A DNA stretch of 64,000 nucleotides from Pseudomonas mucidolens (GTDB lineage: Bacteria; Pseudomonadota; Gammaproteobacteria; Pseudomonadales; Pseudomonadaceae): positions 992,001 to 1,056,000 of the forward strand of contig NZ_LT629802.1 of assembly GCF_900106045.1 (NCBI RefSeq). The letters run 5' to 3'. The translations under genes and the position numbers were made by a program. The notes under the pieces were generated by a model. It saw nothing but the letters and a program-made list of their open reading frames with translations. It was not told the DNA's origin and ran no database searches. Each line of letters begins with the position of its first letter. The first letter of the stretch is position 1. Below are positions 1 through 64,000 of the stretch, one piece after another.

Positions 1-518
1 TTGACCAGGCTGACGCCGGCCGCAACCACGTCAATCGAAACGGTGACCTTGCCGGTCACGTTCTGATTGCCGGTCTGGGTGTAGTCGCCCTGGTGCGTGA
101 TATCACCGACGAGGTTGATGCCGCCCTTGCTGATCAGGTTGGTGGTACCGCCGTCGACCAGGGTGGCGTTGAGGTGATGGGCGACGCTGTCGTACTCGAT
201 CACCGTGCCGTCGGCGTAGGTGCGGCGGTGTAGGCCTGCACGGTTGCCGTTGGCGGGGATGTGGTCGCTGAATACGCCGGTTACGACGATGGCATTGGCG
301 AGCTGGCCGGATGGGCTGAACAAGATCACTTGTTCGTTGACAGTGGGCGGGTCCCATTCCCGGTCGGTACCGGCGCGCTGGGCGAGCCAGGGCAGCCAAG
401 CGGTGGTCAGCGTGCCGGTTTTCACTTTCACGCGCGGGGGCTCCATCTGCACGGCGGCGATGACGCCGAAGCGGATGAGGTTTTCGAGCAGACGGGAGAG
501 GGCGGCTAGATCGTTCAT
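1..518 (-). CDS. V: Phage baseplate assembly protein V, 3' end off window
   Basis: P2 gpV-type protein that forms the central spike hub of a contractile-tail baseplate. The visible part starts MNDLAALSRLLENLIRFG, continues through an OB-fold-like segment and enters a repetitive beta region (GGTTNLISKGGINLVGDITHQGD) typical of the gpV needle. The C-terminus lies beyond position 1. A GTG 42 bases upstream is in frame, but it has no well-spaced ribosome site, so the ATG is preferred. It is the last of the tail genes read leftward after S and R, the P2 gene order. The family call is secure; the start is less so. Confidence 0.85.
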   Translation of the reverse strand, partial: MNDLAALSRLLENLIRFGVIAAVQMEPPRVKVKTGTLTTAWLPWLAQRAGTDREWDPPTVNEQVILFSPSGQLANAIVVTGVFSDHIPANGNRAGLHRRTYADGTVIEYDSVAHHLNATLVDGGTTNLISKGGINLVGDITHQGDYTQTGNQNVTGKVTVSIDVVAAGVSLV

Positions 519-579
519 GGCGCCGATGGTGGCGCCACGCGCGTGCGGGTGCAGCTTCACTGCCTTGTAGGAAGGGTAT

Positions 580-1038
580 TTACAGTGTCAGGTGTGCGAG
601 CAAGCTGTCACGAATCACATCAAGATCCGCTTCGGTGAACCCCAAAACCTCACGCTGTTCGTAGCGCACGTCGGGTGCGCCACGTTCCGCACGGTCTTTC
701 AAACCGTACTGGTGAACCCTGGCAATACGGGCGATTCGCCCTGTAAAGCCCACAGTAATGGCGTTGCTGTCGCCCCGCGCCTTGAGGTAGGTGGCGTTTT
801 TCAGCTTCTTGAACATCTCCAGCCTGCGCCGAATCCGGCCCTGTTTCCCGCGTAAATCCCGTTTTTTGCGCGGTGCGAACTTGCTGCCGTCCGGGTTTTG
901 CTGGGCAACCACCCGTTTTTGCTGGCTGCGGCGTAGTTCCTGGCCGATGCTCCGGGCAAGTTGACTACGGGCGGCGGGTTGGAGTTGTTGCAGCAGTCCA
1001 GACGCCCACGTTGCCAGTGCTTCCAGATTATTTGCCAT
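580..1038 (-). CDS. S: Phage virion morphogenesis / tail completion protein S
   Basis: 152-residue protein of the P2 gpS family (phage virion morphogenesis), a factor that completes the tail at its head-proximal end. The protein has a basic N-terminal half (RSIGQELRRSQQKRV, RKKRDLRGKQGRIRRRL), then the conserved ARIARVHQYGL segment around residues 108-115 and RYEQREVLGFT near the C-terminus, both typical of this family. Its start overlaps the end of gene R by 11 bases, which suggests translational coupling. V follows it. Position and sequence agree. Confidence 0.9.
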   Translation of the reverse strand: MANNLEALATWASGLLQQLQPAARSQLARSIGQELRRSQQKRVVAQQNPDGSKFAPRKKRDLRGKQGRIRRRLEMFKKLKNATYLKARGDSNAITVGFTGRIARIARVHQYGLKDRAERGAPDVRYEQREVLGFTEADLDVIRDSLLAHLTL

Positions 1039-1510
1039 CTAGCACCATGAATTCACTGGTGTTGCCTTGGGCGCCAGGCTTCCAGTTTGGATCGAGGTAG
1101 CCCGCTACACGCTGCGGCTCGCCTGGATGCGTGACGGTGATGTTGCCCTGGTCATCCGTGGCAACGACGACTCGCTCTGTCAACGCCAGGCTGATACTGA
1201 GGTCAACTTTGTCCTTGTCGAGGATATCGGCTTCGAACTGGATCCCGGTATTGACCTTATCAAGGCTCTCCAGCAGTTCCGTTTGGTGGATGCTGAGCCA
1301 GCCCAGAAGCGGCAACATCACGCTGTCAGGGTGTCCAGCGAACTCGGTGAGGATGATCTGCAGGTCAAAGCTGTACTCAAACGACAGACTGGCCGCATTG
1401 GTGCATCGGACCTTGCCGTTGTCGATAAAGATCAGCAGGCGATCGGGGTTGTGCTTGAACTCGGCGACGGTGGCCAGAAGGTGAGTGCGCAGGCTTTCGA
1501 GTTTGTTCAT
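1028..1510 (-). CDS. R: Phage tail completion protein R
   Basis: 160-residue homologue of P2 gpR, an essential tail completion factor. The N-terminus MNKLESLRTHLLATV and the following PDRLLIFIDNGKV, LSFEYSFDLQIILTEFAGHPD and LPLLGWLSIHQ segments match the usual gpR pattern. The ATG overlaps the Rz1 stop in a 4-base ATGA arrangement, so this start is preferred to a longer in-frame extension. It sits between the lysis genes and S exactly as in P2. No anomalies were seen. Confidence 0.9.
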   Translation of the reverse strand: MNKLESLRTHLLATVAEFKHNPDRLLIFIDNGKVRCTNAASLSFEYSFDLQIILTEFAGHPDSVMLPLLGWLSIHQTELLESLDKVNTGIQFEADILDKDKVDLSISLALTERVVVATDDQGNITVTHPGEPQRVAGYLDPNWKPGAQGNTSEFMVLDGK

Positions 1511-1764
1511 GGGTTGACCTGCTGATGTTGATAAATTATGTCGACCTGCGCGGCACACTCCGCCCAGGCGGCTTCGACGCGGTCTTGGTCGGTGAGCTGG
1601 TCGCCGTTATTGAGCGGGCTGGTCGCTGGCAGTTGGCAGGGCACCACGGCCGGACAGCCATTGACGATAAGCGTCGGCGCCGGTAAGGGCGGGGCGCTCG
1701 CGCAGCCGGCGAGCAGCGTCAGGCAAAGGCCGAGCAGCCCAATTGCGTAGTTCGGCGTTTTCAC
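1507..1764 (-). CDS. Rz1-like spanin outer-membrane lipoprotein (LysC type)
   Basis: 85-residue lipoprotein with a short charged N-terminus, hydrophobic stretch and lipobox LLAGCAS ending at Cys21, followed by a Pro-rich segment (APPLPAPT). This is the usual build of Rz1/LysC o-spanins, which work with Rz to fuse inner and outer membranes at the end of lysis. It begins with GTG and its first 158 bases are embedded out of frame inside the Rz gene, the classic nested Rz/Rz1 layout. Function is inferred from architecture and position. Confidence 0.85.
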   Translation of the reverse strand: MKTPNYAIGLLGLCLTLLAGCASAPPLPAPTLIVNGCPAVVPCQLPATSPLNNGDQLTDQDRVEAAWAECAAQVDIIYQHQQVNP

Positions 1765-2050
1765 GTTTCAGTTCCTCTATGGTTCGCTCGCGCTTTGCCA
1801 GGCCTTGACGCAACTGATCCTGTTGAGCGCGCAGGGCGCTCTGTGCATCGCGTTCCTGTTTCAGGGTGTCGGTGAGGGTGTTGGCGGATTTCAGGTTGCG
1901 GTCGGCGTCTTGGCGGGCGGTCGTTGCGGCACCTCTCGCCAGCTCGGCTTGGCCTTCCGCGACATTGATGCGCTGTTGCTGGCCCCATATCAGCAGCGCC
2001 AGGGCGCCGAGCAAGGCGATGCCGTACAGGGCCTGGCGCAGGGTGCTCAT
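1607..2050 (-). CDS. Rz-like spanin, inner-membrane subunit (LysB type)
   Basis: 147-residue protein with one N-terminal transmembrane segment (residues about 7-24, LYGIALLGALALLIWG) and then a long alpha-helical coiled coil rich in Ala, Gln, Arg and Glu (residues 28-105). This is the i-spanin architecture. It would span the periplasm and pair with the Rz1 lipoprotein encoded out of frame inside its 3' half. The ATG overlaps the stop of the upstream 67-residue gene. Sequence conservation among Rz proteins is low, so the call rests on topology and context. Confidence 0.85.
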   Translation of the reverse strand: MSTLRQALYGIALLGALALLIWGQQQRINVAEGQAELARGAATTARQDADRNLKSANTLTDTLKQERDAQSALRAQQDQLRQGLAKRERTIEELKRENAELRNWAARPLPDAARRLRERPALTGADAYRQWLSGRGALPTASDQPAQ

Positions 2051-2250
2051 GCGCGGTACCAACCGAGCTTGTTCATGGTTGGAGTGTCGAGCAGCTTGAT
2101 CGGGCCGCGCACGATCACAGCCCTTGCGCCGTTCATTAATTGGATGCATTCGGCTAACCGCACCATGTCGTCCTGTTCGGTCGATTCCGGCACCACCACC
2201 AGGTCGCCGTCCTGCACCTGTAATTTCTCCACGGCTTCGAAGTCGATCAT
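2047..2250 (-). CDS. Small phage protein of unknown function in lysis block
   Basis: 67-residue acidic N-terminal protein (MIDFEAVEKLQVQDGDLVVV) that overlaps both neighbours by 4 bases: the endolysin stop upstream and the Rz start downstream. The pattern VQDGDLVVVPESTEQDDMVRLAECI is seen in small genes between endolysin and Rz in Pseudomonas P2-like phages, but I know no function for it. There is no signal peptide or membrane segment. The double overlap argues strongly that it is translated. A longer upstream start would overlap most of the endolysin end and is unlikely. Confidence 0.75.
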   Translation of the reverse strand: MIDFEAVEKLQVQDGDLVVVPESTEQDDMVRLAECIQLMNGARAVIVRGPIKLLDTPTMNKLGWYRA

Positions 2251-3092
2251 GCCGCCACCCCTTGCCCGCACTCGCAACTGGCGTGCCGTTCGTAGGCGCG
2301 CAGGAGCTTCACGTCGTAGAGGTTGCGTTGATAGTTCGGCCCGTTGTAGAGCTTGGCGAACTCGGTCCACTTACGGGCCTTCAAGGCTTTTTGCAGTACC
2401 GGATCGGTTTCAATGAAACGGGTGAAGGCGTCGAACTGCTGCGATTCGCCGGCACTCATGGCAGCCACAAAGTCCTGAGCGCTGGTGTATCCGAGGCGTT
2501 GCCAGTGGAAACCCATGATCTGGAAAGCGCCCCAGGACGCGGACTCAAGGGCGGCGGTGTCGTCGATCAGGCGGGCCATTGCCAGGCGCTGGTGTTCGGC
2601 CGTGCCGCCAGTGTATCCGCCGGCTTTCGGGTTGATCAGAGCCGGGTTGGCGGCGGCGAGCTGGTCCGCGTGGCGTTTGAGTTCGGTCGGGTCATCGCCC
2701 TCGTGCCGCACCTTGGCGAGCTGGCGGTACATGATGTGCCGCTCAAACAGGATCACCGGCTTACCGTTGTCGAGGAAGCCTTTGCCCTTGGATTCCACTT
2801 CGTTGACCGCGTAGACGCTCGCCAGAGGCACGCCGAGGCGTTCGGCGGCGGCGAGCAGGTCGTTGTTACGCAGCAGTTGCGCGCAGTCACCGCCGGCCAA
2901 ACTGGTTTGGGTCTTGCTGCCAGCGACACCGTCGGCCACCAGGCCGGTTTTCACCTGATAGGCACGAACAGCGGCTTCGGTCGCATCGCCATAATCGCCG
3001 TCCACCACCAGCTTGGCGCCGTGGTTGTTGAGGTTCTTTTGCAGAATGCGGACCGCTTGCGAACGGTCGCCGTGGCGAAGGGTAGTGGTCAT
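2247..3092 (-). CDS. Phage endolysin: peptidoglycan-binding domain plus N-acetylmuramidase
   Basis: 281-residue lysis enzyme. Residues about 5-65 form a PG_binding_1 repeat (AVRILQKNLNNHGAKLVVDGDYGDATEAAVRAYQ), and residues about 75-275 match the N-acetylmuramidase family, with the VNEVESKGKGF stretch carrying the probable catalytic Glu and later FERHIMYRQL, SWGAFQIMG and YNGPNY motifs. It should cleave the MurNAc-GlcNAc glycan bond once the holins open the inner membrane. There is no signal peptide, in line with holin-dependent export. The gene overlaps the holin gene upstream by 4 bases. Confidence 0.92.
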   Translation of the reverse strand: MTTTLRHGDRSQAVRILQKNLNNHGAKLVVDGDYGDATEAAVRAYQVKTGLVADGVAGSKTQTSLAGGDCAQLLRNNDLLAAAERLGVPLASVYAVNEVESKGKGFLDNGKPVILFERHIMYRQLAKVRHEGDDPTELKRHADQLAAANPALINPKAGGYTGGTAEHQRLAMARLIDDTAALESASWGAFQIMGFHWQRLGYTSAQDFVAAMSAGESQQFDAFTRFIETDPVLQKALKARKWTEFAKLYNGPNYQRNLYDVKLLRAYERHASCECGQGVAA

Positions 3093-3367
3093 GCGCTGGG
3101 CCTCAACAGGGCGGCGACGTTGCCGCGAGAACGGAAAATCAGGGTGCAGAGCAGCACGCTGGACACGGCTTGCCAGAGGCTGGCCGGCTGACGATAGAGA
3201 AGGATTTCCAGACCGCTGATGCAGAGCGCAGAACCAAACACGCTGGCGAGCAATGAAATTCGGAGCCGATACCGGGCTGTCCCACGGGTGTAACAGGCCA
3301 GGCGAAAGGCGCTGAACAGATAGGTCAGCGCTGTGATCAGTTGAACTATCAATTCGATGTTTGGCAT
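3089..3367 (-). CDS. Holin-family small membrane protein (second holin or antiholin)
   Basis: 92-residue hydrophobic protein with about three membrane segments (residues roughly 4-20, 34-52 and 60-80) and a basic C-terminal tail (FRSRGNVAALLRPSA). Start MPNIELIVQLITALTYLFSAF. It lies between another small membrane protein and the endolysin, which it overlaps by 4 bases. This is the standard two-holin arrangement of Pseudomonas P2-like phages. Which of the two is the pore former and which the modulator cannot be told from sequence. Confidence 0.75.
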   Translation of the reverse strand: MPNIELIVQLITALTYLFSAFRLACYTRGTARYRLRISLLASVFGSALCISGLEILLYRQPASLWQAVSSVLLCTLIFRSRGNVAALLRPSA

Positions 3368-3368
3368 G

Positions 3369-3722
3369 TCAGCTGCCCCCTCTGATGCGACGCCAGATAT
3401 CCCAGATGTCCGCTTTTTCCACCCATACCATGAGCTTGATGCTGATGGGGATGACCACCAGGGCGCAGAGAAAAGCACCGCCGCCGCTGGTGATAAACGG
3501 GATTGCTTGCAAGGCCATGGGCGCGAACAGGTAGCCCACCCCGGCCGACAGGAACAGAGAGCCCAGGCGCTGCCAGACCTTGAGTTCGTGTTTCATACTG
3601 GTCACCAACCAGGCGCCGAGGATCGCGCCAAACAACGCCTCACCGTCGATGATCGGGGTGACGGTTGCCAGGCCCAGGCCCATGAGGAGGCCGGTCACGG
3701 CACTGGAGGTTGGGTCAGCCAT
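3369..3722 (-). CDS. Phage holin-like membrane protein
   Basis: 117-residue protein with a short polar N-terminus, hydrophobic segments at roughly residues 6-24, 28-45, 56-75 and 82-102, and a charged tail (WVEKADIWDIWRRIRGG). The pattern PIIDGEALFGAILGAWLVTSMKHELKVWQRLGSLFLSAGVGYLFAP is characteristic of the putative holins next to gene X in Pseudomonas P2-like phages. The next gene starts one base after its stop. It probably times lysis by forming inner-membrane lesions. Confidence 0.8.
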   Translation of the reverse strand: MADPTSSAVTGLLMGLGLATVTPIIDGEALFGAILGAWLVTSMKHELKVWQRLGSLFLSAGVGYLFAPMALQAIPFITSGGGAFLCALVVIPISIKLMVWVEKADIWDIWRRIRGGS

Positions 3723-3749
3723 GGTGTGGGTTTCCTTGGTTGTAGGAGA

Positions 3750-3962
3750 TCAGTCCCATAGGTTCACCATCTGCCGTTGGGGCGCGCTGGTTTGGTCTTC
3801 GGGCATGTTGACGACAAGGCCTAGCGGCAGGATTGGGCCGTAGTCGGCCAGGCCGGGGTTGGCTTCAAGCACCGCCTCGGTGACACCCGCGGTGCGGCCG
3901 TAGTAGCGCCAGCACAAGGCATCGACGGTGTCGTTTTGATTGGCGCGGACGGCGACGGCCAT
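3750..3962 (-). CDS. X: Phage tail protein X (LysM-like)
   Basis: 70-residue gpX homologue with a LysM-like fold spanning nearly all of the protein (NDTVDALCWRYYGRTAGVTEAVLEANPGLADYGPILPLGLVVNMP). In P2 gpX is an essential tail protein. The gene shares its first base with the last base of L and precedes the holins, matching P2 order L-X-Y-K. No abnormal features were seen. Confidence 0.92.
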   Translation of the reverse strand: MAVAVRANQNDTVDALCWRYYGRTAGVTEAVLEANPGLADYGPILPLGLVVNMPEDQTSAPQRQMVNLWD

Positions 3963-4423
3963 CAGATCAACTCCACGGTGGTGCGGGTGCGGCCGAGGAA
4001 GTCGCGCACGGCCCAGCGCAGATCGCGGCGGTAGTCGTCGATGTTGGGGGTGAGTTCTTCGGCCTTTTGGCTGCCGGTGTTGGTGGCGCTGTAATCGCGA
4101 TACCGTTCGCAGACTTCGGCGCCGGTACCGGCTTCAATGGCGCGACGGTAGAGGTGGGCCTTTACCGATATGTCGTTGATACGATCACCCGGCACGTCGT
4201 CCAGCGTGGCGTAGCCAGCCGCTTGCTGGGCTTCCCGCCATTCACTCAGTTCGCGGTTGAGGTTGATGGCAGCGGCGATCACGGCAGTTTCCAAGCGGGC
4301 AGGGGTGACGCTGGAGTCGATGCGCAGTGTGGCGCGCAGGTTCTCCAGGTCAATCGACGGCCAGAACGGATCGGTGTTGATATGGCCGCCTGCGACGGAG
4401 CCGCTGGCTACAAAGGCGCTCAT
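3962..4423 (-). CDS. L: Phage head completion/stabilisation protein L
   Basis: 153-residue homologue of P2 gpL, which binds filled capsids at the portal vertex. Recognisable blocks are DPFWPSIDLENLRATLRIDSSVTPARLETAVIAA near the N-terminus, the central AGYATLDDVPGD, and AHLYRRAIEAGTGAEVCERYRDYSAT followed by the C-terminal RRDLRWAVRDFLGR. It follows the small terminase gene after about 100 bases and is joined to X. Length and sequence are normal for the family. Confidence 0.92.
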   Translation of the reverse strand: MSAFVASGSVAGGHINTDPFWPSIDLENLRATLRIDSSVTPARLETAVIAAAINLNRELSEWREAQQAAGYATLDDVPGDRINDISVKAHLYRRAIEAGTGAEVCERYRDYSATNTGSQKAEELTPNIDDYRRDLRWAVRDFLGRTRTTVELI

Positions 4424-4527
4424 AGAACGACACTCAAAAATAGGTCGCCGGTGGTCGGGGCTTCACGTTAAGGAGGAGCGGCCTGGCCGATCCGCCCCGA
4501 GCCGGCGGGGTGCGTGGGGACGCTCGG

Positions 4528-5229
4528 TTAGCTGCTGGGAGCAGCGTGTTTTTTCAGGAGGCGTTCGGCGCCGTCCAAATCCTTTTTGCCGCCGCAACCG
4601 TCGTGCAATTCGATTGCGCGCTTGAGCAGGTCGATACCGGCTTGAATCTGTCCAGGCTGGCCTGGTTCCTCGGCGGTAATACCGTGCAGAGTGGCGCGGC
4701 CAGTTGCGAGGAACAGCTTGGCGCGGGCCTGGTCGGGCATGTCTTCGGTCTCGGTCAACTCGACGGTACGGTGCAGGATGCTCAGGTCGAAACTGCCGTT
4801 GGCTTTCTGTGCCTTCAGCGCTGCCGTGGCAATTTCTTCTGCCACCAGGCAACCGGTGGTGCGTTCGAAGCGATCCGGCATGATCAGCTTGTGTTTGAGC
4901 ACGTAGTCGGCGATGTCCAGCGCGCCGCTGTAGTCCTCGACGTCGACACGCCACACCATGACGATGGTCATGACGTCGTCTTGGGGGCCGTTACCGGCCT
5001 CAAGCACACCCTCGACATAGGGGATGTACTCGGGCAGCAGTTGCAATTTGAGCGCGGCCTTGCCCTCGTTGGATTGGATGGCTTTCAAGCGCAAACGGTC
5101 TTGCAGCAGTTGATTCAACTGATGCTCGTAAGCTGTGGCGCCGGCCATGGACTGCCGGGGTGCCGTTTTTGCTGCCTCCATGGCCGCGCGAGCGCGGCGT
5201 TGGTGGGCTTGAGCAATGCTGAGTGCCAT
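4528..5229 (-). CDS. M: Phage terminase small subunit M
   Basis: 233-residue homologue of P2 gpM, the endonuclease/small terminase subunit that recognises and cuts cos DNA with gpP. The Ala/Arg-rich N-terminal helix (MALSIAQAHQRRARAAMEAAK) and the block LLPEYIPYVEGVLEAGNGPQDDVMTIVMVWRVDVEDYSGALDIADYVL are typical. The start follows the capsid stop by four bases. It belongs to the leftward head operon O-N-M-L. Confidence 0.92.
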   Translation of the reverse strand: MALSIAQAHQRRARAAMEAAKTAPRQSMAGATAYEHQLNQLLQDRLRLKAIQSNEGKAALKLQLLPEYIPYVEGVLEAGNGPQDDVMTIVMVWRVDVEDYSGALDIADYVLKHKLIMPDRFERTTGCLVAEEIATAALKAQKANGSFDLSILHRTVELTETEDMPDQARAKLFLATGRATLHGITAEEPGQPGQIQAGIDLLKRAIELHDGCGGKKDLDGAERLLKKHAAPSS

Positions 5230-5233
5230 AGGG

Positions 5234-6256
5234 TTAACCCTCACTTCCTGCTTCTTCGACTGGAGTGATGTTTTCCAGCAGGCAGCCAAGGCCGTATTCC
5301 TCCACCACGTAGGCTTCGTTCGACGATTCGAAGTTGCTGACGCGGTTCCACTCCGGCTCTTCCTTGAGGTAGCGACGACGCGCGCCGATCTGCCAGTACA
5401 CGGACAGGTTGGCGAAGGTGGTGATGAGGATCGTGCCTTCGGGGATGTAGGGCACCTCGTACAACGGCAGGCCGCCGACGCGACGTTGCGAGATGATCAG
5501 GTCGCTCGCAAGGGTATTGGTGGAGTCCTGGTCCTTGTTGACCAGGGCCAGGAACTTGTCGTGTACCAGCTCACGGCCGGTCAACACCACCAGACCCGGG
5601 TTGCGGCGGTACCAAGGTTCCAGCAACTGAATAGCGTCGTAGACCAGCGCGTCGATGTTCTTAAAGTCACCGGTTTTACCGATGGTGATTTTGCCAGCGA
5701 CGGCGCCTTCCGTCAGCACGCGGTCAGGTGCGTGAGTGCGGTACTGCTGGAGCCAGCCGATGTTGACATCTTCAAGCAGTGGGTGCGCCGTTCGGTCGGT
5801 TTGCTCTTCGGCCGAAGTGCCGTAAAAGCCGATCTGGATACGGTCGAGCGCCTGACGTTGGGCAATGGCACTGGACAGGCGAGTCTGGAAGTCCGGGAAC
5901 TTGGCCCAGGCGTCGAGCTGCTTGTAACTGACATAGGTGTCAAAGTCGGTCTGTTCAGCGCGGTATTTGTCGCTGGACAGGGTGCCAATGCTGCTCGGCT
6001 CACGCTTCTTGACCTTGGTGTTGGTGCGGCTGGCAACGGTGCTGCCGACGCCAAGGCCAACCTTTTCACCCTCCTGTTCGTCAACGCCGATGATGTTGAT
6101 TTTGGTCAGAAACTCGCTCGACTCCTGGATCTTGGTTTCCAGGCGCTGCTGAATGGTTGGGTCAACGTTGAACGTGGCGGTGGTCGAGTCAACGCCGTTG
6201 AGCTGTGCAACCTGGCCGAGGTAGCCGGTGTAGAGTTTTCGAGTGTCGTTACGCAT
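5234..6256 (-). CDS. N: Phage major capsid protein N
   Basis: 340-residue major capsid precursor of the P2 gpN family (HK97-like fold). It begins MRNDTRKLYTGYLGQVAQLNG, and conserved features include PTIQQRLETKIQESSEFLTKINIIGVDEQ near residue 30 and the middle segment GNAWAK-like YKQLDAWAKFPDF. In P2 relatives the N-terminal part is trimmed by the gpO protease. It sits between O and M as expected, with no internal disruption. Confidence 0.95.
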   Translation of the reverse strand: MRNDTRKLYTGYLGQVAQLNGVDSTTATFNVDPTIQQRLETKIQESSEFLTKINIIGVDEQEGEKVGLGVGSTVASRTNTKVKKREPSSIGTLSSDKYRAEQTDFDTYVSYKQLDAWAKFPDFQTRLSSAIAQRQALDRIQIGFYGTSAEEQTDRTAHPLLEDVNIGWLQQYRTHAPDRVLTEGAVAGKITIGKTGDFKNIDALVYDAIQLLEPWYRRNPGLVVLTGRELVHDKFLALVNKDQDSTNTLASDLIISQRRVGGLPLYEVPYIPEGTILITTFANLSVYWQIGARRRYLKEEPEWNRVSNFESSNEAYVVEEYGLGCLLENITPVEEAGSEG

Positions 6257-6296
6257 GGGTGTCTCCGATAGTGGGCTGGGCGGTTGAGGCCGCAGG

Positions 6297-7127
6297 TCAG
6301 AATTCAGCCAGGGCTTGTTTGCCGCCGCCGGTTACCGGTGGGCGCTGGGTTTGGGAGTGGTCTTGTGTGGCGCCGAGGGTGGTTTTCAGGTCGGCCAGGT
6401 CTTTGCTGAGCGTCTCAACCTTGGTGTTCAACTCGCTGGAGAATTTCTTCTCTGCGGCCAACTGGTCCGGCAGGTCTTTGACGTGGTCGGCAATAGCTTC
6501 GACGGCCTGGCCGATTTGAGCGAACTCGGCATCGTCCTTCGCCTGTTTGCCGCCCAGTAACGCCTGAACTTTGCTGAAAAGCTGGGCGCCAAGGCCGGGC
6601 TTCTCTTCGATTTCTTCAAACTGCAGCTCGGTTTCCACTGCCTCGGTGAACATCGAAGTAGAGGAGTAATGGCGATCCTTGAACGGACTGACATCAGGTT
6701 TTTGAGCTGAGAACGCCAGGACGTCAGTACCCAAGCTGGCTGGGGAGTCTGTGACGGCCAGGCCGACGATGTACGCCTCACCGGTGTCGGAGAAGCTGTC
6801 GTCGATTTCGATAGAGGTGTAGATCTTCTGCTTGGCCTTGTTCATAGCGATCAGCTCAGGCGTGGGCTCGACCTGGGCGAACAGGGCCAGCTTCTTCTGG
6901 CCGTTGATTTCCACTTCTTCGGTCTTGACCGCGAGCACGTCACCGTAGGCTTTGAACGGGCTGTCGGGCAGCAGGCTGCGGAAGTGCTCCAGCCAGATGC
7001 GGGCGCCGTAGGTGGACGGGTTGAAGTTCTTCGCGGCCTGTTCCAACCAGGAGCGTTTGATCGTGCGCTTGTCGGAGGTAGCGCCCTCGACGGCGACGCG
7101 GAACCAATTGCTGCGAAATTTCTTCAT
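6297..7127 (-). CDS. O: Phage capsid scaffolding protein / serine protease O
   Basis: 276-residue P2 gpO homologue that scaffolds capsid assembly and processes the capsid proteins. The catalytic residues reported for P2 gpO can be placed: Asp19 (in EGATSD), His48 (in IWLEHF) and a Ser at 105 (KIYTSIEI). The C-terminal half is predicted alpha-helical (SKVQALLGGKQAKDD to LKTTLGATQ), as expected for the scaffold part. The ATG of MKKFRSNWFRVAVEG is the usual family start; upstream in-frame extension is not conserved. It is divergent from terminase gene P. Confidence 0.93.
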   Translation of the reverse strand: MKKFRSNWFRVAVEGATSDKRTIKRSWLEQAAKNFNPSTYGARIWLEHFRSLLPDSPFKAYGDVLAVKTEEVEINGQKKLALFAQVEPTPELIAMNKAKQKIYTSIEIDDSFSDTGEAYIVGLAVTDSPASLGTDVLAFSAQKPDVSPFKDRHYSSTSMFTEAVETELQFEEIEEKPGLGAQLFSKVQALLGGKQAKDDAEFAQIGQAVEAIADHVKDLPDQLAAEKKFSSELNTKVETLSKDLADLKTTLGATQDHSQTQRPPVTGGGKQALAEF

Positions 7128-7215
7128 GCCGGTAATCCTCAATGCGTTGGGCGCTAAGTGCGTTGCAATGAGGGGCATGGTCGTGACGCGCGCGAGTTGC
7201 GGCAACGGGACGGGA

Positions 7216-7236
7216 TTGTAAGGGGCTGGGCTACAA
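7216..7236. promoter_or_regulatory. Candidate Ogr-type late-activator site between O and P
   Basis: A dyad TTGTA-N11-TACAA lies in the 155-base divergent promoter region between genes O and P. P2-like late promoters are activated by the zinc-finger protein Ogr at a TGT-N12-ACA dyad upstream of the promoter; here the TGT and ACA are 13 bases apart, so the match is close but not exact. The dyad is 46 bases from the start of P and 88 from the start of O and could serve both. No ogr gene is in the window. Confidence 0.4.
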
Positions 7237-7282
7237 GGGGCGGTGCTATTGACTCGCAGGCCAGAGCGGCAGCATCGCGGCC

Positions 7283-9040
7283 ATGACTACGACCGAACTA
7301 CTCCCCATTGATCCCCGGCGCCAATCCAAGTTCCTCTATTGGATGGGTTGGCGTATCTGCGAGATTGCCGAGGCTACGGGCGAAAAGGAAAAAACGCTAC
7401 ACAGCTGGAAGGTCCGCGACGAGTGGGACCGGGCCGACAATGTCGAGCGGATCGGCGGGGCGTTGGAAGCCCGATTGGTGCAACTGATCCTCAAGGAAGG
7501 TAAGAGCGGCGGCGACTTCAAAGAGATCGACCTGTTGCACCGGCAGTTGGAGCGCCAGGCACGCATCCAGCGCTTCCAGGGCGGCGGTACCGAAACCGAA
7601 CTCAACCCCAATCTCGCCAAGCGCAACGAAGGCCCGAAGAAAAAGACGCCGAAAAACGACATCAGCGAAGACCAGATCGAGCTGCTGCGCGAAGCGTTTA
7701 TCGACGGGTGCTTCGATTACCAGAAAGACTGGCACCGAGCGGGCAATCAGCGCACGCGCGTCATCCTCAAAAGCCGGCAGATCGGCGCCACTTACTATTT
7801 TGCCCGCGAGGCGTTCATTGATGCGCTGGAAACTGGGCGTAATCAGATTTTCTTGTCGGCATCGAAGAATCAGGCCTACCTTTTTCGCGGGTACATCCAG
7901 GCATTTGCCCGCGAGGTTATCGGCGTCGAGCTGACGGGTGATCCCATTGTCTTGCCGAACGGAGCAGAGCTTTTTTTCCTCGGTACCAACGCGCGCACCG
8001 CCCAGGGTTACCACGGCAATTTCTACTTCGACGAATTCTTCTGGACGTTTAAGTTTGAGGAGCTGAACAAGGTTGCGTCTGGCATGGCGATGCACAAGAA
8101 GTGGCGCAAAACTTACTTCTCGACGCCGTCGACCATGGCCCACGAGGCATACACCTTCTGGACGGGTGAGCGCTTCAACAAGGGCAAGCCGGCGGCGCAA
8201 CACACCAAGGTCGATGTTTCCCATGGCGCGCTCCAGCAAGGGCGGTTCTGTGAGGATCGATTGTGGCGGCAGATCGTCACCATCCTCGACGCAGAGCAGG
8301 GCGGTTGCGACCTGTTCGACATCGAAGAGCTGCGTCGCGAGTACAGCCCCGAGGCGTTCGCCAACCTGCTGATGTGCGAGTTCGTCGACGACGGCGCGAG
8401 CATCTTCCCGCTGACGGTGCTGCAGCCGTGCATGGTCGACAGCTGGGTCGAGTGGGCCGAGGACTACAAACCATTTGCCATGCGCCCCTTCGGTGACCGT
8501 CAGGTGTGGGTGGGCTATGACCCCGCGGAAACCGGCGACTGCTCGGGCCTGGTGGTAGTCGCGCCGCCGCTCGTACCGGGGGGCAAGTTCCGGGTGTTGG
8601 AACGTCACCAGTTCCGCGGGATGGACTTTGCCGATCAGGCCAGCGTGATCAAGGCCGTCTGCGACCGCTACTGGGTAACCTACATCGGGATCGACGTCAC
8701 CGGTCTGGGCAGTGGCGTGGCGCAGCTTGTGCGCCAATTCTTCCCCAACGTCACCACCTTTAGCTACTCGCCCGAGGTCAAGACCCGCCTGGTGCTGAAG
8801 GCTTATGACGTGATCCACCGGGGCCGGTTGGAGTTCGACGCCGGCTGGACCGACATGGCGCAATCGCTGATGGCGATCCGCAAGACCATCACCGCAGGCG
8901 GTCGCCAATTCACCTACACCGCCGGCCGTAACGACAACACCGGCCACGCCGACCTGGCATGGGCGCTCTTTCACGCATTGCACAACGAACCGCTGGAGGG
9001 GCAGACCTCTGCCAACACCGGGCGGATGGAGATTTTTTGA
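7283..9040 (+). CDS. P: Phage terminase large subunit (ATPase) P
   Basis: 585-residue P2 gpP homologue, the motor ATPase/nuclease that packages DNA. An N-terminal HTH-like segment (FLYWMGWRICEIAEATGEKEKTLHSWK, about residues 18-44) precedes the Walker A region around residue 170 (LKSRQIGATYYFAREAF) and Walker B (NFYFDEFFW, about residue 250). The nuclease half contains VWVGYDPAETGDCSGLVVV and IGIDVTGLGSGVAQLVRQFFP. The stop overlaps the portal ATG by one base (TGATG). Length is normal, and the gene appears intact. Confidence 0.95.
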   Translation: MTTTELLPIDPRRQSKFLYWMGWRICEIAEATGEKEKTLHSWKVRDEWDRADNVERIGGALEARLVQLILKEGKSGGDFKEIDLLHRQLERQARIQRFQGGGTETELNPNLAKRNEGPKKKTPKNDISEDQIELLREAFIDGCFDYQKDWHRAGNQRTRVILKSRQIGATYYFAREAFIDALETGRNQIFLSASKNQAYLFRGYIQAFAREVIGVELTGDPIVLPNGAELFFLGTNARTAQGYHGNFYFDEFFWTFKFEELNKVASGMAMHKKWRKTYFSTPSTMAHEAYTFWTGERFNKGKPAAQHTKVDVSHGALQQGRFCEDRLWRQIVTILDAEQGGCDLFDIEELRREYSPEAFANLLMCEFVDDGASIFPLTVLQPCMVDSWVEWAEDYKPFAMRPFGDRQVWVGYDPAETGDCSGLVVVAPPLVPGGKFRVLERHQFRGMDFADQASVIKAVCDRYWVTYIGIDVTGLGSGVAQLVRQFFPNVTTFSYSPEVKTRLVLKAYDVIHRGRLEFDAGWTDMAQSLMAIRKTITAGGRQFTYTAGRNDNTGHADLAWALFHALHNEPLEGQTSANTGRMEIF

Positions 9041-10089
9041 TGTCGAACCGCCGCAGAAATAACAAGCAACTGGCCCAGGCTCCCGCCTTGGTAACGCAGG
9101 AGTTTATCCCTCGCAGTGACAGCAAGATGGAGGCGTTCAGCTTCGGCGAACCATCACCCGTACTGAGCGGCCGGGAGGTGTTCGATTATCTGGAGTGCTG
9201 GTTTAACGGGCGGTGGTACGAGCCGCCATTATCCCTGGATGGCCTGGCACGGTCGGTGGGTTCCAGCGTGCATCTGCATTCGGGCTTGATGTTCAAGCGT
9301 AACTTGCTGAGCAAGACCTTTATCCCGCACCGGCTGCTGTCGCGCGCGGCGTTCGAACAGTTCGCGCTGGATTTCCTTTGCCTAGGCAACGGTTATCTGG
9401 AAGGGCGGCGTTCGATGCTTGGCCCGGTGCGCGAGCTGGTACCGCCATTGGCGAAATACATGCGCCAGGGCAAGGACGGCCGGCAGTTCATGGTCCAGGG
9501 CTGGAAGGAAGAGCACGAATTTGAACCAGGCACCGTTTTTCATCTTCGGGAGGCGGATCTGCACCAGGAGGTGTATGGCCTCCCCGAGTGGATCAGTGCC
9601 TTGCAGTCGGCGCTGCTGAATGAGTCGGCCACGCTTTTCCGTCGCAAGTACTACGAGAACGGCAGTCATGCCGGTTTCATCCTCTACATGACCGACGCCG
9701 CGCAGAACGAAGCGGACGTCGATTCCCTGCGCAAGGCGCTGAAGGACTCCAAGGGGCCAGGCAATTTTCGGAACCTGTTCGTGTACTCGCCGAATGGAAA
9801 AAAAGACGGGCTGCAGGTCATCCCCGTCAGCGAAGTGACGGCCAAAGATGAATTCAATTCGATCAAAAACCAGACCCGCGACGATGTGCTGGCCAGCTTG
9901 CGCATTCCGCCGCAGCTGATGGGCATCGTGCCGCAGAACGCGGGTGGGTTTGGATCAATCAGGGAAGCGGCGCAAATCTATGCAGCCAATGAACTGGAGC
10001 CTATTCAGGCGCGCATGGCGCAAGTGAATGAATGGCTTGGGGAGGAGGTCGTGCGCTTCAAACCTTACGAAATTCCTGTGGGGACCTAA
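9040..10089 (+). CDS. Q: Phage portal protein Q
   Basis: 349-residue P2 gpQ portal homologue, which forms the dodecameric DNA entry ring at one capsid vertex. Typical blocks are FSFGEPSPVLSGREVFDYLECW near residue 35, LSRAAFEQFALDFLCLGNGYLE, READLHQEVYGLPEWISALQSALLNESATLFRRKYYENGSHAGFILY, and RIPPQLMGIVPQNAGGFGS before the C-terminus. The start ATG overlaps the terminase stop. In P2 this is the cos-proximal gene, so anything beyond it is in the old/tin position. The gene is full length. Confidence 0.95.
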   Translation: MSNRRRNNKQLAQAPALVTQEFIPRSDSKMEAFSFGEPSPVLSGREVFDYLECWFNGRWYEPPLSLDGLARSVGSSVHLHSGLMFKRNLLSKTFIPHRLLSRAAFEQFALDFLCLGNGYLEGRRSMLGPVRELVPPLAKYMRQGKDGRQFMVQGWKEEHEFEPGTVFHLREADLHQEVYGLPEWISALQSALLNESATLFRRKYYENGSHAGFILYMTDAAQNEADVDSLRKALKDSKGPGNFRNLFVYSPNGKKDGLQVIPVSEVTAKDEFNSIKNQTRDDVLASLRIPPQLMGIVPQNAGGFGSIREAAQIYAANELEPIQARMAQVNEWLGEEVVRFKPYEIPVGT

Positions 10090-10291
10090 CACCTTGGTTC
10101 AGTAAACAGGTGGCGCACTGGAGGGGCACATCCTACTCGATGCTGAGTCGCTCCCCGGGACTGAAGAGCGACCTAGACAGGGAAAGCGGGAGGTCCAACC
10201 ACAAGAAAAATTAATGCAGAAAGGTTATTGGATAGATGCGTTTGGTGCTTTAGTTTATTGAGGGTTTTGTAAGCTGTGACTTAAAATGAGT

Positions 10292-11146
10292 TTATTGTTG
10301 TGGGTAATATAAAAAAGCGTCAGGGCTCTTGCAAAAAAACCACTCGATACGTTGTACTAAAGTATCCCGGCGCTCATTATACTGATCTTTGAGTTCGTGA
10401 ATGATGATGAGTAAGCATAGATTTAGTAAGGTGCCAGCAATGGTTGGGTAGTGCAAGTTTCCATGAAGAGTGTCATTTCGCCAGAAAAAAATCATTTCAA
10501 AAGGACTTTTTTCTTTGTCGAGTAGTTCGATGTGTGCTTTGTAAGTGTCTAGGTCTTTTTTTAATTCAGGTGAGGCAATGTGTGTGTAATGTAGTGTTAA
10601 CATGGCGTAGAGATTGCTGCATGTGTTTTTATTAGTATATAGATTTTTTCCATCCGGCTTATGAAAGGGTTTTATAACTGATCCGTCTGGTGCCATGTAC
10701 TCACACGCCGCTCGCTTTAGGATGGCTTCAAGTAGTGGGAATACAATGTAAGAGAGAATTAGGGATAGATCGATTTCACGTGGGTCATAAGCTTTTGAGT
10801 GAGCGATAGATACTAGGATTGCATTTTTGAATAATGGTTTTAAGTTGGGTTTTTCTCCTTCAAAAAAAGTAGATCTTACTCCGAATAAAAACTCTCCACA
10901 CCACGACCATAGTGCGGTGTGGTCGGAAGATATTATTGAAAGTCCAGGGTCTGATAGTGTACTTGTAAGTCCGAGTATAGAAGCGATTAACTCATCGAAG
11001 TCGAGATTGTGGAATTCCAGTCCGTGCTCAAGAAGTCGAAAGCTCTCGGATTTTTGTCCCATTTCTGCACGACCAGGTTGGACATAAGCCGCTTTTCGGT
11101 AATTTTCGCAAAGACTCGTTATTTGATCTGCTGAGAGTTTAGCCAT
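10292..11146 (-). CDS. HEPN-motif protein in the P2 old/tin (defence) position
   Basis: 284-residue protein of no recognised named family. The gene is clearly AT-rich compared with the adjacent phage genes, a mark of a late-acquired accessory (moron) gene. Residues 221-230 read FWRNDTLHGN, giving R223-N-D-T-L-H228-G: an R-x4-H motif with the Asn and Gly common in HEPN ribonucleases. It is flanked by predicted helices, including a hydrophobic one after the motif (GTLLNLCLLIIIHELKD), and another at 128-146. It is convergent with portal gene Q and has its own upstream region. A HEPN-type RNase with an anti-phage or abortive role is an inference from motif plus position. It could also be a non-catalytic HEPN-fold protein. 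Confidence 0.6.
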   Translation of the reverse strand: MAKLSADQITSLCENYRKAAYVQPGRAEMGQKSESFRLLEHGLEFHNLDFDELIASILGLTSTLSDPGLSIISSDHTALWSWCGEFLFGVRSTFFEGEKPNLKPLFKNAILVSIAHSKAYDPREIDLSLILSYIVFPLLEAILKRAACEYMAPDGSVIKPFHKPDGKNLYTNKNTCSNLYAMLTLHYTHIASPELKKDLDTYKAHIELLDKEKSPFEMIFFWRNDTLHGNLHYPTIAGTLLNLCLLIIIHELKDQYNERRDTLVQRIEWFFCKSPDAFLYYPQQ

Positions 11147-11838
11147 ATTAGTGCTCCGTCCTGATCGTGTTATTAATTAATTCTGTCAAGCTTGTGTTGG
11201 GGGTGATAAAATTTCGAGACCTCGTTTTTCTTCTGCTTAAGCAAGTTTTGATGATCCACAAGGTATCATTGATACCCTTAGCATAGCGGATGATTTTATT
11301 ATGCGGATCAGGCGCACCTTGTTAGGGGGAGGGCTATCAGCCGATACGCCTGCTTCTGAAGAGGGAAGCACAGAGCCTCCTGTGCCCTATCTAGCGAAGG
11401 TGTTGAGATAGCCTCAACACCTGATCGGTCAGAAGAATTGCTCAGCTTAGTGTACTGACCTTCCCAGGCCGACATTGATAACGATTGGCCGAATTGCCAC
11501 ATAGAGCTCATTGTCTTTGCTGATCAGATAAACGGGCCTCGTAAAACGGCACAGGCATCAGATGACTCTGCATACGATTTCCCTCATTTGACCTTGGCTA
11601 CATTCGAGTTCATAGCACACGTCGAGTCAATGCCGCCGGACAGTTGCTGATCTCTCATGGAGAGAAAATCACTCATTAACTCGGAAGCGAATGCGCTCTG
11701 GCGGTGGTTGCCTTTTGCGCAGTTTTTCAGCAATCGCAACGAGTTACGCAGCATGAGCAGCGTTTAAAAGGCACTCCTCGATAGACCGTAGGGAGTCAAC
11801 ACCTTGTGCTGGTGATTTGTTGTGGATACAATAATAAA
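11147..11838. other. Intergenic region with operator-like palindrome and hairpin
   Basis: I found no convincing gene in this stretch. Two structures stand out: GGTATC-ATT-GATACC at 11262-11276, about 115 bases upstream of the HEPN-like gene, which looks like a repressor operator; and a perfect 10-bp inverted repeat, AGGTGTTGAG/CTCAACACCT with a 5-base loop, at 11398-11422. Short open frames here have no recognisable features. The P2 replication genes that would normally lie here are absent. Confidence 0.5.
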
Positions 11839-12114
11839 ATGCAGATTACTTATGATCCAGCCAAAGACGCTCGCAACGCTGAAGAACGTGGACTCCCGTT
11901 TGCCATGGTGCGGGACTTCGAATGGTCTACGGCCTTGATCTTGGAAGATGATCGATTCGACTACGGCGAGTGTCGTTATCGGGCAATGGGGTACATAGGG
12001 GATCGGCTGCATGTCGTAGTGTTTACCCCACGGGGTAACGCGGTCCACGTCATCAGCTTTCGTAAAGCCAACAAACGAGAGGTCAAAAATTATGACCAAG
12101 AAACCCAGTCCTGA
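11839..12114 (+). CDS. brnT: BrnT-family toxin (type II toxin-antitoxin)
   Basis: 91-residue BrnT-like ribonuclease toxin with a RelE-like fold. The family signature is clear: MQITYDPAKDARNAEERGLPF, then FEWSTALILEDDRFDYGECRYRAMGYIGDRLHVVVFTPRGNAVHVISFRKANKREVK. The basic HVISFRKANKRE segment carries the usual active-site region. The ATG at MQITYDP matches family starts; a longer in-frame extension upstream is not conserved. The antitoxin gene overlaps its 3' end by 23 bases, the canonical toxin-first order. BrnTA promoters are normally autorepressed. Confidence 0.92.
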   Translation: MQITYDPAKDARNAEERGLPFAMVRDFEWSTALILEDDRFDYGECRYRAMGYIGDRLHVVVFTPRGNAVHVISFRKANKREVKNYDQETQS

Positions 12115-12400
12115 GATGGTCGACACGGCAAACCCTGAGTGGTCGGACAAGGACTTTGCTAAGGCCAAGCCAGCCAGCGACGTGTTGGCTGGGTTGTTTG
12201 GCAAGGCCCAGGCAAAGGAAATGCTCAAGCCAAAGCGTGGCCGGCCGAAGTCGGTAGCCACTAAAGAGCACGTCAATGTTCGTTTTGATGCTGAAATACT
12301 GGAGCGATTCAGGGCTTCTGGACCAGGCTGGCAAACGCGAATGAACGCCGCTTTGGCCGATTGGCTCAAAACGCACACACCGGATGAACTGAAGGCTTAG
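12092..12400 (+). CDS. brnA: BrnA-family antitoxin
   Basis: 102-residue antitoxin. The N-terminal half holds the toxin-binding segment with the signature NPEWSDKDFAKAKPASDVL. The C-terminal half (KRGRPKSVATKEHVNVRFDAEILERFRASGPGWQTRMNAALADWLK) is the ribbon-helix-helix DNA-binding domain with the GxGWQTRMN motif of BrnA. It should neutralise BrnT and repress the operon. Translation is probably coupled to brnT by the overlap. Confidence 0.92.
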   Translation: MTKKPSPEMVDTANPEWSDKDFAKAKPASDVLAGLFGKAQAKEMLKPKRGRPKSVATKEHVNVRFDAEILERFRASGPGWQTRMNAALADWLKTHTPDELKA

Positions 12401-12583
12401 TCGCCAAAGATCATTCTCAAAGACAATTGGCCGCCCATGAGGCGGCTTTTTGCTGCCTGGCGATTAGCTTTCTCTCGGCAAAGGTCCGGCTTTCCTCTCA
12501 CTCACAGAGGCAGGAGCGGTATTCTGGTGCCGGGGGAGTTGGCGTGTCACAAGCTAAGACGGTGACGTGCTTCAGCACCTGGC

Positions 12584-12719
12584 GCGCGCCGTCGTCCCCC
12601 CACCTCGCCTGCGGGCTAAATGGGTCGTTTTTTCTGCGGCCCTGCGGACAGCCCAACGCGGCACTGGCTGGGGGGCTGCTCGGCGTTGTGGGGTGGTCAA
12701 AAGCCTGCGGAACCCTGCA
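12584..12719 (+). repeat. Copy A of 136-bp dispersed direct repeat
   Basis: Starts GCGCGCCGTCGT and contains CACCTCGCCTGCGGGCTAAA, then a more variable middle and an end reading CCTGCGGAACCCTGCA. A similar segment of the same length and orientation lies at 29172-29307. The first 40 bases are nearly identical between copies, the rest moderately so. The minus strand can encode SPQARWGDDGARQ in both copies, seen in small predicted proteins, but coding is doubtful. Confidence 0.7.
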
Positions 12720-12903
12720 CCGAGGGGGTATTTCGTTGAAGGCGTCTAAAGGCTCTGCTGTTGAGGGGGAGGGGGGGAGTCTCAAAAAAAGTAACTTCAG
12801 TAATCTCCCCACAGAAATGGTCTGGAGGCCACGTATTCCGTGGGTTTTGAGATTACAAAAAGGAGTAACAGAGAAGTAATTGAAAAGGTAATTTTTTGTA
12901 AAC

Positions 12904-13025
12904 CTATTGATTTTAAAGGGGTTTATAAAAGTAGAGAATTACATTTATAAAGAGCAATCAGATTACTTCAATATTACTTAAAGATTACCTTTTGCTCTAA
13001 ATATAAAACCCTTTAATTTCAATAG
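12904..13025. repeat. Long AT-rich imperfect palindrome with GATTAC motifs
   Basis: The arms at 12904-12927 and 13002-13025 are inverted copies matching at 21 of 24 positions (CTATTGA...AAAGGG...). Inside them AGAGCAA at 12951-12957 pairs with TTGCTCT at 12992-12998. The apical loop carries GATTAC at 12961 and 12983, 22 bases apart; further GATTAC words occur at 12851 and 13048. It could be an origin, a multi-site regulator target or a structured RNA. No candidate initiator protein is adjacent. Confidence 0.5.
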
Positions 13026-13362
13026 CTTGAGAGTAGAAAACGGTCAAGATTACTTATGTTACTCTTTTTTTTGCCCCCCTCCAGACCCCGAACGTCAGGC
13101 CCCTATACGTGTGATGCGCACGCGTACAGAGATGCATGCTGATGACCATGGGAATGGCGTGGGAATGCTTTTGCGCAACTGGCACCGCTGGAGCCCTTGT
13201 ATTCCGGGGCCTCGGCTGACCGAATGCGGGTGCGGGTACTTTCGAATCTCTCTGTCGTCGCTGTACGACCCCGTCATTTCAAGAGAAAATAAGCCTCCTC
13301 TAAAACTAGAGGGCTCAGGAGATATCTCATTTGGCTGGCTTGGAGGGTACCTGTTCTTACCT

Positions 13363-14184
13363 TTACGTTATCTCTGGAAATATCTTTTTTTGCTCCTCTG
13401 AGCCAATTGCATGATAGCGGGCTTCTCCTGAGTTCTTGTCGAAATCAACAACGAATTTGACGCTCAGAGCGTCATTGGATGACGCACTAAGATCGCAAAT
13501 CAATACTCCGATCAAATCTAGGTTGAATTTTGATCTTCCAGGCAAGAAAGCCACGTTGAATTTTTCCGGTGACTGAACGGAACGGTAGCACCAAGCATCT
13601 TGTTCTGGATAGTTAAAATAGGTGTCCGCGATTGCACGAGTAATGGAGTAGCGCGCCTCTTCACCAGTCGGTACAACTCTTGAAAATTCTTCGTCTAAAA
13701 ACGAATAAAACAAATTTGATCTATGATCTTTCGGTAGCGTTGATCCGTTATAATCACCGAGAACCGCAACGTTTATTGGTCGGGACGACCTATAGACCAT
13801 AATTGCGACATGTGTGTGATCTCTTGCTCTGGCTTCATCAATTGCCAAGTTAGGATCGCCCGCACAGCAGTATAAAATGCTTTGGTTGATCGCGTTAAGT
13901 CGCCCTTGCACTTTAACTATATGCGGGGGCGGTTCCCAGGCATCCCCAACTTTTTGGATTGTTCGGGGTGGAGTAATAGTATCGTTCGACGGAATTGCCC
14001 TTGCGCGGAAAAAGGTTGTCCCTTGTTCGTAGGTTCTGGTTTCTGTGACATATGAGTACACATTTCCAAAGATTGAAGATACAGCGTTTATACAGTCCTT
14101 ATCGCTGATTCCGTTTTGCGCGAGAGTCCGGAAATCCAAAATGCGTTTTCTAATTTTATCTTCGTTAATGTCAGAAGAAAACAT
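13363..14184 (-). CDS. RES-domain protein (putative NAD-degrading toxin), no adjacent antitoxin
   Basis: 273-residue protein with a RES domain from about residue 55 onward. The three motif residues can be proposed as Arg60 (TFFRARAIP), Ser102 (NQSILYCC) and Glu117 (NLAIDEARA), within GRLNAINQSILYCC and GDPNLAIDEAR. RES toxins consume NAD+ and are normally paired with a Xre/DUF2384 antitoxin, but none is encoded next to this gene. The N-terminal 50 residues (DKIRKRILDFRTLAQNG) are helical and not part of the RES fold. The gene is AT-rich, suggesting horizontal origin. A stand-alone defence or stress role is inferred. Confidence 0.75.
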   Translation of the reverse strand: MFSSDINEDKIRKRILDFRTLAQNGISDKDCINAVSSIFGNVYSYVTETRTYEQGTTFFRARAIPSNDTITPPRTIQKVGDAWEPPPHIVKVQGRLNAINQSILYCCAGDPNLAIDEARARDHTHVAIMVYRSSRPINVAVLGDYNGSTLPKDHRSNLFYSFLDEEFSRVVPTGEEARYSITRAIADTYFNYPEQDAWCYRSVQSPEKFNVAFLPGRSKFNLDLIGVLICDLSASSNDALSVKFVVDFDKNSGEARYHAIGSEEQKKIFPEIT

Positions 14185-14885
14185 ATTGTTTATCCTTTAT
14201 TAGTATGTTTTATTAATATTTATCGAGTGTTGGAAAAAGTGTGTTGAGGTGGTTCGCGCGTTCTATATCGAAAAGCTACTTATTGCAATGAAATGTTTCA
14301 GCTTTCGCTTCTGGCCGTTATCTGCCTCATGTGAAGCAGTCACCCACAGAGCGTAGCCGGCTATTACCTCATAACAAGGGGGGCTGACGGCCTCGGAGGT
14401 ACAGAATTGGTACGAGAATAGCTGGAGGTTTCCGGAGGCCATGTTTTTAAAGGCTCCTGAGTTTAGTCGTTCCAATCCATCATCGGGGCGACGGAGAAGC
14501 GACGGGAGAGGGCTTGGGTTGATGCGGTGTGTGAGGGCATGAGGATCTGAGGTGACGAATGCGAAGGGAGGGCAGTTTAGCAGGAATGGGCTGCTGAGGA
14601 TGAGCAGAGCCAAATCCGTTGAGATTGTCGAAATTTAATAAAACTGTCCCGTTTTCTCCTTTCTCACCCTATTTGGCGGCATTTTGAACGCGTTATTTGG
14701 CGGATAGGAAATCGCAGAAACGGGGTGGATACCGGTCGGGCAGCTTTCGGATTGGTTGGCAATGAGGCGGCCGTCAGATGTCGCAAAAGTCCCCTGAATG
14801 TCACGGCTTTTGCGCCCAACTTTCGCCTGATTTTTCAGTGTCGGCGATCTGGCGGCAAATTCATGAGTTACGCGACAAACACGTC
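14185..14885. other. Gene-poor region before SnoaL-like gene
   Basis: No gene could be supported. Two short minus-strand frames (84 and 116 codons) have no recognisable domains. The right part (14766-14788) holds GGCGGCC...TGTCGCAAAA, the left arm of an inverted repeat whose right arm lies at 15395-15428 beyond the SnoaL-like gene. This suggests remnant recombination or transposon ends. Confidence 0.4.
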
Positions 14886-15338
14886 TCAAGTGATCTGATC
14901 TTCGATGGCGGTTTTATCGATGACGGAGAGCACATCGGCAATCTTGCCATCCTTTACCTCGTAAAACACATTCTCTGCGAAGGAAATGCGCCGACCGTTG
15001 ATCTTCAGGCCAAGGAAGTATCCTTTGGGTGAGCAATTGAACAATAGCCTCACCGCAATAAGCGGCGGGTCACACGCCAAACGATCGATGACGAAACGCA
15101 GATCGGGAATATCCTCGAAATCCTTGATCAGCATCGAGCGGTAGCCTGACAGCCCAAACGGACGGCCATTGTGTTTGACATCGTCGGCAACATACCGCCC
15201 TAGCGCATCCCAATCTTGGCGATTCAGGCAGTCTAGGTAGGCGCGATATAACGCTTGCAGCGTCATGCTTCCAGATATCATCAAATCAATCCCTTTGCCG
15301 TTGTGTGGGCCAATACCGAGCGGATTTTCCATCGTCAT
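14886..15338 (-). CDS. SnoaL-like / NTF2-fold ester cyclase family protein
   Basis: 150 residues with a SnoaL/ester-cyclase NTF2-like fold: MTLQALYRAYLDCLNRQDWDALGRYVADDVKHNGRPFGLSGYRSML, then FEDIPDLRFVIDRLACDPPLIAVRLLF and a C-terminal RISFAENVFYEVKDGKIADVLSVIDK. Such proteins bind small hydrophobic ligands or act in polyketide-type cyclisation or hydrolysis; the specific substrate is unknown. The ATG of MTLQALY at 15266 is an equally plausible start and matches family starts better. The gene lies inside an inverted-repeat pair, so it may travel as a small cassette. Confidence 0.8.
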   Translation of the reverse strand: MTMENPLGIGPHNGKGIDLMISGSMTLQALYRAYLDCLNRQDWDALGRYVADDVKHNGRPFGLSGYRSMLIKDFEDIPDLRFVIDRLACDPPLIAVRLLFNCSPKGYFLGLKINGRRISFAENVFYEVKDGKIADVLSVIDKTAIEDQIT

Positions 15339-15468
15339 CCGCTCTCTTTATTCGTCGCAAAACTCCCGATTATAACTACAGTTCTGCACATGAATTTTGC
15401 GACAGTATCAACAATGACGATGGCCGCCTGCAAGGTCCGGTTGCAGCAGCGATGAGCGTCGACCTCCG

Positions 15469-15891
15469 TTGCCCTTCAGTGCTGAACTGACTGAGACTGA
15501 TGAGTACACAGTCCAGGCCAAGGTGGTCAGCGATCACTTACACACTATCAAGCTGACGGTGAGGCGTGTAGTTTTGCCGGCGCTTGCGATCATCTCAGAA
15601 CACTGCGTTAAAGAGATCGATAGGGTGGAGTGGGCCAAGGCGTCGTCGCACGTGCCTCCAAATCGAGCGCAGATGATCGGGAAGGGGTTGTACTGGGGGT
15701 TCGCAGGGGACCTTGGTATAGCCGCTCATTTCCTGATTCCGCAGATCGAAGCGATCATCCGACACCGGATGAAGGAGGCAAGTCTCAACACTTCCACGTC
15801 CAGTGCCGACGGTATCGTTAACGAAAATGGACTGAGCATCTGGATGGCATACGTCAGGCGCGAACTGCGACAACAAATAGTCGATAGATGA
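15469..15891 (+). pseudogene. C-terminal fragment of a DUF4209-family protein
   Basis: The 140-codon frame contains PPNRAQMIGKGLYWGFAGDLGIAAHFLIPQIEAIIRHRMKEA and a following GIVNENGLSIWM, the core of DUF4209 (GL..GF.GD...A.H.L.PQ.E..IR). Full DUF4209 proteins are several hundred residues long, so this is a truncated piece with its N-terminal two-thirds missing. It was probably broken when flanking repeats recombined. Function of the family is unknown to me. Whether the fragment is translated is uncertain. Confidence 0.6.
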
Positions 15892-16020
15892 CGACCTACT
15901 CGCTGAGCGAAAGGGTGTGTTCAACGAATGCGCAACAGATGAAGACAGTGGGCTGCATCCGTGATCGCTGCATAGGTCGATAGGCAGAAACCGGCCATAA
16001 GGGGACACTTGAATTGAGGT

Positions 16021-16053
16021 TGACCGTTTGGTGCGCGTGGCGCCAAACGGTCA
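16021..16053. terminator. Strong hairpin downstream of the DSD1-family gene
   Basis: TGACCGTTTGG and CCAAACGGTCA form a perfect 11-bp stem with an 11-base loop that can pair further. It lies about 60 bases past the stop of the minus-strand PLP enzyme gene. No clear T tract follows on either strand, so it may end transcription weakly or be a remnant repeat. Confidence 0.4.
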
Positions 16054-16112
16054 CTGTTTCCTTTCGCGATTCACGTGCCAGTTCAGAGCAGCATCTATTT
16101 GGGAAATGTTCC

Positions 16113-17249
16113 CTACCAACCGTTCAGGCGAGGCCAGAGACTGATCTCACCATTTTCGTCTAGGGCCTCGTATGCTTGGTATTGAGCGCCTGTGGCACAT
16201 GCATGGTTGGGCAGAATACGCAGACGGGTTCCAATAGGAAACTGCTGCTCGATTTCTACCTGTTGGCCTTCCTCGAAAGACGCCACACCGTGCTCCTGGT
16301 TGGCTGAGCGCAACTGAAGCCCGTCGATGAGCTTGCCCTCAGTATCGCAAACCAGGCCGTAGCCGAAATCGCATTGCTGGGACTGCGTGCCCCGGTCGCG
16401 ACTCATTGCCATCCAGCCGGAATCCGTGATGATCCAGCCCTTCTCTGGCTGATGGCCGATCACGGTGGTGAGGACGCTCAAGGCGAGTTCGTCCAGCTGG
16501 CATACGCCAACATTGTGCATGACCAGATCGAAGAAAACGTACACGCCGGCACGGAGCTCGGTGACGCCGTCGAGGTGAACGGCGGACAATGCGGTGGGCG
16601 TTGAGCCGACACTCACTTCCTGGCACGGCAAGCCCGCAGACCGAATGGCCTCAGCAGCCATCCCGCATTCTGAACGTTCAATTTCCGCAATTTCCTGCAG
16701 CGCCTCAAGGGTGTTCAGCTTGTAGCTTTCGCCGGCGTGAGTCATCACGCCTTTGAGCACAGCACCACCTTCATGAAGGATTCTGGCGATCTCGATCAGC
16801 ACAGGATCGTCACTACGAACACCCGAGCGGTGATGGTCACTGTCGATTTCGATGAAAACCTCAAACCGCTCGCCATGGGTGCGGCAAAAGTCGGTGATCG
16901 CTCTCGCGCCCGCAACGCTATCAGTGACAATCGTCAGGGAACATCCGGCGCGGCGCAGTGCCAGTGCTTGGTTGAGCTTGGTGGGGGCCATTGCTACGGC
17001 GTAGAGAATGTCGGTGATGCCTTGGGCAAAAAAGGCTTGAGCTTCCTTGAGTGTGGAAACCGTTATGCCTTGGGCTCCAGCCTTCACCTGAGCTGCTACC
17101 ACCTGCTCGCATTTGGTGGTTTTTACATGGGGTCGTAGCCTTACTCCCTGGCGATTAGCCTGGTTCTGCATGCGTTGAATGTTGCGCTGCATGCGGCTTA
17201 CATCCACCACGGCTACGGGGGTATCGAGGGAATCAATGGAGGAAGTCAT
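16113..17249 (-). CDS. DSD1-family PLP enzyme: beta-hydroxyaspartate aldolase (BhcC) or D-3-hydroxyaspartate/D-serine dehydratase
   Basis: 378-residue fold-type III PLP enzyme of the D-threonine aldolase/D-serine dehydratase family. Lys43 in RPHVKTTK is the probable Schiff-base lysine, and His349 and Cys351 in PNHACAT are the family's metal-binding pair. Other landmarks are FIEIDSDHHRSGV, THAGESY and VSVGSTPT. Members cleave beta-hydroxyaspartate to glycine and glyoxylate (BhcC), or dehydrate D-threo-3-hydroxyaspartate or D-serine. It is divergent from a LysR regulator and near dehydratase, iminosuccinate-reductase-like and RidA genes, which favours a hydroxyaspartate substrate. The precise reaction and stereochemistry cannot be read from sequence. 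Confidence 0.85.
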   Translation of the reverse strand: MTSSIDSLDTPVAVVDVSRMQRNIQRMQNQANRQGVRLRPHVKTTKCEQVVAAQVKAGAQGITVSTLKEAQAFFAQGITDILYAVAMAPTKLNQALALRRAGCSLTIVTDSVAGARAITDFCRTHGERFEVFIEIDSDHHRSGVRSDDPVLIEIARILHEGGAVLKGVMTHAGESYKLNTLEALQEIAEIERSECGMAAEAIRSAGLPCQEVSVGSTPTALSAVHLDGVTELRAGVYVFFDLVMHNVGVCQLDELALSVLTTVIGHQPEKGWIITDSGWMAMSRDRGTQSQQCDFGYGLVCDTEGKLIDGLQLRSANQEHGVASFEEGQQVEIEQQFPIGTRLRILPNHACATGAQYQAYEALDENGEISLWPRLNGW

Positions 17250-17345
17250 TAGCTAGATCTCGTGGGTGTCTGTGTGTTTGCAACTCTACGCAGTACGGTA
17301 TATTTTTGGTTAACGGTCACTTAAACGAATGTTAAGAACTACTTA

Positions 17346-18254
17346 ATGATTACGTTCTCCGATCTAGAACTGGTTACGGCAATTTCCGTTTCCGGCTCAT
17401 TGAGCGAGGCTGCTCGCAAGCTGAGAGTCACCACGGCAGCTCTCTCAATGAGACTGCGAAAACTCGAAGCGGAATTGGGCATGAAGCTTGCCAGCAGAGA
17501 CTCCAGGCGCTTGGCATTGACCGAGGATGGAGAGCGCATGGCCGAGGAAGGACGACGGTTGCTGCAGGCGCTGGAGGAGTTGTCAGACTCAATGGTGGCT
17601 GACGACGAGCGCCTTCAGGGAGTGATCCACCTATCTGCACCGTTCGGCTTTGGGCGGTTGCGTTTAGCTCCCTTGCTGGCACGGTTTGCAAAGCTTCACC
17701 CTAAACTAAGAATCGAGCTCGATTTGCGAGAAACCCCTTGGCCAGATCGGAGCAATTGCGATGCGGTAATCCACATTGGCTCCATCAACGACAGCTCATG
17801 GACTGCTCAAGTGCTGGCATCCAATGAACGATGGTTGTGTGCAAGCCCGTTCTATCTGAAAGAGCATGGGGCCCCAATAGCGCCTGAAGACCTGACAGCT
17901 CATCGGTGTATTTGTATTCGCGAGAATGACGAACACGCGACGTACTGGCACTTGCGCAGGGACAACGAGAGCAAGTCTCTGCGAATCTTTCCGAGCATGG
18001 TCAGCAACGATGGTGGAGTGGCGCGCAGATGGGCGGAGCAGGATCTTGGTTTGGTTCTGCGTTCGCAATGGGACGTGGTTGATTCGATTGCCCAGGGTAG
18101 CCTGATTCGCGTGCTGGCCGACTGGGAGTTCGAGACCGCCCCGATTCTTCTGCTGATACCGACCAGAAAACACAGGTCCCGAAAAGTACAGGCTCTTGCT
18201 TCATTCTTGAACGAATCATTCAAAACGAAAGGCACTGAGAAAAGCCGGTCATAG
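17346..18254 (+). CDS. LysR-family transcriptional regulator of the hydroxyaspartate-type cluster
   Basis: 302-residue LysR regulator. The N-terminal winged HTH reads DLELVTAISVSGSLSEAARKLRVTTAALSMRLRKLEAELGMKLASRDSRRLALTEDGER (residues about 4-62). The substrate-binding domain begins near residue 90 (GVIHLSAPFGFGRLRLAPLLARF). It is divergent from the DSD1-family gene with about 95 bases between starts, the usual layout for a LysR factor controlling its neighbour. It probably activates that gene in response to a pathway amino acid. Confidence 0.9.
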   Translation: MITFSDLELVTAISVSGSLSEAARKLRVTTAALSMRLRKLEAELGMKLASRDSRRLALTEDGERMAEEGRRLLQALEELSDSMVADDERLQGVIHLSAPFGFGRLRLAPLLARFAKLHPKLRIELDLRETPWPDRSNCDAVIHIGSINDSSWTAQVLASNERWLCASPFYLKEHGAPIAPEDLTAHRCICIRENDEHATYWHLRRDNESKSLRIFPSMVSNDGGVARRWAEQDLGLVLRSQWDVVDSIAQGSLIRVLADWEFETAPILLLIPTRKHRSRKVQALASFLNESFKTKGTEKSRS

Positions 18255-18306
18255 GCTGTTATCGTCCTCTTATTGAAACCTTTTACTTTTGCTGGACATC
18301 TTCACG

Positions 18307-18933
18307 ATGAAGAAAACGACCCCCGAGCAACAAGCGCTGATCAGTCAGCTTGAGCAAATTGCAGAAGGCTTGAGCCAGACCTTCAGCCCATTTTGTGAGG
18401 TCGTATTGCACGATCTGCGAGATCCCGAGCACGCAATACTGGCCATTCACAACAATCTTTCTGGCAGGGAGATCGGACATCCTGCTACCGAGTTGGGGCT
18501 TGCCCGGATTGCTGATCCAGCCTATCCCCAGATTATTGCCAATTATCCCAATCAATTCAAAGATGGCCGGCAGGCCAAAAGCACCTCGATTGGCATTAAG
18601 GATTCCACTGGACGGTACGTGGCCGCGCTCTGCATGAACGTTGATCTCACCCTGTTCAGGGGACTGCAGGGCATGCTGGATCAATTCGGATCTTTCAGTG
18701 GCGATCGTCCGCATGAATCGCTCGAATCGAGCGGTGCAGAATCAATTCGCGCGCGCATTGATCAGTTTGCTGCACGGCTATCCACGTCTCCCCGTGCGCT
18801 GAAGGCTGGTGATCGGCGAGTTTTACTTCAAGAGTTGAAGGAATCTGGCCTCCTGGATATCAGAAAGGCCATGGAAACGGTGGCTTCACACCTTGGTGTA
18901 TCACGTGCAACGGTGTACAGCGATACGAGGTGA
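18307..18933 (+). CDS. YheO/DauR-type transcriptional regulator (PAS_6 plus HTH_22)
   Basis: 208-residue regulator with an N-terminal YheO-like PAS domain (LEQIAEGLSQTFSPFCEVVLHDLRDPEHAILAIHNNLSGREIGHPATELG; later KSTSIGIKDSTGRYVAALCMNVDL) and a C-terminal HTH (KESGLLDIRKAMETVASHLGVSRATVYSDTR). DauR, a known member, represses D-arginine catabolism, so an amino-acid-responsive role fits. It lies head-to-tail after the LysR gene and convergent with the RraA-like gene. The ATG of MKKTTPEQQA is preferred over an upstream TTG. Confidence 0.88.
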   Translation: MKKTTPEQQALISQLEQIAEGLSQTFSPFCEVVLHDLRDPEHAILAIHNNLSGREIGHPATELGLARIADPAYPQIIANYPNQFKDGRQAKSTSIGIKDSTGRYVAALCMNVDLTLFRGLQGMLDQFGSFSGDRPHESLESSGAESIRARIDQFAARLSTSPRALKAGDRRVLLQELKESGLLDIRKAMETVASHLGVSRATVYSDTR

Positions 18934-18939
18934 CCTCGG

Positions 18940-19638
18940 CTACACGGGACAGCCTTTGGCCCTGAGCATCGCATTGAACCGATCAGGGTCAAGCGTATCT
19001 TCTTCAATTCCCTTGAGGATCAACGCTTCCCGATCCAGCAACTGGCGGCAGCGTTCATAAACTCTTGTGAGCTGAGCCTGAGAGATGGCAACCACGCCAT
19101 CGGAATCGCCTACCACTAGGTCACCCGGATTAACGACCAACCCTGCACACGACACTGGTACATTGATTTCACCGGCACCGTCCGTGCTTGGGCCGCGGTG
19201 GACGCAGCCGAGGGCGAAAATCGGCATCTTGCCGTCCAGCCAGTCATCATGGTCACGAAGCATACCGTTTACGACGATCCCGCCAATCCCGGCTTTGAGA
19301 GCCATTGCCCGCATGATCCCGCCAATGACGGCTCTGGTCTGGTCACCACTACCGTCCACCACCAGGATGTCGCCAGGGCGCGCCATCTGTATAGCTTTAA
19401 GCGTCAACAAATTATCGCCGGGGCGCACCCGCACGGTAATCGCTGTTCCGCACATGTGGCCGCGACCGTGAAATGGACGAAGACCTAACCCGCCGACGTT
19501 GCGACCCAAGCAATCACTGATGATTGCGCTGGGGACTTGGCTGAACGCAGTCAGCCATTTTTCAGGGATGATGGCGGGTGACGGATTGATATGGAAGCCC
19601 GTAGGCCAAGCTTCATTCGACGCGACATTGAGCATCAT
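18940..19638 (-). CDS. RraA-like protein: 4-hydroxy-4-methyl-2-oxoglutarate aldolase / oxaloacetate decarboxylase type
   Basis: 232-residue RraA-like protein. The core VPSAIISDCLGRNVGGLGLRPFHGRGHMCGTAITVRVRPGDNLLTLKAIQMARPGDILVVDGSGDQTRAVIGGIMRAMA and the later GIVVNGMLRD and GDLVVGDSDGVVAIS match the HMG aldolase group, whose members also decarboxylate oxaloacetate. With dehydratase and RidA neighbours producing iminosuccinate or oxaloacetate, conversion of oxaloacetate to pyruvate is an attractive role, but this is inference. A strong AGGAG ribosome site precedes a double ATG; the first is chosen. RidA is encoded 43 bases upstream in the same direction. Confidence 0.85.
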   Translation of the reverse strand: MMLNVASNEAWPTGFHINPSPAIIPEKWLTAFSQVPSAIISDCLGRNVGGLGLRPFHGRGHMCGTAITVRVRPGDNLLTLKAIQMARPGDILVVDGSGDQTRAVIGGIMRAMALKAGIGGIVVNGMLRDHDDWLDGKMPIFALGCVHRGPSTDGAGEINVPVSCAGLVVNPGDLVVGDSDGVVAISQAQLTRVYERCRQLLDREALILKGIEEDTLDPDRFNAMLRAKGCPV

Positions 19639-19681
19639 CGATCTCCTCTGTAATGCCAGAAATGGGCGTACCTTCAACGCT

Positions 19682-20071
19682 TCAAGCCGCGTTGGTCACA
19701 ATACGTGCGACAGCCTCAATTTCCACCAGATAGCCATGGTGCAGCTCTGGCACCGGTACCACTGCGCGAGCTGGCCGGTGGCTGCCCAGCATTTCGGAGT
19801 AGATCCGGTCGAAGGCTGGCCAGTGCTTCACGCCTGCGACGTACACAGTGACTTTGACCAAGTCGGAGGGAGTGCAACCTGCGGCATGCAGAATGGCCAA
19901 CAGATTGTTCAGTGCAACTTGTGCCTGTTCGGTGAACGACGCCTCAATGTTGTGAGTGCCGTCCGGACTAACGGGGAGCTGGCCCGAAATGTACAGCGAG
20001 CCTTGGTGAATAACCGCTTGCGAGTAGTGACCGGCAGGTTGGGAAGCCGCATCGGTGCTAACAATTTTCAT
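19682..20071 (-). CDS. RidA/YjgF/YER057c family imine/enamine deaminase
   Basis: 129-residue RidA-family protein that hydrolyses reactive enamine/imine intermediates released by PLP dehydratases, giving keto acids and ammonia. Typical blocks are HYSQAVIHQGSLYISGQLPVSPDG, EQAQVALNNLLAILHAAGCTPSDLVKVTVYVAG and GSHRPARAVVPVPELHHGYLVEIEAVA; the conserved Arg in RPARAVV is present. It is placed between RraA-like and transporter genes in the minus-strand block with the dehydratase, suggesting it acts on iminosuccinate or a related imine. MKIVSTDAASQ is the natural start. Confidence 0.92.
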   Translation of the reverse strand: MKIVSTDAASQPAGHYSQAVIHQGSLYISGQLPVSPDGTHNIEASFTEQAQVALNNLLAILHAAGCTPSDLVKVTVYVAGVKHWPAFDRIYSEMLGSHRPARAVVPVPELHHGYLVEIEAVARIVTNAA

Positions 20072-20137
20072 AAGTGACCTTGTATAGGGTGGAGCCGACG
20101 CTGCAGGCGATGCCCAGGGCGTCAACTCTTGGATGTA

Positions 20138-20371
20138 TCAATGAGTGTTTGTGAAAGCTGCTTGAGCCTTGCTAGGTTCAGTGACGCCGCTGGCGATAAG
20201 TAGTTGTGCCAGAATCCCGAGTCCCGAAACAGCGGCCATCAACTGCTGAGGCCCAATGGCGCCGGCATTGTAGGCACTCGTGCCACGGTTATCGGCGGAA
20301 CCTGCGATAGTTCCAACCGTTGCAAGTAACGAGACACGTGGCAATTCCACTTGTTGATTATTCGAACTCAT
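20138..20371 (-). CDS. Small protein of unknown function next to the symporter gene
   Basis: 77-residue protein, MSSNNQQVELPRVSLL..., with a mildly hydrophobic C-terminal half (QQLMAAVSGLGILAQLLIASG) that might form a helix or associate with membranes. An AGGAAA ribosome site stands 6 bases before the ATG, which supports translation. No family is recognised. It lies between RidA and the symporter, and immediately upstream is a possible broken 35-codon membrane peptide frame. A transporter accessory role is possible but unproven. Confidence 0.55.
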   Translation of the reverse strand: MSSNNQQVELPRVSLLATVGTIAGSADNRGTSAYNAGAIGPQQLMAAVSGLGILAQLLIASGVTEPSKAQAAFTNTH

Positions 20372-20521
20372 GGTTGTTTCCTAGGCGAGCGTAAACGGAA
20401 CACCAACGGTTAAGCCTGCCAAGATCGAGAGCATAAAACCCGCCAAAAGGTATGGCTGCTGTTGAAGTTTAGGGGTTTGACAGTCATTTTTTTCTTAATT
20501 GTTGTTAGAGCTATTTGTTGA

Positions 20522-21793
20522 TTAAACGGCTTGAGGAATTTTTTCAGCATCGATTGCTGTTTCAACTTCTTCGATTTCATTACCGTGTCGCCCAATGACC
20601 GCCGTTGCGACACCGCAGCCGAAAACGTTGGTGGCGGTGCGTCCCATGTCCAGGATTGGGTCGACGGCGAGGATGAGAAGCAGGCCGGCGTCCGGAAGGC
20701 CGATCATTGGCAGTCCCGCAGCCAGGACGACCAGAGAGCCTCGCGCTACACCTGCAGTCCCTTTGCTGATAACCAGCAGGGTCAACAGCACCATGATCTG
20801 GTGCGAGAGGGTCATTTCGATGTTGTACGCTTGGGCGATGAACATCACGATGAACGCTTGGTACATCATCGAGCCGTCCAGGTTGAATGAGTAACCCAAC
20901 GGCAGGACGAAGCTGCTTACGCGCTTGTTGGCACCAAACTTGTCCATGGCGGCAATGGTTTTCGGATACGCGGCTTCGCTGCTCGCCGTGGAGAAGGCGA
21001 TCAGAATTGGCTCACGCATATGCTTGAACAGGTCTTTGATGCGTGGGCCGAGGGCCATGTAGCCGGCAAGTGTGATCAACGACCAGAGCAGTGCCAGACC
21101 CAGGAAATACTGTCCAACCATCTTGCCAAAGGTCACGACCATTTCTAGACCATGCACGGTGATGGTGGCGGCGATGGCTGCAAATACAGCCAGCGGAGCC
21201 ACATACATCACATAGTCGGTGACCCTGAACATGACATTGGCCAGTTCTTCGAGCATGTCCACGATGATGGACTTGCCTTTGCCCTTGACGAACGCCAGTG
21301 CGCAGCCGAAGAACAGTGAGAACACAACGATCTGCAGCACTTCGTTCGTACCCATTGCCTCAATAATGCTTCGAGGGAATACATGGGTGAGGAAGATCGG
21401 CAGGCTAAAGCCGGAAGTGTTCAAGCCCGTGTTCACGGCTTCACTGCTCACAGTCAGATTCAAACCGACACCTGGCTGGAAAATATTGGCGAAGAGCAAA
21501 CCGATGGATAGGGACCCTAGGGAGGCAATCATGAACCAGGTGATGGCTTTAAAGCCGACACGGCCCATCGAACCGTTCCCTGACATGCTGGCAACGCCGG
21601 TCACCAAGGTGGCAAGCACCAAGGGTGCGATAACCATTTTGATCAGACGTAAAAACACGTCAGTGACCAGATTCAGGTATCCGGAAATTTCTTTTGCGGC
21701 CGCAGCATCCAGCTGACTGTGGAGCGTGCCTCCTAGGACTACGCCGAAAATCATCGCGATAACTATCGCTTTAACGAGAAGGCGGCTTTTCAT
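20522..21793 (-). CDS. Dicarboxylate/amino acid:cation symporter (DctA/GltP family)
   Basis: 423-residue SLC1-type secondary transporter. Recognisable features are the N-terminal LLVKAIVIAMIFGVVLGG, IKMVIAPLVLATLVTGVASM, the Ser-rich FSTASSEAAYPKTI hairpin (HP1), VSSFVLPLGYSFNLDGSMMYQAFIVMFIAQ (with the NxDG motif) and the HP2 region VISKGTAGVARGSLVVLAA. It should import dicarboxylates or acidic amino acids with H+ or Na+ across the inner membrane; in this cluster, 3-hydroxyaspartate or aspartate is a sensible substrate. An AGAGG site precedes the ATG. It is co-directional with the dehydratase gene upstream. Confidence 0.9.
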   Translation of the reverse strand: MKSRLLVKAIVIAMIFGVVLGGTLHSQLDAAAAKEISGYLNLVTDVFLRLIKMVIAPLVLATLVTGVASMSGNGSMGRVGFKAITWFMIASLGSLSIGLLFANIFQPGVGLNLTVSSEAVNTGLNTSGFSLPIFLTHVFPRSIIEAMGTNEVLQIVVFSLFFGCALAFVKGKGKSIIVDMLEELANVMFRVTDYVMYVAPLAVFAAIAATITVHGLEMVVTFGKMVGQYFLGLALLWSLITLAGYMALGPRIKDLFKHMREPILIAFSTASSEAAYPKTIAAMDKFGANKRVSSFVLPLGYSFNLDGSMMYQAFIVMFIAQAYNIEMTLSHQIMVLLTLLVISKGTAGVARGSLVVLAAGLPMIGLPDAGLLLILAVDPILDMGRTATNVFGCGVATAVIGRHGNEIEEVETAIDAEKIPQAV

Positions 21794-21930
21794 GTGCACC
21801 TCTTTTTATAGTGGCCTAATTAATGGCCATATTGTTTGGGCTAAATGTGTGTTCATTAGATTTTGGCAAGACGGTGCCGTCAGGCGCTGTTGAACATCTG
21901 ATTTTTTTCAGTAGCTAAAGCTAGCTTTCC

Positions 21931-22896
21931 TTAGGGCTGGAGAAATTTTCCAAGCGTGTCGATATCAATATTACCGCCTGTAATAATGACGCCGACTCGT
22001 CTGCCTTGGAGCTCATCCTTGAACTTTCTTACTGCGGCAAGGCCCAGGCATCCAGTGGGCTCGACCACAATCTTCATGCGCTGAACAAAGAACTTCATTG
22101 CAGATATCAGTTCTTCGTCAGTGACAGTTACAACTCGGTTCACTCCATTCAAAATAATTGGAAAGGTGTAATTACCAAGATGCTGCGTTTGGGCGCCATC
22201 AGCGATGGTGTCAGGGGTTTCGATGTGAACTATCTCACCTGAATTGAACGATTGCTGTCCGTCGTTACCTGCTTCAGGCTCAACGCCAATCAGAGTGCAC
22301 TCTGGTGCCAGTGCACGCGTCGCCAAAGTGGTTCCCGATAGCATGCCGCCGCCACCTAGGCCTACAAACAAAGCATCCAACTGACCGACGCTTTCAAACA
22401 GTTCCTTGGCGGCAGTACCTTGGCCAGACAGAACGTCTGGATGATCGTAGGACGGGATCAGCGTCATACCATGCTTGGCGGCCAGCGCCCGACCGATAGC
22501 CTCGCGGTCTTCGGTATAACGGTCGTAGAACACAACCTCAGCGCCATAGCCTTTGGTAGCCGCGACTTTGGCTGCAGGAGCATCAGTTGGCATAACAATG
22601 GTGGCAGGGATCTCCAACAGTTTGGCCGCCAAAGCGATGCCTTGTGCGTGGTTCCCCGAAGAGAACGCTACAACACCGCCTCGACGTTGCTCTGCGCTGA
22701 ATTTAGCGAGCGAGTTGTATGCCCCTCGGAATTTGAAAGAGCCAGTACGTTGGTAGTTTTCACATTTGAAAAATACCTTCGCACCGACTTCCTCATCGAT
22801 CGTACGAGAGGTCAGAACAGGCGTGACGTTGGCTACTCCCTTAAGTCGCGTAGCCGCGTCGACTACGTCTTGATAAGTTGGCAGAGTGATTTGCAT
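21931..22896 (-). CDS. L-threo-3-hydroxyaspartate ammonia-lyase / beta-hydroxyaspartate dehydratase-like (BhcB type)
   Basis: 321-residue fold-type II PLP enzyme of the serine/threonine dehydratase family lacking a C-terminal ACT regulatory domain. The PLP lysine is Lys55 in GSFKFRGA, the phosphate-binding loop is VGLGGGGMLSG, and AFSSGNHAQGIALAAKLL is the conserved asparagine loop. Single-domain enzymes with this sequence pattern include serine racemase, threo-3-hydroxyaspartate dehydratase and BhcB. They convert hydroxyaspartate to iminosuccinate, which hydrolyses to oxaloacetate and ammonia. The adjacent OCD-family gene, 20 bases upstream, supports the hydroxyaspartate reading over catabolic threonine dehydratase. 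Confidence 0.85.
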   Translation of the reverse strand: MQITLPTYQDVVDAATRLKGVANVTPVLTSRTIDEEVGAKVFFKCENYQRTGSFKFRGAYNSLAKFSAEQRRGGVVAFSSGNHAQGIALAAKLLEIPATIVMPTDAPAAKVAATKGYGAEVVFYDRYTEDREAIGRALAAKHGMTLIPSYDHPDVLSGQGTAAKELFESVGQLDALFVGLGGGGMLSGTTLATRALAPECTLIGVEPEAGNDGQQSFNSGEIVHIETPDTIADGAQTQHLGNYTFPIILNGVNRVVTVTDEELISAMKFFVQRMKIVVEPTGCLGLAAVRKFKDELQGRRVGVIITGGNIDIDTLGKFLQP

Positions 22897-22916
22897 AGCA
22901 AAATGTCCTCAAAGAT

Positions 22917-23888
22917 TTACCACGGCCAAGAAATATCGTGGCCAATACCTTCGATACTGGCTTGCTTGAACAGAAGCTGAGCAACTGTCAGGTCTTGCAG
23001 CGCCAATCCCGTCATGTCGAAGAGGGTGATGTCATTGGCACTACGGATGAATTCAACTTGCCCTGTCAGCAGGTCACCGATTTCCATTACTGGTGAAGCC
23101 GGCACCCATTGCGTTTCGCCAAGCTGACGAGCTTGGGTTTTATCGTCGACAAAGACTTTGGCCTTGGGCAGAAGCCCTTCCGGTGCTTCCCGTTTGCCCT
23201 TGGTGTCTGCACCCACGCAGTTGAAATGCGTACCAGGTTGGACGGCTTCCAGGTCAAACAGTACCTGTCTTCCGGGCGTTGCTGTGATGACTACATCACT
23301 TTGCGATACGGCATCGTTTGCCGATGCGCTGTGGCGCACGGAGACACGTTCTGAAAACTGCGATTCAAATTGCGCATTCGGTATGCCATCCGCCGTGAGG
23401 TAGGTGACATGCTTGATGCCGGACATCACGCGAAGCGCGTAATCCACTTGAATGCTGGCCTGTACGCCAGTGCCGAAAACGCAGAGTTGCGAGCTGTCTT
23501 GACGAGCAAGCATCTCCAGACCCAAAGCCCCGGCAGCACCGGTTCGGAGTGTCGTAATAGCGTTTCCGTCAATGACGCACAGCGGCCGCCCAGTCGCAGG
23601 ATCGATCAGCAGAATGGTCGCTTGATGAGGCTCACTTTGCAGGGCGCGGTTGGTGGGCCAGAAACCGGCTGCTTTGAACCCGAGCACGCCCTGATTAGCG
23701 ATACCACCGGATTTGATTCCAAAGATGCCACCCGTGCTAAGCGCTTCGCGAACCACAGGGAAGACTTGGCCATCTCCTGCGCTATGCAGGTAGAAGGCTT
23801 CGCGTACGGCGAAGAGGATCTGCTCGGGTAGCACTAGGGCATTGACACTATCCCTATCCAGCAGTTTTAGCATTTCGATCTTGGACAT
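22917..23888 (-). CDS. Ornithine cyclodeaminase-family reductase, probable iminosuccinate reductase (BhcD type)
   Basis: 323-residue OCD/mu-crystallin family protein. The Rossmann motif is LCVFGTGVQASIQVDYAL (residues about 130-147). Other family landmarks are GGIFGIKSGGI, ATILLIDPATGRPLCVIDGNAITTLRTGAAGALG, DVVITATPG and THFNCVGADTKGKRE. BhcD of the beta-hydroxyaspartate cycle belongs to this family and reduces iminosuccinate to L-aspartate with NAD(P)H. It is first in the leftward block, directly followed by the BhcB-like gene, a pairing that strongly suggests the same chemistry. Ornithine cyclodeaminase or delta1-piperideine-2-carboxylate reductase are alternatives. Confidence 0.82.
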   Translation of the reverse strand: MSKIEMLKLLDRDSVNALVLPEQILFAVREAFYLHSAGDGQVFPVVREALSTGGIFGIKSGGIANQGVLGFKAAGFWPTNRALQSEPHQATILLIDPATGRPLCVIDGNAITTLRTGAAGALGLEMLARQDSSQLCVFGTGVQASIQVDYALRVMSGIKHVTYLTADGIPNAQFESQFSERVSVRHSASANDAVSQSDVVITATPGRQVLFDLEAVQPGTHFNCVGADTKGKREAPEGLLPKAKVFVDDKTQARQLGETQWVPASPVMEIGDLLTGQVEFIRSANDITLFDMTGLALQDLTVAQLLFKQASIEGIGHDISWPW

Positions 23889-24255
23889 TTTACGCGCCTG
23901 GCACAATAGAGCTTCCAGACACAATATCCAAAACTAGACAATCTGTAAAGTCGAGGCGCACCCGTCTGTCATGAAAGGTTGCCCACTCAGCTAAAATTAG
24001 GACAGCCTGGAAAGATGTCTTGTGGCACAGGTAGCGCTTTGCGCGCTACGGATCGATCACGGTGTTCGTCTAGTAGATTGGCCAAGCCCGCCGGATTGAT
24101 GTGTGGTTCGAATGTCCGCTTGTGGCCCAGGCTGTGTAAAAACGTTTTTCAGTGCGACAGGTACTCAAAACCAGACTAGAAATCGCGTTTCTACGCAAAT
24201 CCACATCTGCTGATGTGCCGATTTAAGTCAGGGAACAGTGTGTTGCGGCTCAAGC
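23889..24255. other. Promoter region of the OCD-family operon plus IS debris
   Basis: The first part is the upstream region of the leftward reductase/dehydratase block. No gene is supported. Around 24131 GGCTGTGTAAAAACGTTTTT resembles the terminal inverted repeat of IS elements in Pseudomonas, in line with the transposase remnant that follows. No clear promoter could be assigned. Confidence 0.35.
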
Positions 24256-24581
24256 TCAATCAGTAGCCTCCCGGGTTGCGCTTACCGCCGTGGAGTCAAT
24301 CATCCAGGTCTCCAAATCGATTAACCCTTGCTCGTTCAACCTGATGTGAAGTCGCTTAAGCATCTGCGCGAATGTCCCGCGTGCGCCAGTCACGAAAGCG
24401 CTGACACCGTCGACCATGGGCCGAAGCGCGCAGGCATGTCGCGCCAAGCAGCTCCCGAGCAGAGCACGCCGTTGAGCATCAGTCGATCATCTGCTCGTGG
24501 GCGTCCGTTACGGAGGGGTTCACTGAATATGTCTGCACCCAAATCCCAGGCTGCGTCCGGGAGTTCGTACCGTTTGGCCAT
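24256..24581 (-). pseudogene. IS5-family transposase N-terminal remnant
   Basis: Two minus-strand frames together rebuild the N-terminus of an IS5/IS427-type transposase. The first reads MAKRYELPDAAWDLGADIFSEPLRNGRPRADDRLMLNGVLCSGAAWRDMPARFGPWSTV, with a gap relative to the usual NGVLWVLCSGAAW. After a frameshift near 24420 the second reads GTFAQMLKRLHIRLNEQGLIDLETWMIDSTAV. The DDE catalytic core beyond this point is missing, so the element is dead. It marks past insertion between the two metabolic clusters. Confidence 0.85.
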
Positions 24582-24727
24582 CGTGGGCTCCTGCCTTTGA
24601 TGGATGCGGACTTTACTGAGTCCCGACGCTTGCTGGGTTCAAAGGAGGTTCAGATGACTTCGTACAGAGCCTAAGGCTACTATTAGACAGAAAGTTATCG
24701 ACCGACTGATAATTTTGTAGTAAAAAA

Positions 24728-25246
24728 TCAATTGGCATCCGGAAGCGGGAGTTCAACTTCGATGCGCTGGTCATTTTTATCATAAGCCCATCGCTCTAAG
24801 TCTAATAGCCACAGTCTTTGTACCGTAAGTACATAAAAGCTTCGTTTACCGATTTTTTTGAAATCGGATAAAGGTAACGCCCATTGCGCCCTGGCAAGTT
24901 CGTCGGGAAAATTGGTTCGATAGTATTCTTCATAAATGACCTCTATTTCATCATCCGGTACCGATCGTGCAAGACCGGAAAGCTGTATGCCGTCAAGTCC
25001 GACTGGTGGAGCCGAGGCGCCAAAATCCGTCCTAAATATAGAGCCAGATATATTTGGATCGCGGTCGATATTTTTTGAGTGCAGCGAATCAGACATTGAG
25101 TACCATAAAAGGCTTTCGGTTTTATGTCGATATACGTAGTTCACGGTAGACGCCCAAGGAGAACCTTGTGCGGATGCTGTTGCCAATGTTATAAATCGGG
25201 TGGTGCTTAACAGCCTTCTGCACCTTTCTGTTATGGAAGGCATCAT
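24728..25246 (-). CDS. Pyridoxamine 5'-phosphate oxidase-fold flavoprotein
   Basis: 172-residue PNPOx-like split-barrel protein: ITERCRRLLSTTRFITLATASAQGSPWASTVNYVYRHKTESLLWYSMSDSLHSKNIDRDPNISGSIF, then DGIQLSGLARSVPDDEIEVIYEEYYRTNFPDE. Such proteins bind FMN, F420 or haem and catalyse small-molecule oxidations or reductions. It is the last gene of a tight four-gene operon; its ATG-ATG start overlaps the upstream stop. The gene is AT-rich relative to the backbone. Substrate unknown; a tailoring role in a small-molecule pathway is inferred. Confidence 0.8.
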   Translation of the reverse strand: MMPSITERCRRLLSTTRFITLATASAQGSPWASTVNYVYRHKTESLLWYSMSDSLHSKNIDRDPNISGSIFRTDFGASAPPVGLDGIQLSGLARSVPDDEIEVIYEEYYRTNFPDELARAQWALPLSDFKKIGKRSFYVLTVQRLWLLDLERWAYDKNDQRIEVELPLPDAN

Positions 25247-25587
25247 GATTTCTGCCCTCTTGAAACTGGGGCGTCGTTTAATAAGCGGGCTTCCATAATA
25301 TCCCACCATTGATCTTGCTCTATACGCTTTTTCTCCCAGCTTGCAATATGGGATCGCTCTGAAACTGCCTTTCGGTATGCGCCCCATGCAGCCTCATCTT
25401 CAAAAGAGATCCAGTGTTCAATTGAATGCACATCTGGAGCGATTGTCTGTACATACCACCGGGGTTCTAAAGCCATTTCCAGCCCATCATAAAACCATGC
25501 CTCTCTTTCGCGAACCCAGGTCCAGAATTCCGCATGATTGGATCTGGCTTTTGCGCTGGGACGAAGCAGATATATAAGATGTAGCAT
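25243..25587 (-). CDS. Small alpha-beta-barrel-like protein of unknown function
   Basis: 114 residues with alternating strands and helices: MLHLIYLLRPSAKARSNHAEFWTWVREREAWFYDG, then RWYVQTIAPDVHSIEHWISFEDEAAWGAYRKAVSE. This pattern (a start strand, helix with HAEFW, then an HxIEHW-type strand followed by an aromatic-rich helix) resembles the dimeric alpha-beta-barrel fold of antibiotic-biosynthesis monooxygenase or NIPSNAP proteins. It is wedged between the GNAT gene and the PNPOx gene with which it overlaps. The fold guess is moderate; the reaction is unknown. Confidence 0.6.
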   Translation of the reverse strand: MLHLIYLLRPSAKARSNHAEFWTWVREREAWFYDGLEMALEPRWYVQTIAPDVHSIEHWISFEDEAAWGAYRKAVSERSHIASWEKKRIEQDQWWDIMEARLLNDAPVSRGQKS

Positions 25588-25603
25588 ATTAAAGCTCCTT
25601 TAT

Positions 25604-26770
25604 TTAATTTGTTATAGTTTTCCAGTCTGCGCTTAAGTTAGACCTGAAGCGACGTTCATAGTCTTCGTAAAAAAAACGATTGTGGTTTTCTACTGCCTCT
25701 CTCCCAAGGGGACTTTTGCAAGGAATAACCACGACTGCTAAAGGCTCAATTACGCTTCCGCGCTTAGCTTTTGCTTCTAATGCGGAGGTAGAGAGACAGC
25801 ATTTTCTGAACCCGTGAAATGCCGCGTACTCCAGTGAAAGATAATAGGTTAGTACAAAATAACGAAAATCATTATCTGCCAAGGTGTAGTCGGATCCGAA
25901 GTATCGAGCATGTAGCGAATGGCCAAATTTATAAAATACAGTTACAGCTGATACTTTGTTCTCTCGCTCGGCAAGCACAGCGATGGCGCTATGAATAACT
26001 CCAGACTTTCTTTGTCCTTGAAGATTTCTTATCATCCACTGCCTATCTTGAGTTGATCCATATTTGCTTCGATTGTTAGTTATTAATGTGGCGATACTTT
26101 CATCAAGGTCACTCGTCAGAGGGAGCCACCGAGTCCTATTCCCATATTTTTCAAATGCTGCTATTTCCGCCTTGCTACGTACGCGCTCATGAGAACCCCA
26201 CGAGCCGAGCATCTCTGCTAGCCCCCCTCTAGGTACAGGCATCGTTGCCTCTGCGGAATGCAGTAGTGCGTGAGTCTCAGGTACGTATCTCACGATTTCC
26301 AGAGCCCGTTTCAAGGGCATGTATGGGATAAGGAAACCGGAAAGATTTCGTTCTCCTGCATACGTTTGAGCAGAATAAAAGAAGCGACGAAGTGCATTTC
26401 GACGGCTAACGCCTTGAGTGCAAACGACCTCATTATGAGTGCTGCGACGTGCGCCGCCCCACAAAAATTTATTACCCCACTGTTCAGACATGCTTGGAAA
26501 CAGTGCCTGCGTGCTGAACATTGGCCCTTCTGGTTCTCCAGCCCATAGGGCACAACCGGCTAAGAGTCCAGAGGAACCATAGACTGTCAAAAAGTCCGTG
26601 GGACCCTGAGCATCTTCCAAACTTGCAAGCCACCCATACGAATTATAAAAATTATCATCCGCTGTTAGCCCGTCCCACTCATGTCGGTCAATATATGGAA
26701 TAGAGTGAGAAATATCCGATTTCAACTCACAGTTATGAGTCTTTAGGTCGGCATGAGTAAAGTCGCCCAT
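25604..26770 (-). CDS. GNAT-superfamily acyltransferase (BioF2/peptidogalycan-like)
   Basis: 388-residue protein of the large GNAT type. The C-terminal half carries the family pattern SAVTVFYKFGHSLHARYFGSDYTLADNDFRYFVLTYYLSLEYAAFHGFRKCCLSTSALEAKAKRGSVIEPL, comparable to BioF2-like or FemAB-related acyltransferases with 'YY..I.YA...G......G....K..RG...EPL'. Such enzymes transfer acyl or aminoacyl groups in envelope or natural-product synthesis. It starts one base upstream of the preceding methyltransferase's stop region (essentially no gap), so it is co-transcribed. Substrate unknown. Confidence 0.75.
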   Translation of the reverse strand: MGDFTHADLKTHNCELKSDISHSIPYIDRHEWDGLTADDNFYNSYGWLASLEDAQGPTDFLTVYGSSGLLAGCALWAGEPEGPMFSTQALFPSMSEQWGNKFLWGGARRSTHNEVVCTQGVSRRNALRRFFYSAQTYAGERNLSGFLIPYMPLKRALEIVRYVPETHALLHSAEATMPVPRGGLAEMLGSWGSHERVRSKAEIAAFEKYGNRTRWLPLTSDLDESIATLITNNRSKYGSTQDRQWMIRNLQGQRKSGVIHSAIAVLAERENKVSAVTVFYKFGHSLHARYFGSDYTLADNDFRYFVLTYYLSLEYAAFHGFRKCCLSTSALEAKAKRGSVIEPLAVVVIPCKSPLGREAVENHNRFFYEDYERRFRSNLSADWKTITN

Positions 26771-26771
26771 G

Positions 26772-27512
26772 CTAGCCCCCCAGTGTGCAATCTAAGATCG
26801 CTGCGTGAGGGGAGTTGATGTAGTTTTTCCAGTATTTCTGTCCTAAAAACTCAAATCCTGCTCTGTCGACCCAATGCTTTCTCCAGTGTATGCTACTAAA
26901 TCCAGATCGTTTTAAAGAAGCTTCTAGGGTCGCAGCAGTCCAATAATAGGCTTCTACCTGAGTGTCGTATGGCGGCATGCATAAATCTAAAGTTACAGTA
27001 GATGCGTCGCTCTTTTGACTCTCATGGCCAGGTATAAGTCGAAAACCATAGTCTTCATAGTAATTTGCGCGCATGCAGAAATCAGGATGGATGGGTAACG
27101 TTATTAACCTTCCTCCTGGCTTAAGCACGGACGCCATACCTTGGCACATAGAATCGAGCGATTGAACGTTTGCTGCATAAGGAAGCACATATATAGATAT
27201 AGCTAAATCAAATTTACTTAGAAGGCTTGAGGTTATTTCGGAGTTGAATTCAATCCCTAGCTGCTCTTTTTCCTCTCTCCGACTTGCATAATCAAGCATG
27301 CCGGCTGACTGGTCGTAACCGACTACTTTTTTAGCGCCTTGTTTTTTTAGTATTCGGGAGTAGAGACCGTTACCGCAACCAAAGTCAAAGATACTTAGAT
27401 CTGACACATCACCCACAACATCTAAAACAGAAGGGATTTCACAGTGCTTTCTAAAAGGCCAGTTGGCCATATTTTCGTACAGAGCTGCGAGTTCATCAAA
27501 TTGACTAGGCAT
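26772..27512 (-). CDS. Class I SAM-dependent methyltransferase
   Basis: 246-residue methyltransferase. Motif I is LSIFDFGCGNGLYSRILKKQGAKKVVGYDQSAGML (about residues 38-72), with motif-IV-like FDLAISIYVLPYA and motif-VI-like VLKPGGRLITLP. The C-terminal EAYYWTAATLEASLKRSGFSSIHWRK resembles small-molecule methyltransferases. It is the first gene of the leftward AT-rich operon and probably defines its promoter, divergent from the NanE-like gene. Substrate unknown; not recognisable as UbiE, BioC or an RNA methylase. Confidence 0.85.
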   Translation of the reverse strand: MPSQFDELAALYENMANWPFRKHCEIPSVLDVVGDVSDLSIFDFGCGNGLYSRILKKQGAKKVVGYDQSAGMLDYASRREEKEQLGIEFNSEITSSLLSKFDLAISIYVLPYAANVQSLDSMCQGMASVLKPGGRLITLPIHPDFCMRANYYEDYGFRLIPGHESQKSDASTVTLDLCMPPYDTQVEAYYWTAATLEASLKRSGFSSIHWRKHWVDRAGFEFLGQKYWKNYINSPHAAILDCTLGG

Positions 27513-27839
27513 ATATAACTCCTTTTAAAAGCATAGTCCTTAATAAGTGCTCAACGAGGCCGCGTACTCCTTGCTCACTACTGTCGCTGGATATTCTAGG
27601 TAGGTTTCGTCTTTTTGCAAAAAAATAAAAATATTTTTACATGGCTCTCAGTCGTCGCCCTGAACCGTAATATAGGCTTTAGACGTGCTCATAATGCAGC
27701 TGCTTATATTCCAAATTAATCTATGCCGTGTAATAGAGTAAGCTAGAGTGCGTTGATCAAGCACCCATATGCTTGAGTCGATAAATCGTTCAGCAAGGTG
27801 GCGATTGCAGGAGAAGCCTTTTCAGGGAGAAACCTAGGT
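27513..27839. promoter_or_regulatory. Divergent promoter region of the methyltransferase operon and NanE-like gene
   Basis: AT-rich 327-base spacer between divergent starts. It contains A/T runs near 27618-27638 but no recognisable operator or sigma factor site that I would defend. The arrangement suggests joint control of the leftward four-gene operon and the rightward epimerase. An AGGGAGAA ribosome site stands just before the rightward ATG. Confidence 0.45.
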
Positions 27840-28547
27840 ATGTTTACTGGTTCGTTATTCGACACGCTAATGGGCGGCCTCATCGTTTCATGTCAAGCAT
27901 TGGAACATGAGCCTTTACACGGCTCTACTCATATGAGCGCTATGGCGTTAGCGGCAGCTCAGGCAGGTGCGGTGGGTATTATAGCGAATGGCATACACGA
28001 TATTTCTGCAATAAAAAAGCTTGTTACGTTGCCTATAATCGGCGTCATGACCGCTGGTTACTCAGAATCATCTATCCAGTTGACACCTACTATTGTAGAA
28101 ATAACGGCCTTGGCGAGAGAGGCCCCAGATATGATCGGGCTTGACGCCACTGATCGCAGACGTCCCAACGGAGAATCCCTTGAGGCCTTTGTTGAGATGA
28201 TACGCTCTCGATATCCTAATCTATTGCTGATGGCCGAAGTTGCAACGGTGGAGGAAGCTATTTATGTGCAATCGTTAAAGTTTGATTGCTTATCTACGGC
28301 AGCCTATGGTGCTACCAAAAACACAGCAGGAAAGAGCCTGCGTCAGAATGATTTTTCTCATTTTACAGCCATACGACGGGTCATTTCCCAGTGCCCTTTG
28401 GTTGCTGAAGGTGGAATAGGCACCCCTGAACACGCTCGTCGCGTCCTCCAATTAGGAGCGGATATAGTCGTGGTGGGAAGCGCGATAACCCGCCCGCAGG
28501 TTATTACTGAGTCTTTTGTTAACGCAATGGTTGGATACCGTAGCTAG
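27840..28547 (+). CDS. nanE: NanE-like N-acetylmannosamine-6-phosphate 2-epimerase family protein
   Basis: 235-residue TIM-barrel protein of the NanE family: LMGGLIVSCQALEHEPLHGSTHMSAMALAAAQAGAVGIIANG, LPIIGVMTAGYSESSIQLTPT, DMIGLDATDRRRPNG, LLMAEVATVEEA, CPLVAEGGIGTPEHARRVLQLGADIVVVGSAITRP. Catalytic Lys in NanE lies in an IG(x)KR(x)Y-type motif; here the corresponding VMTAGYS segment lacks Lys-Arg, so activity may differ. No sialic acid genes are nearby; instead it is divergent from a methyltransferase operon, hinting at a recruited isomerase. The start is set by the AGGGAGAA site. Confidence 0.75.
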   Translation: MFTGSLFDTLMGGLIVSCQALEHEPLHGSTHMSAMALAAAQAGAVGIIANGIHDISAIKKLVTLPIIGVMTAGYSESSIQLTPTIVEITALAREAPDMIGLDATDRRRPNGESLEAFVEMIRSRYPNLLLMAEVATVEEAIYVQSLKFDCLSTAAYGATKNTAGKSLRQNDFSHFTAIRRVISQCPLVAEGGIGTPEHARRVLQLGADIVVVGSAITRPQVITESFVNAMVGYRS

Positions 28548-28697
28548 GGAAACTCCGACCAACTTGCTTCAGGCGTTCGGCAAAAAACAAAAACTTACGC
28601 ATTATTCGGCTCTGAACTACCCGTACACACTGTCTTGTGGCGCTTTTCTATCCGCACCTCCGCGCTAAATGCGTACCTCGTCCGCACCGGTAGGCTG

Positions 28698-29026
28698 CAT
28701 CCAACCGATGACGTGCGCCTGCCGACATAGGCGGCAGTCGATGCGGTCGACCACATCTACCGGCCAGGCTTCAAATAGAGCAAGGCGGAGGTGATGCTGC
28801 TCAACCTTTGCCAGCCCGGTGAATACACCGATGATCTACCGCGGTGTCGCAGTCAGCGGAGGCCAACAGGGTGATGACGGTGCTGAACCAGATCAATGGT
28901 CGGTGGGGAAGGGGAACGCTGCGCTCGGCCAGTGTGCCGACGAACCCTGACTGGGGGGCCTGGGACATGATGAGTCAGAGCTACACAACGCGGCTTGACC
29001 AGCTCTGGCATATCTCCTGCCACTAG
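28698..29026 (+). pseudogene. rulB: rulB/umuC-type DNA polymerase V C-terminal remnant
   Basis: Reading across several frameshifts gives HPTDDVRLPT, AAVDAVDHIYRPGFK, SKAEVMLLNLCQPGEYTDDL and SQSAEANRVMTVLNQINGRWGRGTLRSAS, then MMSQSYTTRLDQLWHI at the stop: the C-terminal part of RulB/UmuC. At least three frame changes and the missing N-terminus make it non-functional. rulB is a known target for insertion of mobile DNA in Pseudomonas, so this may be the edge of an island that entered the gene. Confidence 0.85.
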
Positions 29027-29171
29027 TCGTGAATCAACACACACGCCACCCTAATGGGTGGTTTTTTTTGGCTGACCGGAAGGAGGCTGACCGACCGGGA
29101 TTGTGCGGACGTTTGAACATGGGGGCGTTGATGTGCCACAAGGGGGAGGTGTAGTGCAAGTCTGAGCTGTC

Positions 29172-29307
29172 GCGCGCCGTCGTCTCCCCACCTCGCCTGC
29201 GGGCTAAATAGGTTTTTTTTTCCGCACTTCTGCACCCCGATAAAAGCGAGGCTGGCTGGGTGCTTGTTTGGCATTTTGGGGGTGTTTAAACCTTGCGGAA
29301 TCCTGCA
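29172..29307 (+). repeat. Copy B of 136-bp dispersed direct repeat
   Basis: Same length and orientation as the segment at 12584-12719. It begins GCGCGCCGTCGTCTCCCCAC, contains CTCGCCTGCGGGCTAAATAG and ends CCTTGCGGAATCCTGCA. It lies just downstream of the rulB remnant. Together the two copies bracket 16.5 kb of accessory genes and could recombine to delete it. Confidence 0.7.
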
Positions 29308-29325
29308 TGAATTTTCGTCACCAAA

Positions 29326-29349
29326 AGCGACCTCAAAGGCGAGGTCGCT
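29326..29349 (-). terminator. Rho-independent terminator of the manganese catalase gene
   Basis: AGCGACCTC pairs perfectly with GAGGTCGCT around a six-base loop. Read leftward from the catalase stop the hairpin is followed by TTTTGG, a short T run. It lies about 20 bases past the catalase stop codon. Confidence 0.75.
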
Positions 29350-29367
29350 GATGATGAGTTAGATGAA

Positions 29368-30159
29368 TCAAGCGTTTTTGCCCTGCACGAGGCCTGATCC
29401 CAAATCTGCTCCTGTCACAGGTTCACTGAGTGGGTCAGATGCGGTTCGCAGCTTCATCGCTTCCACGGCGGCTTCATCGGCTGGAGAAAGGTTCACGGAG
29501 GCCAGGCCGTCGCCGCCGTCGACGGCGGGCTCGGGACTTTCAACATATTCCCAGTCGCCACCTTCATTCCATGGGCCCCGTACATTGGGTTCGCCCGACA
29601 TATTGAAATACTTGCGGGTGAACTCCGGCATTCCCGGGAGTTTCCCTTGCGGAAAGTTGGGTTGGATGGAGTGCAGTGCTTTCTCGAATGACTTTTGATG
29701 GGCGATTTCTCGCGTCATCAGAAACCCCAGTGCCTCTTTCACCCTGGGATCATCGGTGACGTTCATCAGACGTTCATAGAGAATTTTCGCGCGCGCTTCA
29801 GCCGCGATGTTTGAGCGGAAGTCGGCGGTGGGTTCAGTAATTGAATCGACGTAGGCGGCTGTCCACGGAACGCCGGCGGAGTTCACCAGGGGAGCACCCG
29901 CGCCATAGAGAAGGCTGGTGATGTGAGAGTCATTACCGGCGCCATTAATGGCTCGGTAGAGCTCACCTTCTTCCTGTACGCCTTCTGTCAGCTGCCCTTT
30001 GGCTCCTCGATTGAGCATCACGATGATGGAACCGACAATTTCCAGATGGCTCAGTTCTTCGGTGGCAATATCCATCAACAGGTCTTTACGGCCTGGGTCT
30101 TCTTCGGCCAATGCTTGGGTGAAATAGCGCGCTGCCGCCGCTAATTCACCATTTGCGCC
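29368..30159 (-). pseudogene. katN: Manganese catalase, 5'-truncated
   Basis: Di-manganese catalase detoxifying hydrogen peroxide. Conserved from GANGELAAAARYFTQALAEEDPGRKDLLMDIATEELSHLEIVGSIIVMLN, with metal-ligand Glu and His in TEELSHLE and the later EIAHQKSFEKAL, to a normal C-terminus. The usual first 30 or so residues (including the typical MF.HN...Q.T start) are missing: upstream of the match the frame reads into an unrelated signal-peptide-like segment (TKFLLALSFTIYACPIAHGAEYAF) that begins after a TAA at 30247 and lacks an ATG. Only a TTG at 30111 could start it, inside the conserved region. Probably a rearranged pseudogene. Confidence 0.75.
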
Positions 30160-30448
30160 ATCGAAGGATATGCTAAAGGCGTACTCAGCACCGTGGGCGA
30201 TGGGGCACGCATAAATTGTGAAAGACAGCGCGAGGAGAAATTTCGTTTATTGGGGGGAGACGATGACCGACGGTATCCGTCGAATAGTTCAAAGAGGTTT
30301 GAACTTGAAGTGTGGCCTGCCGAACCGTGCAGTGCGCCGCTGGTCAGTCGCGACGCGGAATTTTTGAACATCCGGTTCCTGCTTGCACACCTATAAAGAA
30401 GGTGCTGAAGCAAACTCAGATAGAAAACCCGCAAACAGGTGAGAGATC

Positions 30449-30598
30449 ATGAAAAAGTTATATATGTGCCTGGGTCTATGCAGCGTATTCCTGCTTCACG
30501 GCTGTTTTGACAATTCCGATAACATCACCAAAGACAATACCGATGGCAGTAAATCTTCGGTGCAGATGCAAGAAGGCGCGGCAGACGAGCATAAGTAA
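30449..30598 (+). CDS. Small lipoprotein, 49 residues
   Basis: Short gene encoding MKKLYMCLGLCSVFLLHGCF followed by a polar tail (DNSDNITKDNTDGSKSSVQM...). The N-terminus is a lipoprotein signal with lipobox LLHGC, so the mature part would be an acylated peptide of about 31 residues starting at Cys19. A GGTGAGAGA purine stretch precedes the ATG. No family is recognised. Too short for routine gene calling, but the lipobox and ribosome site support it. Confidence 0.65.
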   Translation: MKKLYMCLGLCSVFLLHGCFDNSDNITKDNTDGSKSSVQMQEGAADEHK

Positions 30599-30710
30599 AA
30601 ACGATGGCCCGGACTGTCGCCAGCAGTTGGGGCCGAATCGCTTGAAACTACCGGTGGTGAGTGCGGCGAATTGCTTGACAGGCCACGGCTGCTGCAAGGC
30701 GCAGGGTGTT

Positions 30711-31898
30711 TCAATGCCCGCCTTGCATCCGCCGCGCCACCAGATAAACCCCCAATCCCACCAGCGCGGTCATTGCGCCGATATATCCGGTACTGGTCCA
30801 GCCCAATCCTGCGGTAATCGCCATCCCGCCAAACCACGGCCCCAGCGCATTTGCCAGGTTAAATGCCGCATGGTTGGACGCTGCCGCCAAGCTCGGCGCT
30901 TCGTGGGCGATGTCCATGAGGCGGATTTGCAACGGCGCTGCCAGGGACACCATGGTGCCCACCAGACCAATGCCCAACAGTACGCCCCACAACGAGCCGG
31001 CGGCCAAGGGGAAGAACATCAGTATCGCCATCGACCACACCAGAATCAGGCCCACGGCGCGAAATTGCAGGCGGTCGAACAGCTTGCCGCCGGCGATGTT
31101 GCCGATGATGCCGCCGAGACCGAATGCCGCGAGGCCAAATGGAATCCACTGTGGCGACACCTTGGTCACTTCGAGCATGGTCGGGGCCAAATAGCTGAAC
31201 ACGCAGAACATCCCGGCGAAGCCGATGGCGCCAATGGAAAGCGCCATCCACACCTGTGGTTTTTTGAACGCGCGCAGCTCTTTTCGCGGGTCGCTGCGCG
31301 GCTCGTCGTGGCGGTCGGGGACGAAATGCCAGACCAGGGCGATGGTGCACAGAGCGAGTGCGCTCACCAGCGCGAAAGCCGAGCGCCATCCCAGGTATTG
31401 CCCAAGGACGGTGGCAATCGGGTTGCCCAACAGCATCGCGAGGGTCAAGCCCATCATCACCCGTGCAACGGCGCCGGCGCGTTTATCCGTGGCAACCATA
31501 CTCGACGCTACCACGGCGGCGATGCCGAAGTAGGCGCCGTGGGGCAAGCCGCTGATGAAGCGAAAAGCCACCAGGCTGCCAAAGGTCGGGGTGAATGCCG
31601 TCGCTAGGTTGCCCAGGGCGTACAGTGCCATCAGCAGCAACAGCATGTGTTTGCGCAGCAGCTTGGCGCCGAGGATCGCCAGCAATGGTGCGCCGACCAT
31701 CACTCCCAGCGCGTAGGCGCTGATGGCGTGGCCTACCTGCGGTTCGTCCAGGTTCAGGTTGCTGGCGATGTCGGGCATCAGCCCCATGATGGCGAATTCG
31801 CCGGTACCAATAGCGAAGGCGCCCACGGCCATCGCAGCTTCCATCTTGGCGGCGCTGCGCGCGGGCAGTATGTGCCCGGGTGTTTGGTGGATAGACAT
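30711..31898 (-). CDS. MFS transporter, AraJ/NepI-like (DHA1) efflux protein
   Basis: 395-residue, 12-segment MFS exporter. Features include GTGEFAIMGLMPDIASNLNLDEPQVGHAISAYALGVMVGAPLLAILGAKL (TM1-2 and motif A region), GLPHGAYFGIAAVVASSMV, and motif C-like MMGLTLAMLLGNPIATVLGQYLGWRSAF. AraJ, NepI and PbuE-type exporters of sugars and nucleosides carry this GEF..MGL..DI pattern. The first 20 residues are polar and cytoplasmic. It is a single gene divergent from the mqo upstream region. The exported substrate is unknown. Confidence 0.88.
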   Translation of the reverse strand: MSIHQTPGHILPARSAAKMEAAMAVGAFAIGTGEFAIMGLMPDIASNLNLDEPQVGHAISAYALGVMVGAPLLAILGAKLLRKHMLLLLMALYALGNLATAFTPTFGSLVAFRFISGLPHGAYFGIAAVVASSMVATDKRAGAVARVMMGLTLAMLLGNPIATVLGQYLGWRSAFALVSALALCTIALVWHFVPDRHDEPRSDPRKELRAFKKPQVWMALSIGAIGFAGMFCVFSYLAPTMLEVTKVSPQWIPFGLAAFGLGGIIGNIAGGKLFDRLQFRAVGLILVWSMAILMFFPLAAGSLWGVLLGIGLVGTMVSLAAPLQIRLMDIAHEAPSLAAASNHAAFNLANALGPWFGGMAITAGLGWTSTGYIGAMTALVGLGVYLVARRMQGGH

Positions 31899-32389
31899 GG
31901 ATCGCTCTTTGTTGAAAGGTGGTTCAAGGGAATGCCGTCGATGCTACGCAAGCGGCGGCGAAGGTGTCTAGAACAGGCTCCAGCGCGAGAGTTCCGTGCC
32001 TGTGACCTCACGTCGCGTCGGCCAGGCTTGACACTGAGCCCATTCAGGCTGGCTGAAACCTGCGTTTTAGCGGTGTCAATTGGCCAAACAGCGCATAGCG
32101 GCTGTTTGCCGTGATATTCTGCGTGCCGTCTTGGTCTACTCTTTCCACGGTACGTGCATCCGAACAGGTACCGGTGAGTTGCTGTCGCCGAGATGGCTGA
32201 AGCCAATAATGATAAGAAGTCAGCGCAGAAGGGACATAAAAGTGAGGTCGATACGTCGGTCTTGTGTGCCCACTCTTCGGTCTCTGGTCGATGCGGGAAC
32301 CCGCGATGCGTCGCTTGATGCAGCGTGAATCAAGGTTGCCGGATAAGACAGGGCTGTGGGGCGGATGGCGTTTTATCATAGGTGCTACG
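31899..32389. other. Spacer between the MFS gene and mqo
   Basis: About 490 bases with no supported gene. It holds the promoters of the leftward MFS gene and of rightward mqo. The mqo frame is open for some distance upstream of the chosen ATG, but the family start and leader begin at [12 protein letters not shown] see no clear operator. Confidence 0.4.
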
Positions 32390-34036
32390 ATGTTCAAAAA
32401 AGTAAACACTGCTCTGCTGGGGCTGGCTTTGTCGATGGGGATCACATCCGTCCAGGCGCAAGAGACAAAGAAAGTCGATGTGCTGCTGATCGGCGGCGGC
32501 ATCATGAGTGCGACCTTGGGTGTCTGGCTTAATGAGCTGGAACCGCAATGGTCGATGGAGATGGTCGAACGCCTCGACGGCGTCGCCGAGGAAAGCTCCA
32601 ACGGCTGGAACAACGCCGGTACCGGTCACTCCGCGCTGGCCGAGCTGAACTACACCCCGGAAGACCAGAACGGCAATGTGCAGATCCCGAAAGCGATCGA
32701 GATCAACGAAGCGTTCCAGATTTCCCGTCAATTCTGGGCGTGGCAGGTTCAACAAGGCGTTCTGAAGAACCCTCGTTCGTTCATCAATTCAACTCCGCAC
32801 ATGAGCTTTGTGTGGGGCGATGACAACATCAAATTCCTGAAAAAGCGCTACGACGCGCTGCAAGCGAGCCCGCTGTTCGCTGGCATGGAATACTCCGAAG
32901 ACCCCGCGCAGATCAAACAGTGGGTTCCGCTGATGATGGAAGGGCGTGACCCGAGCCAGAAAATCGCGGCCACCAGGTCTGAGCTGGGTACCGACGTGAA
33001 CTTCGGCGAGATCACCCGCCAGTTCGTCGCGCACCTGCAGACCACACCGAAGTTCGACCTGAAACTGTCGAGCGAAGTGCAGGACATCACCCGTAATGAC
33101 GACGGCTCGTGGCGCGTCAGCTACAAGAACCTGAAAGACGGTAGCAAGACCGAGACCGACGCCAAGTTCGTGTTCATCGGTGCGGGCGGCGGTGCACTGC
33201 ATCTGCTGCAGAAGTCGGGTATCCCAGAAGCTCGCGAGTATGCAGGTTTCCCGGTGGGCGGTTCGTTCCTGGTGACCGAGAACGCGAGCATCGCCGAGCA
33301 GCATTTGGCCAAGGCCTACGGTAAAGCGTCCGTGGGCGCGCCGCCGATGTCGGTTCCGCACCTGGACACCCGTGTGCTGGATGGCAAGCGCGTGATCCTG
33401 TTTGGGCCATTCGCGACGTTCTCCACCAAGTTCCTCAAAGAAGGTTCGTACTTCGACCTGCTGACCAGCACCACGACCCACAACATCTGGCCGATGACCA
33501 AAGTCGGCATCGAGCAGTATCCGTTGGTTGAGTACCTCGCCGGTCAATTAATGCTGTCGGACGACGACCGCTTCAAGGCGCTGCAAGAGTACTTCCCGAA
33601 CGCCAAGCAAGATGACTGGCGTCTGTGGCAGGCCGGTCAGCGTGTGCAGATCATCAAGCGTGACGAAGAGAAGGGCGGCGTCCTGAAACTCGGCACCGAA
33701 GTGGTCACCTCCGCCGACAACAGCATCGCAGGCCTGCTGGGTGCATCGCCAGGTGCGTCTACCGCGGCTCCAATCATGCTGAACGTGCTGCAGAAAGTGT
33801 TCAAGGACAAGGTCGCTTCTCCTGCCTGGCAGGAAAAGCTGCACCAGATCGTACCGAGCTACGGTACTCAGTTGAACGGTAATCCGGAGCGTGTTGCTGA
33901 GGAATGGGCCTACACCGCCAAGGTTCTGCAACTGGCTCCACCGCCAGCGATTTCGCAACAGGCTGCTCCACAGTCGACCGAGGCTGCCAAGCCTGCGACC
34001 GAGTCGAGTAAGCCTGCGGCTGATATCGCGCTGTAG
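32390..34036 (+). CDS. mqo: Malate:quinone oxidoreductase with N-terminal leader
   Basis: 548-residue membrane-bound FAD enzyme that oxidises malate to oxaloacetate and passes electrons to ubiquinone, replacing or adding to NAD-dependent malate dehydrogenase in the TCA cycle. FAD binding is shown by [19 protein letters not shown] (residues about 28-46), then [25 protein letters not shown] Sec-like leader, [24 protein letters not shown], precedes the FAD domain, and the C-terminus has an Ala/Pro/Ser-rich tail ([14 protein letters not shown]). Both features are seen in one Mqo subgroup of Pseudomonas. A terminator follows. Confidence 0.95.
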
Positions 34037-34081
34037 ACGGCGGATGAAGCCCTGAGTCAGGGCTGAGCCGCTGCAAAAGAG

Positions 34082-34114
34082 CCGCTGAACCGGTAACGGT
34101 CAGCGGTTTTTTTG
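34082..34114 (+). terminator. Rho-independent terminator after mqo
   Basis: CCGCTGAACC pairs with GGTCAGCGG, with one bulged A and a 6-7-base loop, and is followed by seven T residues. It lies about 45 bases past the mqo stop codon. Confidence 0.85.
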
Positions 34115-34196
34115 GGGCTTCAGGAAAGACCTGGAGGTGTCGGCGATTTTTGCCGCCCTCATTATGCGGTTTGGAAAACGCTGTAGGGTTCGAGAA

Positions 34197-37100
34197 TCAA
34201 GCTTGGTCTACGCTCGCTCTGGAAGGTTTATCAGTGGGGGGAGAACGGTGTTTTTCGATTTCTTCTGCTGTCAGCCGATGGATCAATCCTTCCCTTGCTT
34301 TACGGCGATTTTCTTGAACATTCTTTGTCTGGATGACGTATTCCTGACTGGAAAGCTTCTCGCGCGCCAGGAAGATTCCTTCCAGGCGCTTGTGTAACGG
34401 TGAGTCGATTTTCCGGAAACTGTCGGGGTATTTCTTCTCCAGGAACGCCTCCCAGAAGACTAGTTTTTCGAGATGCGCGAGCCTGGCAATCGGGGTGTCC
34501 TCCCTTAACACATACTGTTTGGCGCTTTCCAACTGCTCAGGCGTAATGTTTGCCAATTTTTCAAACAGCATGCTGGTAGGGCGGGCAGGTAAGTCTAATT
34601 GCTCAGTCAGATGGACCTGGTAGAACATCTGTATCTCCAAGGGATCCACTCGATCAATTCTCGCTTGGAAATCCAAAGGGCTTAACCGCTGAGCCAACAG
34701 TAAGGCTATTGGTGTATTTAACCGGTAAGCGATACCCTGCTGTTCCTCAGCCGTCATGTTAACCAAAGGCTCAGGCGCGTAATCCGGGCTCACCGTGTCG
34801 ATCAGGTTTTGTAATTGCTGCACATACCTTCGCTGGTCTGCATGGATTGCCGCAATACGTGCATCAATAACACCTTGTACATGCGCGTTAAGCAACTCGA
34901 TACGGTAGAGGCCGCGGGCCAGACTCACCAGCGCTTCGCCAGCGTTGAGTTGCCTTTGAGCCATGAAAATTTTATAGCGAAGTTCCAGATCCGAAAAAAT
35001 CATCGGAATGCCATCGGCGCAGGTCTCTGGATTAGCCGAAATCTCAAATAACTGGGCTCTTAACTCACTGTGTTCGTACATCGCCTTAAGTACGTTCCAG
35101 ACCCGTTGACGTAAATACTCTTGCTCGTACCTGAACTGAGATGATGCACTCAAGTCCTCCAGCACGCGAAAAAAATCGGACGACTCTTCAATACGGTTCA
35201 AATCACTCCAGATGAACGATTCTTCACGTGTCGGCTTAGCTGTCCAATTGTTAATTCCGTTTATCGGAGGTCGATGTTGCCGCCGCGGCGTGATGCCAAA
35301 GCTGATACCGTGCTCACGTCGATAGAGTTCCAGTCTGCGCAGAGAGTCGGCACTTAACGGGTTATCATGCAAATGAGTCACCCGATTGACTGCGATTCTT
35401 TCAGGGGAAAAAACGTCTTGCGGGATACGACTGATCGCGTTATTTCGCAGGTCCATTGCCTGCAAATGGGTGAGCGCTTCAACGCCCTCAGGCCATGTCA
35501 ATAAGCCGGTATTGCGCAAGTAAAGATGTTCCAGGGCAAGCATGCTTCGCACCGAAATGCGTCGTCCTAATTCATTATCATTTAAATTGAGTGATTTAAG
35601 TCTTCTAAGCCCAGAGAGTACCGTGATGGCGCGATCATTTAAGGTGATTTGATTGCCTTGTAAGTTGAGATCGGTTAATTCGATCATATTTTTAATGGCG
35701 AGCGGGAACTCAGTCAGATGATTATTTTTTAGAGATAAAATCCGTAGATTGGAAAATTGTTCAAGAAAAATCGGAGGAAAATTAGCGTTGGGCGAATGGC
35801 TCAAAAAAAGCCCGCTAACATGGCCAAAATCAGCAGACAGTTCTGGCAAGCAATCAACCGGCCAGGCTCTTAGGTCCAGAATGTAGCCTGTATGGTCACC
35901 TATACGAACACGTTCAGTTTGTCTGCGCCATACCTGGATCAACGCTTGACTGATGTCCCGTTTATCCCGGCTTGACACCTCTCGGCGAGGTCCATTGCGC
36001 GGTTCTGTCCACACGGACGACGCTGCCCATCGAGCGAGGTCGTGACGTAAGGTGTCGAGCTCAGCCTTGAGTCTAGACAAGGCTCGAGTGGTCAATTGGG
36101 TTGAAAGTTGTAGTCGATAAAGAAACTGTCCGGCCTGCTCCTCGCTCATTAGAGGATAAAGTTCCCTGATGAGATCCTTGAGCAACGGAGTCCTGCTCTC
36201 ATCAATAACATGGCCCGAACGCCCACCCAATGTATATCCTCGACGCCCCGAGGCTAAGCGCATGGGAGGGACAAACCAAGGCTTTATGGGCTGCATTCCC
36301 AATAAGGTGGCACTGTGTGACCGGTCGTGAGCCACTTGATCTGCAATTTTACGAGTCAACGCCACTGCAGAGTCAGTGTCTGTCAGGCCAAGTGTGGCTC
36401 GCTCGGCAGGCAGTAAAGCATTGAACACACAATGGATAAGGTCAGGGCTGCTGTAGATTTCCCCTGTACTCGGTGCAACGTATTCGTACAGGCTGCCATG
36501 TTTATAAAACTCGCGATTGAGTGGCGCGGACTCACCGCCCACGGTGCTGAGCACTTCAGCAGTATGTTTATCCCGCAGTACCGCTCCAAGATTGCTTGGC
36601 CAGCCGGGCAAGTGAAGCATGCTGTTCCACGCGATACGTTGACTGTCCGCGTTGCTTAAACCCTCGAAATAGAGCCCCGTCAGTGCTCTGTTAAGGCGTA
36701 GTTCCCGTGCATAGATCCGCGCTTCTTCAAGCACATGCAATGGAAGACGGCCGGACGCGTGCAGTGCAATCTGCTCTGTGGCGTTCAGGTTGTCCAATAA
36801 CTCTGTCATCACATTAGCGGGCAAGCCCGGGAACTGACGGTGCAGCACCTGCATCTCTGCAGTCACTTTTTCATCAGCCTTATACAACCTGTCGAGCAGT
36901 GCAAGCTTGTTCGCCTGGGCGTGTCTTCCCAGCTTGCGCGACAGCGCGGTTATCTGCGTATCAAGATGGTCGAATGCGGGGCCCAGTAATCTATCGATTT
37001 GTGCGGACGACAAACTTTCCAGGGTGAATTTAAGTACGTCGCCATTTTTGATTTGCCTCTCAACGATTTGTATGCGTGGGTGAGTCGGCAACAGGTCGTT

Positions 37101-39317
37101 CCCGAACTCCTTAAGTGTGCTTCCTTGCGCATCTACCACCCGCAATACGCTATTTAGCGGCCAGCCATCCAGTCCGGTAAGTAACTCCAACTGCAATGCT
37201 GAAAACTCTGCGCCGCCACTATTACCCTGTTGCATCAACGCGATGAAACGCTCAATTTTTTCACTCAGGCGTACACGCTTAATATTGTCGAGCAATATAG
37301 GCGGAGGGGCTAGGTTATCCATGTGTATTTTGTGCAGTACGTCGTCATTGACATTGCAGGCCTTCAAAAGGTACTCAATGGCAGTATCCGATACTTCCTC
37401 GGCCTCTGGACCCAGACGCCGAAACAACTTTGTCCGCGACCATTGTTGCGGGGTTTCGCCTTCATGCAACCAGGCGCCGCTCAGGTTATGCGTGAGTCTG
37501 GGTGTGTAGGCAAGTGGGTCGTGAGGATGGCGGATAAAATAGTGCTGCGTCTGTGTATCGGTACCCACTTCATAAACCTTATCTTCCAGTTTGATAAACT
37601 GTTTGCTGTCTTTGCTATAGATGCCTTGCGCATCAGGCAGAAGACCTGACAATGAAATGTCTGCCGATTCGTAGGGTTTCAAGTCGGGCCGCCACAATCG
37701 CTTTTGGCCGTTAACAGATTTAACGGGCATCAATGTTTCTACTACGGGGGCTGGCTTAAGGGCGCGTAATGCGCCGCTGGTGATCGCGGCCGAAGCAATG
37801 TTTTCCGCAACATCAAAGATGTGCTTTACAGCCTCGACGCGATCATTGTGCTGCCAAGCGCTAATACCTTCATAAATATCCACGCCGAGTTGAAGAACAC
37901 TGCTTGCCAGCATGATCTCCCCCAGTACCGGTACGAAGCCCAGGGCCAGCGTCAGGGCACTGAGTCCGACATTCAAATAAGTTGCTTGTCTCTCCAATCG
38001 GCTTTTAGAGTCCTCGTCCTCCGTGGGAACAACCAGCAATCTGGCATCGTCTCTGATTTTTGCCCATTGTAATTGCCAAGTCACCATGAAGGGATCGTCT
38101 TGATGAGACAAATGATGAAGGTCATTGATTGAAATGTATGAATTTGAAATGGGGATTCGTCGAAGGAATAGAGATGCTTGCGAGTTTTTGACCGTGTCCA
38201 CGCGTTGGATGAACTCGCTACGGTGACGGAGAGGAATCAGCGGGTAAAAATAGTTTGCGAATGCAGGGTCTTTCAACCACCTGGACAGTGTTGCCGTTAA
38301 GATTAAAAATGAGTTGAATGTATGAAACGCTTTATCCGGACTGTTGGGTAGATAGAGCACACATGTTTGTTGTTGCATGACGGGTTTGCTTTCGGGCCAG
38401 AAAATCAGGATGCCCGGTACCACAAAATCCGTGATTTTAAGCGTGCTGCAGGTTGGGCTGGTCCGCGACAGTGCTGGAGGCGTAGTGTTGAGTAGCGACT
38501 TTATGAATTCATAATGAGGCATCGGCAGTTCATTTTTCATGAAGGATAGATGCAGTGCGGACGTAAATTCATGGCGAAGGTTCTGACTGAATATTACTTT
38601 GCGTCTGTAAGCTGTGGAGTGAATATCATGGGCTGGCAGCCCGTCATCAGTCGGTTCAAAAACAGTCTGCAGATGCCGCTGATACTGCGCTCCCAAGTTC
38701 AAGTCTCGGCAGATAAGGGCGAAGTGTTCAGGTTTTAACGTGTGTTGAACAACTTCCCGATTATCGTTGACCGAGTAGATAGCCGATCCCGCATCGAGGC
38801 CACCTGGGACAGCTTCGAAGGCTTCAAAATTTTGTAATGCGGCTTGAAGCAGGCTGTGTCGACTGATGCTGGAGATCAAATTCAATTCCAGTGTTTCGGG
38901 CAAAAGGAATTCAGGTTGAGTCAACTTAATGAGCGTGTCCGCCAGTTTGAGTTGCTGATTTGCAACAAAAATAGTCAGATTGTTTAAAAGGCGGACCTGT
39001 TTGAAACCGTAGTTTCGTGGATTGATACCTGTCCAGCCTCTGGCGGTCAGCGCCGTTTTTAATAGCGGCTCGGCGAACTGTTCAATCGATTGAACCTGCG
39101 CCAGGATGTCTGTCACCTCCCGTTGGGTTTCTACAGCTGCTTCAAAACTGGCGCGTAAAGCTGCTCGTACGGTAGGCGTGGCATTTTTAAACCAGAGGGG
39201 GAGCTGATCAGCAATAAACGATGCGTGTCTGTTTTCGGCCGATGTATTGGCCAATTGTTCGGCACGGGCAATAGCCGCGCCTGATTCGGATGATTTGGGT
39301 TTGAGGGACGTTGTCAT
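34197..39317 (-). CDS. Large LRR protein with NEL-type E3 ubiquitin ligase domain and DUF6543-like N-terminus
   Basis: 1706-residue predicted effector. The N-terminal thousand residues resemble the dermonecrotic-toxin-like DUF6543 region of Pseudomonas effectors and include a hydrophobic stretch near residue 460 (YLNVGLSALTLALGFVPVLGEIMLASSVLQLG). A leucine-rich repeat block follows (LRILSLKNNHLTEFPLAIKNM, LTDLNLQGNQI, LKSLNLNDNELG, LEHLYLRNTGLLTWPEGV, LQAMDLRNNAISRIP). The C-terminal NEL domain keeps the catalytic Cys in NPETCADGIPMIFSDLELR. NEL enzymes (IpaH/SspH type) ubiquitinate host proteins. No T3SS genes are in the window. Base composition is lower in GC than the neighbours. The ATG of MTTSLKP is preferred. 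Confidence 0.88.
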   Translation of the reverse strand: MTTSLKPKSSESGAAIARAEQLANTSAENRHASFIADQLPLWFKNATPTVRAALRASFEAAVETQREVTDILAQVQSIEQFAEPLLKTALTARGWTGINPRNYGFKQVRLLNNLTIFVANQQLKLADTLIKLTQPEFLLPETLELNLISSISRHSLLQAALQNFEAFEAVPGGLDAGSAIYSVNDNREVVQHTLKPEHFALICRDLNLGAQYQRHLQTVFEPTDDGLPAHDIHSTAYRRKVIFSQNLRHEFTSALHLSFMKNELPMPHYEFIKSLLNTTPPALSRTSPTCSTLKITDFVVPGILIFWPESKPVMQQQTCVLYLPNSPDKAFHTFNSFLILTATLSRWLKDPAFANYFYPLIPLRHRSEFIQRVDTVKNSQASLFLRRIPISNSYISINDLHHLSHQDDPFMVTWQLQWAKIRDDARLLVVPTEDEDSKSRLERQATYLNVGLSALTLALGFVPVLGEIMLASSVLQLGVDIYEGISAWQHNDRVEAVKHIFDVAENIASAAITSGALRALKPAPVVETLMPVKSVNGQKRLWRPDLKPYESADISLSGLLPDAQGIYSKDSKQFIKLEDKVYEVGTDTQTQHYFIRHPHDPLAYTPRLTHNLSGAWLHEGETPQQWSRTKLFRRLGPEAEEVSDTAIEYLLKACNVNDDVLHKIHMDNLAPPPILLDNIKRVRLSEKIERFIALMQQGNSGGAEFSALQLELLTGLDGWPLNSVLRVVDAQGSTLKEFGNDLLPTHPRIQIVERQIKNGDVLKFTLESLSSAQIDRLLGPAFDHLDTQITALSRKLGRHAQANKLALLDRLYKADEKVTAEMQVLHRQFPGLPANVMTELLDNLNATEQIALHASGRLPLHVLEEARIYARELRLNRALTGLYFEGLSNADSQRIAWNSMLHLPGWPSNLGAVLRDKHTAEVLSTVGGESAPLNREFYKHGSLYEYVAPSTGEIYSSPDLIHCVFNALLPAERATLGLTDTDSAVALTRKIADQVAHDRSHSATLLGMQPIKPWFVPPMRLASGRRGYTLGGRSGHVIDESRTPLLKDLIRELYPLMSEEQAGQFLYRLQLSTQLTTRALSRLKAELDTLRHDLARWAASSVWTEPRNGPRREVSSRDKRDISQALIQVWRRQTERVRIGDHTGYILDLRAWPVDCLPELSADFGHVSGLFLSHSPNANFPPIFLEQFSNLRILSLKNNHLTEFPLAIKNMIELTDLNLQGNQITLNDRAITVLSGLRRLKSLNLNDNELGRRISVRSMLALEHLYLRNTGLLTWPEGVEALTHLQAMDLRNNAISRIPQDVFSPERIAVNRVTHLHDNPLSADSLRRLELYRREHGISFGITPRRQHRPPINGINNWTAKPTREESFIWSDLNRIEESSDFFRVLEDLSASSQFRYEQEYLRQRVWNVLKAMYEHSELRAQLFEISANPETCADGIPMIFSDLELRYKIFMAQRQLNAGEALVSLARGLYRIELLNAHVQGVIDARIAAIHADQRRYVQQLQNLIDTVSPDYAPEPLVNMTAEEQQGIAYRLNTPIALLLAQRLSPLDFQARIDRVDPLEIQMFYQVHLTEQLDLPARPTSMLFEKLANITPEQLESAKQYVLREDTPIARLAHLEKLVFWEAFLEKKYPDSFRKIDSPLHKRLEGIFLAREKLSSQEYVIQTKNVQENRRKAREGLIHRLTAEEIEKHRSPPTDKPSRASVDQA

Positions 39318-39661
39318 TGCGGTCGTTCGTTTGGGGTAGGTGCCCAAATCATAACGAGCGGGGAAGGCTGTAACAGGCTAACTATTTAATGTAAGAATAG
39401 TGTGTGGAACTAAAAATATTCGCTGGATATCCAGGGTCGTCGGGCAAATAGTTTATGTCGTTTTTTTGTTCCTAATAATCTCATTTCCTTGAGCAACACT
39501 GCTTCCAGTGGTTTCGTGCCCAGTTCCTTATATCCCTCCGCCTTGATGTTTTGATTCTCCTCCGTCGGTCTGCGTGTACGCACTGATAACAAGTCTGCAA
39601 TAGCCCCCCAACTCCACGACTGCAACCGGGCTGCTAAGCCCGGGTTCCAGCCGTTTCCTGG
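39318..39661. other. Spacer between NEL gene and ppnN with possible ppnN terminator
   Basis: A 71-codon minus-strand frame (39410-39625) has no recognisable features and is not supported. A GC-rich hairpin, AACCGGGCT with AAGCCCGGGTT around 39624-39646, follows the ppnN stop on the minus strand and may terminate it, though no strong T run is present. The NEL promoter should lie in the AT-rich part near 39370-39420. Confidence 0.4.
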
Positions 39662-41035
39662 TCACTGCACGACGCGATAGCACGGCACATAGGCTGCGCC
39701 ACCCGGCAACTTCATCCGGTGCTGCGCCACAAACGCCTTCAGCAGTTCGTCCAGTGGCTTCATGATGCTCGGGTCGCCATTGATCTCATATGGCCCTTTC
39801 TGTTCGATCAACCGAATGCCCTTGTCCTTGACGTTACCCGCCACGATCCCCGAGAACGCCCGGCGTAGGTTGGCCGCCAGTTCGTGAGGGGGCAGGTCGT
39901 GGCTCAGTTGCAGGCCGGCCATGTTTTCGTGAGTCGGATCGAACGGCCGCTGGAAACCTTCATCGATCTTGAGCAACCAGTTGAAATGGAATGCGTCGTT
40001 GCGCTCGCGGCGAAACTGTTTGACGGTTTTCAAGCCGGCAGTCATTTGACGGGCGACTTCAGCCGGGTCATCGATAATGATCTGATAGTGGGCTTGCGCC
40101 TCTTCACCCAAGGTTGCGCCGACAAACGCGTGCAGCTGTTGCAGATACGGCGCGGCTTGTTGCGGCCCGGTGAGGATGACCGGAAAGGGCACGTCCCGGT
40201 TATCCGGATGCATCAGGATGCCCAGCAGGTACAGGAACTCTTCGGCCGTGCCGGCGCCGCCCGGGAAGATAATGATGCCGTGGCCAACACGTACGAAGGC
40301 TTCCAGGCGTTTTTCGATGTCTGGCAGGATCACCAGTTCGTTGACGATCGGATTGGGCGCTTCGGCGGCGATGATGCCCGGCTCGGTCAGACCCAGGTAG
40401 CGCCCGCCGGTGATCCGTTGCTTGGCGTGGGAAATGGTCGCGCCCTTCATCGGGCCTTTCATCACCCCGGGACCGCAACCGGTGCAGACGTCGAGGCTGC
40501 GCAGGCCCAGTTCGTGGCCGACTTTCTTGGTGTATTTGTATTCTTCGGTATTGATCGAGTGCCCGCCCCAGCACACCACGATTTTCGGCTCGACGCCCGG
40601 GCGCAGGGTGCGGGCATTGCGCAGCAGGTGGAACACGTAGTCAGTGATGCCTTGGGAGTTGCTCAGGTCGATACGCTGGCTGTCCAGTTCGTTTTCGGTA
40701 TAGACAATGTCGCGCAGAGCGCTGAACAGCATCTCGCGGGTGCTGGCGATCATTTCCCCATCCACGAATGCGTCGGCGGGTGCGTTCAACAGTTCCAGGC
40801 GTACGCCGCGATCCTGCTGGTGGATCCGCACTTCGAAGTCTTTGTAGGCATCGAGGATGGTCTTGGCGTTATCGATATGCGCGCCGGTGTTGAGGATGGC
40901 CAGGGCGCACTGGCGGAACAGGGTGTAAATGCTGCCGGTTCCGGCTTCGCTGAGCTGCTGGACTTCACGTTGAGACAGCGTTTCGAGACTGCCTTTAGGG
41001 CTGACGGAGGCGTTGATGACGTGTCGTTGTGGCAT
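39662..41035 (-). CDS. ppnN: Pyrimidine/purine nucleotide 5'-monophosphate nucleosidase PpnN
   Basis: 457-residue homologue of E. coli PpnN (YgdH), which cleaves nucleoside monophosphates to base and ribose 5-phosphate and is stimulated by (p)ppGpp. The LOG-type catalytic motif FPGGAGTAEEFLYLL and the upstream VCTGCGPGVMKGPMKGA are both present, and the N-terminal (MPQRHVINASVSPKGSLETLSQREV) and C-terminal extension domains are full length. Divergent from fabV. The ATG of MPQRHV matches family starts; a longer frame upstream is not conserved. Confidence 0.95.
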   Translation of the reverse strand: MPQRHVINASVSPKGSLETLSQREVQQLSEAGTGSIYTLFRQCALAILNTGAHIDNAKTILDAYKDFEVRIHQQDRGVRLELLNAPADAFVDGEMIASTREMLFSALRDIVYTENELDSQRIDLSNSQGITDYVFHLLRNARTLRPGVEPKIVVCWGGHSINTEEYKYTKKVGHELGLRSLDVCTGCGPGVMKGPMKGATISHAKQRITGGRYLGLTEPGIIAAEAPNPIVNELVILPDIEKRLEAFVRVGHGIIIFPGGAGTAEEFLYLLGILMHPDNRDVPFPVILTGPQQAAPYLQQLHAFVGATLGEEAQAHYQIIIDDPAEVARQMTAGLKTVKQFRRERNDAFHFNWLLKIDEGFQRPFDPTHENMAGLQLSHDLPPHELAANLRRAFSGIVAGNVKDKGIRLIEQKGPYEINGDPSIMKPLDELLKAFVAQHRMKLPGGAAYVPCYRVVQ

Positions 41036-41360
41036 TCTGGTTCCCTGAAAGCGCAACCACCGGACCGCGTGCGGCCAGTGGCTTGAGGATGAGAAGCGCC
41101 GAATACGGTCGCATTGGCTGGCATTTTCTCCGGCTCGCGGGCCGGACGCAAATACAGTCGCGTCTCATCATGCCGCAGAATCTGCCGGATTCGCGCCAGC
41201 AACGAAAAAATAGAGCGTTTGCCCCGTGTGGATTGGATTTTGAGAACAGAAGAATTGCGACTATCGTGACGCTTCGGTTTTTCGGACGTCATAGACCAGT
41301 ACGATTGACGCTGTAATGGCCACCATTGGCCTTCGGCACCTTGGAAGAGGCAGAAATTTT
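41036..41360. promoter_or_regulatory. Divergent promoter region of ppnN and fabV
   Basis: 325 bases between the divergent starts. No gene is supported. A GGAAGAGGCAG purine-rich stretch just upstream of the fabV ATG is its likely ribosome site. I could not identify a confident operator or -10/-35 pair. Confidence 0.4.
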
Positions 41361-42554
41361 ATGATCATCAAACCGCGGGTTCGTGGCTTTATCTGTGTGA
41401 CCGCTCATCCTGTTGGCTGTGAAGCGAACGTCAAAGAGCAGATCGACTACGTGACCGAACACGGCGCCATCACCGACGGCCCGAAGAAAGTTCTGGTCCT
41501 CGGCGCGTCCACCGGATATGGCCTGGCTGCGCGCATCAGCGCCGCTTTCGGCTGCGGCGCAGACACCCTTGGCGTGTTTTTTGAGAAAGAAGGCGAAGAA
41601 GGCAAGCTCAGCTCTGCCGGCTGGTACAACAGCGCCGCCTTCCACAAATTCGCCGCGCAAAAAGGCCTGTACGCCAAGAGCATCAATGGCGATGCGTTCT
41701 CCGACGAGATCAAGCGCCTGACCATCGAAACCATCAAAAAAGACTTGGGCAAGATCGACCTGGTGGTCTACAGCCTGGCCGCTCCGCGCCGTACCGATCC
41801 GCAAGGCGTGGTACATAACTCCACCCTCAAGCCAATCGGCAAGGCCGTGACCCTGCGTGGGATCAATACCGACAAAGGGGTTGTAGTCGACACGACGTTG
41901 GAGCCGGCAACCCAGGAAGAAATCGACGGTACCGTCAAAGTGATGGGTGGCGAAGACTGGCAGCTGTGGATCGACGCGCTGCGTGATGCCGATGTACTGG
42001 CCGAAGGCGCCAAGACCACCGCGTTCACTTACCTGGGCGAAAAACTGACCCAGGACATCTACTGGAACGGTTCTATTGGCGAGGCCAAGAAGGATCTGGA
42101 CAAGAAAGTCCTGACCCTGCGCGACAACCTGGCCGCCCTGAAAGGCGACGCTCGCGTATCGGTGCTCAAGGCCGTGGTCACCCAGGCCAGCTCGGCGATC
42201 CCGATCATGCCGCTGTACCTGTCGTTGCTGTTCAAGGTGATGAAAGAGCAGGGTACTCACGAAGGGTGCATCGAACAGGTCTACGGCTTGTTCAAGGACA
42301 GCTTGTACGGCAGCGAGCCGAAGCTGGACGCTGACGGCCGCCTGCGCGCCGATCTCAAGGAACTGGAGCCGAAAGTCCAGGACGCCGTGGCCGCGTTGTG
42401 GAATCAGGTGACTGACGACAACGTCAACGAGATCAGCGACTTTGCCGGCTACAAGGCCGAGTTCCTGCGTCTGTTCGGTTTCGAGATCGATGGCGTGGAT
42501 TATGACGCCGACGTCAATCCGACCGTGAAGATCGAAGGCCTGGTTCAGGCTTAA
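41361..42554 (+). CDS. fabV: Enoyl-ACP/CoA reductase FabV
   Basis: 397-residue NADH-dependent trans-2-enoyl reductase of the fatty acid elongation cycle, the triclosan-resistant isozyme of Pseudomonas. NAD binding: [34 protein letters not shown]. The catalytic Y-x8-K occurs in [16 protein letters not shown]. The start [20 protein letters not shown] is the family N-terminus. It acts in the cytoplasm on acyl-ACP or acyl-CoA. No frame problems. Confidence 0.96.
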
Positions 42555-42645
42555 GCGATTTGCCCTACAAAAAGCAGCCTTTGGGCTAATGCCAGTCAGT
42601 TGAGCCAACTCCCACAGGTTCCGCTGCTTGACTGATCGGCATGGC

Positions 42646-43551
42646 CTAACGCGCCCATTGCTCCATCGCGAAATCGACGAAGGCCCGCAGTTTGGGCAAT
42701 CGGTAGCGGTCTGGGGCGTATAGCAAGTGCATCGGTCGGTAAGGTGGTTGATAGTCGGGCAGCAAGGCCACCAGCTTGCCGGCCAGCAAATCCTGACCCA
42801 CCAGTGCATCGGGCAACATGACAATGCCCATGCCTTCAACGGCTGCGCGTTGCAGGGCTTGGGAACTGTTGATGGTCATCGGGCCGCTGACGGCAATCTC
42901 GACGACACCTTCGGGACCTTGCAGCCGCCATTGTTTGTCGGCATGGCGCCAGTCATCGTTCGAGGGGTAGGCAAACGCAAGGCAGTCGTGTTGCTGCAAA
43001 TCAGCAGGTTTTTGTGGCGTACCCCGGCGTGCGAGGTACTGCGGTGCGGCGCACAGGGTCATGGTGTAGTCCTGCAACGATCGCGCGATCAGGCTGGACG
43101 GCTGCGATTCACCGAGACGGATCGCCGCGTCGAAACCGCTGTCGATCAGGTCCATCGATTGGTCGCTCAGCACCACATACAATTTGATCTGTGGGTAGCG
43201 ACGGGAAAACTCACTCAGCGCGGGAGCCAGCCGTTCGGCGCCAAACGCCGGCGGTGCGGTGATGCGCAACAACCCCTTGGGCGCCTCACTGTGGATCTGC
43301 TCGGCCAGTCGCTCTGAATCGGCCACCAACCCTAGCACCTCCAGACAGCGCTGGTAGTAGAGGCCGCCGAATTCGGTCAGGCTTTGTTTACGGGTCGTAC
43401 GCTTGAGCAGGCTTACACCCAGGCGCTGCTCCAGCGCCCGGAGGTGGTTGCCGACCATTGTGGTGGACATGCCGCAGGCGTTGGCGGCCGCTGTCATGCT
43501 GCCGGCTTCTACCAGTTTCACGTAGACGGTCATTGCCTGGAACACATCCAT
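42646..43551 (-). CDS. LysR-family transcriptional regulator (CrgA-like subgroup)
   Basis: 301-residue regulator with winged HTH MDVFQAMTVYVKLVEAGSMTAAANACGMSTTMVGNHLRALEQRLGVSLLKRTTRKQSLTEFGG, followed by an effector domain (GLLRITAPPAFGAERLAPALSEFSRRYPQIKL). The MD.FQAM start and short domain are typical of the CrgA/DntR-like group that often controls divergent enzyme genes. It is divergent from the broken aminotransferase gene with about 100 bases between starts. Confidence 0.9.
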   Translation of the reverse strand: MDVFQAMTVYVKLVEAGSMTAAANACGMSTTMVGNHLRALEQRLGVSLLKRTTRKQSLTEFGGLYYQRCLEVLGLVADSERLAEQIHSEAPKGLLRITAPPAFGAERLAPALSEFSRRYPQIKLYVVLSDQSMDLIDSGFDAAIRLGESQPSSLIARSLQDYTMTLCAAPQYLARRGTPQKPADLQQHDCLAFAYPSNDDWRHADKQWRLQGPEGVVEIAVSGPMTINSSQALQRAAVEGMGIVMLPDALVGQDLLAGKLVALLPDYQPPYRPMHLLYAPDRYRLPKLRAFVDFAMEQWAR

Positions 43552-43653
43552 TATCAAGCCCTGGTTTAAAGTCATTGCAGTTTGGCGCAGTTTATCCAGC
43601 TCAGGTGGTTAACGATACTGAGCCATCATTACGATGCACTGGAGCCTGACACC

Positions 43654-44824
43654 ATGACCGCCGCCTGTTTGATGAGTACTTATCAACCTTTGCCCCTGAG
43701 CTTCGCCCGGGGCCTGGGCACGCGTCTGTGGGACCAGCAGGGTCGGGAGTACCTGGATGCGGTGGCCGGTGTTGCCGTGACCAATGTCGGTCACTCCCAC
43801 CCAAGGTTGGTATCGGCCATCAGCGAACAGGCCGGATTGCTGTTACATACCTCCAACTTGTACGGTATCGATTGGCAGCAGCGGCTGGCCAGGCGACTGA
43901 CCGAGTTGTCGGGCCTGGATCAGGCCTTCTTCAACAATTCCGGCGCCGAAGCCAACGAAACGGCATTGAAACTGGCGCGTCTGCATGGCTGGAAAAAAGG
44001 TATCGAACAGCCCTTGGTGGTGGTGATGGAAAACGCCTTTCATGGCCGCACCCTCGGCACCATGGCTGCCAGCGACGGACCGTCGGTGCGGCTGGGGTTC
44101 CAGCGCTTGCCGGGGGATTTTATCAAGATCGGCTTTGGTGATCTGGCGGCGCTGGAGGCGATCACCGTGCAATTCGGCACGCGCATCGCGGCGGTGCTGC
44201 TGGAGCCGATCCAGGGCGAAAGTGGTGTGCAACTGGCGCCACCCGGTTATCTGCGGGTTTTGCGCGATCACTGCACGCGTCACGGTTGGTTGCTGATGCT
44301 CGATGAAATCCAGACCGGGATCGGTCGCACCGGCACCTGGTTCGCCTTCCAGCATGAAGGCATCGTCCCGGACGTGATGACCTTGGCCAAAGGCCTGGGC
44401 AACGGAATCCCGATCGGCGCCTGCCTGGCCCGCGCGGCCGTGGCCCGCTTGTTTACTCCCGGCAGTCACGGCAGCACCTTCGGCGGCAATCCACTGGCGT
44501 GCCGTGTAGGGTGTACGGTGCTGGATATCATCGACGAACAAGGCCTGCTGGAGAATGCGGCCAGCCAAGGGGAGCGGTTGCTGGCGCGATTACGCGTGGA
44601 GCTGAGCGAACATGCCCAAGTACTGGCGATCCGGGGGGCAGGGCTTGATGATCGGGATTGAGTTGGTCGCGCCCCAGCGGGATTTGGCGGTGCGGGCCGC
44701 GCGTGAGCAGGGTTTGCTGATCAACGTCACGCGGGGCAAGGTGATTCGCCTGCTGCCGCCGTTGACGATTGATACCAAGGAAGTGGAAATGATTGTGCGG
44801 GGGATTGCCCGGTTGCTGGACTGA
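43654..44824 (+). pseudogene. argD: Acetylornithine aminotransferase-like gene (ArgD/class III) with a frameshift
   Basis: Class III PLP aminotransferase: [64 protein letters not shown], and PLP Lys in [17 protein letters not shown]. At a run of six G (44633-44638) the frame shifts after VLAIRG; in the other frame the sequence continues [61 protein letters not shown], the normal C-terminus. Five G would restore a full gene of about 389 residues. Either a true inactivating slip or a sequencing error in the homopolymer. Confidence 0.88.
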
Positions 44825-44872
44825 ACGCCTTCCTTTCTTGCGTCCTATCTCGTCGGGATGGGCCGGTCGGCT

Positions 44873-45796
44873 CTACGCCGGGGCGCCGGGCAGGCCATTC
44901 AGCCACTCTTGGTTCATGGTCTCGGTATCGCCCAGGTATTCCAGCAGCCAGGTCATGGCCGGGGACAGCTTATTCTGTGCCCAGGCCACGCAAGACGGGC
45001 TGGCGGGGAAGGGCCGGGACAGTTGCAGCGACACCAGCTCACCGCTCTCGATCAGCGTCTGCACCCGATGCGCCGGCACCATGCCGACGCACAGTCCGTC
45101 GCACAGACAGTCCATCGCCGACGCCCAATTGGGCACGACCAGGCGCCGCTGGTTATCCAGCGTCCAGGTGTCGCGCTTGGGCAGGTTGCGCGAGGTGTCG
45201 GTCATGCACAGCGACGCAAAGGGTCGCAATTGATCATCGTTGAGCAAGCCCTCCACCTGTGCCAGCGGATGTCGGGCGCTGACCACGCACACCCAGTTCA
45301 ACAAGCCCATGTCGCGAAAGGCGAAGTGGCTGGCCACCGGCACGGCACTGGTAGCGCCGATCACGATATCGGTGCGTTCATCCGCCAGGGCATCCCACAC
45401 GCCGTTGTACACCTCGTACTCGAGCAGCAACTCGACGTCCGGAAACTGCCGATAGAAATCCAGCACCAGCTGTCGGCAGCGCTGTTGTTTGACGATGGAG
45501 TCCACGGCGACTTTCAATTGGCCGCTCCAGCCGTTGGCGAGCTGCTGGCACAGCCTGCGGGTGCCGAGCATTTTTTTCATCACGCCACGTGCTTCGTCGA
45601 CAAACAGCTTGCCGGCGGGCGTCAGTTCCACATCGCGATGCCGACGTACAAACAGCGGGACAGCCAGCCACTCTTCCAACTGACGCACGGTGTAACTGAC
45701 AGCTGACGGCACGCGATGCAACTCCTGGGCGGCGGCGCTGAAGCTGCCGTGGCGTGCGACGGCATCGATGACATCTAGGGAGTATTCGGACCACAT
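44873..45796 (-). CDS. punR: LysR-family purine-responsive regulator PunR
   Basis: 307-residue homologue of E. coli PunR (YdhB). The N-terminus MWSEYSLDVIDAVARHGSFSAAAQELHRVPSAVSYTVRQLEEWLAVPLFVRRHRDVELTPAG is almost diagnostic. In E. coli it activates the divergent purine transporter gene punC in response to purines. The same divergent arrangement holds here with about 120 bases between starts. The ATG of MWSEYS is preferred over one 15 bases upstream. Confidence 0.93.
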   Translation of the reverse strand: MWSEYSLDVIDAVARHGSFSAAAQELHRVPSAVSYTVRQLEEWLAVPLFVRRHRDVELTPAGKLFVDEARGVMKKMLGTRRLCQQLANGWSGQLKVAVDSIVKQQRCRQLVLDFYRQFPDVELLLEYEVYNGVWDALADERTDIVIGATSAVPVASHFAFRDMGLLNWVCVVSARHPLAQVEGLLNDDQLRPFASLCMTDTSRNLPKRDTWTLDNQRRLVVPNWASAMDCLCDGLCVGMVPAHRVQTLIESGELVSLQLSRPFPASPSCVAWAQNKLSPAMTWLLEYLGDTETMNQEWLNGLPGAPA

Positions 45797-45918
45797 AGCG
45801 TCAGCCTTCAAAAATATTGATAAGAGTGTCCAATTATTATCGCTTCACATGAGATTTGTCAGCTTCATAATGGGCGCCAGGCAGCAAAGTGTTTGATGTC
45901 AGTACTTGAAAGGCTTCA

Positions 45919-47103
45919 ATGAAAAACTCTTTTGGTTTCACGTGGTATCTGGCGGGGTTGAGCATGCTCGGCTATCTCGCCATGGACATGTACTTGCCGG
46001 CGTTCGGCGCCATGGGCGAGCAGTTGCAGATTTCAGCAGGCGCGGTGGGCGCCAGCTTGAGTGTGTTCCTCGCGGGTTTCGCTGTCGGGCAATTGTTGTG
46101 GGGACCGTTGTCTGACCGCCTGGGTCGCAAGCCGATCCTGCTCGCCGGTTTGAGCCTGTTTGTGCTCGGGTGCCTGGGAATGTTCTGGGTCGAGAGCACT
46201 GCGCAGCTTCTGGCGTTGCGCTTTGTGCAGGCGATCGGTGTGTGCAGTGCCGCTGTCAGTTGGCAGGCGCTGGTGATCGATCGTTATCCGGCCGACCAGG
46301 CTCATCGGGTGTTCGCCGGCATTATGCCGCTGATGTCATTGTCACCGGCGCTGGCGCCACTGTTGGGGGCGATGGTCTTGAATCATTGGGGCTGGCAAGC
46401 GATTTTCGCGATGTTGTTGGGCGTATCGCTCCTGCTGCTGTTGCCGACGCTGTTCCTGAAGTCCACGCCGAAACGCCTGACCGCCAATGGCGAAAAGTCC
46501 AAGCTCGGCTACGGACAATTACTCACGTCGCGGCTGTTCACCGGCAACGTCATGATATTTGCCGCGTGTTCCGCCAGCTTCTTCGCCTGGCTGACGGCGT
46601 CGCCTTTCATCCTCGGAGACATGGGTTACAGCCCGAATGACATCGGGCTGAGTTATGTGTTGCCGACGTTGGCGTTTCTGGTCGGTGGCTACAGTTGCCG
46701 TAGCGCCTTGCAACGATTTCAGGGCAAGGTCCTATTGCCTTGGTTACTGGTGGCGTACTGCATCAGCATGGTGGGGTTGTACCTGGTGGCGACTTTGACG
46801 GTGCCGACGCTGACCACTTTGCTGATTCCGTTCTGCCTGATGGCCTTGGTCAATGGCGCCAGCTATCCGATTGTGGTGGCGAATGCGCTGATGCCATTTT
46901 CGGAAAATTCCGGCAAGGCCGCGGCACTGCAGAACACCCTGCAACTGGGGTTGTGCTTTGTCAGCAGCTTGCTGGTGTCATCGATGATCGACCAGCCGTT
47001 GCGGATCACCGTGATCGTGATGCTGGCAACCGCGCCTTTGGCGGTGCTGGGGTATTGGTTGGCGCGGCCCAAGCTCGACAAGTCGAGACTGGCAACTGCT
47101 TAA
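45919..47103 (+). CDS. punC: MFS purine/nucleoside transporter PunC
   Basis: 394-residue Bcr/CflA-type MFS protein homologous to E. coli PunC (YdhC). Twelve hydrophobic segments; motif [22 protein letters not shown] at about residues 58-78, preceded by [21 protein letters not shown]. It is divergent from its regulator PunR and shares its last bases tail-to-tail with the Tsx-like porin gene. Transport of inosine or adenosine-type purines is known for the E. coli protein and inferred here. Confidence 0.92.
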
Positions 47104-47933
47104 AACGTCAGTTCCATGTTCACGGTGGGCGTTGAGGTGCGGCTGCCACGGCCGCCATCCACGCCGAACTTGTTGTGCCAGTACTCGTAACCCACACCGA
47201 GATACAGGTTGGGCTTGACGCTTGTTCCGGGGCGCACGGCGACCAGCAGCGCAGTACGCATCAAGGTTTCCGGAGCAGTATCACGGGCATTGAAGTCGTG
47301 GCCCTTGTCCCCGACGTGGTTGATGAACCCCTGGAACTTCGCGGCATGGTTGCCGATCTCGAACGGTCGCATCCACGTCAAGTTGAGCATGTAGGTGTCA
47401 TCGAAGGTGTGGTTTGGATCTTTTGCTCCGGGAATGCCGGAATGGTTTTTTTCCTTGTAGTACATCAGGCTCAAATCCAGCACCCCGGCGGTATTGAATT
47501 TCAAGGTCGGGCCGATCACCACCGCACGCTTTTTCGCAGACGCCAGATTGTTGTTGCGGTTGGCGTCGAAACCCAGGGTCAAGGCGTAGTCCTTGATCAA
47601 GCCGGTGCCCAACGGTTTGTCGAACACCCGCGATGCATACAACTGATGCCGGTAGACGGCATAGACTTCGCTGCCGCCCTGATCGGTGCCTTTGCGTGGG
47701 TCGCGGCTGTCGGACAGGAACACGTCGAGGTTGAGAAAGTTGCTGCCGTACTGGTAGCCGCTGGCATGGGTGAAGCTGTAGATGCGTTTGCTGAAGGCGT
47801 TGGGGTTGTTCGGATTGGTGAACTGCTGGCCGTAGCGAAATCCCAAGCTGTTGTTCATCCATTCCACCGCGACAGCCTCCCCGCCGCCGAGAAGTGTGAG
47901 GAATACGGTTGCGCCGTGCAGTGCCTTTTTCAT
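47100..47933 (-). CDS. Tsx/OmpK-like nucleoside-specific outer membrane channel
   Basis: 277-residue beta-barrel with signal peptide [22 protein letters not shown]. It begins the mature part [56 protein letters not shown], the Tsx/OmpK pattern, and ends with the outer-membrane C-terminal signature NMELTF. It should pass nucleosides into the periplasm for uptake by neighbouring permeases. It overlaps punC tail-to-tail by four bases (TTAA), so opposing transcripts would collide. Confidence 0.9.
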
Positions 47934-48076
47934 TGTTTTAGTTCCTTTGGCGTTTGGCTCATGACGGCCATGCAAGCACCGCCGGGCGCAGTATCGACAC
48001 AGTCAGGCGGGCGCTCAAAGAACAGAATATCGACTGGGCCGCTGCCGAAATGGCAGCACTGAAGCAGGCTTTAAAG

Positions 48077-49027
48077 TCAGGAAATGCGCGGCGTCCGCGG
48101 CTGTTCTTCACGTTCGCGCAGGGCGATTTCTTCGCCGATCAAGTGAGCCATTGACCTCACCGCTGTAGGCAAATCCCGTCCCTTGCGAGCATACAAACCC
48201 AGGTCGCTGAATATCCCGCCCTGGTCATTCAACGGAATATGCAGCAACTCAGCCCTGGCCAGATCAGCTTCCACGCCTATCCGCGTCTGGAACGCGACGC
48301 CCAGTTGCTGGCGTACAAGCTGGCGTGCCAGCTCCATCGAATTGCTTTGCAGCAAGGGTTTATGGGCGACTGCCGCGTGTTTGTGCAGCGGGGCGACCAA
48401 GTGATGGATCGATAACTCACTGTTGGCCTGAATCACCCCGTGCTCGGCGCAGGCGGCATAGCTGATACTGGTGTGTGAGGCCAGCGGATGTCCGGGCGCG
48501 ACCAAGGCTCCGAGACGAAAATGACCGGCGCACAACAAGCTGGTTTCCGCACTGCGGGGCAGGGCAAACGCCAACCCGAGGTCTGCCTGGCCGTTGATCA
48601 CCGCTGCCGGAATCGATTGCGAACCTTGCACCGTCACGCCGACGGTCACCGCAGGGTAACGCAGGCGCATTCGCTTGAGGACCGCAGGCAGTAACGCCAC
48701 GGCTGCGCCCTCCACCGTGGCGATCTCCACGTGACCGGTTTGCACGTCGTGCAAACCTTCTAGCTCAGCGCGTATCCGCTCCACATCCTGCAACACCAGC
48801 ATGACGTGGCGGGTCAGGATCTCGCCGGCCGCCGTCAAGCGCAACCCGCGGGGCAGTCGTTCGAACAGGGCTGCGCCGACTTCGTCTTCCAGTTTGAGAA
48901 TCTGCCGGTTCACTGCCGATGAGGCGACATTCAGCCGGCGCGCCGCTTCACGGATCGAATGACAGCGACGGACCATGTCGAAGTAGCAGATGGCGGGGGA
49001 ATGGATACGGAGCGTGGGGTTGAGCAT
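48077..49027 (-). CDS. LysR-family regulator divergent from a purine permease
   Basis: 316-residue LysR protein with a somewhat longer N-terminus (MLNPTLRIHSPAICYFDMVRRCHSIREAARRLNVASSAVNRQILKLEDEVGAALFERLPRGLRLTAAGE). The effector domain starts near residue 90 (GHVEIATVEGAAVALLPAVLKRM). It is divergent from the NCS2 permease gene with about 170 bases between starts, so regulation of that permease by a purine is the simplest inference. Confidence 0.88.
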   Translation of the reverse strand: MLNPTLRIHSPAICYFDMVRRCHSIREAARRLNVASSAVNRQILKLEDEVGAALFERLPRGLRLTAAGEILTRHVMLVLQDVERIRAELEGLHDVQTGHVEIATVEGAAVALLPAVLKRMRLRYPAVTVGVTVQGSQSIPAAVINGQADLGLAFALPRSAETSLLCAGHFRLGALVAPGHPLASHTSISYAACAEHGVIQANSELSIHHLVAPLHKHAAVAHKPLLQSNSMELARQLVRQQLGVAFQTRIGVEADLARAELLHIPLNDQGGIFSDLGLYARKGRDLPTAVRSMAHLIGEEIALREREEQPRTPRIS

Positions 49028-49198
49028 TTTTTTCAGATCCTGGAGGGCACTGCTTCAAGCCACGGGGCACGGCGGCTGAATGGATTTTTGTAACCTCAAT
49101 GCAGGGTATCTTGTGGACTTGATTGTATACAACTCTATGGACATCCAATCTTTCTATTGCATACAGTGAGCGCACAACAAAAACAGAGACCCCTCACA

Positions 49199-50710
49199 AT
49201 GACTATTCCGAAGACGTCACCGCAACGGCCAGAAGATGAGAATCTCGGCATCGCTGCCAACATGGCTTACGGCCTACAGCATGTGCTTACCATGTACGGT
49301 GGCATCGTGGCCGTGCCGTTGATCGTCGGTCAGGCAGCGGGTTTGTCACCCGCAGACATTGGCCTGTTGATCGCTGCTTCGTTGTTCGCCGGTGGCTTGG
49401 CGACGTTGCTGCAAACCCTGGGGCTGCCGTTTTTTGGCTGCCAGTTGCCTTTGGTGCAAGGCGTGTCTTTCTCCGGTGTGGCGACGATGGTGGCGATTGT
49501 CGGCAGCGAGGGGGCGGGCGGTATACCGGCGATCCTCGGGGCGGTGATAGCCGCATCGCTCATCGGTTTGTTGATCACTCCGGTGTTTTCACGCATTACC
49601 AAGTTTTTCCCGCCTTTGGTGACCGGGATTGTGATCACCACCATCGGCTTGACGCTGATGCCCGTCGCCGCACGTTGGGCCATGGGCGGCAACAGTCGTG
49701 CCGAGGATTTCGGCAGCATGTCGAACATCGGCCTGGCGGCGATTACCCTGGTACTGGTGCTGCTGCTGAGCAAGATCGGCAGTGCAACCCTCTCGCGGCT
49801 GTCGATCCTGCTGGCGATGGTGATCGGTACGCTGATCGCGGTGTTCCTCGGCATGGCTGACTTTTCCAGCGTGACTCAAGGACCCATGTTTGGCTTTCCC
49901 ACACCGTTCCATTTCGGCATGCCGACCTTCCATGTGGCCGCAATCATCTCCATGTGCATCGTGGTGATGGTGACCTTGGTGGAGACCTCGGCGGACATCC
50001 TGGCGGTGGGCGAAATCATCGACACCAAGGTCGACTCCAAGCGCCTGGGTAATGGCCTGCGCGCGGATATGCTGTCGAGCATGTTGGCGCCGATCTTCGG
50101 CTCGTTTACCCAAAGTGCGTTTGCCCAGAACGTTGGCCTAGTGGCGGTCACCGGGGTCAAGAGCCGCTACGTGGTCGCCACCGGTGGCCTGTTCCTGGTG
50201 ATCCTTGGCCTGCTGCCCTTCATGGGCCGGGTGATTGCGGCAGTACCGACTTCGGTGCTGGGCGGCGCCGGGATCGTGCTGTTCGGGACCGTCGCCGCCA
50301 GTGGCATCCGCACCTTGTCCAAGGTCGACTACCGTAACAACATGAACCTGGTCATCGTGGCCACCTCCATCGGTTTCGGCATGATCCCGATCGCCGCGCC
50401 GAGCTTCTATGACCAGTTCCCTGGCTGGTTCGCCACGATCTTTCACTCGGGGATCAGTTCGTCAGCGATCATGGCGATCCTGTTGAACCTGGCGTTCAAC
50501 CATTTCACGGCGGGTAATTCCGATCAACAGTCGGTGTTCGTCGCCGGTACTGAACGCAGGCTGTGCTTTCAGGATATAGCAGCACTGCGGGATGGGGATT
50601 ACTTCCGGGCCGGCAAGCTGTTTGATGCCGAAGGCACGGAAATTCCGGTAGTGGCCGAGGCGCCGGCAAGGGCGCCGGTTACGGGCAGGACCGAGACCAG
50701 CGAGGTATAG
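49199..50710 (+). CDS. NCS2-family purine (uric acid/xanthine-type) permease
   Basis: 503-residue nucleobase:cation symporter-2. Family features: LGIAANMAYGLQHVLTMYGGIVAVPLIVGQAAGLSPADIG, QLPLVQGVSFSGVATMVAI, and the NCS2 signature FTQSAFAQNVGLVAVTGVKSRYV (Q-N-x-G...T) near residue 310. About 14 membrane segments. The Gln at the signature start is typical of xanthine/urate transporters, while uracil carriers differ. A C-terminal hydrophilic tail follows the last segment. With punC and Tsx-like neighbours it completes a purine uptake set. Confidence 0.9.
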   Translation: MTIPKTSPQRPEDENLGIAANMAYGLQHVLTMYGGIVAVPLIVGQAAGLSPADIGLLIAASLFAGGLATLLQTLGLPFFGCQLPLVQGVSFSGVATMVAIVGSEGAGGIPAILGAVIAASLIGLLITPVFSRITKFFPPLVTGIVITTIGLTLMPVAARWAMGGNSRAEDFGSMSNIGLAAITLVLVLLLSKIGSATLSRLSILLAMVIGTLIAVFLGMADFSSVTQGPMFGFPTPFHFGMPTFHVAAIISMCIVVMVTLVETSADILAVGEIIDTKVDSKRLGNGLRADMLSSMLAPIFGSFTQSAFAQNVGLVAVTGVKSRYVVATGGLFLVILGLLPFMGRVIAAVPTSVLGGAGIVLFGTVAASGIRTLSKVDYRNNMNLVIVATSIGFGMIPIAAPSFYDQFPGWFATIFHSGISSSAIMAILLNLAFNHFTAGNSDQQSVFVAGTERRLCFQDIAALRDGDYFRAGKLFDAEGTEIPVVAEAPARAPVTGRTETSEV

Positions 50711-50731
50711 GAAAAAACCGGAATATGACCT

Positions 50732-50760
50732 GTAGCAGCTGTCGAACAGCCAGCTGCCAC
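50732..50760. terminator. Hairpin between convergent genes
   Basis: GCAGCTG and CAGCTGC form a perfect 7-bp stem, extended by partly matching flanks, in the 56-base gap between the convergent permease and hydrolase genes. No T tract; it may act as a weak bidirectional terminator. Confidence 0.4.
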
Positions 50761-50766
50761 GGGTAT

Positions 50767-51714
50767 TCAGGCCAGGATGCGTGTGTCTTGGTCTGTGTGG
50801 TTGTTAGCGCTTGAGCAGGCCTCATCCAGGAACTTCACTACCGTCCCCATGCATGCTTGGCGTTCTTCAACGTGGGGCATGTGGCTGGAGTCTTCGAACA
50901 ACGCCCAGCGCACGTCACCGATCTCATCCAGGAACGGCTTGACCACCAGCGGTGTGGCTTCGTCATGGCGACCGGAAATCACCAGGGTCGGCACATTGAT
51001 TTTCGACAGCCGGCCAATACTCTTCCAGTCCTTCAGGCTGCCAATCACATGGAACTCGGTCGGGCCGCTCATGGCGTGATACACCGTCGGGTCTGAGTCC
51101 ACCTGGGCGAAGGTGCGCGCCACTTCTTCCGGCCAAGGGTTGACCCGACACACGTGCTGATCATAGAAAACCCGCGAGGCGGCGAGGTATTCCGGATCCT
51201 GATAGGTGCCGGCCTGTTCATGCTTGAGCAGGGTTTCATGCACGCCTTCAGGCAACAGCTTGCGCAAGCGATTGGCTTCGGCGACCCAGGTGCGCATGCA
51301 GGTCGGCGAGTTGGCCGGGATAAATGCGCGCAGGCCTTTGGGTTGGCGCATCGCGTGCTCGCTGCCGAGCATGCCGCCCCAGGACTGTCCGAGAATCGCG
51401 TAGTTAGTGCTGATTTGCAGGTGATCCAGCAGGTTGTCCAGTTCTTCCAGGAACAGGTCAACCGTCCAGAACGAAGGATCTGCGTCCGGCAGGTGCGTTG
51501 AGCGGCCATTGCCCAATTGATCATAATGAATGACCGCATGTCCGCTCGCGGCGACGTCCTTGAAGGCGTCCACGTAGTCATGGGTGCAACCCGGACCACC
51601 ATGGAGAATCACCAACGGTGTCTTGCCGCTACCCAGGTTGCCGGTCACGCGGTACCAGGTCTGGTAGTTGCGAAAGGCCGCAAAACCTTCGTGGATCTGT
51701 TCGATGAATTCCAT
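50767..51714 (-). CDS. Proline-iminopeptidase-like alpha/beta hydrolase (PipA-type)
   Basis: 315-residue S33-family hydrolase. [10 protein letters not shown] forms the oxyanion region, GQSWGGMLG holds the nucleophile Ser, and Asp and His of the triad are in GRHDEATP and SSHMPHVEE. Such enzymes remove N-terminal proline or act as amino acid amidases. It lies directly downstream of the LuxR solo gene with a lux-box-like dyad in its promoter, as described for PipA beside PipR in plant-associated Pseudomonas. [14 protein letters not shown] is chosen because AGGG stands seven bases upstream. Confidence 0.88.
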
Positions 51715-51775
51715 TTCCTGCCCTGCCATGAAAAAATTGGTCAGGTACACGATAATCGGCATGAAAAATTTAAGT

Positions 51776-51796
51776 AACTAGCAAAACAGCTAGGTT
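51776..51796 (-). promoter_or_regulatory. Lux-box-like dyad upstream of the PipA-type gene
   Basis: CTAGC-N6-GCTAG within a CT-N12-AG frame, the general pattern of LuxR-family binding sites. It lies 61 bases upstream of the hydrolase start, in the short gap after the LuxR gene. The right half AGCTAGGTT matches the box at 52652-52673. Confidence 0.6.
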
Positions 51797-51807
51797 TTTC
51801 CTTCGAA

Positions 51808-52572
51808 TCAGTCGTCAAGCAGGCGGTAATGGCTGGCCCTGACGACCGCCTGCACACGGTTTTTCGCCCCCAGTTTGCGCATGGCCGAGGCCAGGTGCAG
51901 GGTGACAACGGCCAGTGAGCGGTTCAGTTGTTCGGCGATTTCTCCTGCGGTCAGACCCTCGGTAGCCCATTTCAAACATTCACGCTCGCGTTTGGTCAGG
52001 CGAATATGCGGGTAGGAGCGTAGCTCTTTACTGAATAACGGGTAGGCCACTTCCTGCAGTGCGTGGGTAATCAGGCTGAAATCGCCCAGCGTCTGGCGAG
52101 CATCTTGCAGTACTTTGTGGGCCTTGCCTGTGCGCAGCCCGGTCAGTGAGGCAAAACCACCCTTGGGCAAGTGAATGGGGACGCTGACGCCGCACGTCAT
52201 TTGCTGGTCGTGCAGGTAGATGGAGACCGGGGCGTGATGACGCTTGATGATCTTTTGCAGTGCCGTGTCGGCCTTGCTTTCGTAGGACCAGACAAACGGT
52301 GACACCGTGTCGAGGGCCAGGTGCTGCACCGGATCAATCTGGTAAAACCCCGCGCTGCACCATAATGAGTGCCAATCGTCAGGGGTATTGCGCAGTTGCA
52401 GCACCGAGGGGGTGATCAGCGAGCCGTCATGATCGATCGGTACTGGCGAATAGTCATACACCAAGGCATCAAAACCCAGTCGCTGGGCTAACACCAGGGC
52501 GTTATCCATCTGCTCGTCCAGGCTCCTGCCGGGCGTGAGATAGCCGTTAAGTGCAGATAATTTGGCCAGCAT
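51808..52572 (-). CDS. pipR: LuxR solo of the PipR/OryR plant-signal subgroup
   Basis: 254-residue LuxR-family regulator with an autoinducer-binding-like domain (residues about 15-165) and a C-terminal LuxR HTH (LTKRERECLKWATEGLTAGEIAEQLNRSLAVVTLHLASAMRKLGAKNRVQAVVRA). Aligned to TraR/LasR positions, Trp57 is kept (PDDW), Tyr61 is replaced by Trp (HSLW), and Asp70, Pro71 and Trp85 are conserved (IDPV, FVW). The Tyr61-to-Trp change is a mark of solos that respond to plant compounds rather than AHLs. No luxI gene is present. Flanking peptidases and a peptide ABC transporter match the known PipR locus. Confidence 0.9.
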   Translation of the reverse strand: MLAKLSALNGYLTPGRSLDEQMDNALVLAQRLGFDALVYDYSPVPIDHDGSLITPSVLQLRNTPDDWHSLWCSAGFYQIDPVQHLALDTVSPFVWSYESKADTALQKIIKRHHAPVSIYLHDQQMTCGVSVPIHLPKGGFASLTGLRTGKAHKVLQDARQTLGDFSLITHALQEVAYPLFSKELRSYPHIRLTKRERECLKWATEGLTAGEIAEQLNRSLAVVTLHLASAMRKLGAKNRVQAVVRASHYRLLDD

Positions 52573-52651
52573 CCTTTCTGCTCCCGAATTTATTTGAATC
52601 TCGATTTACCGCAAGTAGAATGCCACGCCACGGCGAAGGACTGCCAGACCA

Positions 52652-52673
52652 AACCTATAAGAATTGCTAGGTT
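52652..52673 (+). promoter_or_regulatory. Lux-box-like dyad in the divergent pipR/hydrolase promoter
   Basis: Perfect inverted repeat AACCTA-N10-TAGGTT with CT-N12-AG spacing, the LuxR-type pattern. It is 79 bases upstream of both the rightward hydrolase start and the leftward pipR start, so PipR could control both. Confidence 0.7.
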
Positions 52674-52752
52674 ATGGACGCGCGGCATCCTCGGTAGTGT
52701 TGGTTCGAACGGTCACTACCTGCCAGGCCGACACACAACAAGGAATGTAAAC

Positions 52753-53640
52753 ATGTGGCATGAAATTGCCCCCGACCAGCAACACAACGTACAAGTCGAC
52801 GGCCACAACGTCGTGGTCTACAGCTTTGGCGCAGGCGATGAAGTGTTGCTGTGCCTCAACGGTGGTCCAGGGCTGCCGTGTGACTACCTGCGCGATGCGC
52901 ATGGCTGGCTCAAGGATAATGGCCTGCGAGTGGTTGCATTCGACCAGCTTGGCACGGGCGCTTCAGCCAGACCCACGGATGCTTCCTTGTGGGAAATCAG
53001 CCGTTATGTCGAAGAAGTCGAAACCGTGCGCCAAGCGCTCGACCTCGGGCGCGTTCACCTGCTGGGGCACTCATGGGGTGGCTGGCTGGGCATCGAGTAC
53101 GCCATTCATTATCCTGACGCCCTCAAAAGCCTGATCCTGGAAAATACCGTCGGCGATATTCCCCATCTCTCTCGGGAGTTGGAGCGCTTGCGTGGTGCGT
53201 TGGGCAGTGAAACCGTGGCAATGATGCAACGCCATGAAGCCATGGGCACGCTCGATCATCCGCAATACCAGGCGGCAATCACCTTGCTCAACTATCGCCA
53301 TGTGTGCCGCCTGGACGAATGGCCGGCACCGGTCACCCGTTCCCTCGGCGACTGGAACATGGGTCCGTACGAAACCATGCAAGGCCCCAACGAGTTTCTC
53401 TATGTCGGCAACCTCAAGGATTGGAATCGCCTCCCGCAGATGACCGATTTCCGCATGCCGGTATTGATCACCACCGGCCAGCACGATGAATTGACCCCTG
53501 CGTGTGCCATGCGTATGAAAATGGCGGTCAAGCATGCCGAGTTGCACGTATTCCCCAATAGCAGCCATATGCCGTTCTATGAAGAGCCCCAGGCGTATTT
53601 CCCGGTGTTGCTGGACTTCCTTGCTCGCCATCGAGGCTGA
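52753..53640 (+). CDS. Second proline-iminopeptidase-like alpha/beta hydrolase
   Basis: 295-residue S33-family hydrolase. NGGPGLPCDYL gives the oxyanion segment, LLGHSWGGWLG the nucleophile Ser, GQHDELTP the Asp and NSSHMPFYEE the His. It is related to the PipA-type protein on the other side of pipR but clearly distinct in sequence. It is the first gene of an apparent operon with the ABC transporter, whose first permease starts 3 bases after its stop. It probably processes imported or secreted peptide-like signals or amides. AAGGAATGTAAAC precedes the ATG. Confidence 0.88.
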   Translation: MWHEIAPDQQHNVQVDGHNVVVYSFGAGDEVLLCLNGGPGLPCDYLRDAHGWLKDNGLRVVAFDQLGTGASARPTDASLWEISRYVEEVETVRQALDLGRVHLLGHSWGGWLGIEYAIHYPDALKSLILENTVGDIPHLSRELERLRGALGSETVAMMQRHEAMGTLDHPQYQAAITLLNYRHVCRLDEWPAPVTRSLGDWNMGPYETMQGPNEFLYVGNLKDWNRLPQMTDFRMPVLITTGQHDELTPACAMRMKMAVKHAELHVFPNSSHMPFYEEPQAYFPVLLDFLARHRG

Positions 53641-53643
53641 CGG

Positions 53644-54591
53644 ATGAACCTGGCGCGTTACCGCTTTGTACTGACCCGGCCGCTGCAGTTGCTGCCGGTG
53701 TTGTTGGGTATCAGCCTGATTACCTTTGTGTTGGTACGCTCGATCCCCGGCGATCCGGCGCGAGCCTTGCTCGGCTCGCGCAGCACCCCGGACGCGCTGC
53801 TGAAAATCCGCGCCCAGTACGGCCTCGATCAACCCTTGTGGCAACAGTATTTCTACTTCCTGAAGAACTTACTGAATGGCGATCTGGGCCAGTCGTTGCT
53901 GTACAGAGTCGACGCCCTGAAACTGATCACCACCCGCATCGAACCAACCCTGTTTCTGGTGCTGGGCAGTGTTTTGCTGGCGCTGTTGATTGCTATCCCG
54001 CTCGCCACCCTGGCGGCGCGCAATAAAGGCGCTTGGCCGGATAACCTGATTCGCCTGTTCACCACCGTCGGCCTGGGCATGCCGGCGTTTTGGCTGGGGT
54101 TGATGCTGATCCTGTTGCTCAGTGTGCAATGGGGCTGGTTCCCGGTGTCGGGTTACGGTCGCACCTGGCTGGACAAGGTCCATCACATGGTGTTGCCCTG
54201 CCTGACCATCGCATTGGCGCTGTCGGCGGTATTGGTGCGCAACTTGCGGGCGAGCATGTTGATGGAGTTGCAGGCCGATCATGTCACCGCCGCCCGGGCG
54301 CGTGGGCTGTCGGAGCGCGAGGTGTTTCGGCGTCACGTATTACCCAATTCCCTGGTGCCGGCGGTCAATCTGTTGGCCGTCAACATCGGCTGGTTGATCA
54401 GCGGGACAGTGGTGATCGAAAGCCTGTTCGCCATCCCCGGCATCGGCCAATTGCTGGTGCGCGGGATCTTCACCCGTGATTACATGGTGGTGCAGGGCGT
54501 GGCCATGGTGCTGGCCTGCGCCACGGTGGCGGTCAACTTTATCGCTGATGTGGTGACAGTGGCGCTCGACCCACGGGTAAAAATGCAATGA
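53644..54591 (+). CDS. Peptide ABC transporter permease (DppB type)
   Basis: 315-residue inner-membrane permease with about six segments. It starts RPLQLLPVLLGISLITFVLVRSIPGDPARALLGSRSTPDALLKIRAQYGLDQPLWQQYFYFL, the DppB/OppB N-terminal pattern, and has the EAA loop ARARGLSEREVFRRHVLPNSLVPAVN. It pairs with the next permease to carry small peptides or related compounds. The start follows the hydrolase stop almost immediately and its end overlaps the next gene by 4 bases. Confidence 0.93.
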   Translation: MNLARYRFVLTRPLQLLPVLLGISLITFVLVRSIPGDPARALLGSRSTPDALLKIRAQYGLDQPLWQQYFYFLKNLLNGDLGQSLLYRVDALKLITTRIEPTLFLVLGSVLLALLIAIPLATLAARNKGAWPDNLIRLFTTVGLGMPAFWLGLMLILLLSVQWGWFPVSGYGRTWLDKVHHMVLPCLTIALALSAVLVRNLRASMLMELQADHVTAARARGLSEREVFRRHVLPNSLVPAVNLLAVNIGWLISGTVVIESLFAIPGIGQLLVRGIFTRDYMVVQGVAMVLACATVAVNFIADVVTVALDPRVKMQ

Positions 54592-55445
54592 GCAGTCGAC
54601 CGCTGATCCCCGCCTGGCGTTTGCGCCTGCGTTTCGGTTTTCGCAACGGCCGGTTGACCGCCGCCTGGGGGCTGGCGATCCTGTTGGCCTGGTTGGTTCT
54701 GGCGTTGTTTGCGCCGTGGATCGCGCCCTTTGATCCTATCGCGCAAAACCCCGACATCAGTTTGACTGCCCCCAGCCTTGCCCATCCATTCGGCACCGAC
54801 AATTACGGGCGCGACATTCTGTCCAGGGTGATCTGGGGCGCGCGAATCGATCTGCAACTGGCCATCCTCGGGGTGATTTTTCCATTTGTGATCGGCACCG
54901 TGGTGGGCGCGGTGTCCGGCTATATTGGCGGGCGTTTCGACAGTTTCTGCATGCGTGTGATCGACGTGATCCTGGCCTTTCCGTTTCTGGTGCTGATGCT
55001 CGCGATCATGGCCATCCTCGGGCCGGGTCTGAAGAGCTTTTATATCGCCATGGCGCTGGTGGGCTGGGTGTCTTACGCACGGTTGATTCGCTCGCAGATC
55101 CTGGTGCTCAAGGAAAGCGACTTTGCGCTGGCGGCCAAAAGCCTTGGGTTTGGCCACGTACGCATTCTGTTTCGGCATTTGCTGCCCAATGCTTTGTTCG
55201 GTTCGATTGTGTTTTCCATGTCCGACGCGGTACTGGTGTTGCTCAACGGCGCCGCAGTCAGTTACCTGGGCCTGGGCGTGCAACCACCGACGGCCGAATG
55301 GGGAACGATGGTTGCCGAAGGCCAGGCCTTCATCACCACTGCCTGGTGGATCTGCACCTTTCCCGGCTTGGCCATCGTCACCCTGGCCATGGGCTTCAGT
55401 CTGCTGGCCGACGGTGTCGCGCATGTGCTGGGGGATCGCTCATGA
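54588..55445 (+). CDS. Peptide ABC transporter permease (DppC type)
   Basis: 285-residue permease of the OppC/DppC family. An N-terminal segment (WGLAILLAWLVLALFAPWIAPFDPIAQNP) is followed by HPFGTDNYGRDILSRVIWGARIDLQLAILG, the family signature, and the EAA loop AAKSLGFGHVRILFRHLLPNALF. It overlaps both neighbours by 4 bases, showing tight coupling in the operon. Confidence 0.93.
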   Translation: MSSRPLIPAWRLRLRFGFRNGRLTAAWGLAILLAWLVLALFAPWIAPFDPIAQNPDISLTAPSLAHPFGTDNYGRDILSRVIWGARIDLQLAILGVIFPFVIGTVVGAVSGYIGGRFDSFCMRVIDVILAFPFLVLMLAIMAILGPGLKSFYIAMALVGWVSYARLIRSQILVLKESDFALAAKSLGFGHVRILFRHLLPNALFGSIVFSMSDAVLVLLNGAAVSYLGLGVQPPTAEWGTMVAEGQAFITTAWWICTFPGLAIVTLAMGFSLLADGVAHVLGDRS

Positions 55446-56410
55446 GTCTGTTACAGGTGCGCGAGTTGAGCGTCATTGCCCAAAACGCTGGCCACGATGT
55501 GACCTTGGTGGACCGCGTGTCCTTTGACCTGGCTGAAGGGGAAATCCTCGGGCTGGTGGGAGAGAGCGGTTCGGGCAAGACCATGGCGTGTCGGGGATTG
55601 ATGCGGCTGCTCCCATCACCCAACCTGCGCGTGCACGGCAACGCAGTGCGTCTTGCCGGGCAGGACCTGCTGACCCTGGATGACGCCGGTATGCGCAAGG
55701 TGCGTGGCGGGCGACTGGGGATGATTTTCCAGAACCCCAGCAGCCACCTCGATCCGTTGATGCGCATTGGCGAGCAGATCGCCGAGGGCATTCGGCTGCA
55801 TCAGGGAGCCTCGAAGCGTGACGCGCGCCTGCAAGCCATCGAAGTGCTGCGCCAGGTCGGCATTCCCGATCCCGGCCAGCGGGTCGACAACTATCCCCAT
55901 GAATTTTCCGGCGGCATGCGCCAGCGAGCGATGATCGCCGTGGCCCTCGGTTGCAACCCCCAGGTGCTGATCGCCGATGAGCCGACCACCGCGCTGGACG
56001 TCACGGTGCAGGCGCAAATCCTGCGCCTGCTCCTTGATTTGCGCGATCGTCGGGGCCTGTCGATCATCATGATCACCCACGATCTCGGCGTGGTGGCGCA
56101 GACCTGTGATTCGATTGCGGTGATGTACGCCGGGCGACTCTGTGAACACGGCAGCAAGTACGAGCTGCTGGCCCATCCCCAGCATCCGTATACGGCCGGA
56201 CTGATCGACTGTCAGCCCGCCACCAGCAGCGGTCATGCGTTGCTGCGCACCATCGCCGGGCAGCCGCCGTTGCTTGATGCGTTACCCGACGGCTGCCGTT
56301 TCAACCCGCGTTGCCCCCATCTCGGTGCGTTGTGCACCGCGCAATTGCCGGAACTGACTGGCGCCGGTCCACGCGTGGCCTGCCACTATCCACTGGGAGA
56401 CCGTCGATGA
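55442..56410 (+). CDS. Peptide ABC transporter ATPase (DppD type)
   Basis: 322-residue ATPase. Walker [14 protein letters not shown], signature [15 protein letters not shown], Walker [14 protein letters not shown] and the switch His in MITHDLG are all intact. The C-terminal oligopeptide-type extension with Cys-rich [15 protein letters not shown] is present; in DppD-like proteins this region can bind an iron-sulfur cluster. It energises the permeases together with the next gene. 4-base overlaps at both ends. Confidence 0.94.
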
Positions 56411-57393
56411 CCTTGTTGCAGGTAAAGGACCTCGAGGTGCGTTTTGCGGCTGCCGGCAGCGGTATGTTCGGGCTCAATAAACAATGGGTAAGGGCGGTCA
56501 ATGGCGTCTCCCTGACCCTGGCCGCCGGGCAAACCCTGGGCCTGGTAGGCGAGTCGGGCAGCGGTAAAAGCACGCTGGGTCGGGCGATTTTGCACCTCAA
56601 TCCCATCAGTGCCGGGCAGGTGTTGTTCGAGGGTGTTGATATGGCCCACGGCGGCCCGATCGATATCGCCCGCTTGCGACACGAGACGGCGATGATTTTC
56701 CAGGATCCCTATGCCGCCCTGAACCCACGCTTGAGCATCGGTCAGACCCTTGCCGAAGTGTTGCAGGTGCAGCGCAAGGTGGCGCCGCAACAGATACCGC
56801 AGCGGGTGCATGAATTGCTCGAGCTGGTCGGCCTGCGTCCGGAATTGGCCGGGCGTAAGCCGGGCTCTCTGAGCGGTGGCCAGTGTCAGCGGGTGGGCAT
56901 CGCCCGGGCGTTGGCGGTGGAGCCGCGACTGATCATCGCCGATGAATGTGTGGCAGCCCTGGATGTGTCGATTCAGGGCCAGATCATTAACCTGCTGCTG
57001 GCGCTGCAAGCGCGGATGAACCTGGCGATTCTGTTTATCGCCCATGACCTGGCCATCGTCCGGCGCTTGTGTGATCGGGTGGCGGTGATGTACCTGGGCA
57101 AGATTGTCGAGGAGGGGCCGGTGGAAGCGGTCTTCACGGCGCCGCGTCATCCGTATACCGCCGCGCTGATCCAGGCAATCCCGGAAATTGATCCGCACCG
57201 GCCGTTGTCTGGCGAACCCTTGCCCGGCGAACCGCCGAGCCCGCTGAATTTGCCGACAGGTTGCGCCTTCCATCCGAGATGCCGGCACGCTCGTGAGACA
57301 TGTAGCGAGCAATTACCGCCGACCCATTTTCTGCAAGATCACCGTTACAGTTGTGTGCTTGAACAATCGCCATTCATTAACAAGGAGTTATGA
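56407..57393 (+). CDS. Peptide ABC transporter ATPase (DppF type)
   Basis: 328-residue ATPase partner. Walker A GESGSGKSTLG, signature LSGGQCQRVGIARAL (Cys where Arg is more common) and Walker B IIADECVAALD, with switch His in IAHDLAIV. The C-terminal GCAFHPRCRHARETC extension matches the OppF/DppF type. It ends just before the substrate-binding protein gene, with an AAGGAG ribosome site lying inside its last codons. Confidence 0.94.
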   Translation: MTLLQVKDLEVRFAAAGSGMFGLNKQWVRAVNGVSLTLAAGQTLGLVGESGSGKSTLGRAILHLNPISAGQVLFEGVDMAHGGPIDIARLRHETAMIFQDPYAALNPRLSIGQTLAEVLQVQRKVAPQQIPQRVHELLELVGLRPELAGRKPGSLSGGQCQRVGIARALAVEPRLIIADECVAALDVSIQGQIINLLLALQARMNLAILFIAHDLAIVRRLCDRVAVMYLGKIVEEGPVEAVFTAPRHPYTAALIQAIPEIDPHRPLSGEPLPGEPPSPLNLPTGCAFHPRCRHARETCSEQLPPTHFLQDHRYSCVLEQSPFINKEL

Positions 57394-57394
57394 C

Positions 57395-58909
57395 ATGCAA
57401 TCCCGCCACTTGAAGTTGCTCGCCGCCGCCACGCTCACCGCGTGGTCGTTGACCGCTGGTTTGGCTCAGGCTGCTGGCGTGCTGACCATCGGTTGCCGTG
57501 AAGACAGCACGACGTTCGATCCGATCAAAAGCGCGCAAAACCGCGATACCTGGGTGTTCGCCAACGTCTACGACACCCTGGTGCGCGTGGATAACCTGGG
57601 CACCAAGCTCGTGCCGGGCCTGGCTGAAAGTTGGGAGGTCTCCAAGGACGGCCTGACCTACACCTTCAAACTGCGTGCGGCCAAGTTCTCCGATGGCTCG
57701 CCGATCACGGCGCACGATGCGGTATTCAGCCTGTTGCGCATTCGCGACAACAAGGCGTCGTTGTGGAGTGACTCGTTCAAGCTGATCGATACCGCCAAGG
57801 CAGCCGATCCGCAGACCTTGGTGGTTACGTTGAAAACCCCATCGGTGCCGTTCCTTTCGCAAGTGGCGTCACCGACCGTGTCGATCCTGTCGCAAAAAGC
57901 CATGGAGAAGATGGGCGAAGATGCCTACTCCGAGAATCCGGTGACGTCCGGTGCGTTCACGGTTGACGAGTGGCTCAAGGGCGATCGGGTGATCCTGCAG
58001 AAAAACCCCAACTTCTGGCAGGCCAAGAGCGTAAGCCTGGACGGGGTGGAATGGGTTTCCGTAACCGATGACAACACCCGTATGCGCATGGTCCAGAACA
58101 ACGAACTGGATACGGCGATCTTCGTACCGTTCTCCCGCGTCGAGGAGCTGAAAAAAGACCAGAACGTGGTGATTCACTCCGACCCTTCCACCCGTGAAGA
58201 TCACCTGTTGATCAACCATTCCCACGGATTACTGGCCAAGCCTGAAGTGCGTCAGGCGCTGGATATGGCAATCGATAAGAAGTCGTTGGTGAAAACTGCC
58301 ACCTTCGGTCAGGGCGAAGTGGCGTATTCCTACATTCCGAAAGGCTCACTGTTTCACTATGCCGACAATCTGCAGCGTCCTTATGACCCAACTGCGGCCA
58401 AGAAGCTGCTGGCCGATGCCGGTGCCAAGGACTTGAAGCTCAACTACGTGGTCAACGCCGGCAACGAGGCGGATGAGCAGATAGCGGTGATGATCAAGGA
58501 CCAGCTGTCGAAGGTCGGGGTGACCGCCAACCTGCAGAAGGTCGATCCGACCCAAAGCTGGCAGATGCTGGTGGACGGCGAGTACGATCTGTCGGTGATG
58601 TACTGGACCAACGACATTCTCGACCCGGACCAGAAGACCACTTTCGTCCTCGGTCACGATACCAACCAGAACTACATGACCCGCTACACCAACGACAAGG
58701 TCAAGGACCTGGTCGCTGCGGCGCGGATCGAGGCTGATCCGGTCAAGCGTGAGCAAATGTATGTCGACCTGCAGAAAATGGCCAAGCAGGACGTGAACTG
58801 GATCGATCTGTACTACAGCCCGTATATCAATATTTCACGCAAGAACGTCAGCAACTTCCTGCAAAACCCGATGGGGCGCTTTACCCTTGAGGAAGTGGTG
58901 AAGAACTAA
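57395..58909 (+). CDS. Periplasmic substrate-binding protein, family 5 (dipeptide/oligopeptide type)
   Basis: 504-residue SBP with signal peptide MQSRHLKLLAAATLTAWSL...AQA. The mature protein begins GVLTIGCREDSTTFDPIKSAQNRDTWVFANVYDTLVRVD, and features TYTFKLRAAKFSDGSPITAHDAVFSLLRI and RQALDMAIDKKSLVKTATFGQGEVAYSYIP are typical of SBP_bac_5. It delivers ligands to the preceding transporter. Placed last in the operon, after an AAGGAG site. In PipR loci this transporter is needed for or affects signal uptake; that role here is inferred. Confidence 0.94.
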   Translation: MQSRHLKLLAAATLTAWSLTAGLAQAAGVLTIGCREDSTTFDPIKSAQNRDTWVFANVYDTLVRVDNLGTKLVPGLAESWEVSKDGLTYTFKLRAAKFSDGSPITAHDAVFSLLRIRDNKASLWSDSFKLIDTAKAADPQTLVVTLKTPSVPFLSQVASPTVSILSQKAMEKMGEDAYSENPVTSGAFTVDEWLKGDRVILQKNPNFWQAKSVSLDGVEWVSVTDDNTRMRMVQNNELDTAIFVPFSRVEELKKDQNVVIHSDPSTREDHLLINHSHGLLAKPEVRQALDMAIDKKSLVKTATFGQGEVAYSYIPKGSLFHYADNLQRPYDPTAAKKLLADAGAKDLKLNYVVNAGNEADEQIAVMIKDQLSKVGVTANLQKVDPTQSWQMLVDGEYDLSVMYWTNDILDPDQKTTFVLGHDTNQNYMTRYTNDKVKDLVAAARIEADPVKREQMYVDLQKMAKQDVNWIDLYYSPYINISRKNVSNFLQNPMGRFTLEEVVKN

Positions 58910-59181
58910 CACCCGCAGAGCGACATCGACCTCCACTTATGGGCATAGGTATCTACACAACGTTCAGAAACTGACAACATCCCCTGTGGCGAGCGGGCTT
59001 GTCCCGCGTTGGGCTGCGAAGCAGCCCGCTCGCCACGACAGCTCTATCTGCTTGGGGCAAAATTGTGTAGGTACCTATGCTTGTGGGAGCTCGCCCCGAT
59101 AAGTGAAGCAACTGCCTGGAAATTCACCCAAGCCTGCTCAGTGCTTGACTTGTCCTTTTTAATCAGTAACATACGACGTAT
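58910..59181. other. Spacer with REP composite element upstream of tRNA-Asn
   Basis: No gene here. An 18-bp inverted repeat (58943-58960 and 59063-59080, one mismatch; GCATAGGTA...CTACACAA) encloses a REP hairpin. The tRNA promoter should lie close to 59140-59170, where CTTGACTTG and an AT-rich TAACAT follow, but I assign it only tentatively. Confidence 0.5.
58986..59036. repeat. REP (repetitive extragenic palindrome) element
   Basis: GTGGCGAGCGGGCT and AGCCCGCTCGCCAC make a perfect 14-bp inverted repeat, with an inner GGGCTGC-GAA-GCAGCCC stem. GAGCGGGCTTG is the core of Pseudomonas fluorescens REPs. Its place 76 bases after the transporter operon suggests a secondary role in transcript ending or stability. 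Confidence 0.85.
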
Positions 59182-59257
59182 TCCGCGATAGCTCAGTTGG
59201 TAGAGCAAATGACTGTTAATCATTGGGTCCCTGGTTCGAGTCCAGGTCGTGGAGCCA
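59182..59257 (+). tRNA. tRNA-Asn (GTT anticodon)
   Basis: 76-base tRNA with encoded CCA end. Acceptor TCCGCGA pairs with TCGTGGA, D arm GCTCAGTTGGTAGAGC, anticodon arm with loop CTGTTAA (anticodon GTT), and T arm CCTGGTTCGAGTCCAGG. A terminator follows. Confidence 0.98.
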
Positions 59258-59265
59258 GATAAAGA

Positions 59266-59294
59266 AAAGCCTGCAGAGATGCAGGCTTTTTTTT
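59266..59294 (+). terminator. Rho-independent terminator after tRNA-Asn
   Basis: AAAGCCTGC and GCAGGCTTT form a 9-bp stem with a six-base loop, followed by a run of T. It lies 8 bases after the tRNA. Confidence 0.92.
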
Positions 59295-59329
59295 GCTTTG
59301 AATTTCACCAACTGATCCGGCAGAGCGGT

Positions 59330-59632
59330 TTATTTGGTGCAAGTAAGCCGCGAATATGTCGGCGGGTCCAGCAGAATCCCCGGGGTCATGAACGTCGAGC
59401 AGTTGAAGACGCGGCCCTTGGCGGTAGTCGCCTTGTACGTCAACTGCGTACCGCCGAGAAAGTCCTCTTTCCCTTTCGTGACCGGGCCCATTGTCAGCTC
59501 ATCCGTCGAGGCCAGACCAATTGCTTCAGCGGTGACCTTGTGCATTTGCAAGACGTTGGGATTGGTCGAGCAGCCTGCCAGTGCACCTGCCAGAAGCAGC
59601 ATAGCGGGGGCAAGCATAGAGGTTTTGTTCAT
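59330..59632 (-). CDS. Small lipoprotein of unknown function
   Basis: 100 residues with lipoprotein signal MNKTSMLAPAMLLLAGALAGCS (lipobox LAGC, Cys21). The mature domain NPNVLQMHKVTAEAIGLASTDELTMGPVTKGKEDFLGGTQLTYKATTAKGRVFNCSTFMTPG includes one further Cys in NCSTF and another near the C-terminus (RLTCTK), which could form a disulfide. It resembles small conserved outer-membrane lipoproteins of pseudomonads, but I cannot name the family. Single gene. Confidence 0.8.
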   Translation of the reverse strand: MNKTSMLAPAMLLLAGALAGCSTNPNVLQMHKVTAEAIGLASTDELTMGPVTKGKEDFLGGTQLTYKATTAKGRVFNCSTFMTPGILLDPPTYSRLTCTK

Positions 59633-59867
59633 GCCATATCTTCCTTAATCGTATTTCTCACGAGTTCCCGGCGGTTGGAATAGCCCGCGCTTGAGAGAGC
59701 GTTTAAATCAAGGGGGGTTTAAGTCACCCGCCTGATCTGGCTAACTAACTGGAGAAATTTATTTCAGCATGGCTTTCAGGGTGGGCATATAGGTCAGATG
59801 TGCTATAGGCGTTTACAGTCCTATGCGTTTCCCTTCGTCATGACCCAGTGCCTCAGGAGTAAAAAGC

Positions 59868-60716
59868 ATGACCGATTATCTTCCGCCAAGGATCTGGACC
59901 TGGAACACCGGGAATGGCGGGCAATTCGCCAATATCAACCGGCCTGTCGCGGGCGCGACCCATGAAAAAGACTTGCCGGTGGGCGCTCACCCCCTGCAGT
60001 TGTATTCCCTGGCCACACCCAATGGCCAGAAGGTCACGATCATGCTGGAAGAGCTGCTGGCCCTTGGGCACGCCGGCGCGGAATACGATGCCTGGCTGAT
60101 CAAAATTGGCGAAGGCGATCAGTTCTCCAGCGGCTTTGTGGCGGTCAACCCCAACTCGAAAATACCGGCGCTGATGGATCGCAGCGGGGCAAAACCAATC
60201 CGGATTTTCGAATCTGGGGCGATTCTGCAGTACCTGGCCGAGAAGTTCGGCGCGTTCTTGCCGACGGAGCCTGGGGCCAGGGCTGAGTGTCTGTCGTGGC
60301 TGTTCTGGCAGATGGGCAGCGCGCCCTACCTGGGCGGCGGGTTTGGGCATTTCTACGCCTACGCGCCGACAAAAATCGAGTACGCCATCGACCGTTTCGC
60401 GATGGAAGCCAAGCGTCAGCTCGATGTATTGGACCGACAACTGGCGCAGAATCGATACATCGCCGGCGATGAGTACACCATTGCCGATATCGCGATCTGG
60501 CCGTGGTATGGCGGCCTGGTGAAAAGTCGTTTGTACGATGCCGGCGAATTTCTATCGGTGCAGGACTACAAGAACGTAATGCGCTGGGCCGACGCCATCG
60601 ACGCACGGCCTGCGGTCCAGCGCGGACGGATCGTCAATCGCGTGTGGGGAGAGCCTGCCGAGCAGTTGCCGGAACGGCATGCTGCGACTGATTTCGACGG
60701 TCGTGGGATCGACTGA
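59868..60716 (+). CDS. yghU: Glutathione S-transferase family protein YghU
   Basis: 282-residue Nu-class GST. N-terminal extension (PPRIWTWNTGNGGQFANINRPVAGATHEKDLPVG) typical of YghU, thioredoxin-fold domain (LQLYSLATPNGQKVTIMLEELLALG; NPNSKIPALMD; IFESGAILQYLAEKFG), then an all-helical C-terminal domain. The NxNK/SKIP motif and ESGAI are conserved. YghU has disulfide-bond reductase activity with two glutathiones per active site; the same is expected here. Convergent with a TetR gene 6 bases away. Confidence 0.93.
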   Translation: MTDYLPPRIWTWNTGNGGQFANINRPVAGATHEKDLPVGAHPLQLYSLATPNGQKVTIMLEELLALGHAGAEYDAWLIKIGEGDQFSSGFVAVNPNSKIPALMDRSGAKPIRIFESGAILQYLAEKFGAFLPTEPGARAECLSWLFWQMGSAPYLGGGFGHFYAYAPTKIEYAIDRFAMEAKRQLDVLDRQLAQNRYIAGDEYTIADIAIWPWYGGLVKSRLYDAGEFLSVQDYKNVMRWADAIDARPAVQRGRIVNRVWGEPAEQLPERHAATDFDGRGID

Positions 60717-60721
60717 TGTGC

Positions 60722-61342
60722 TCAATGGCCGGGATTCTCAGTCGCCGACTGATCCCAGGCCAGCATGATGTGCGAGATAGCGGCATCAATGAGGTCATGC
60801 CTCACGCTATCCCGAGCAAGGATCGAAATACCCTGCAGGAAACTGTCGAACACCACCGCCAAGGCATCGGCGTTGGCGGGGAGCGCCCCGGCGGCTATGC
60901 CGCGTTCGACACACGCCACGATTCCGGCACGCGTGCGCGCTCGCGACGCGGTCAGGGCGGCGCTCACGTGCGCATTTTCCGGGGAGGGCGCGCTCATCAC
61001 ACCCAAAGCCACCATGCAGCCCTTGGGGTGGCCTTCCTCGCACTGCATGCGTGCCGACTGGCGCAAGGCGCTTTCAATCGCTTGGCGGGGCGGCAGCTGT
61101 TCATCCCACAGGCATTCGGTGACTTGGGCAAACGTACCCAGGTAGCGCTGCACGCATTCCTGGAAGAGCGCGTCCTTGGAACCGAAGGCCGCATAAAAAC
61201 TCGGCGCGGAAATTCCGCCGCCCAAGCTCGCCTTCAAATGGCTCAACGACGTGGCGTCGTAACCATGCTCCCAGAACAGGTGCAACGCCTGTTCGATGGC
61301 TTGATCGCGGTCGAAGCTGCGGGGGCGGCCCATCTGCGCCAT
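60722..61342 (-). CDS. TetR-family repressor
   Basis: 206-residue TetR regulator with HTH GRPRSFDRDQAIEQALHLFWEHGYDATSLSHLKASLGGGISAPSFYAAFGSKDALFQECV (residues about 5-64). The C-terminal ligand domain has GHPKGCMVALGVMSA, a pattern common in TetR proteins next to MFS drug exporters. It is divergent from an MFS exporter with operator-like repeats between them, so autoregulation and repression of the exporter are likely. Confidence 0.92.
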   Translation of the reverse strand: MAQMGRPRSFDRDQAIEQALHLFWEHGYDATSLSHLKASLGGGISAPSFYAAFGSKDALFQECVQRYLGTFAQVTECLWDEQLPPRQAIESALRQSARMQCEEGHPKGCMVALGVMSAPSPENAHVSAALTASRARTRAGIVACVERGIAAGALPANADALAVVFDSFLQGISILARDSVRHDLIDAAISHIMLAWDQSATENPGH

Positions 61343-61362
61343 GACGAGTTCCTCTGAGTGAT

Positions 61363-61445
61363 GACTTAAATACTATTCGATACATAAGTCGTTGACAACG
61401 TAAGCGTGCCTCCCTCAACATCTGTACCGATCGATACTTAAGTCG
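61363..61445. promoter_or_regulatory. TetR operator-like repeats in the divergent TetR/MFS promoter
   Basis: GACTTA and TAAGTC bound a 28-bp dyad (61363-61390) containing CGATACATAAGTC. A second copy of the half, CGATACTTAAGTCG (61432-61445), lies 42 bases further. TTGACA at 61392-61397 is a candidate -35 for the exporter, placing the repeats around the promoter. Confidence 0.6.
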
Positions 61446-61477
61446 CCCTTCAGCCACTCAACTCAGGAACGCTCACT

Positions 61478-62698
61478 GTGAATTCTTCCCGTTCTGCCTC
61501 GGCCGCCGCCGAGCCTGACCGTTTCCCCATCGGTGCCTTGCTGGCCCTGGCGATGACAGGCTTTATCTGCATCATCACTGAAACCCTGCCGGCAGGCCTG
61601 TTGCCGCAGATCAGCGCGGGCCTGGCGATTTCCCCCTCTTTGACTGGCCAGATGGTCACGGCCTACGCGCTGGGATCGATGCTGGCGGTGATCCCGCTGA
61701 CGATTGCGACGCAAGGCTGGCGCCGACGTAACGTGCTGTTGCTGACCATTGTCGGTTTCCTGCTGTTCAATTCGATCACCGCCTGGTCATCTCACTACGC
61801 AGTCACACTGGTTGCACGCTTTTTCGCCGGGATGGCGGCGGGCCTGGCGTGGAGCCTGTTGGCCGGGTATGCCCGGCGCATGGTGGCACCGGAACAGCAG
61901 GGCAAGGCGTTGGCGCTGGCCATGGTCGGCACGCCGATTGCGCTGTCACTTGGTGTGCCGCTCGGCACTTGGCTGGGCGGGGTGGTTGGTTGGCGTACGG
62001 CGTTCGGCATCATTTCGCTGATGACGCTGTTGTTGATCGTCTGGGTATTGCTCAAGGTGCCGGATTATCCCGGACAAGCTGCCCACCAACGCCTGCCGTT
62101 ACGCCAGGTGTTGACGACTCCTGGCGTGCGCCCGGTATTGGCGGTGGTGATTACCTGGATGCTGGCACACAACATTCTCTACACCTACATCGCGCCCTTT
62201 GTCGCGCCTGCCGGACTGCTGGGGCGAGTGGATATGGTGCTGCTGGTGTTTGGCATCGCCGCATTGGCCGGGATCTGGATCACCGCCAAACGGGTCGAGC
62301 CGCTGTTGCGCAAGACGGTGCTGGTCAGCCTGGCGGCCTTTGCGGCGACCTGCCTGATATTTGGTCTGTTGGCCAAGGTGCCGCAGGTGATCTACGTCGG
62401 CGTGGCGGTCTGGGGGCTGAGCTTCGGCGGTGCCGCCACCTTGCTGCAAACGGCCTTGGCGGACGCCGCGGGCGATGGTGCGGATGTGGCGCTGTCGCTC
62501 AACGTGGTGGCCTGGAACGGTGCAATTGCCGGCAGTGGCGTGGTAGGTGGAGTGCTGCTGGATACATGGGGTGTGGCGTCGTTCCCGTGGGCGATGCTGG
62601 TGTTGCTGGTGATCGGGTTTGCCATCGCCTGGTCGGCGCGCAGCCATGGATTCAAACCGGGAAAACGCACGATGGACAAACCCGTCGTCGCCCATTGA
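61478..62698 (+). CDS. MFS transporter (DHA1, NepI/AraJ-like) with GTG start
   Basis: 406-residue 12-segment exporter. FPIGALLALAMTGFICIITETLPAGLLPQISAGLAISPSLTGQMVTAYALGSMLAVIPLTIATQGWRRR gives TM1-2 and a motif A variant; VGTPIALSLGVPLGTWLGGVVGWRTAF is motif C-like. It should export small molecules under control of the divergent TetR. GTG AAT TCT is used as start; no ATG lies near the family N-terminus. A purine-rich CAGGAACG stretch precedes it. Confidence 0.9.
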   Translation: MNSSRSASAAAEPDRFPIGALLALAMTGFICIITETLPAGLLPQISAGLAISPSLTGQMVTAYALGSMLAVIPLTIATQGWRRRNVLLLTIVGFLLFNSITAWSSHYAVTLVARFFAGMAAGLAWSLLAGYARRMVAPEQQGKALALAMVGTPIALSLGVPLGTWLGGVVGWRTAFGIISLMTLLLIVWVLLKVPDYPGQAAHQRLPLRQVLTTPGVRPVLAVVITWMLAHNILYTYIAPFVAPAGLLGRVDMVLLVFGIAALAGIWITAKRVEPLLRKTVLVSLAAFAATCLIFGLLAKVPQVIYVGVAVWGLSFGGAATLLQTALADAAGDGADVALSLNVVAWNGAIAGSGVVGGVLLDTWGVASFPWAMLVLLVIGFAIAWSARSHGFKPGKRTMDKPVVAH

Positions 62699-62729
62699 AC
62701 AACGGCGGGCTTGGTGTCGCTGATCGTTG

Positions 62730-63620
62730 TTAACTCATACGTTCGATACCCAACGAGTCACGCTGCATCGACTGCAGGTTGCGCTCGATGGTTTCGCAGA
62801 TGGTTTCCATCTGGATCTGGTGTTCGCTTGAGCGGAATGGGCTTTGCAGGTCGGTGCCGATGCGCTCGATGGCCAACAGCATGAAGCCCACCACCGTCGA
62901 TGCCAGCGGGGTGAACCAGCCCAGGGACTCCACGAGTCCCACCGGCACGATCAGGCAGAACAGCGAGATAAACAGCCGTGGGAAATACACATAAGGGTAG
63001 GGCAGCGGTGTGTTGGCGATTCGCTCCATACCGCCCTGGCTGTTGGACAGGTCGACCAGGGTCGATTCCAGCCGCGCCAGTCGAATGCTGTCCAGGCGCC
63101 CGGCCTTGTACTCCCTGGCCAACAGCGCGGCGGAGCCGGTGAGGATATCGTTGGCAAAGTTATTGGTGGTGCCGCTGCGGGCGAATTCGTTACCGGGAAT
63201 GAACGCCTGTACTTCCACCGGACACGGCTCGCCCCTGAGGTGCGCCGCGAGGCAATTCACATACGCCACATGACGACGCAGCAGCGTCGATTTGATCGGG
63301 TTGACCTCCTGATCCGGGTCATCCAGCAGCGTCAGTACCTGGCGGGCAAAACTGCGCGAGTTATTGACCATCGCGCCCCACAACGTGCGTGCTTCCCACC
63401 AGCGGTTATAAGCACTGCTGTTGCGAAAACTGATTAGCACCACCAGCGCAGAACCCAGCAACGTCAGAGGCATCAGTGGCAGGTTGATCTTGGTGTTGAG
63501 GAACAGCATGAAGTCCACGGTGACCGCAATGTCCCAGAGCAGCAACCAGAACAGCGCCCAACCGACATAGCCCATGGTCTTGATAATCAAACGGTACTTT
63601 TTGAGGATGGCAGCTTTCAA
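62730..63620 (-). CDS. Bestrophin-like (UPF0187/RFP-TM) anion channel protein
   Basis: 296-residue membrane protein. KKYRLIIKTMGYVGWALFWLLLWDIAVTV and LNTKINLPLMPLTLLGSALVVLISFRNSSAYNRWWEARTLWG (S/NxxY.RWWEAR signature) define the bacterial bestrophin family; TPLASTVVGFMLLAIERIGTDLQSPF is the C-terminal signature with the conserved IDxPF-like IGTDLQSPF. Members are pentameric anion or cation channels. A TTG start is used, supported by GAGG six bases upstream; the next ATG would remove 15 residues. Confidence 0.9.
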   Translation of the reverse strand: MKAAILKKYRLIIKTMGYVGWALFWLLLWDIAVTVDFMLFLNTKINLPLMPLTLLGSALVVLISFRNSSAYNRWWEARTLWGAMVNNSRSFARQVLTLLDDPDQEVNPIKSTLLRRHVAYVNCLAAHLRGEPCPVEVQAFIPGNEFARSGTTNNFANDILTGSAALLAREYKAGRLDSIRLARLESTLVDLSNSQGGMERIANTPLPYPYVYFPRLFISLFCLIVPVGLVESLGWFTPLASTVVGFMLLAIERIGTDLQSPFRSSEHQIQMETICETIERNLQSMQRDSLGIERMS

Positions 63621-63930
63621 ACGGAAACCTCGCAGGGTGCGGTAAGCATCGGTGTGCTAGCTCGGACGATGTTGCCGGACAAAGGTTCGCTGCAAAGCTG
63701 TAATCAATGGTGATGGGGCCTGAATCGATTCAGTCGGGGAAGGGGCGCTGCAGGATTTGCGCGGTTAAAGACTTCCCCTGCGTAACGCAATCATTGTGTG
63801 TCGCGAAATGTCCGCGGGGTTCAGCCCACCTTCAGTCACCTGACCCACACTGGCACTTTACCCTGGCGCGCGCACCCAGCATCATGCGCCGCCAACGGTA
63901 TGGCACATTTGTGCTGAAGAGGAAGCACAG
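63621..63930. other. Spacer between bestrophin gene and trmK
   Basis: 310 bases without a supported gene. It carries the promoter of the rightward trmK and of the leftward bestrophin gene. GAAGAGGAAG before the TTG at 63931 is the trmK ribosome site. No palindromic operator was noted. Confidence 0.4.
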
Positions 63931-64000
63931 TTGAACGAACACACATTGTCCCTGCGCCTGGAGCGTGTAGCGGCGCATGTGCCAGGCGGTGCGCGGCTAG
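63931..64000 (+). CDS. trmK: tRNA (adenine-N1)-methyltransferase TrmK, 5' end only
   Basis: The last 70 bases encode MNEHTLSLRLERVAAHVPGGARL from a TTG start with an AAGAGGAAG site 8 bases upstream. This is the N-terminus of TrmK (COG2384), the SAM enzyme that makes m1A22 in tRNA. The SAM-binding ADIGSDH motif expected next lies beyond the window. The call depends on only 23 residues but the pattern is characteristic. Confidence 0.75.
   Translation, partial: MNEHTLSLRLERVAAHVPGGARL

Follow-up and report, generated by a model that had tools for sequence, protein, structure and literature searches.

Several described systems couple an imine-forming enzyme to an imine reductase of the ornithine cyclodeaminase-like (OCD) family, namely EutB/EutC acting on hydroxyectoine and DauA/DauB/DauR acting on D-arginine. 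Threo-3-hydroxy-L-aspartate ammonia-lyase enzymes have reportedly been described from Pseudomonas T62 and N99. Hydroxyaspartate and hydroxyasparagine are found in siderophores and lipopeptides, and, according to PMC8071972, also in EGF-like protein domains and urine.

The window, i.e. the whole 64,000-nucleotide stretch of Pseudomonas mucidolens DNA that was analysed, contains a discrete cluster at 16113–23888 with two unrelated PLP dehydratases inside. This most likely represents a compact, movable gene set for the uptake and breakdown of 3-hydroxyaspartate, a rare amino acid, which would bring different mirror-image forms to central metabolites. The genes named in a sequence-only reading are all present where it placed them, and its families (PALP, OCD, Ala_racemase_N/D-ser_dehydrat, RidA, RraA-like, SDF, regulators) are supported by profile matches of the Pfam/NCBIfam type. 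No description of this operon was found among the matches listed from the open-licence PMC literature on hydroxyaspartate or hydroxyasparagine, as judged from titles and the starts of abstracts. The features are as follows.

16113–17249, minus strand: D-type dehydratase, an Ala_racemase_N/D-ser_dehydrat protein (bit score, identity and tree below)
17346–18254, plus strand: LysR-family regulator, encoded divergently to the D-type dehydratase (profile matches)
18289–18933, plus strand: YheO-type regulator (Pfam PAS_6 and HTH_22)
18940–19677, minus strand: RraA-like aldolase/decarboxylase, start uncertain (PF03737; NF004850, named 'hypothetical protein', 243 bits, cut-off 231)
19682–20125, minus strand: RidA-type imine deaminase (TIGR00004 at 107.1 bits over a cut-off of 106.25, aligned from residue 19)
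20141–20449, minus strand: what is left of a type II asparaginase gene, its two ends only (tblastn with an intact relative)
20522–21799, minus strand: SDF-family symporter with acidic amino acids as probable substrates (PF00375; the top-scoring relative of solved structure is an aspartate transporter, at 265 bits)
21931–22896, minus strand: L-type dehydratase, a fold-type II PLP (PALP) protein of the threo-3-hydroxy-L-aspartate ammonia-lyase type (NF005454, identity and tree below)
22917–23888, minus strand: OCD-family protein of 323 residues, proposed iminosuccinate reductase (PF02423; BhcD score, clade and signature below)

The protein at 16113–17249 had been tied to the "DSD1/BhcC" family, a tie that we abandon. 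It scores 526 bits against the D-threo-3-hydroxyaspartate dehydratase of Delftia (3wqc; 65% identity over 374 residues) versus 94 bits against the BhcC structure, and 119 bits with the BhcC model, for which the cut-off is 690. In a tree of 30 chosen loci it lies in the clade of the Delftia enzyme, apart from the five BhcC rows, and it has the metal/PLP segments of that enzyme, with RPHVKT and PNHACATG conserved. On the two scores and the tree we reject a BhcC-type aldolase; by sequence the protein is a relative of the dehydratase, hence the cluster would hold two dehydratases and not a dehydratase plus an aldolase. No NCBIfam model covering the name D-threo-3-hydroxyaspartate dehydratase was among the matches of this protein.

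The second dehydratase had been called BhcB-like, of which the dehydratase family stands, with 556 bits in the threo-3-hydroxy-L-aspartate ammonia-lyase model NF005454 (cut-off 452), but membership of BhcB does not (326 bits, cut-off 550, outside the BhcB clade). Its identity to S. pombe 1v71 is 64%, and the NF005454 cut-off is also passed by all four further cluster copies scanned (L107, L112, L005 and L060) and by the copy in L150, where a different OCD lineage occurs in the same kind of cluster. Breakdown of serine or threonine, with D-/L-serine (or threonine) dehydratases, RidA acting on aminoacrylate and an OCD protein resembling alanine dehydrogenase, would be in keeping with the S. pombe serine racemase inside the L-type clade of the 30-locus tree, with D-serine dehydratase as another relative of the D-type protein (208 bits), and with the predicted OCD structure, whose first fold match is alanine dehydrogenase and third BhcD, the two not being separated. 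We consider this improbable, since the L-type enzyme exceeds the hydroxyaspartate cut-off while passing no threonine or serine model among the 25 model matches shown, the D-type enzyme is much closer to the hydroxyaspartate enzyme, the carrier is of acidic type, and the OCD protein bears a BhcD-like signature.

An internal ATG gives the OCD-family gene a product of 323 residues, the same length as many relatives. Its best NCBIfam match is BhcD at 216 bits, far below the cut-off of 500, and phmmer ties the protein with alanine dehydrogenase. In a tree of 58 rows (identical rows and those under 300 residues left out) it falls in its own clade outside that of BhcD, the nearness of the two being weakly supported (94/75, 85/29). 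A BhcD substrate-domain signature, defined here from the alignment, occurs in all 26 rows of the window clade and all 17 BhcD rows, and as a whole is missing from the other 15 rows, with partial forms in L136 and L138. The description of this protein as BhcD-like thus survives in its substrate-domain signature but not in model score or clade, and the clade is predicted to be a new iminosuccinate reductase clade. A role as NAD-dependent racemase, by analogy with PbfF, was rejected because PbfF stems from another family, being derived from a D-alpha-hydroxyacid dehydrogenase according to PMC12366243.

A D- or L-type dehydratase was found in 13 of 16 OCD loci examined, and a dehydratase or YheO-type regulator in all 16; L104, L106 and L113 combine the OCD gene and the regulator without either dehydratase. 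The reductase accompanies the D-type dehydratase alone in L003, L105 and four Polaromonas loci, and the L-type alone, within the flank examined, in L111, L116, L117 and L118, in keeping with an enzyme that acts on the product shared by both dehydratases. An OCD gene adjoining a PALP dehydratase is common (12/14 control loci), and the window clade occurs in only three of 46 Pseudomonas genomes that have the D-type dehydratase.

The same reading had seen hydroxyaspartate catabolism here instead of the full beta-hydroxyaspartate cycle, with no BhcA, and both points were upheld: the L-type score and the OCD signature agree with the former, and genome-wide the best match to the BhcA aspartate-glyoxylate aminotransferase model reaches 72.7 bits against a cut-off of 650, so none passes. 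The phylogeny it proposed for the three enzymes was run, and placed the D-type protein with the Delftia dehydratase, all three enzymes outside the Bhc clades and the S. pombe serine racemase inside the L-type clade. With this placement of the three enzymes, and with every BhcA match under the cut-off, the cluster would not encode this cycle. In favour of a divergent or partial cycle for glyoxylate assimilation, the three enzymes belong to the superfamilies of BhcB, BhcC and BhcD, and the window proteins do detect BhcB- and BhcC-like neighbours in five of six BhcD control loci; this reading was nevertheless rejected on the Bhc model scores, all three enzymes being below the Bhc cut-offs, and on the lack of a BhcA over its cut-off, and with the BhcC counterpart a relative of a dehydratase we regard it as extremely improbable.

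Neighbourhoods were sampled as the best 80 of 262 loci encoding a relative of the D-type dehydratase (17 of the 80 incomplete), with counts resting on tblastn, as gene calling in neighbour loci miscalls some genes. Within 9 kb of that relative, 57 of these 80 loci have the LysR-family regulator and 52 have RidA; 14 loci have the YheO-type regulator, 11 the OCD gene and 10 the L-type dehydratase. Every one of the 10 loci with both dehydratases also has the YheO-type regulator, and RidA or OCD joins the D-type dehydratase in 61. RraA is near it in only two, and the window's flanking SnoaL, PPOX and labelled-GNAT genes in 0/80. These co-occurrence counts argue that the grouping of the cluster genes is not chance. 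Other genes near relatives include TctC receptors, an MlrC-type peptidase (L039 and L058) and an ABC transporter (L005 and L008); these differ from locus to locus and were excluded from the pathway model. DNA similarity to P. citri spans 16104–23992 and ends on both sides within the 21 kb compared, the only further similarity being a stretch of 120 bases at a tRNA. A plasmid collection gave no match to 14000–25600.

With the intact asparaginase of L116 as query, tblastn recovered residues 18–100 at 82% and 356–380 at 88% within 20141–20449, and the window's own gene is a broken remnant, which a later comparison showed once more. An intact type II asparaginase lies within the operon in five Pseudomonas relatives, and one adjoins the D-type dehydratase in two genomes of a distant genus. 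This asparaginase, in relatives' operons and as a remnant in the window, is new here, and its presence in relatives suggests that beta-hydroxyasparagine is an additional feedstock and another source of substrate. The cluster could instead serve to remove hydroxyaspartates as toxic amino acid analogues; such detoxification would need the same enzymes, agrees with a patchy and movable cluster, and is in line with the yeast relative that reportedly confers hydroxyaspartate resistance. We think it unlikely, as a dedicated carrier and an asparaginase in the operons of relatives fit feeding better than protection.

We consider it probable that the cluster is a catabolic operon for 3-hydroxyaspartate. 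Import would be by the SDF symporter, which probably carries acidic amino acids and reaches the cut-off of neither the DctA nor the GltP model. The two dehydratases of unrelated fold would, to judge by their relatives, convert different isomers to the same achiral product, iminosuccinate, with the isomers probably divided between them by the C3 centre; the Delftia enzyme is said to follow a 3R rule. The isomer labels are a point against this division: L-erythro, taken here as 2S,3R, is given as 2S,3S in PMC8071972. The OCD-family enzyme would reduce iminosuccinate to L-aspartate, while RidA (real start probably near 20071), or water alone, would hydrolyse it to oxaloacetate and ammonia. The weakest step is a possible decarboxylation of oxaloacetate, yielding pyruvate, by the RraA-like enzyme; this protein contains the motif G-X20-R-D-X2-D, which we take to be one of the active RraA-like motifs. 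Most RraA-like homologues carry one of two motifs, according to PMC5065237. In relatives with an intact copy, the asparaginase would act first, turning hydroxyasparagine into hydroxyaspartate.

More tentatively, the operon may provide an unreported, full salvage of beta-hydroxyasparagine and all four beta-hydroxyaspartate stereoisomers through an exported asparaginase, an acidic carrier, two C3-divided dehydratases and the new reductase clade, every isomer ending as L-aspartate in a net dehydroxylation and deracemisation, with the asparaginase step broken in the window genome. A conserved operon would supply a natural role for purified hydroxyaspartate dehydratases, and is directly testable via growth on defined isomers. 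It would also mean that bhcB-, bhcC- and bhcD-like genes side by side need not denote the beta-hydroxyaspartate cycle.

Compared with that cycle (BhcABCD, Paracoccus), the proposed pathway has in common dehydration to iminosuccinate, OCD-family reduction and the shared signature, but the genome has no BhcA over cut-off, the cluster lacks BhcC and its enzymes lie outside the Bhc clades. EutB/EutC and DauA/DauB/DauR follow the same logic of imine former plus OCD reductase, and DauR is presumably of the same family as the window's YheO-type regulator, but these systems act on other substrates than we propose, and neither the EutB nor the EutC model reaches its cut-off in the window. Among threo-3-hydroxy-L-aspartate ammonia-lyases, the window L-type dehydratase passes the curated cut-off in a clade shared with the S. 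pombe serine racemase, and its assignment is by sequence. The D-threo-3-hydroxyaspartate dehydratase of Delftia sp. HT23 shares clade, identity and both motifs with the window's D-type enzyme, but is known in purified form, whereas its window counterpart is one of two clustered dehydratases.

The cluster at 16113–23888, in a host genome of a single 5.85 Mb contig, holds eight intact genes and one gene remnant. The sequence-only reading of this region as a probable 3-hydroxyaspartate catabolic island was real and in outline mostly right, and its coordinates and gene list were correct.

Genes of the cluster (position in the window, strand, product)
22917–23888, minus, OCD-family protein, first in reading order
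21931–22896, minus, PALP (L-type) dehydratase, second in reading order
20522–21799, minus, SDF symporter
20141–20449, minus, asparaginase gene remnant
19682–20125, minus, RidA
18940–19677, minus, RraA-like protein
18289–18933, plus, YheO-type PAS_6/HTH_22 regulator
17346–18254, plus, LysR regulator
16113–17249, minus, DSD1-family (D-type) dehydratase, past both regulators

In the proposed pathway the SDF carrier would import the substrate and the two dehydratases would form iminosuccinate by dehydration, which would then go either to L-aspartate by reduction or, through hydrolysis by RidA, to oxaloacetate, on which the RraA-like protein may act as a decarboxylase. The SDF symporter scored under the cut-offs of both the DctA and GltP models, and its LDMGRT..N segment aligns with the same segment of an aspartate transporter; GltPh work places the Asp and Arg of this segment in substrate binding. 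The RraA-like step is the weakest, as RraA is rare in relatives. This protein possesses the G-X20-R-D-X2-D pattern and is akin (86 bits) to an aldolase having oxaloacetate decarboxylase activity (PMC5065237).

Of the two DEHYDRATASES, the D-type one had been assigned to the BhcC family, wrongly: its scores were 526 bits for 3wqc, the D-threo-3-hydroxyaspartate dehydratase of Delftia HT23, versus 350 for 3llx (an uncharacterised structure), 208 for D-serine dehydratase and 94 for the structure of BhcC. The 94-bit score, and a 33-row tree in which the protein groups with the Delftia enzyme and away from five BhcC rows, both go against a BhcC identity. It shares 65% identity over 374 residues with the Delftia enzyme and retains the RPHVKT and PNHACATG segments, the latter being changed in 3wqg and 4pb3. 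Among the matches listed, its closest named relatives are from Pseudomonas (P. citri, 94% identity). The Delftia enzyme reportedly follows a 3R rule for its substrates. Isomer labels given for them elsewhere differ from those in PMC8071972.

The L-type dehydratase clears the curated threo-3-hydroxy-L-aspartate ammonia-lyase model (556 bits, cut-off 452) and falls under the cut-off of the BhcB model (326 bits, cut-off 550), from which it is also separate in an 18-row tree. Serine activity is possible, as the S. pombe serine racemase is nested within its clade in that tree; among the 25 models listed, the protein is under the cut-offs of those for threonine and serine enzymes. The N99 enzyme is said to act on 3S isomers.

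For the OCD-family protein we favour, with moderate confidence, iminosuccinate reductase as the likeliest function. It scored under the cut-offs of both the BhcD (216 bits, cut-off 500) and archaeal alanine dehydrogenase models (184 bits, cut-off 409). In a 58-row tree its relatives fall into a single clade of 26 rows (support 100/100), near 17 BhcD rows, with weak joining branches (94/75 and 85/29). Both groups have a series of substrate-domain residues in common, F(P/S)xVRE ... FG-IKSG ... KxAGFWPxN ... HQAT in the OCD clade and FxVxRE ... YG-FKxG ... KxGG(F/Y)WPxN ... HQS in BhcD. The full signature is absent from the other 15 rows, including alanine dehydrogenase, ornithine cyclodeaminase and mu-crystallin, with L136 and L138 carrying part of it. 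Against a BhcD-like reading, phmmer gave a tie between alanine dehydrogenase (145 bits) and BhcD (143 bits), and for the predicted structure (mean pLDDT 90.7) the first fold match was alanine dehydrogenase, with BhcD in third place.

Neighbours were scored within 9 kb of the D-type dehydratase in the best 80 of 262 loci, 17 of these 80 being incomplete. LysR was present in 57/80, RidA in 52/80, the YheO-type regulator in 14/80, OCD in 11/80, the L-type dehydratase in 10/80, SDF in 5/80 and RraA in 2/80, with RidA or OCD in 61/80. An M81 (MlrC-type) peptidase and a TctC receptor also occur near the D-type dehydratase (L039 8343–9959, L058 12748–14289). The OCD clade was found in 5/298 Pseudomonas genomes and 2/398 genomes of the phylum sample, the window's genome counted in both, and in 12/299 genomes of family f11. 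The D-type dehydratase was found in 46/298 Pseudomonas genomes, only three of which also have the OCD clade, and two of the five Pseudomonas genomes with the OCD clade are without it. Among 16 OCD loci with wide flanks (four other Pseudomonas, all 12 of f11), the D-type and the L-type dehydratase each occurred in nine, at least one of them in 13, the YheO-type regulator in 13, and at least one of the three in all 16, which in L104, L106 and L113 is the regulator alone. The reductase is accompanied by the D-type but not the L-type enzyme in L003, L105 and four Polaromonas loci; in L111 and L116–L118 it is accompanied by the L-type, with no D-type inside the flanking sequence covered. Retention with either alone fits action on a common achiral product.

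The flanks of 14 other OCD-family genes served as control. A PALP protein adjoins the OCD gene in 12/14, L150 counted, hence OCD–dehydratase adjacency is common, and the specific trait is the kind of dehydratase: among five control PALP proteins scanned (L150, L151, L153, L158, L161), only that of L150 clears the hydroxyaspartate cut-off (597 bits). Lined up in L150 are a YheO-type regulator, an L-type dehydratase (68%), an OCD gene of another lineage (34%) and a D-type relative (47%) that groups with 3llx, not the Delftia enzyme, in the 33-row tree. The remaining control loci in which an OCD gene outside the cluster's clade adjoins a PALP dehydratase are L151–L154 and L156–L162. A dehydratase and an imine reductase may form a general dehydroxylation couple.

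The asparaginase (ASPARAGINASE) is a new element, beyond the genes first listed. Five Pseudomonas loci (L001, L002, L004, L116, L118) possess an intact frame of 380-odd residues between SDF and RidA, with an N-terminus that looks secreted (judged by eye, not by a signal-peptide program); the L116 protein clears the type II asparaginase model (391 bits, cut-off 314). In L107 and L108, from separate genomes of a single f11 genus, a 40% identical asparaginase, scoring 374 bits with this model in L107, lies directly downstream of the D-type dehydratase. Only fragments occur in the window and in L117, and the window's genome has another asparaginase relative elsewhere (G000:C1:1125598-1126638, 40%). 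PMC8071972 describes E. coli asparaginase 1 turning urinary beta-hydroxyasparagine into beta-hydroxyaspartate, and the Delftia dehydratase breaking down D-threo- and L-erythro-hydroxyaspartate. Together with the operon asparaginases, these results suggest hydroxyasparagine as entry substrate in loci with an intact asparaginase gene, plain asparagine being the alternative. Two PF05118 (aspartyl/asparaginyl hydroxylase) matches over cut-off occur in the window's genome (G000:C1:3406229-3406690, G000:C1:2398532-2398996) and none in 14 control genomes. They might supply hydroxylated residues from within this genome, or could instead be lipid A hydroxylases.

The cluster appears to be a movable unit. 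DNA similarity to P. citri (L001, ~91%) spans 16104–23992 in two pieces broken at the asparaginase remnant, and ends on either side of the cluster, except for a separate 120-base tRNA match. This tRNA-Asn gene is distant from the cluster in the window (59182–59257), its P. citri counterpart (L001 13331–13450) lying ~2 kb from the cluster there; it is possibly an insertion site. Similarity to L116 (18180 to 24114) and L117 (18096 to 24031) begins so late that these loci have no D-type dehydratase and little of LysR at that place, a D-type relative being present on another contig of G124, the genome of L116. The SnoaL, PPOX and GNAT-labelled genes flanking the cluster were near the D-type dehydratase in 0/80 loci (best 80 of 262). 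GC content drops from ~0.60 to 0.45–0.55 across 10–30 kb of the window and again at 34–40 kb. Past the cluster, 24728–31898 encodes a PPOX-type protein, methyltransferase, NanE-type epimerase, Mn-catalase and MFS carrier, and the GNAT-labelled gene, whose FemAB-like match is sub-threshold. A 1716-residue open frame (34197–39347, minus) with ToxA_N, leucine-rich repeats and a NEL-type E3 ligase domain also sits in the lower-GC part.

The earlier view that this is not the beta-hydroxyaspartate cycle held, with BhcB and BhcD models below cut-off and no BhcC among its genes. BhcB- and BhcC-like neighbours accompany BhcD in five of six BhcD loci, the sixth ending at a contig end. The cluster's reductase and L-type dehydratase nevertheless probably work like BhcD and BhcB of that cycle.
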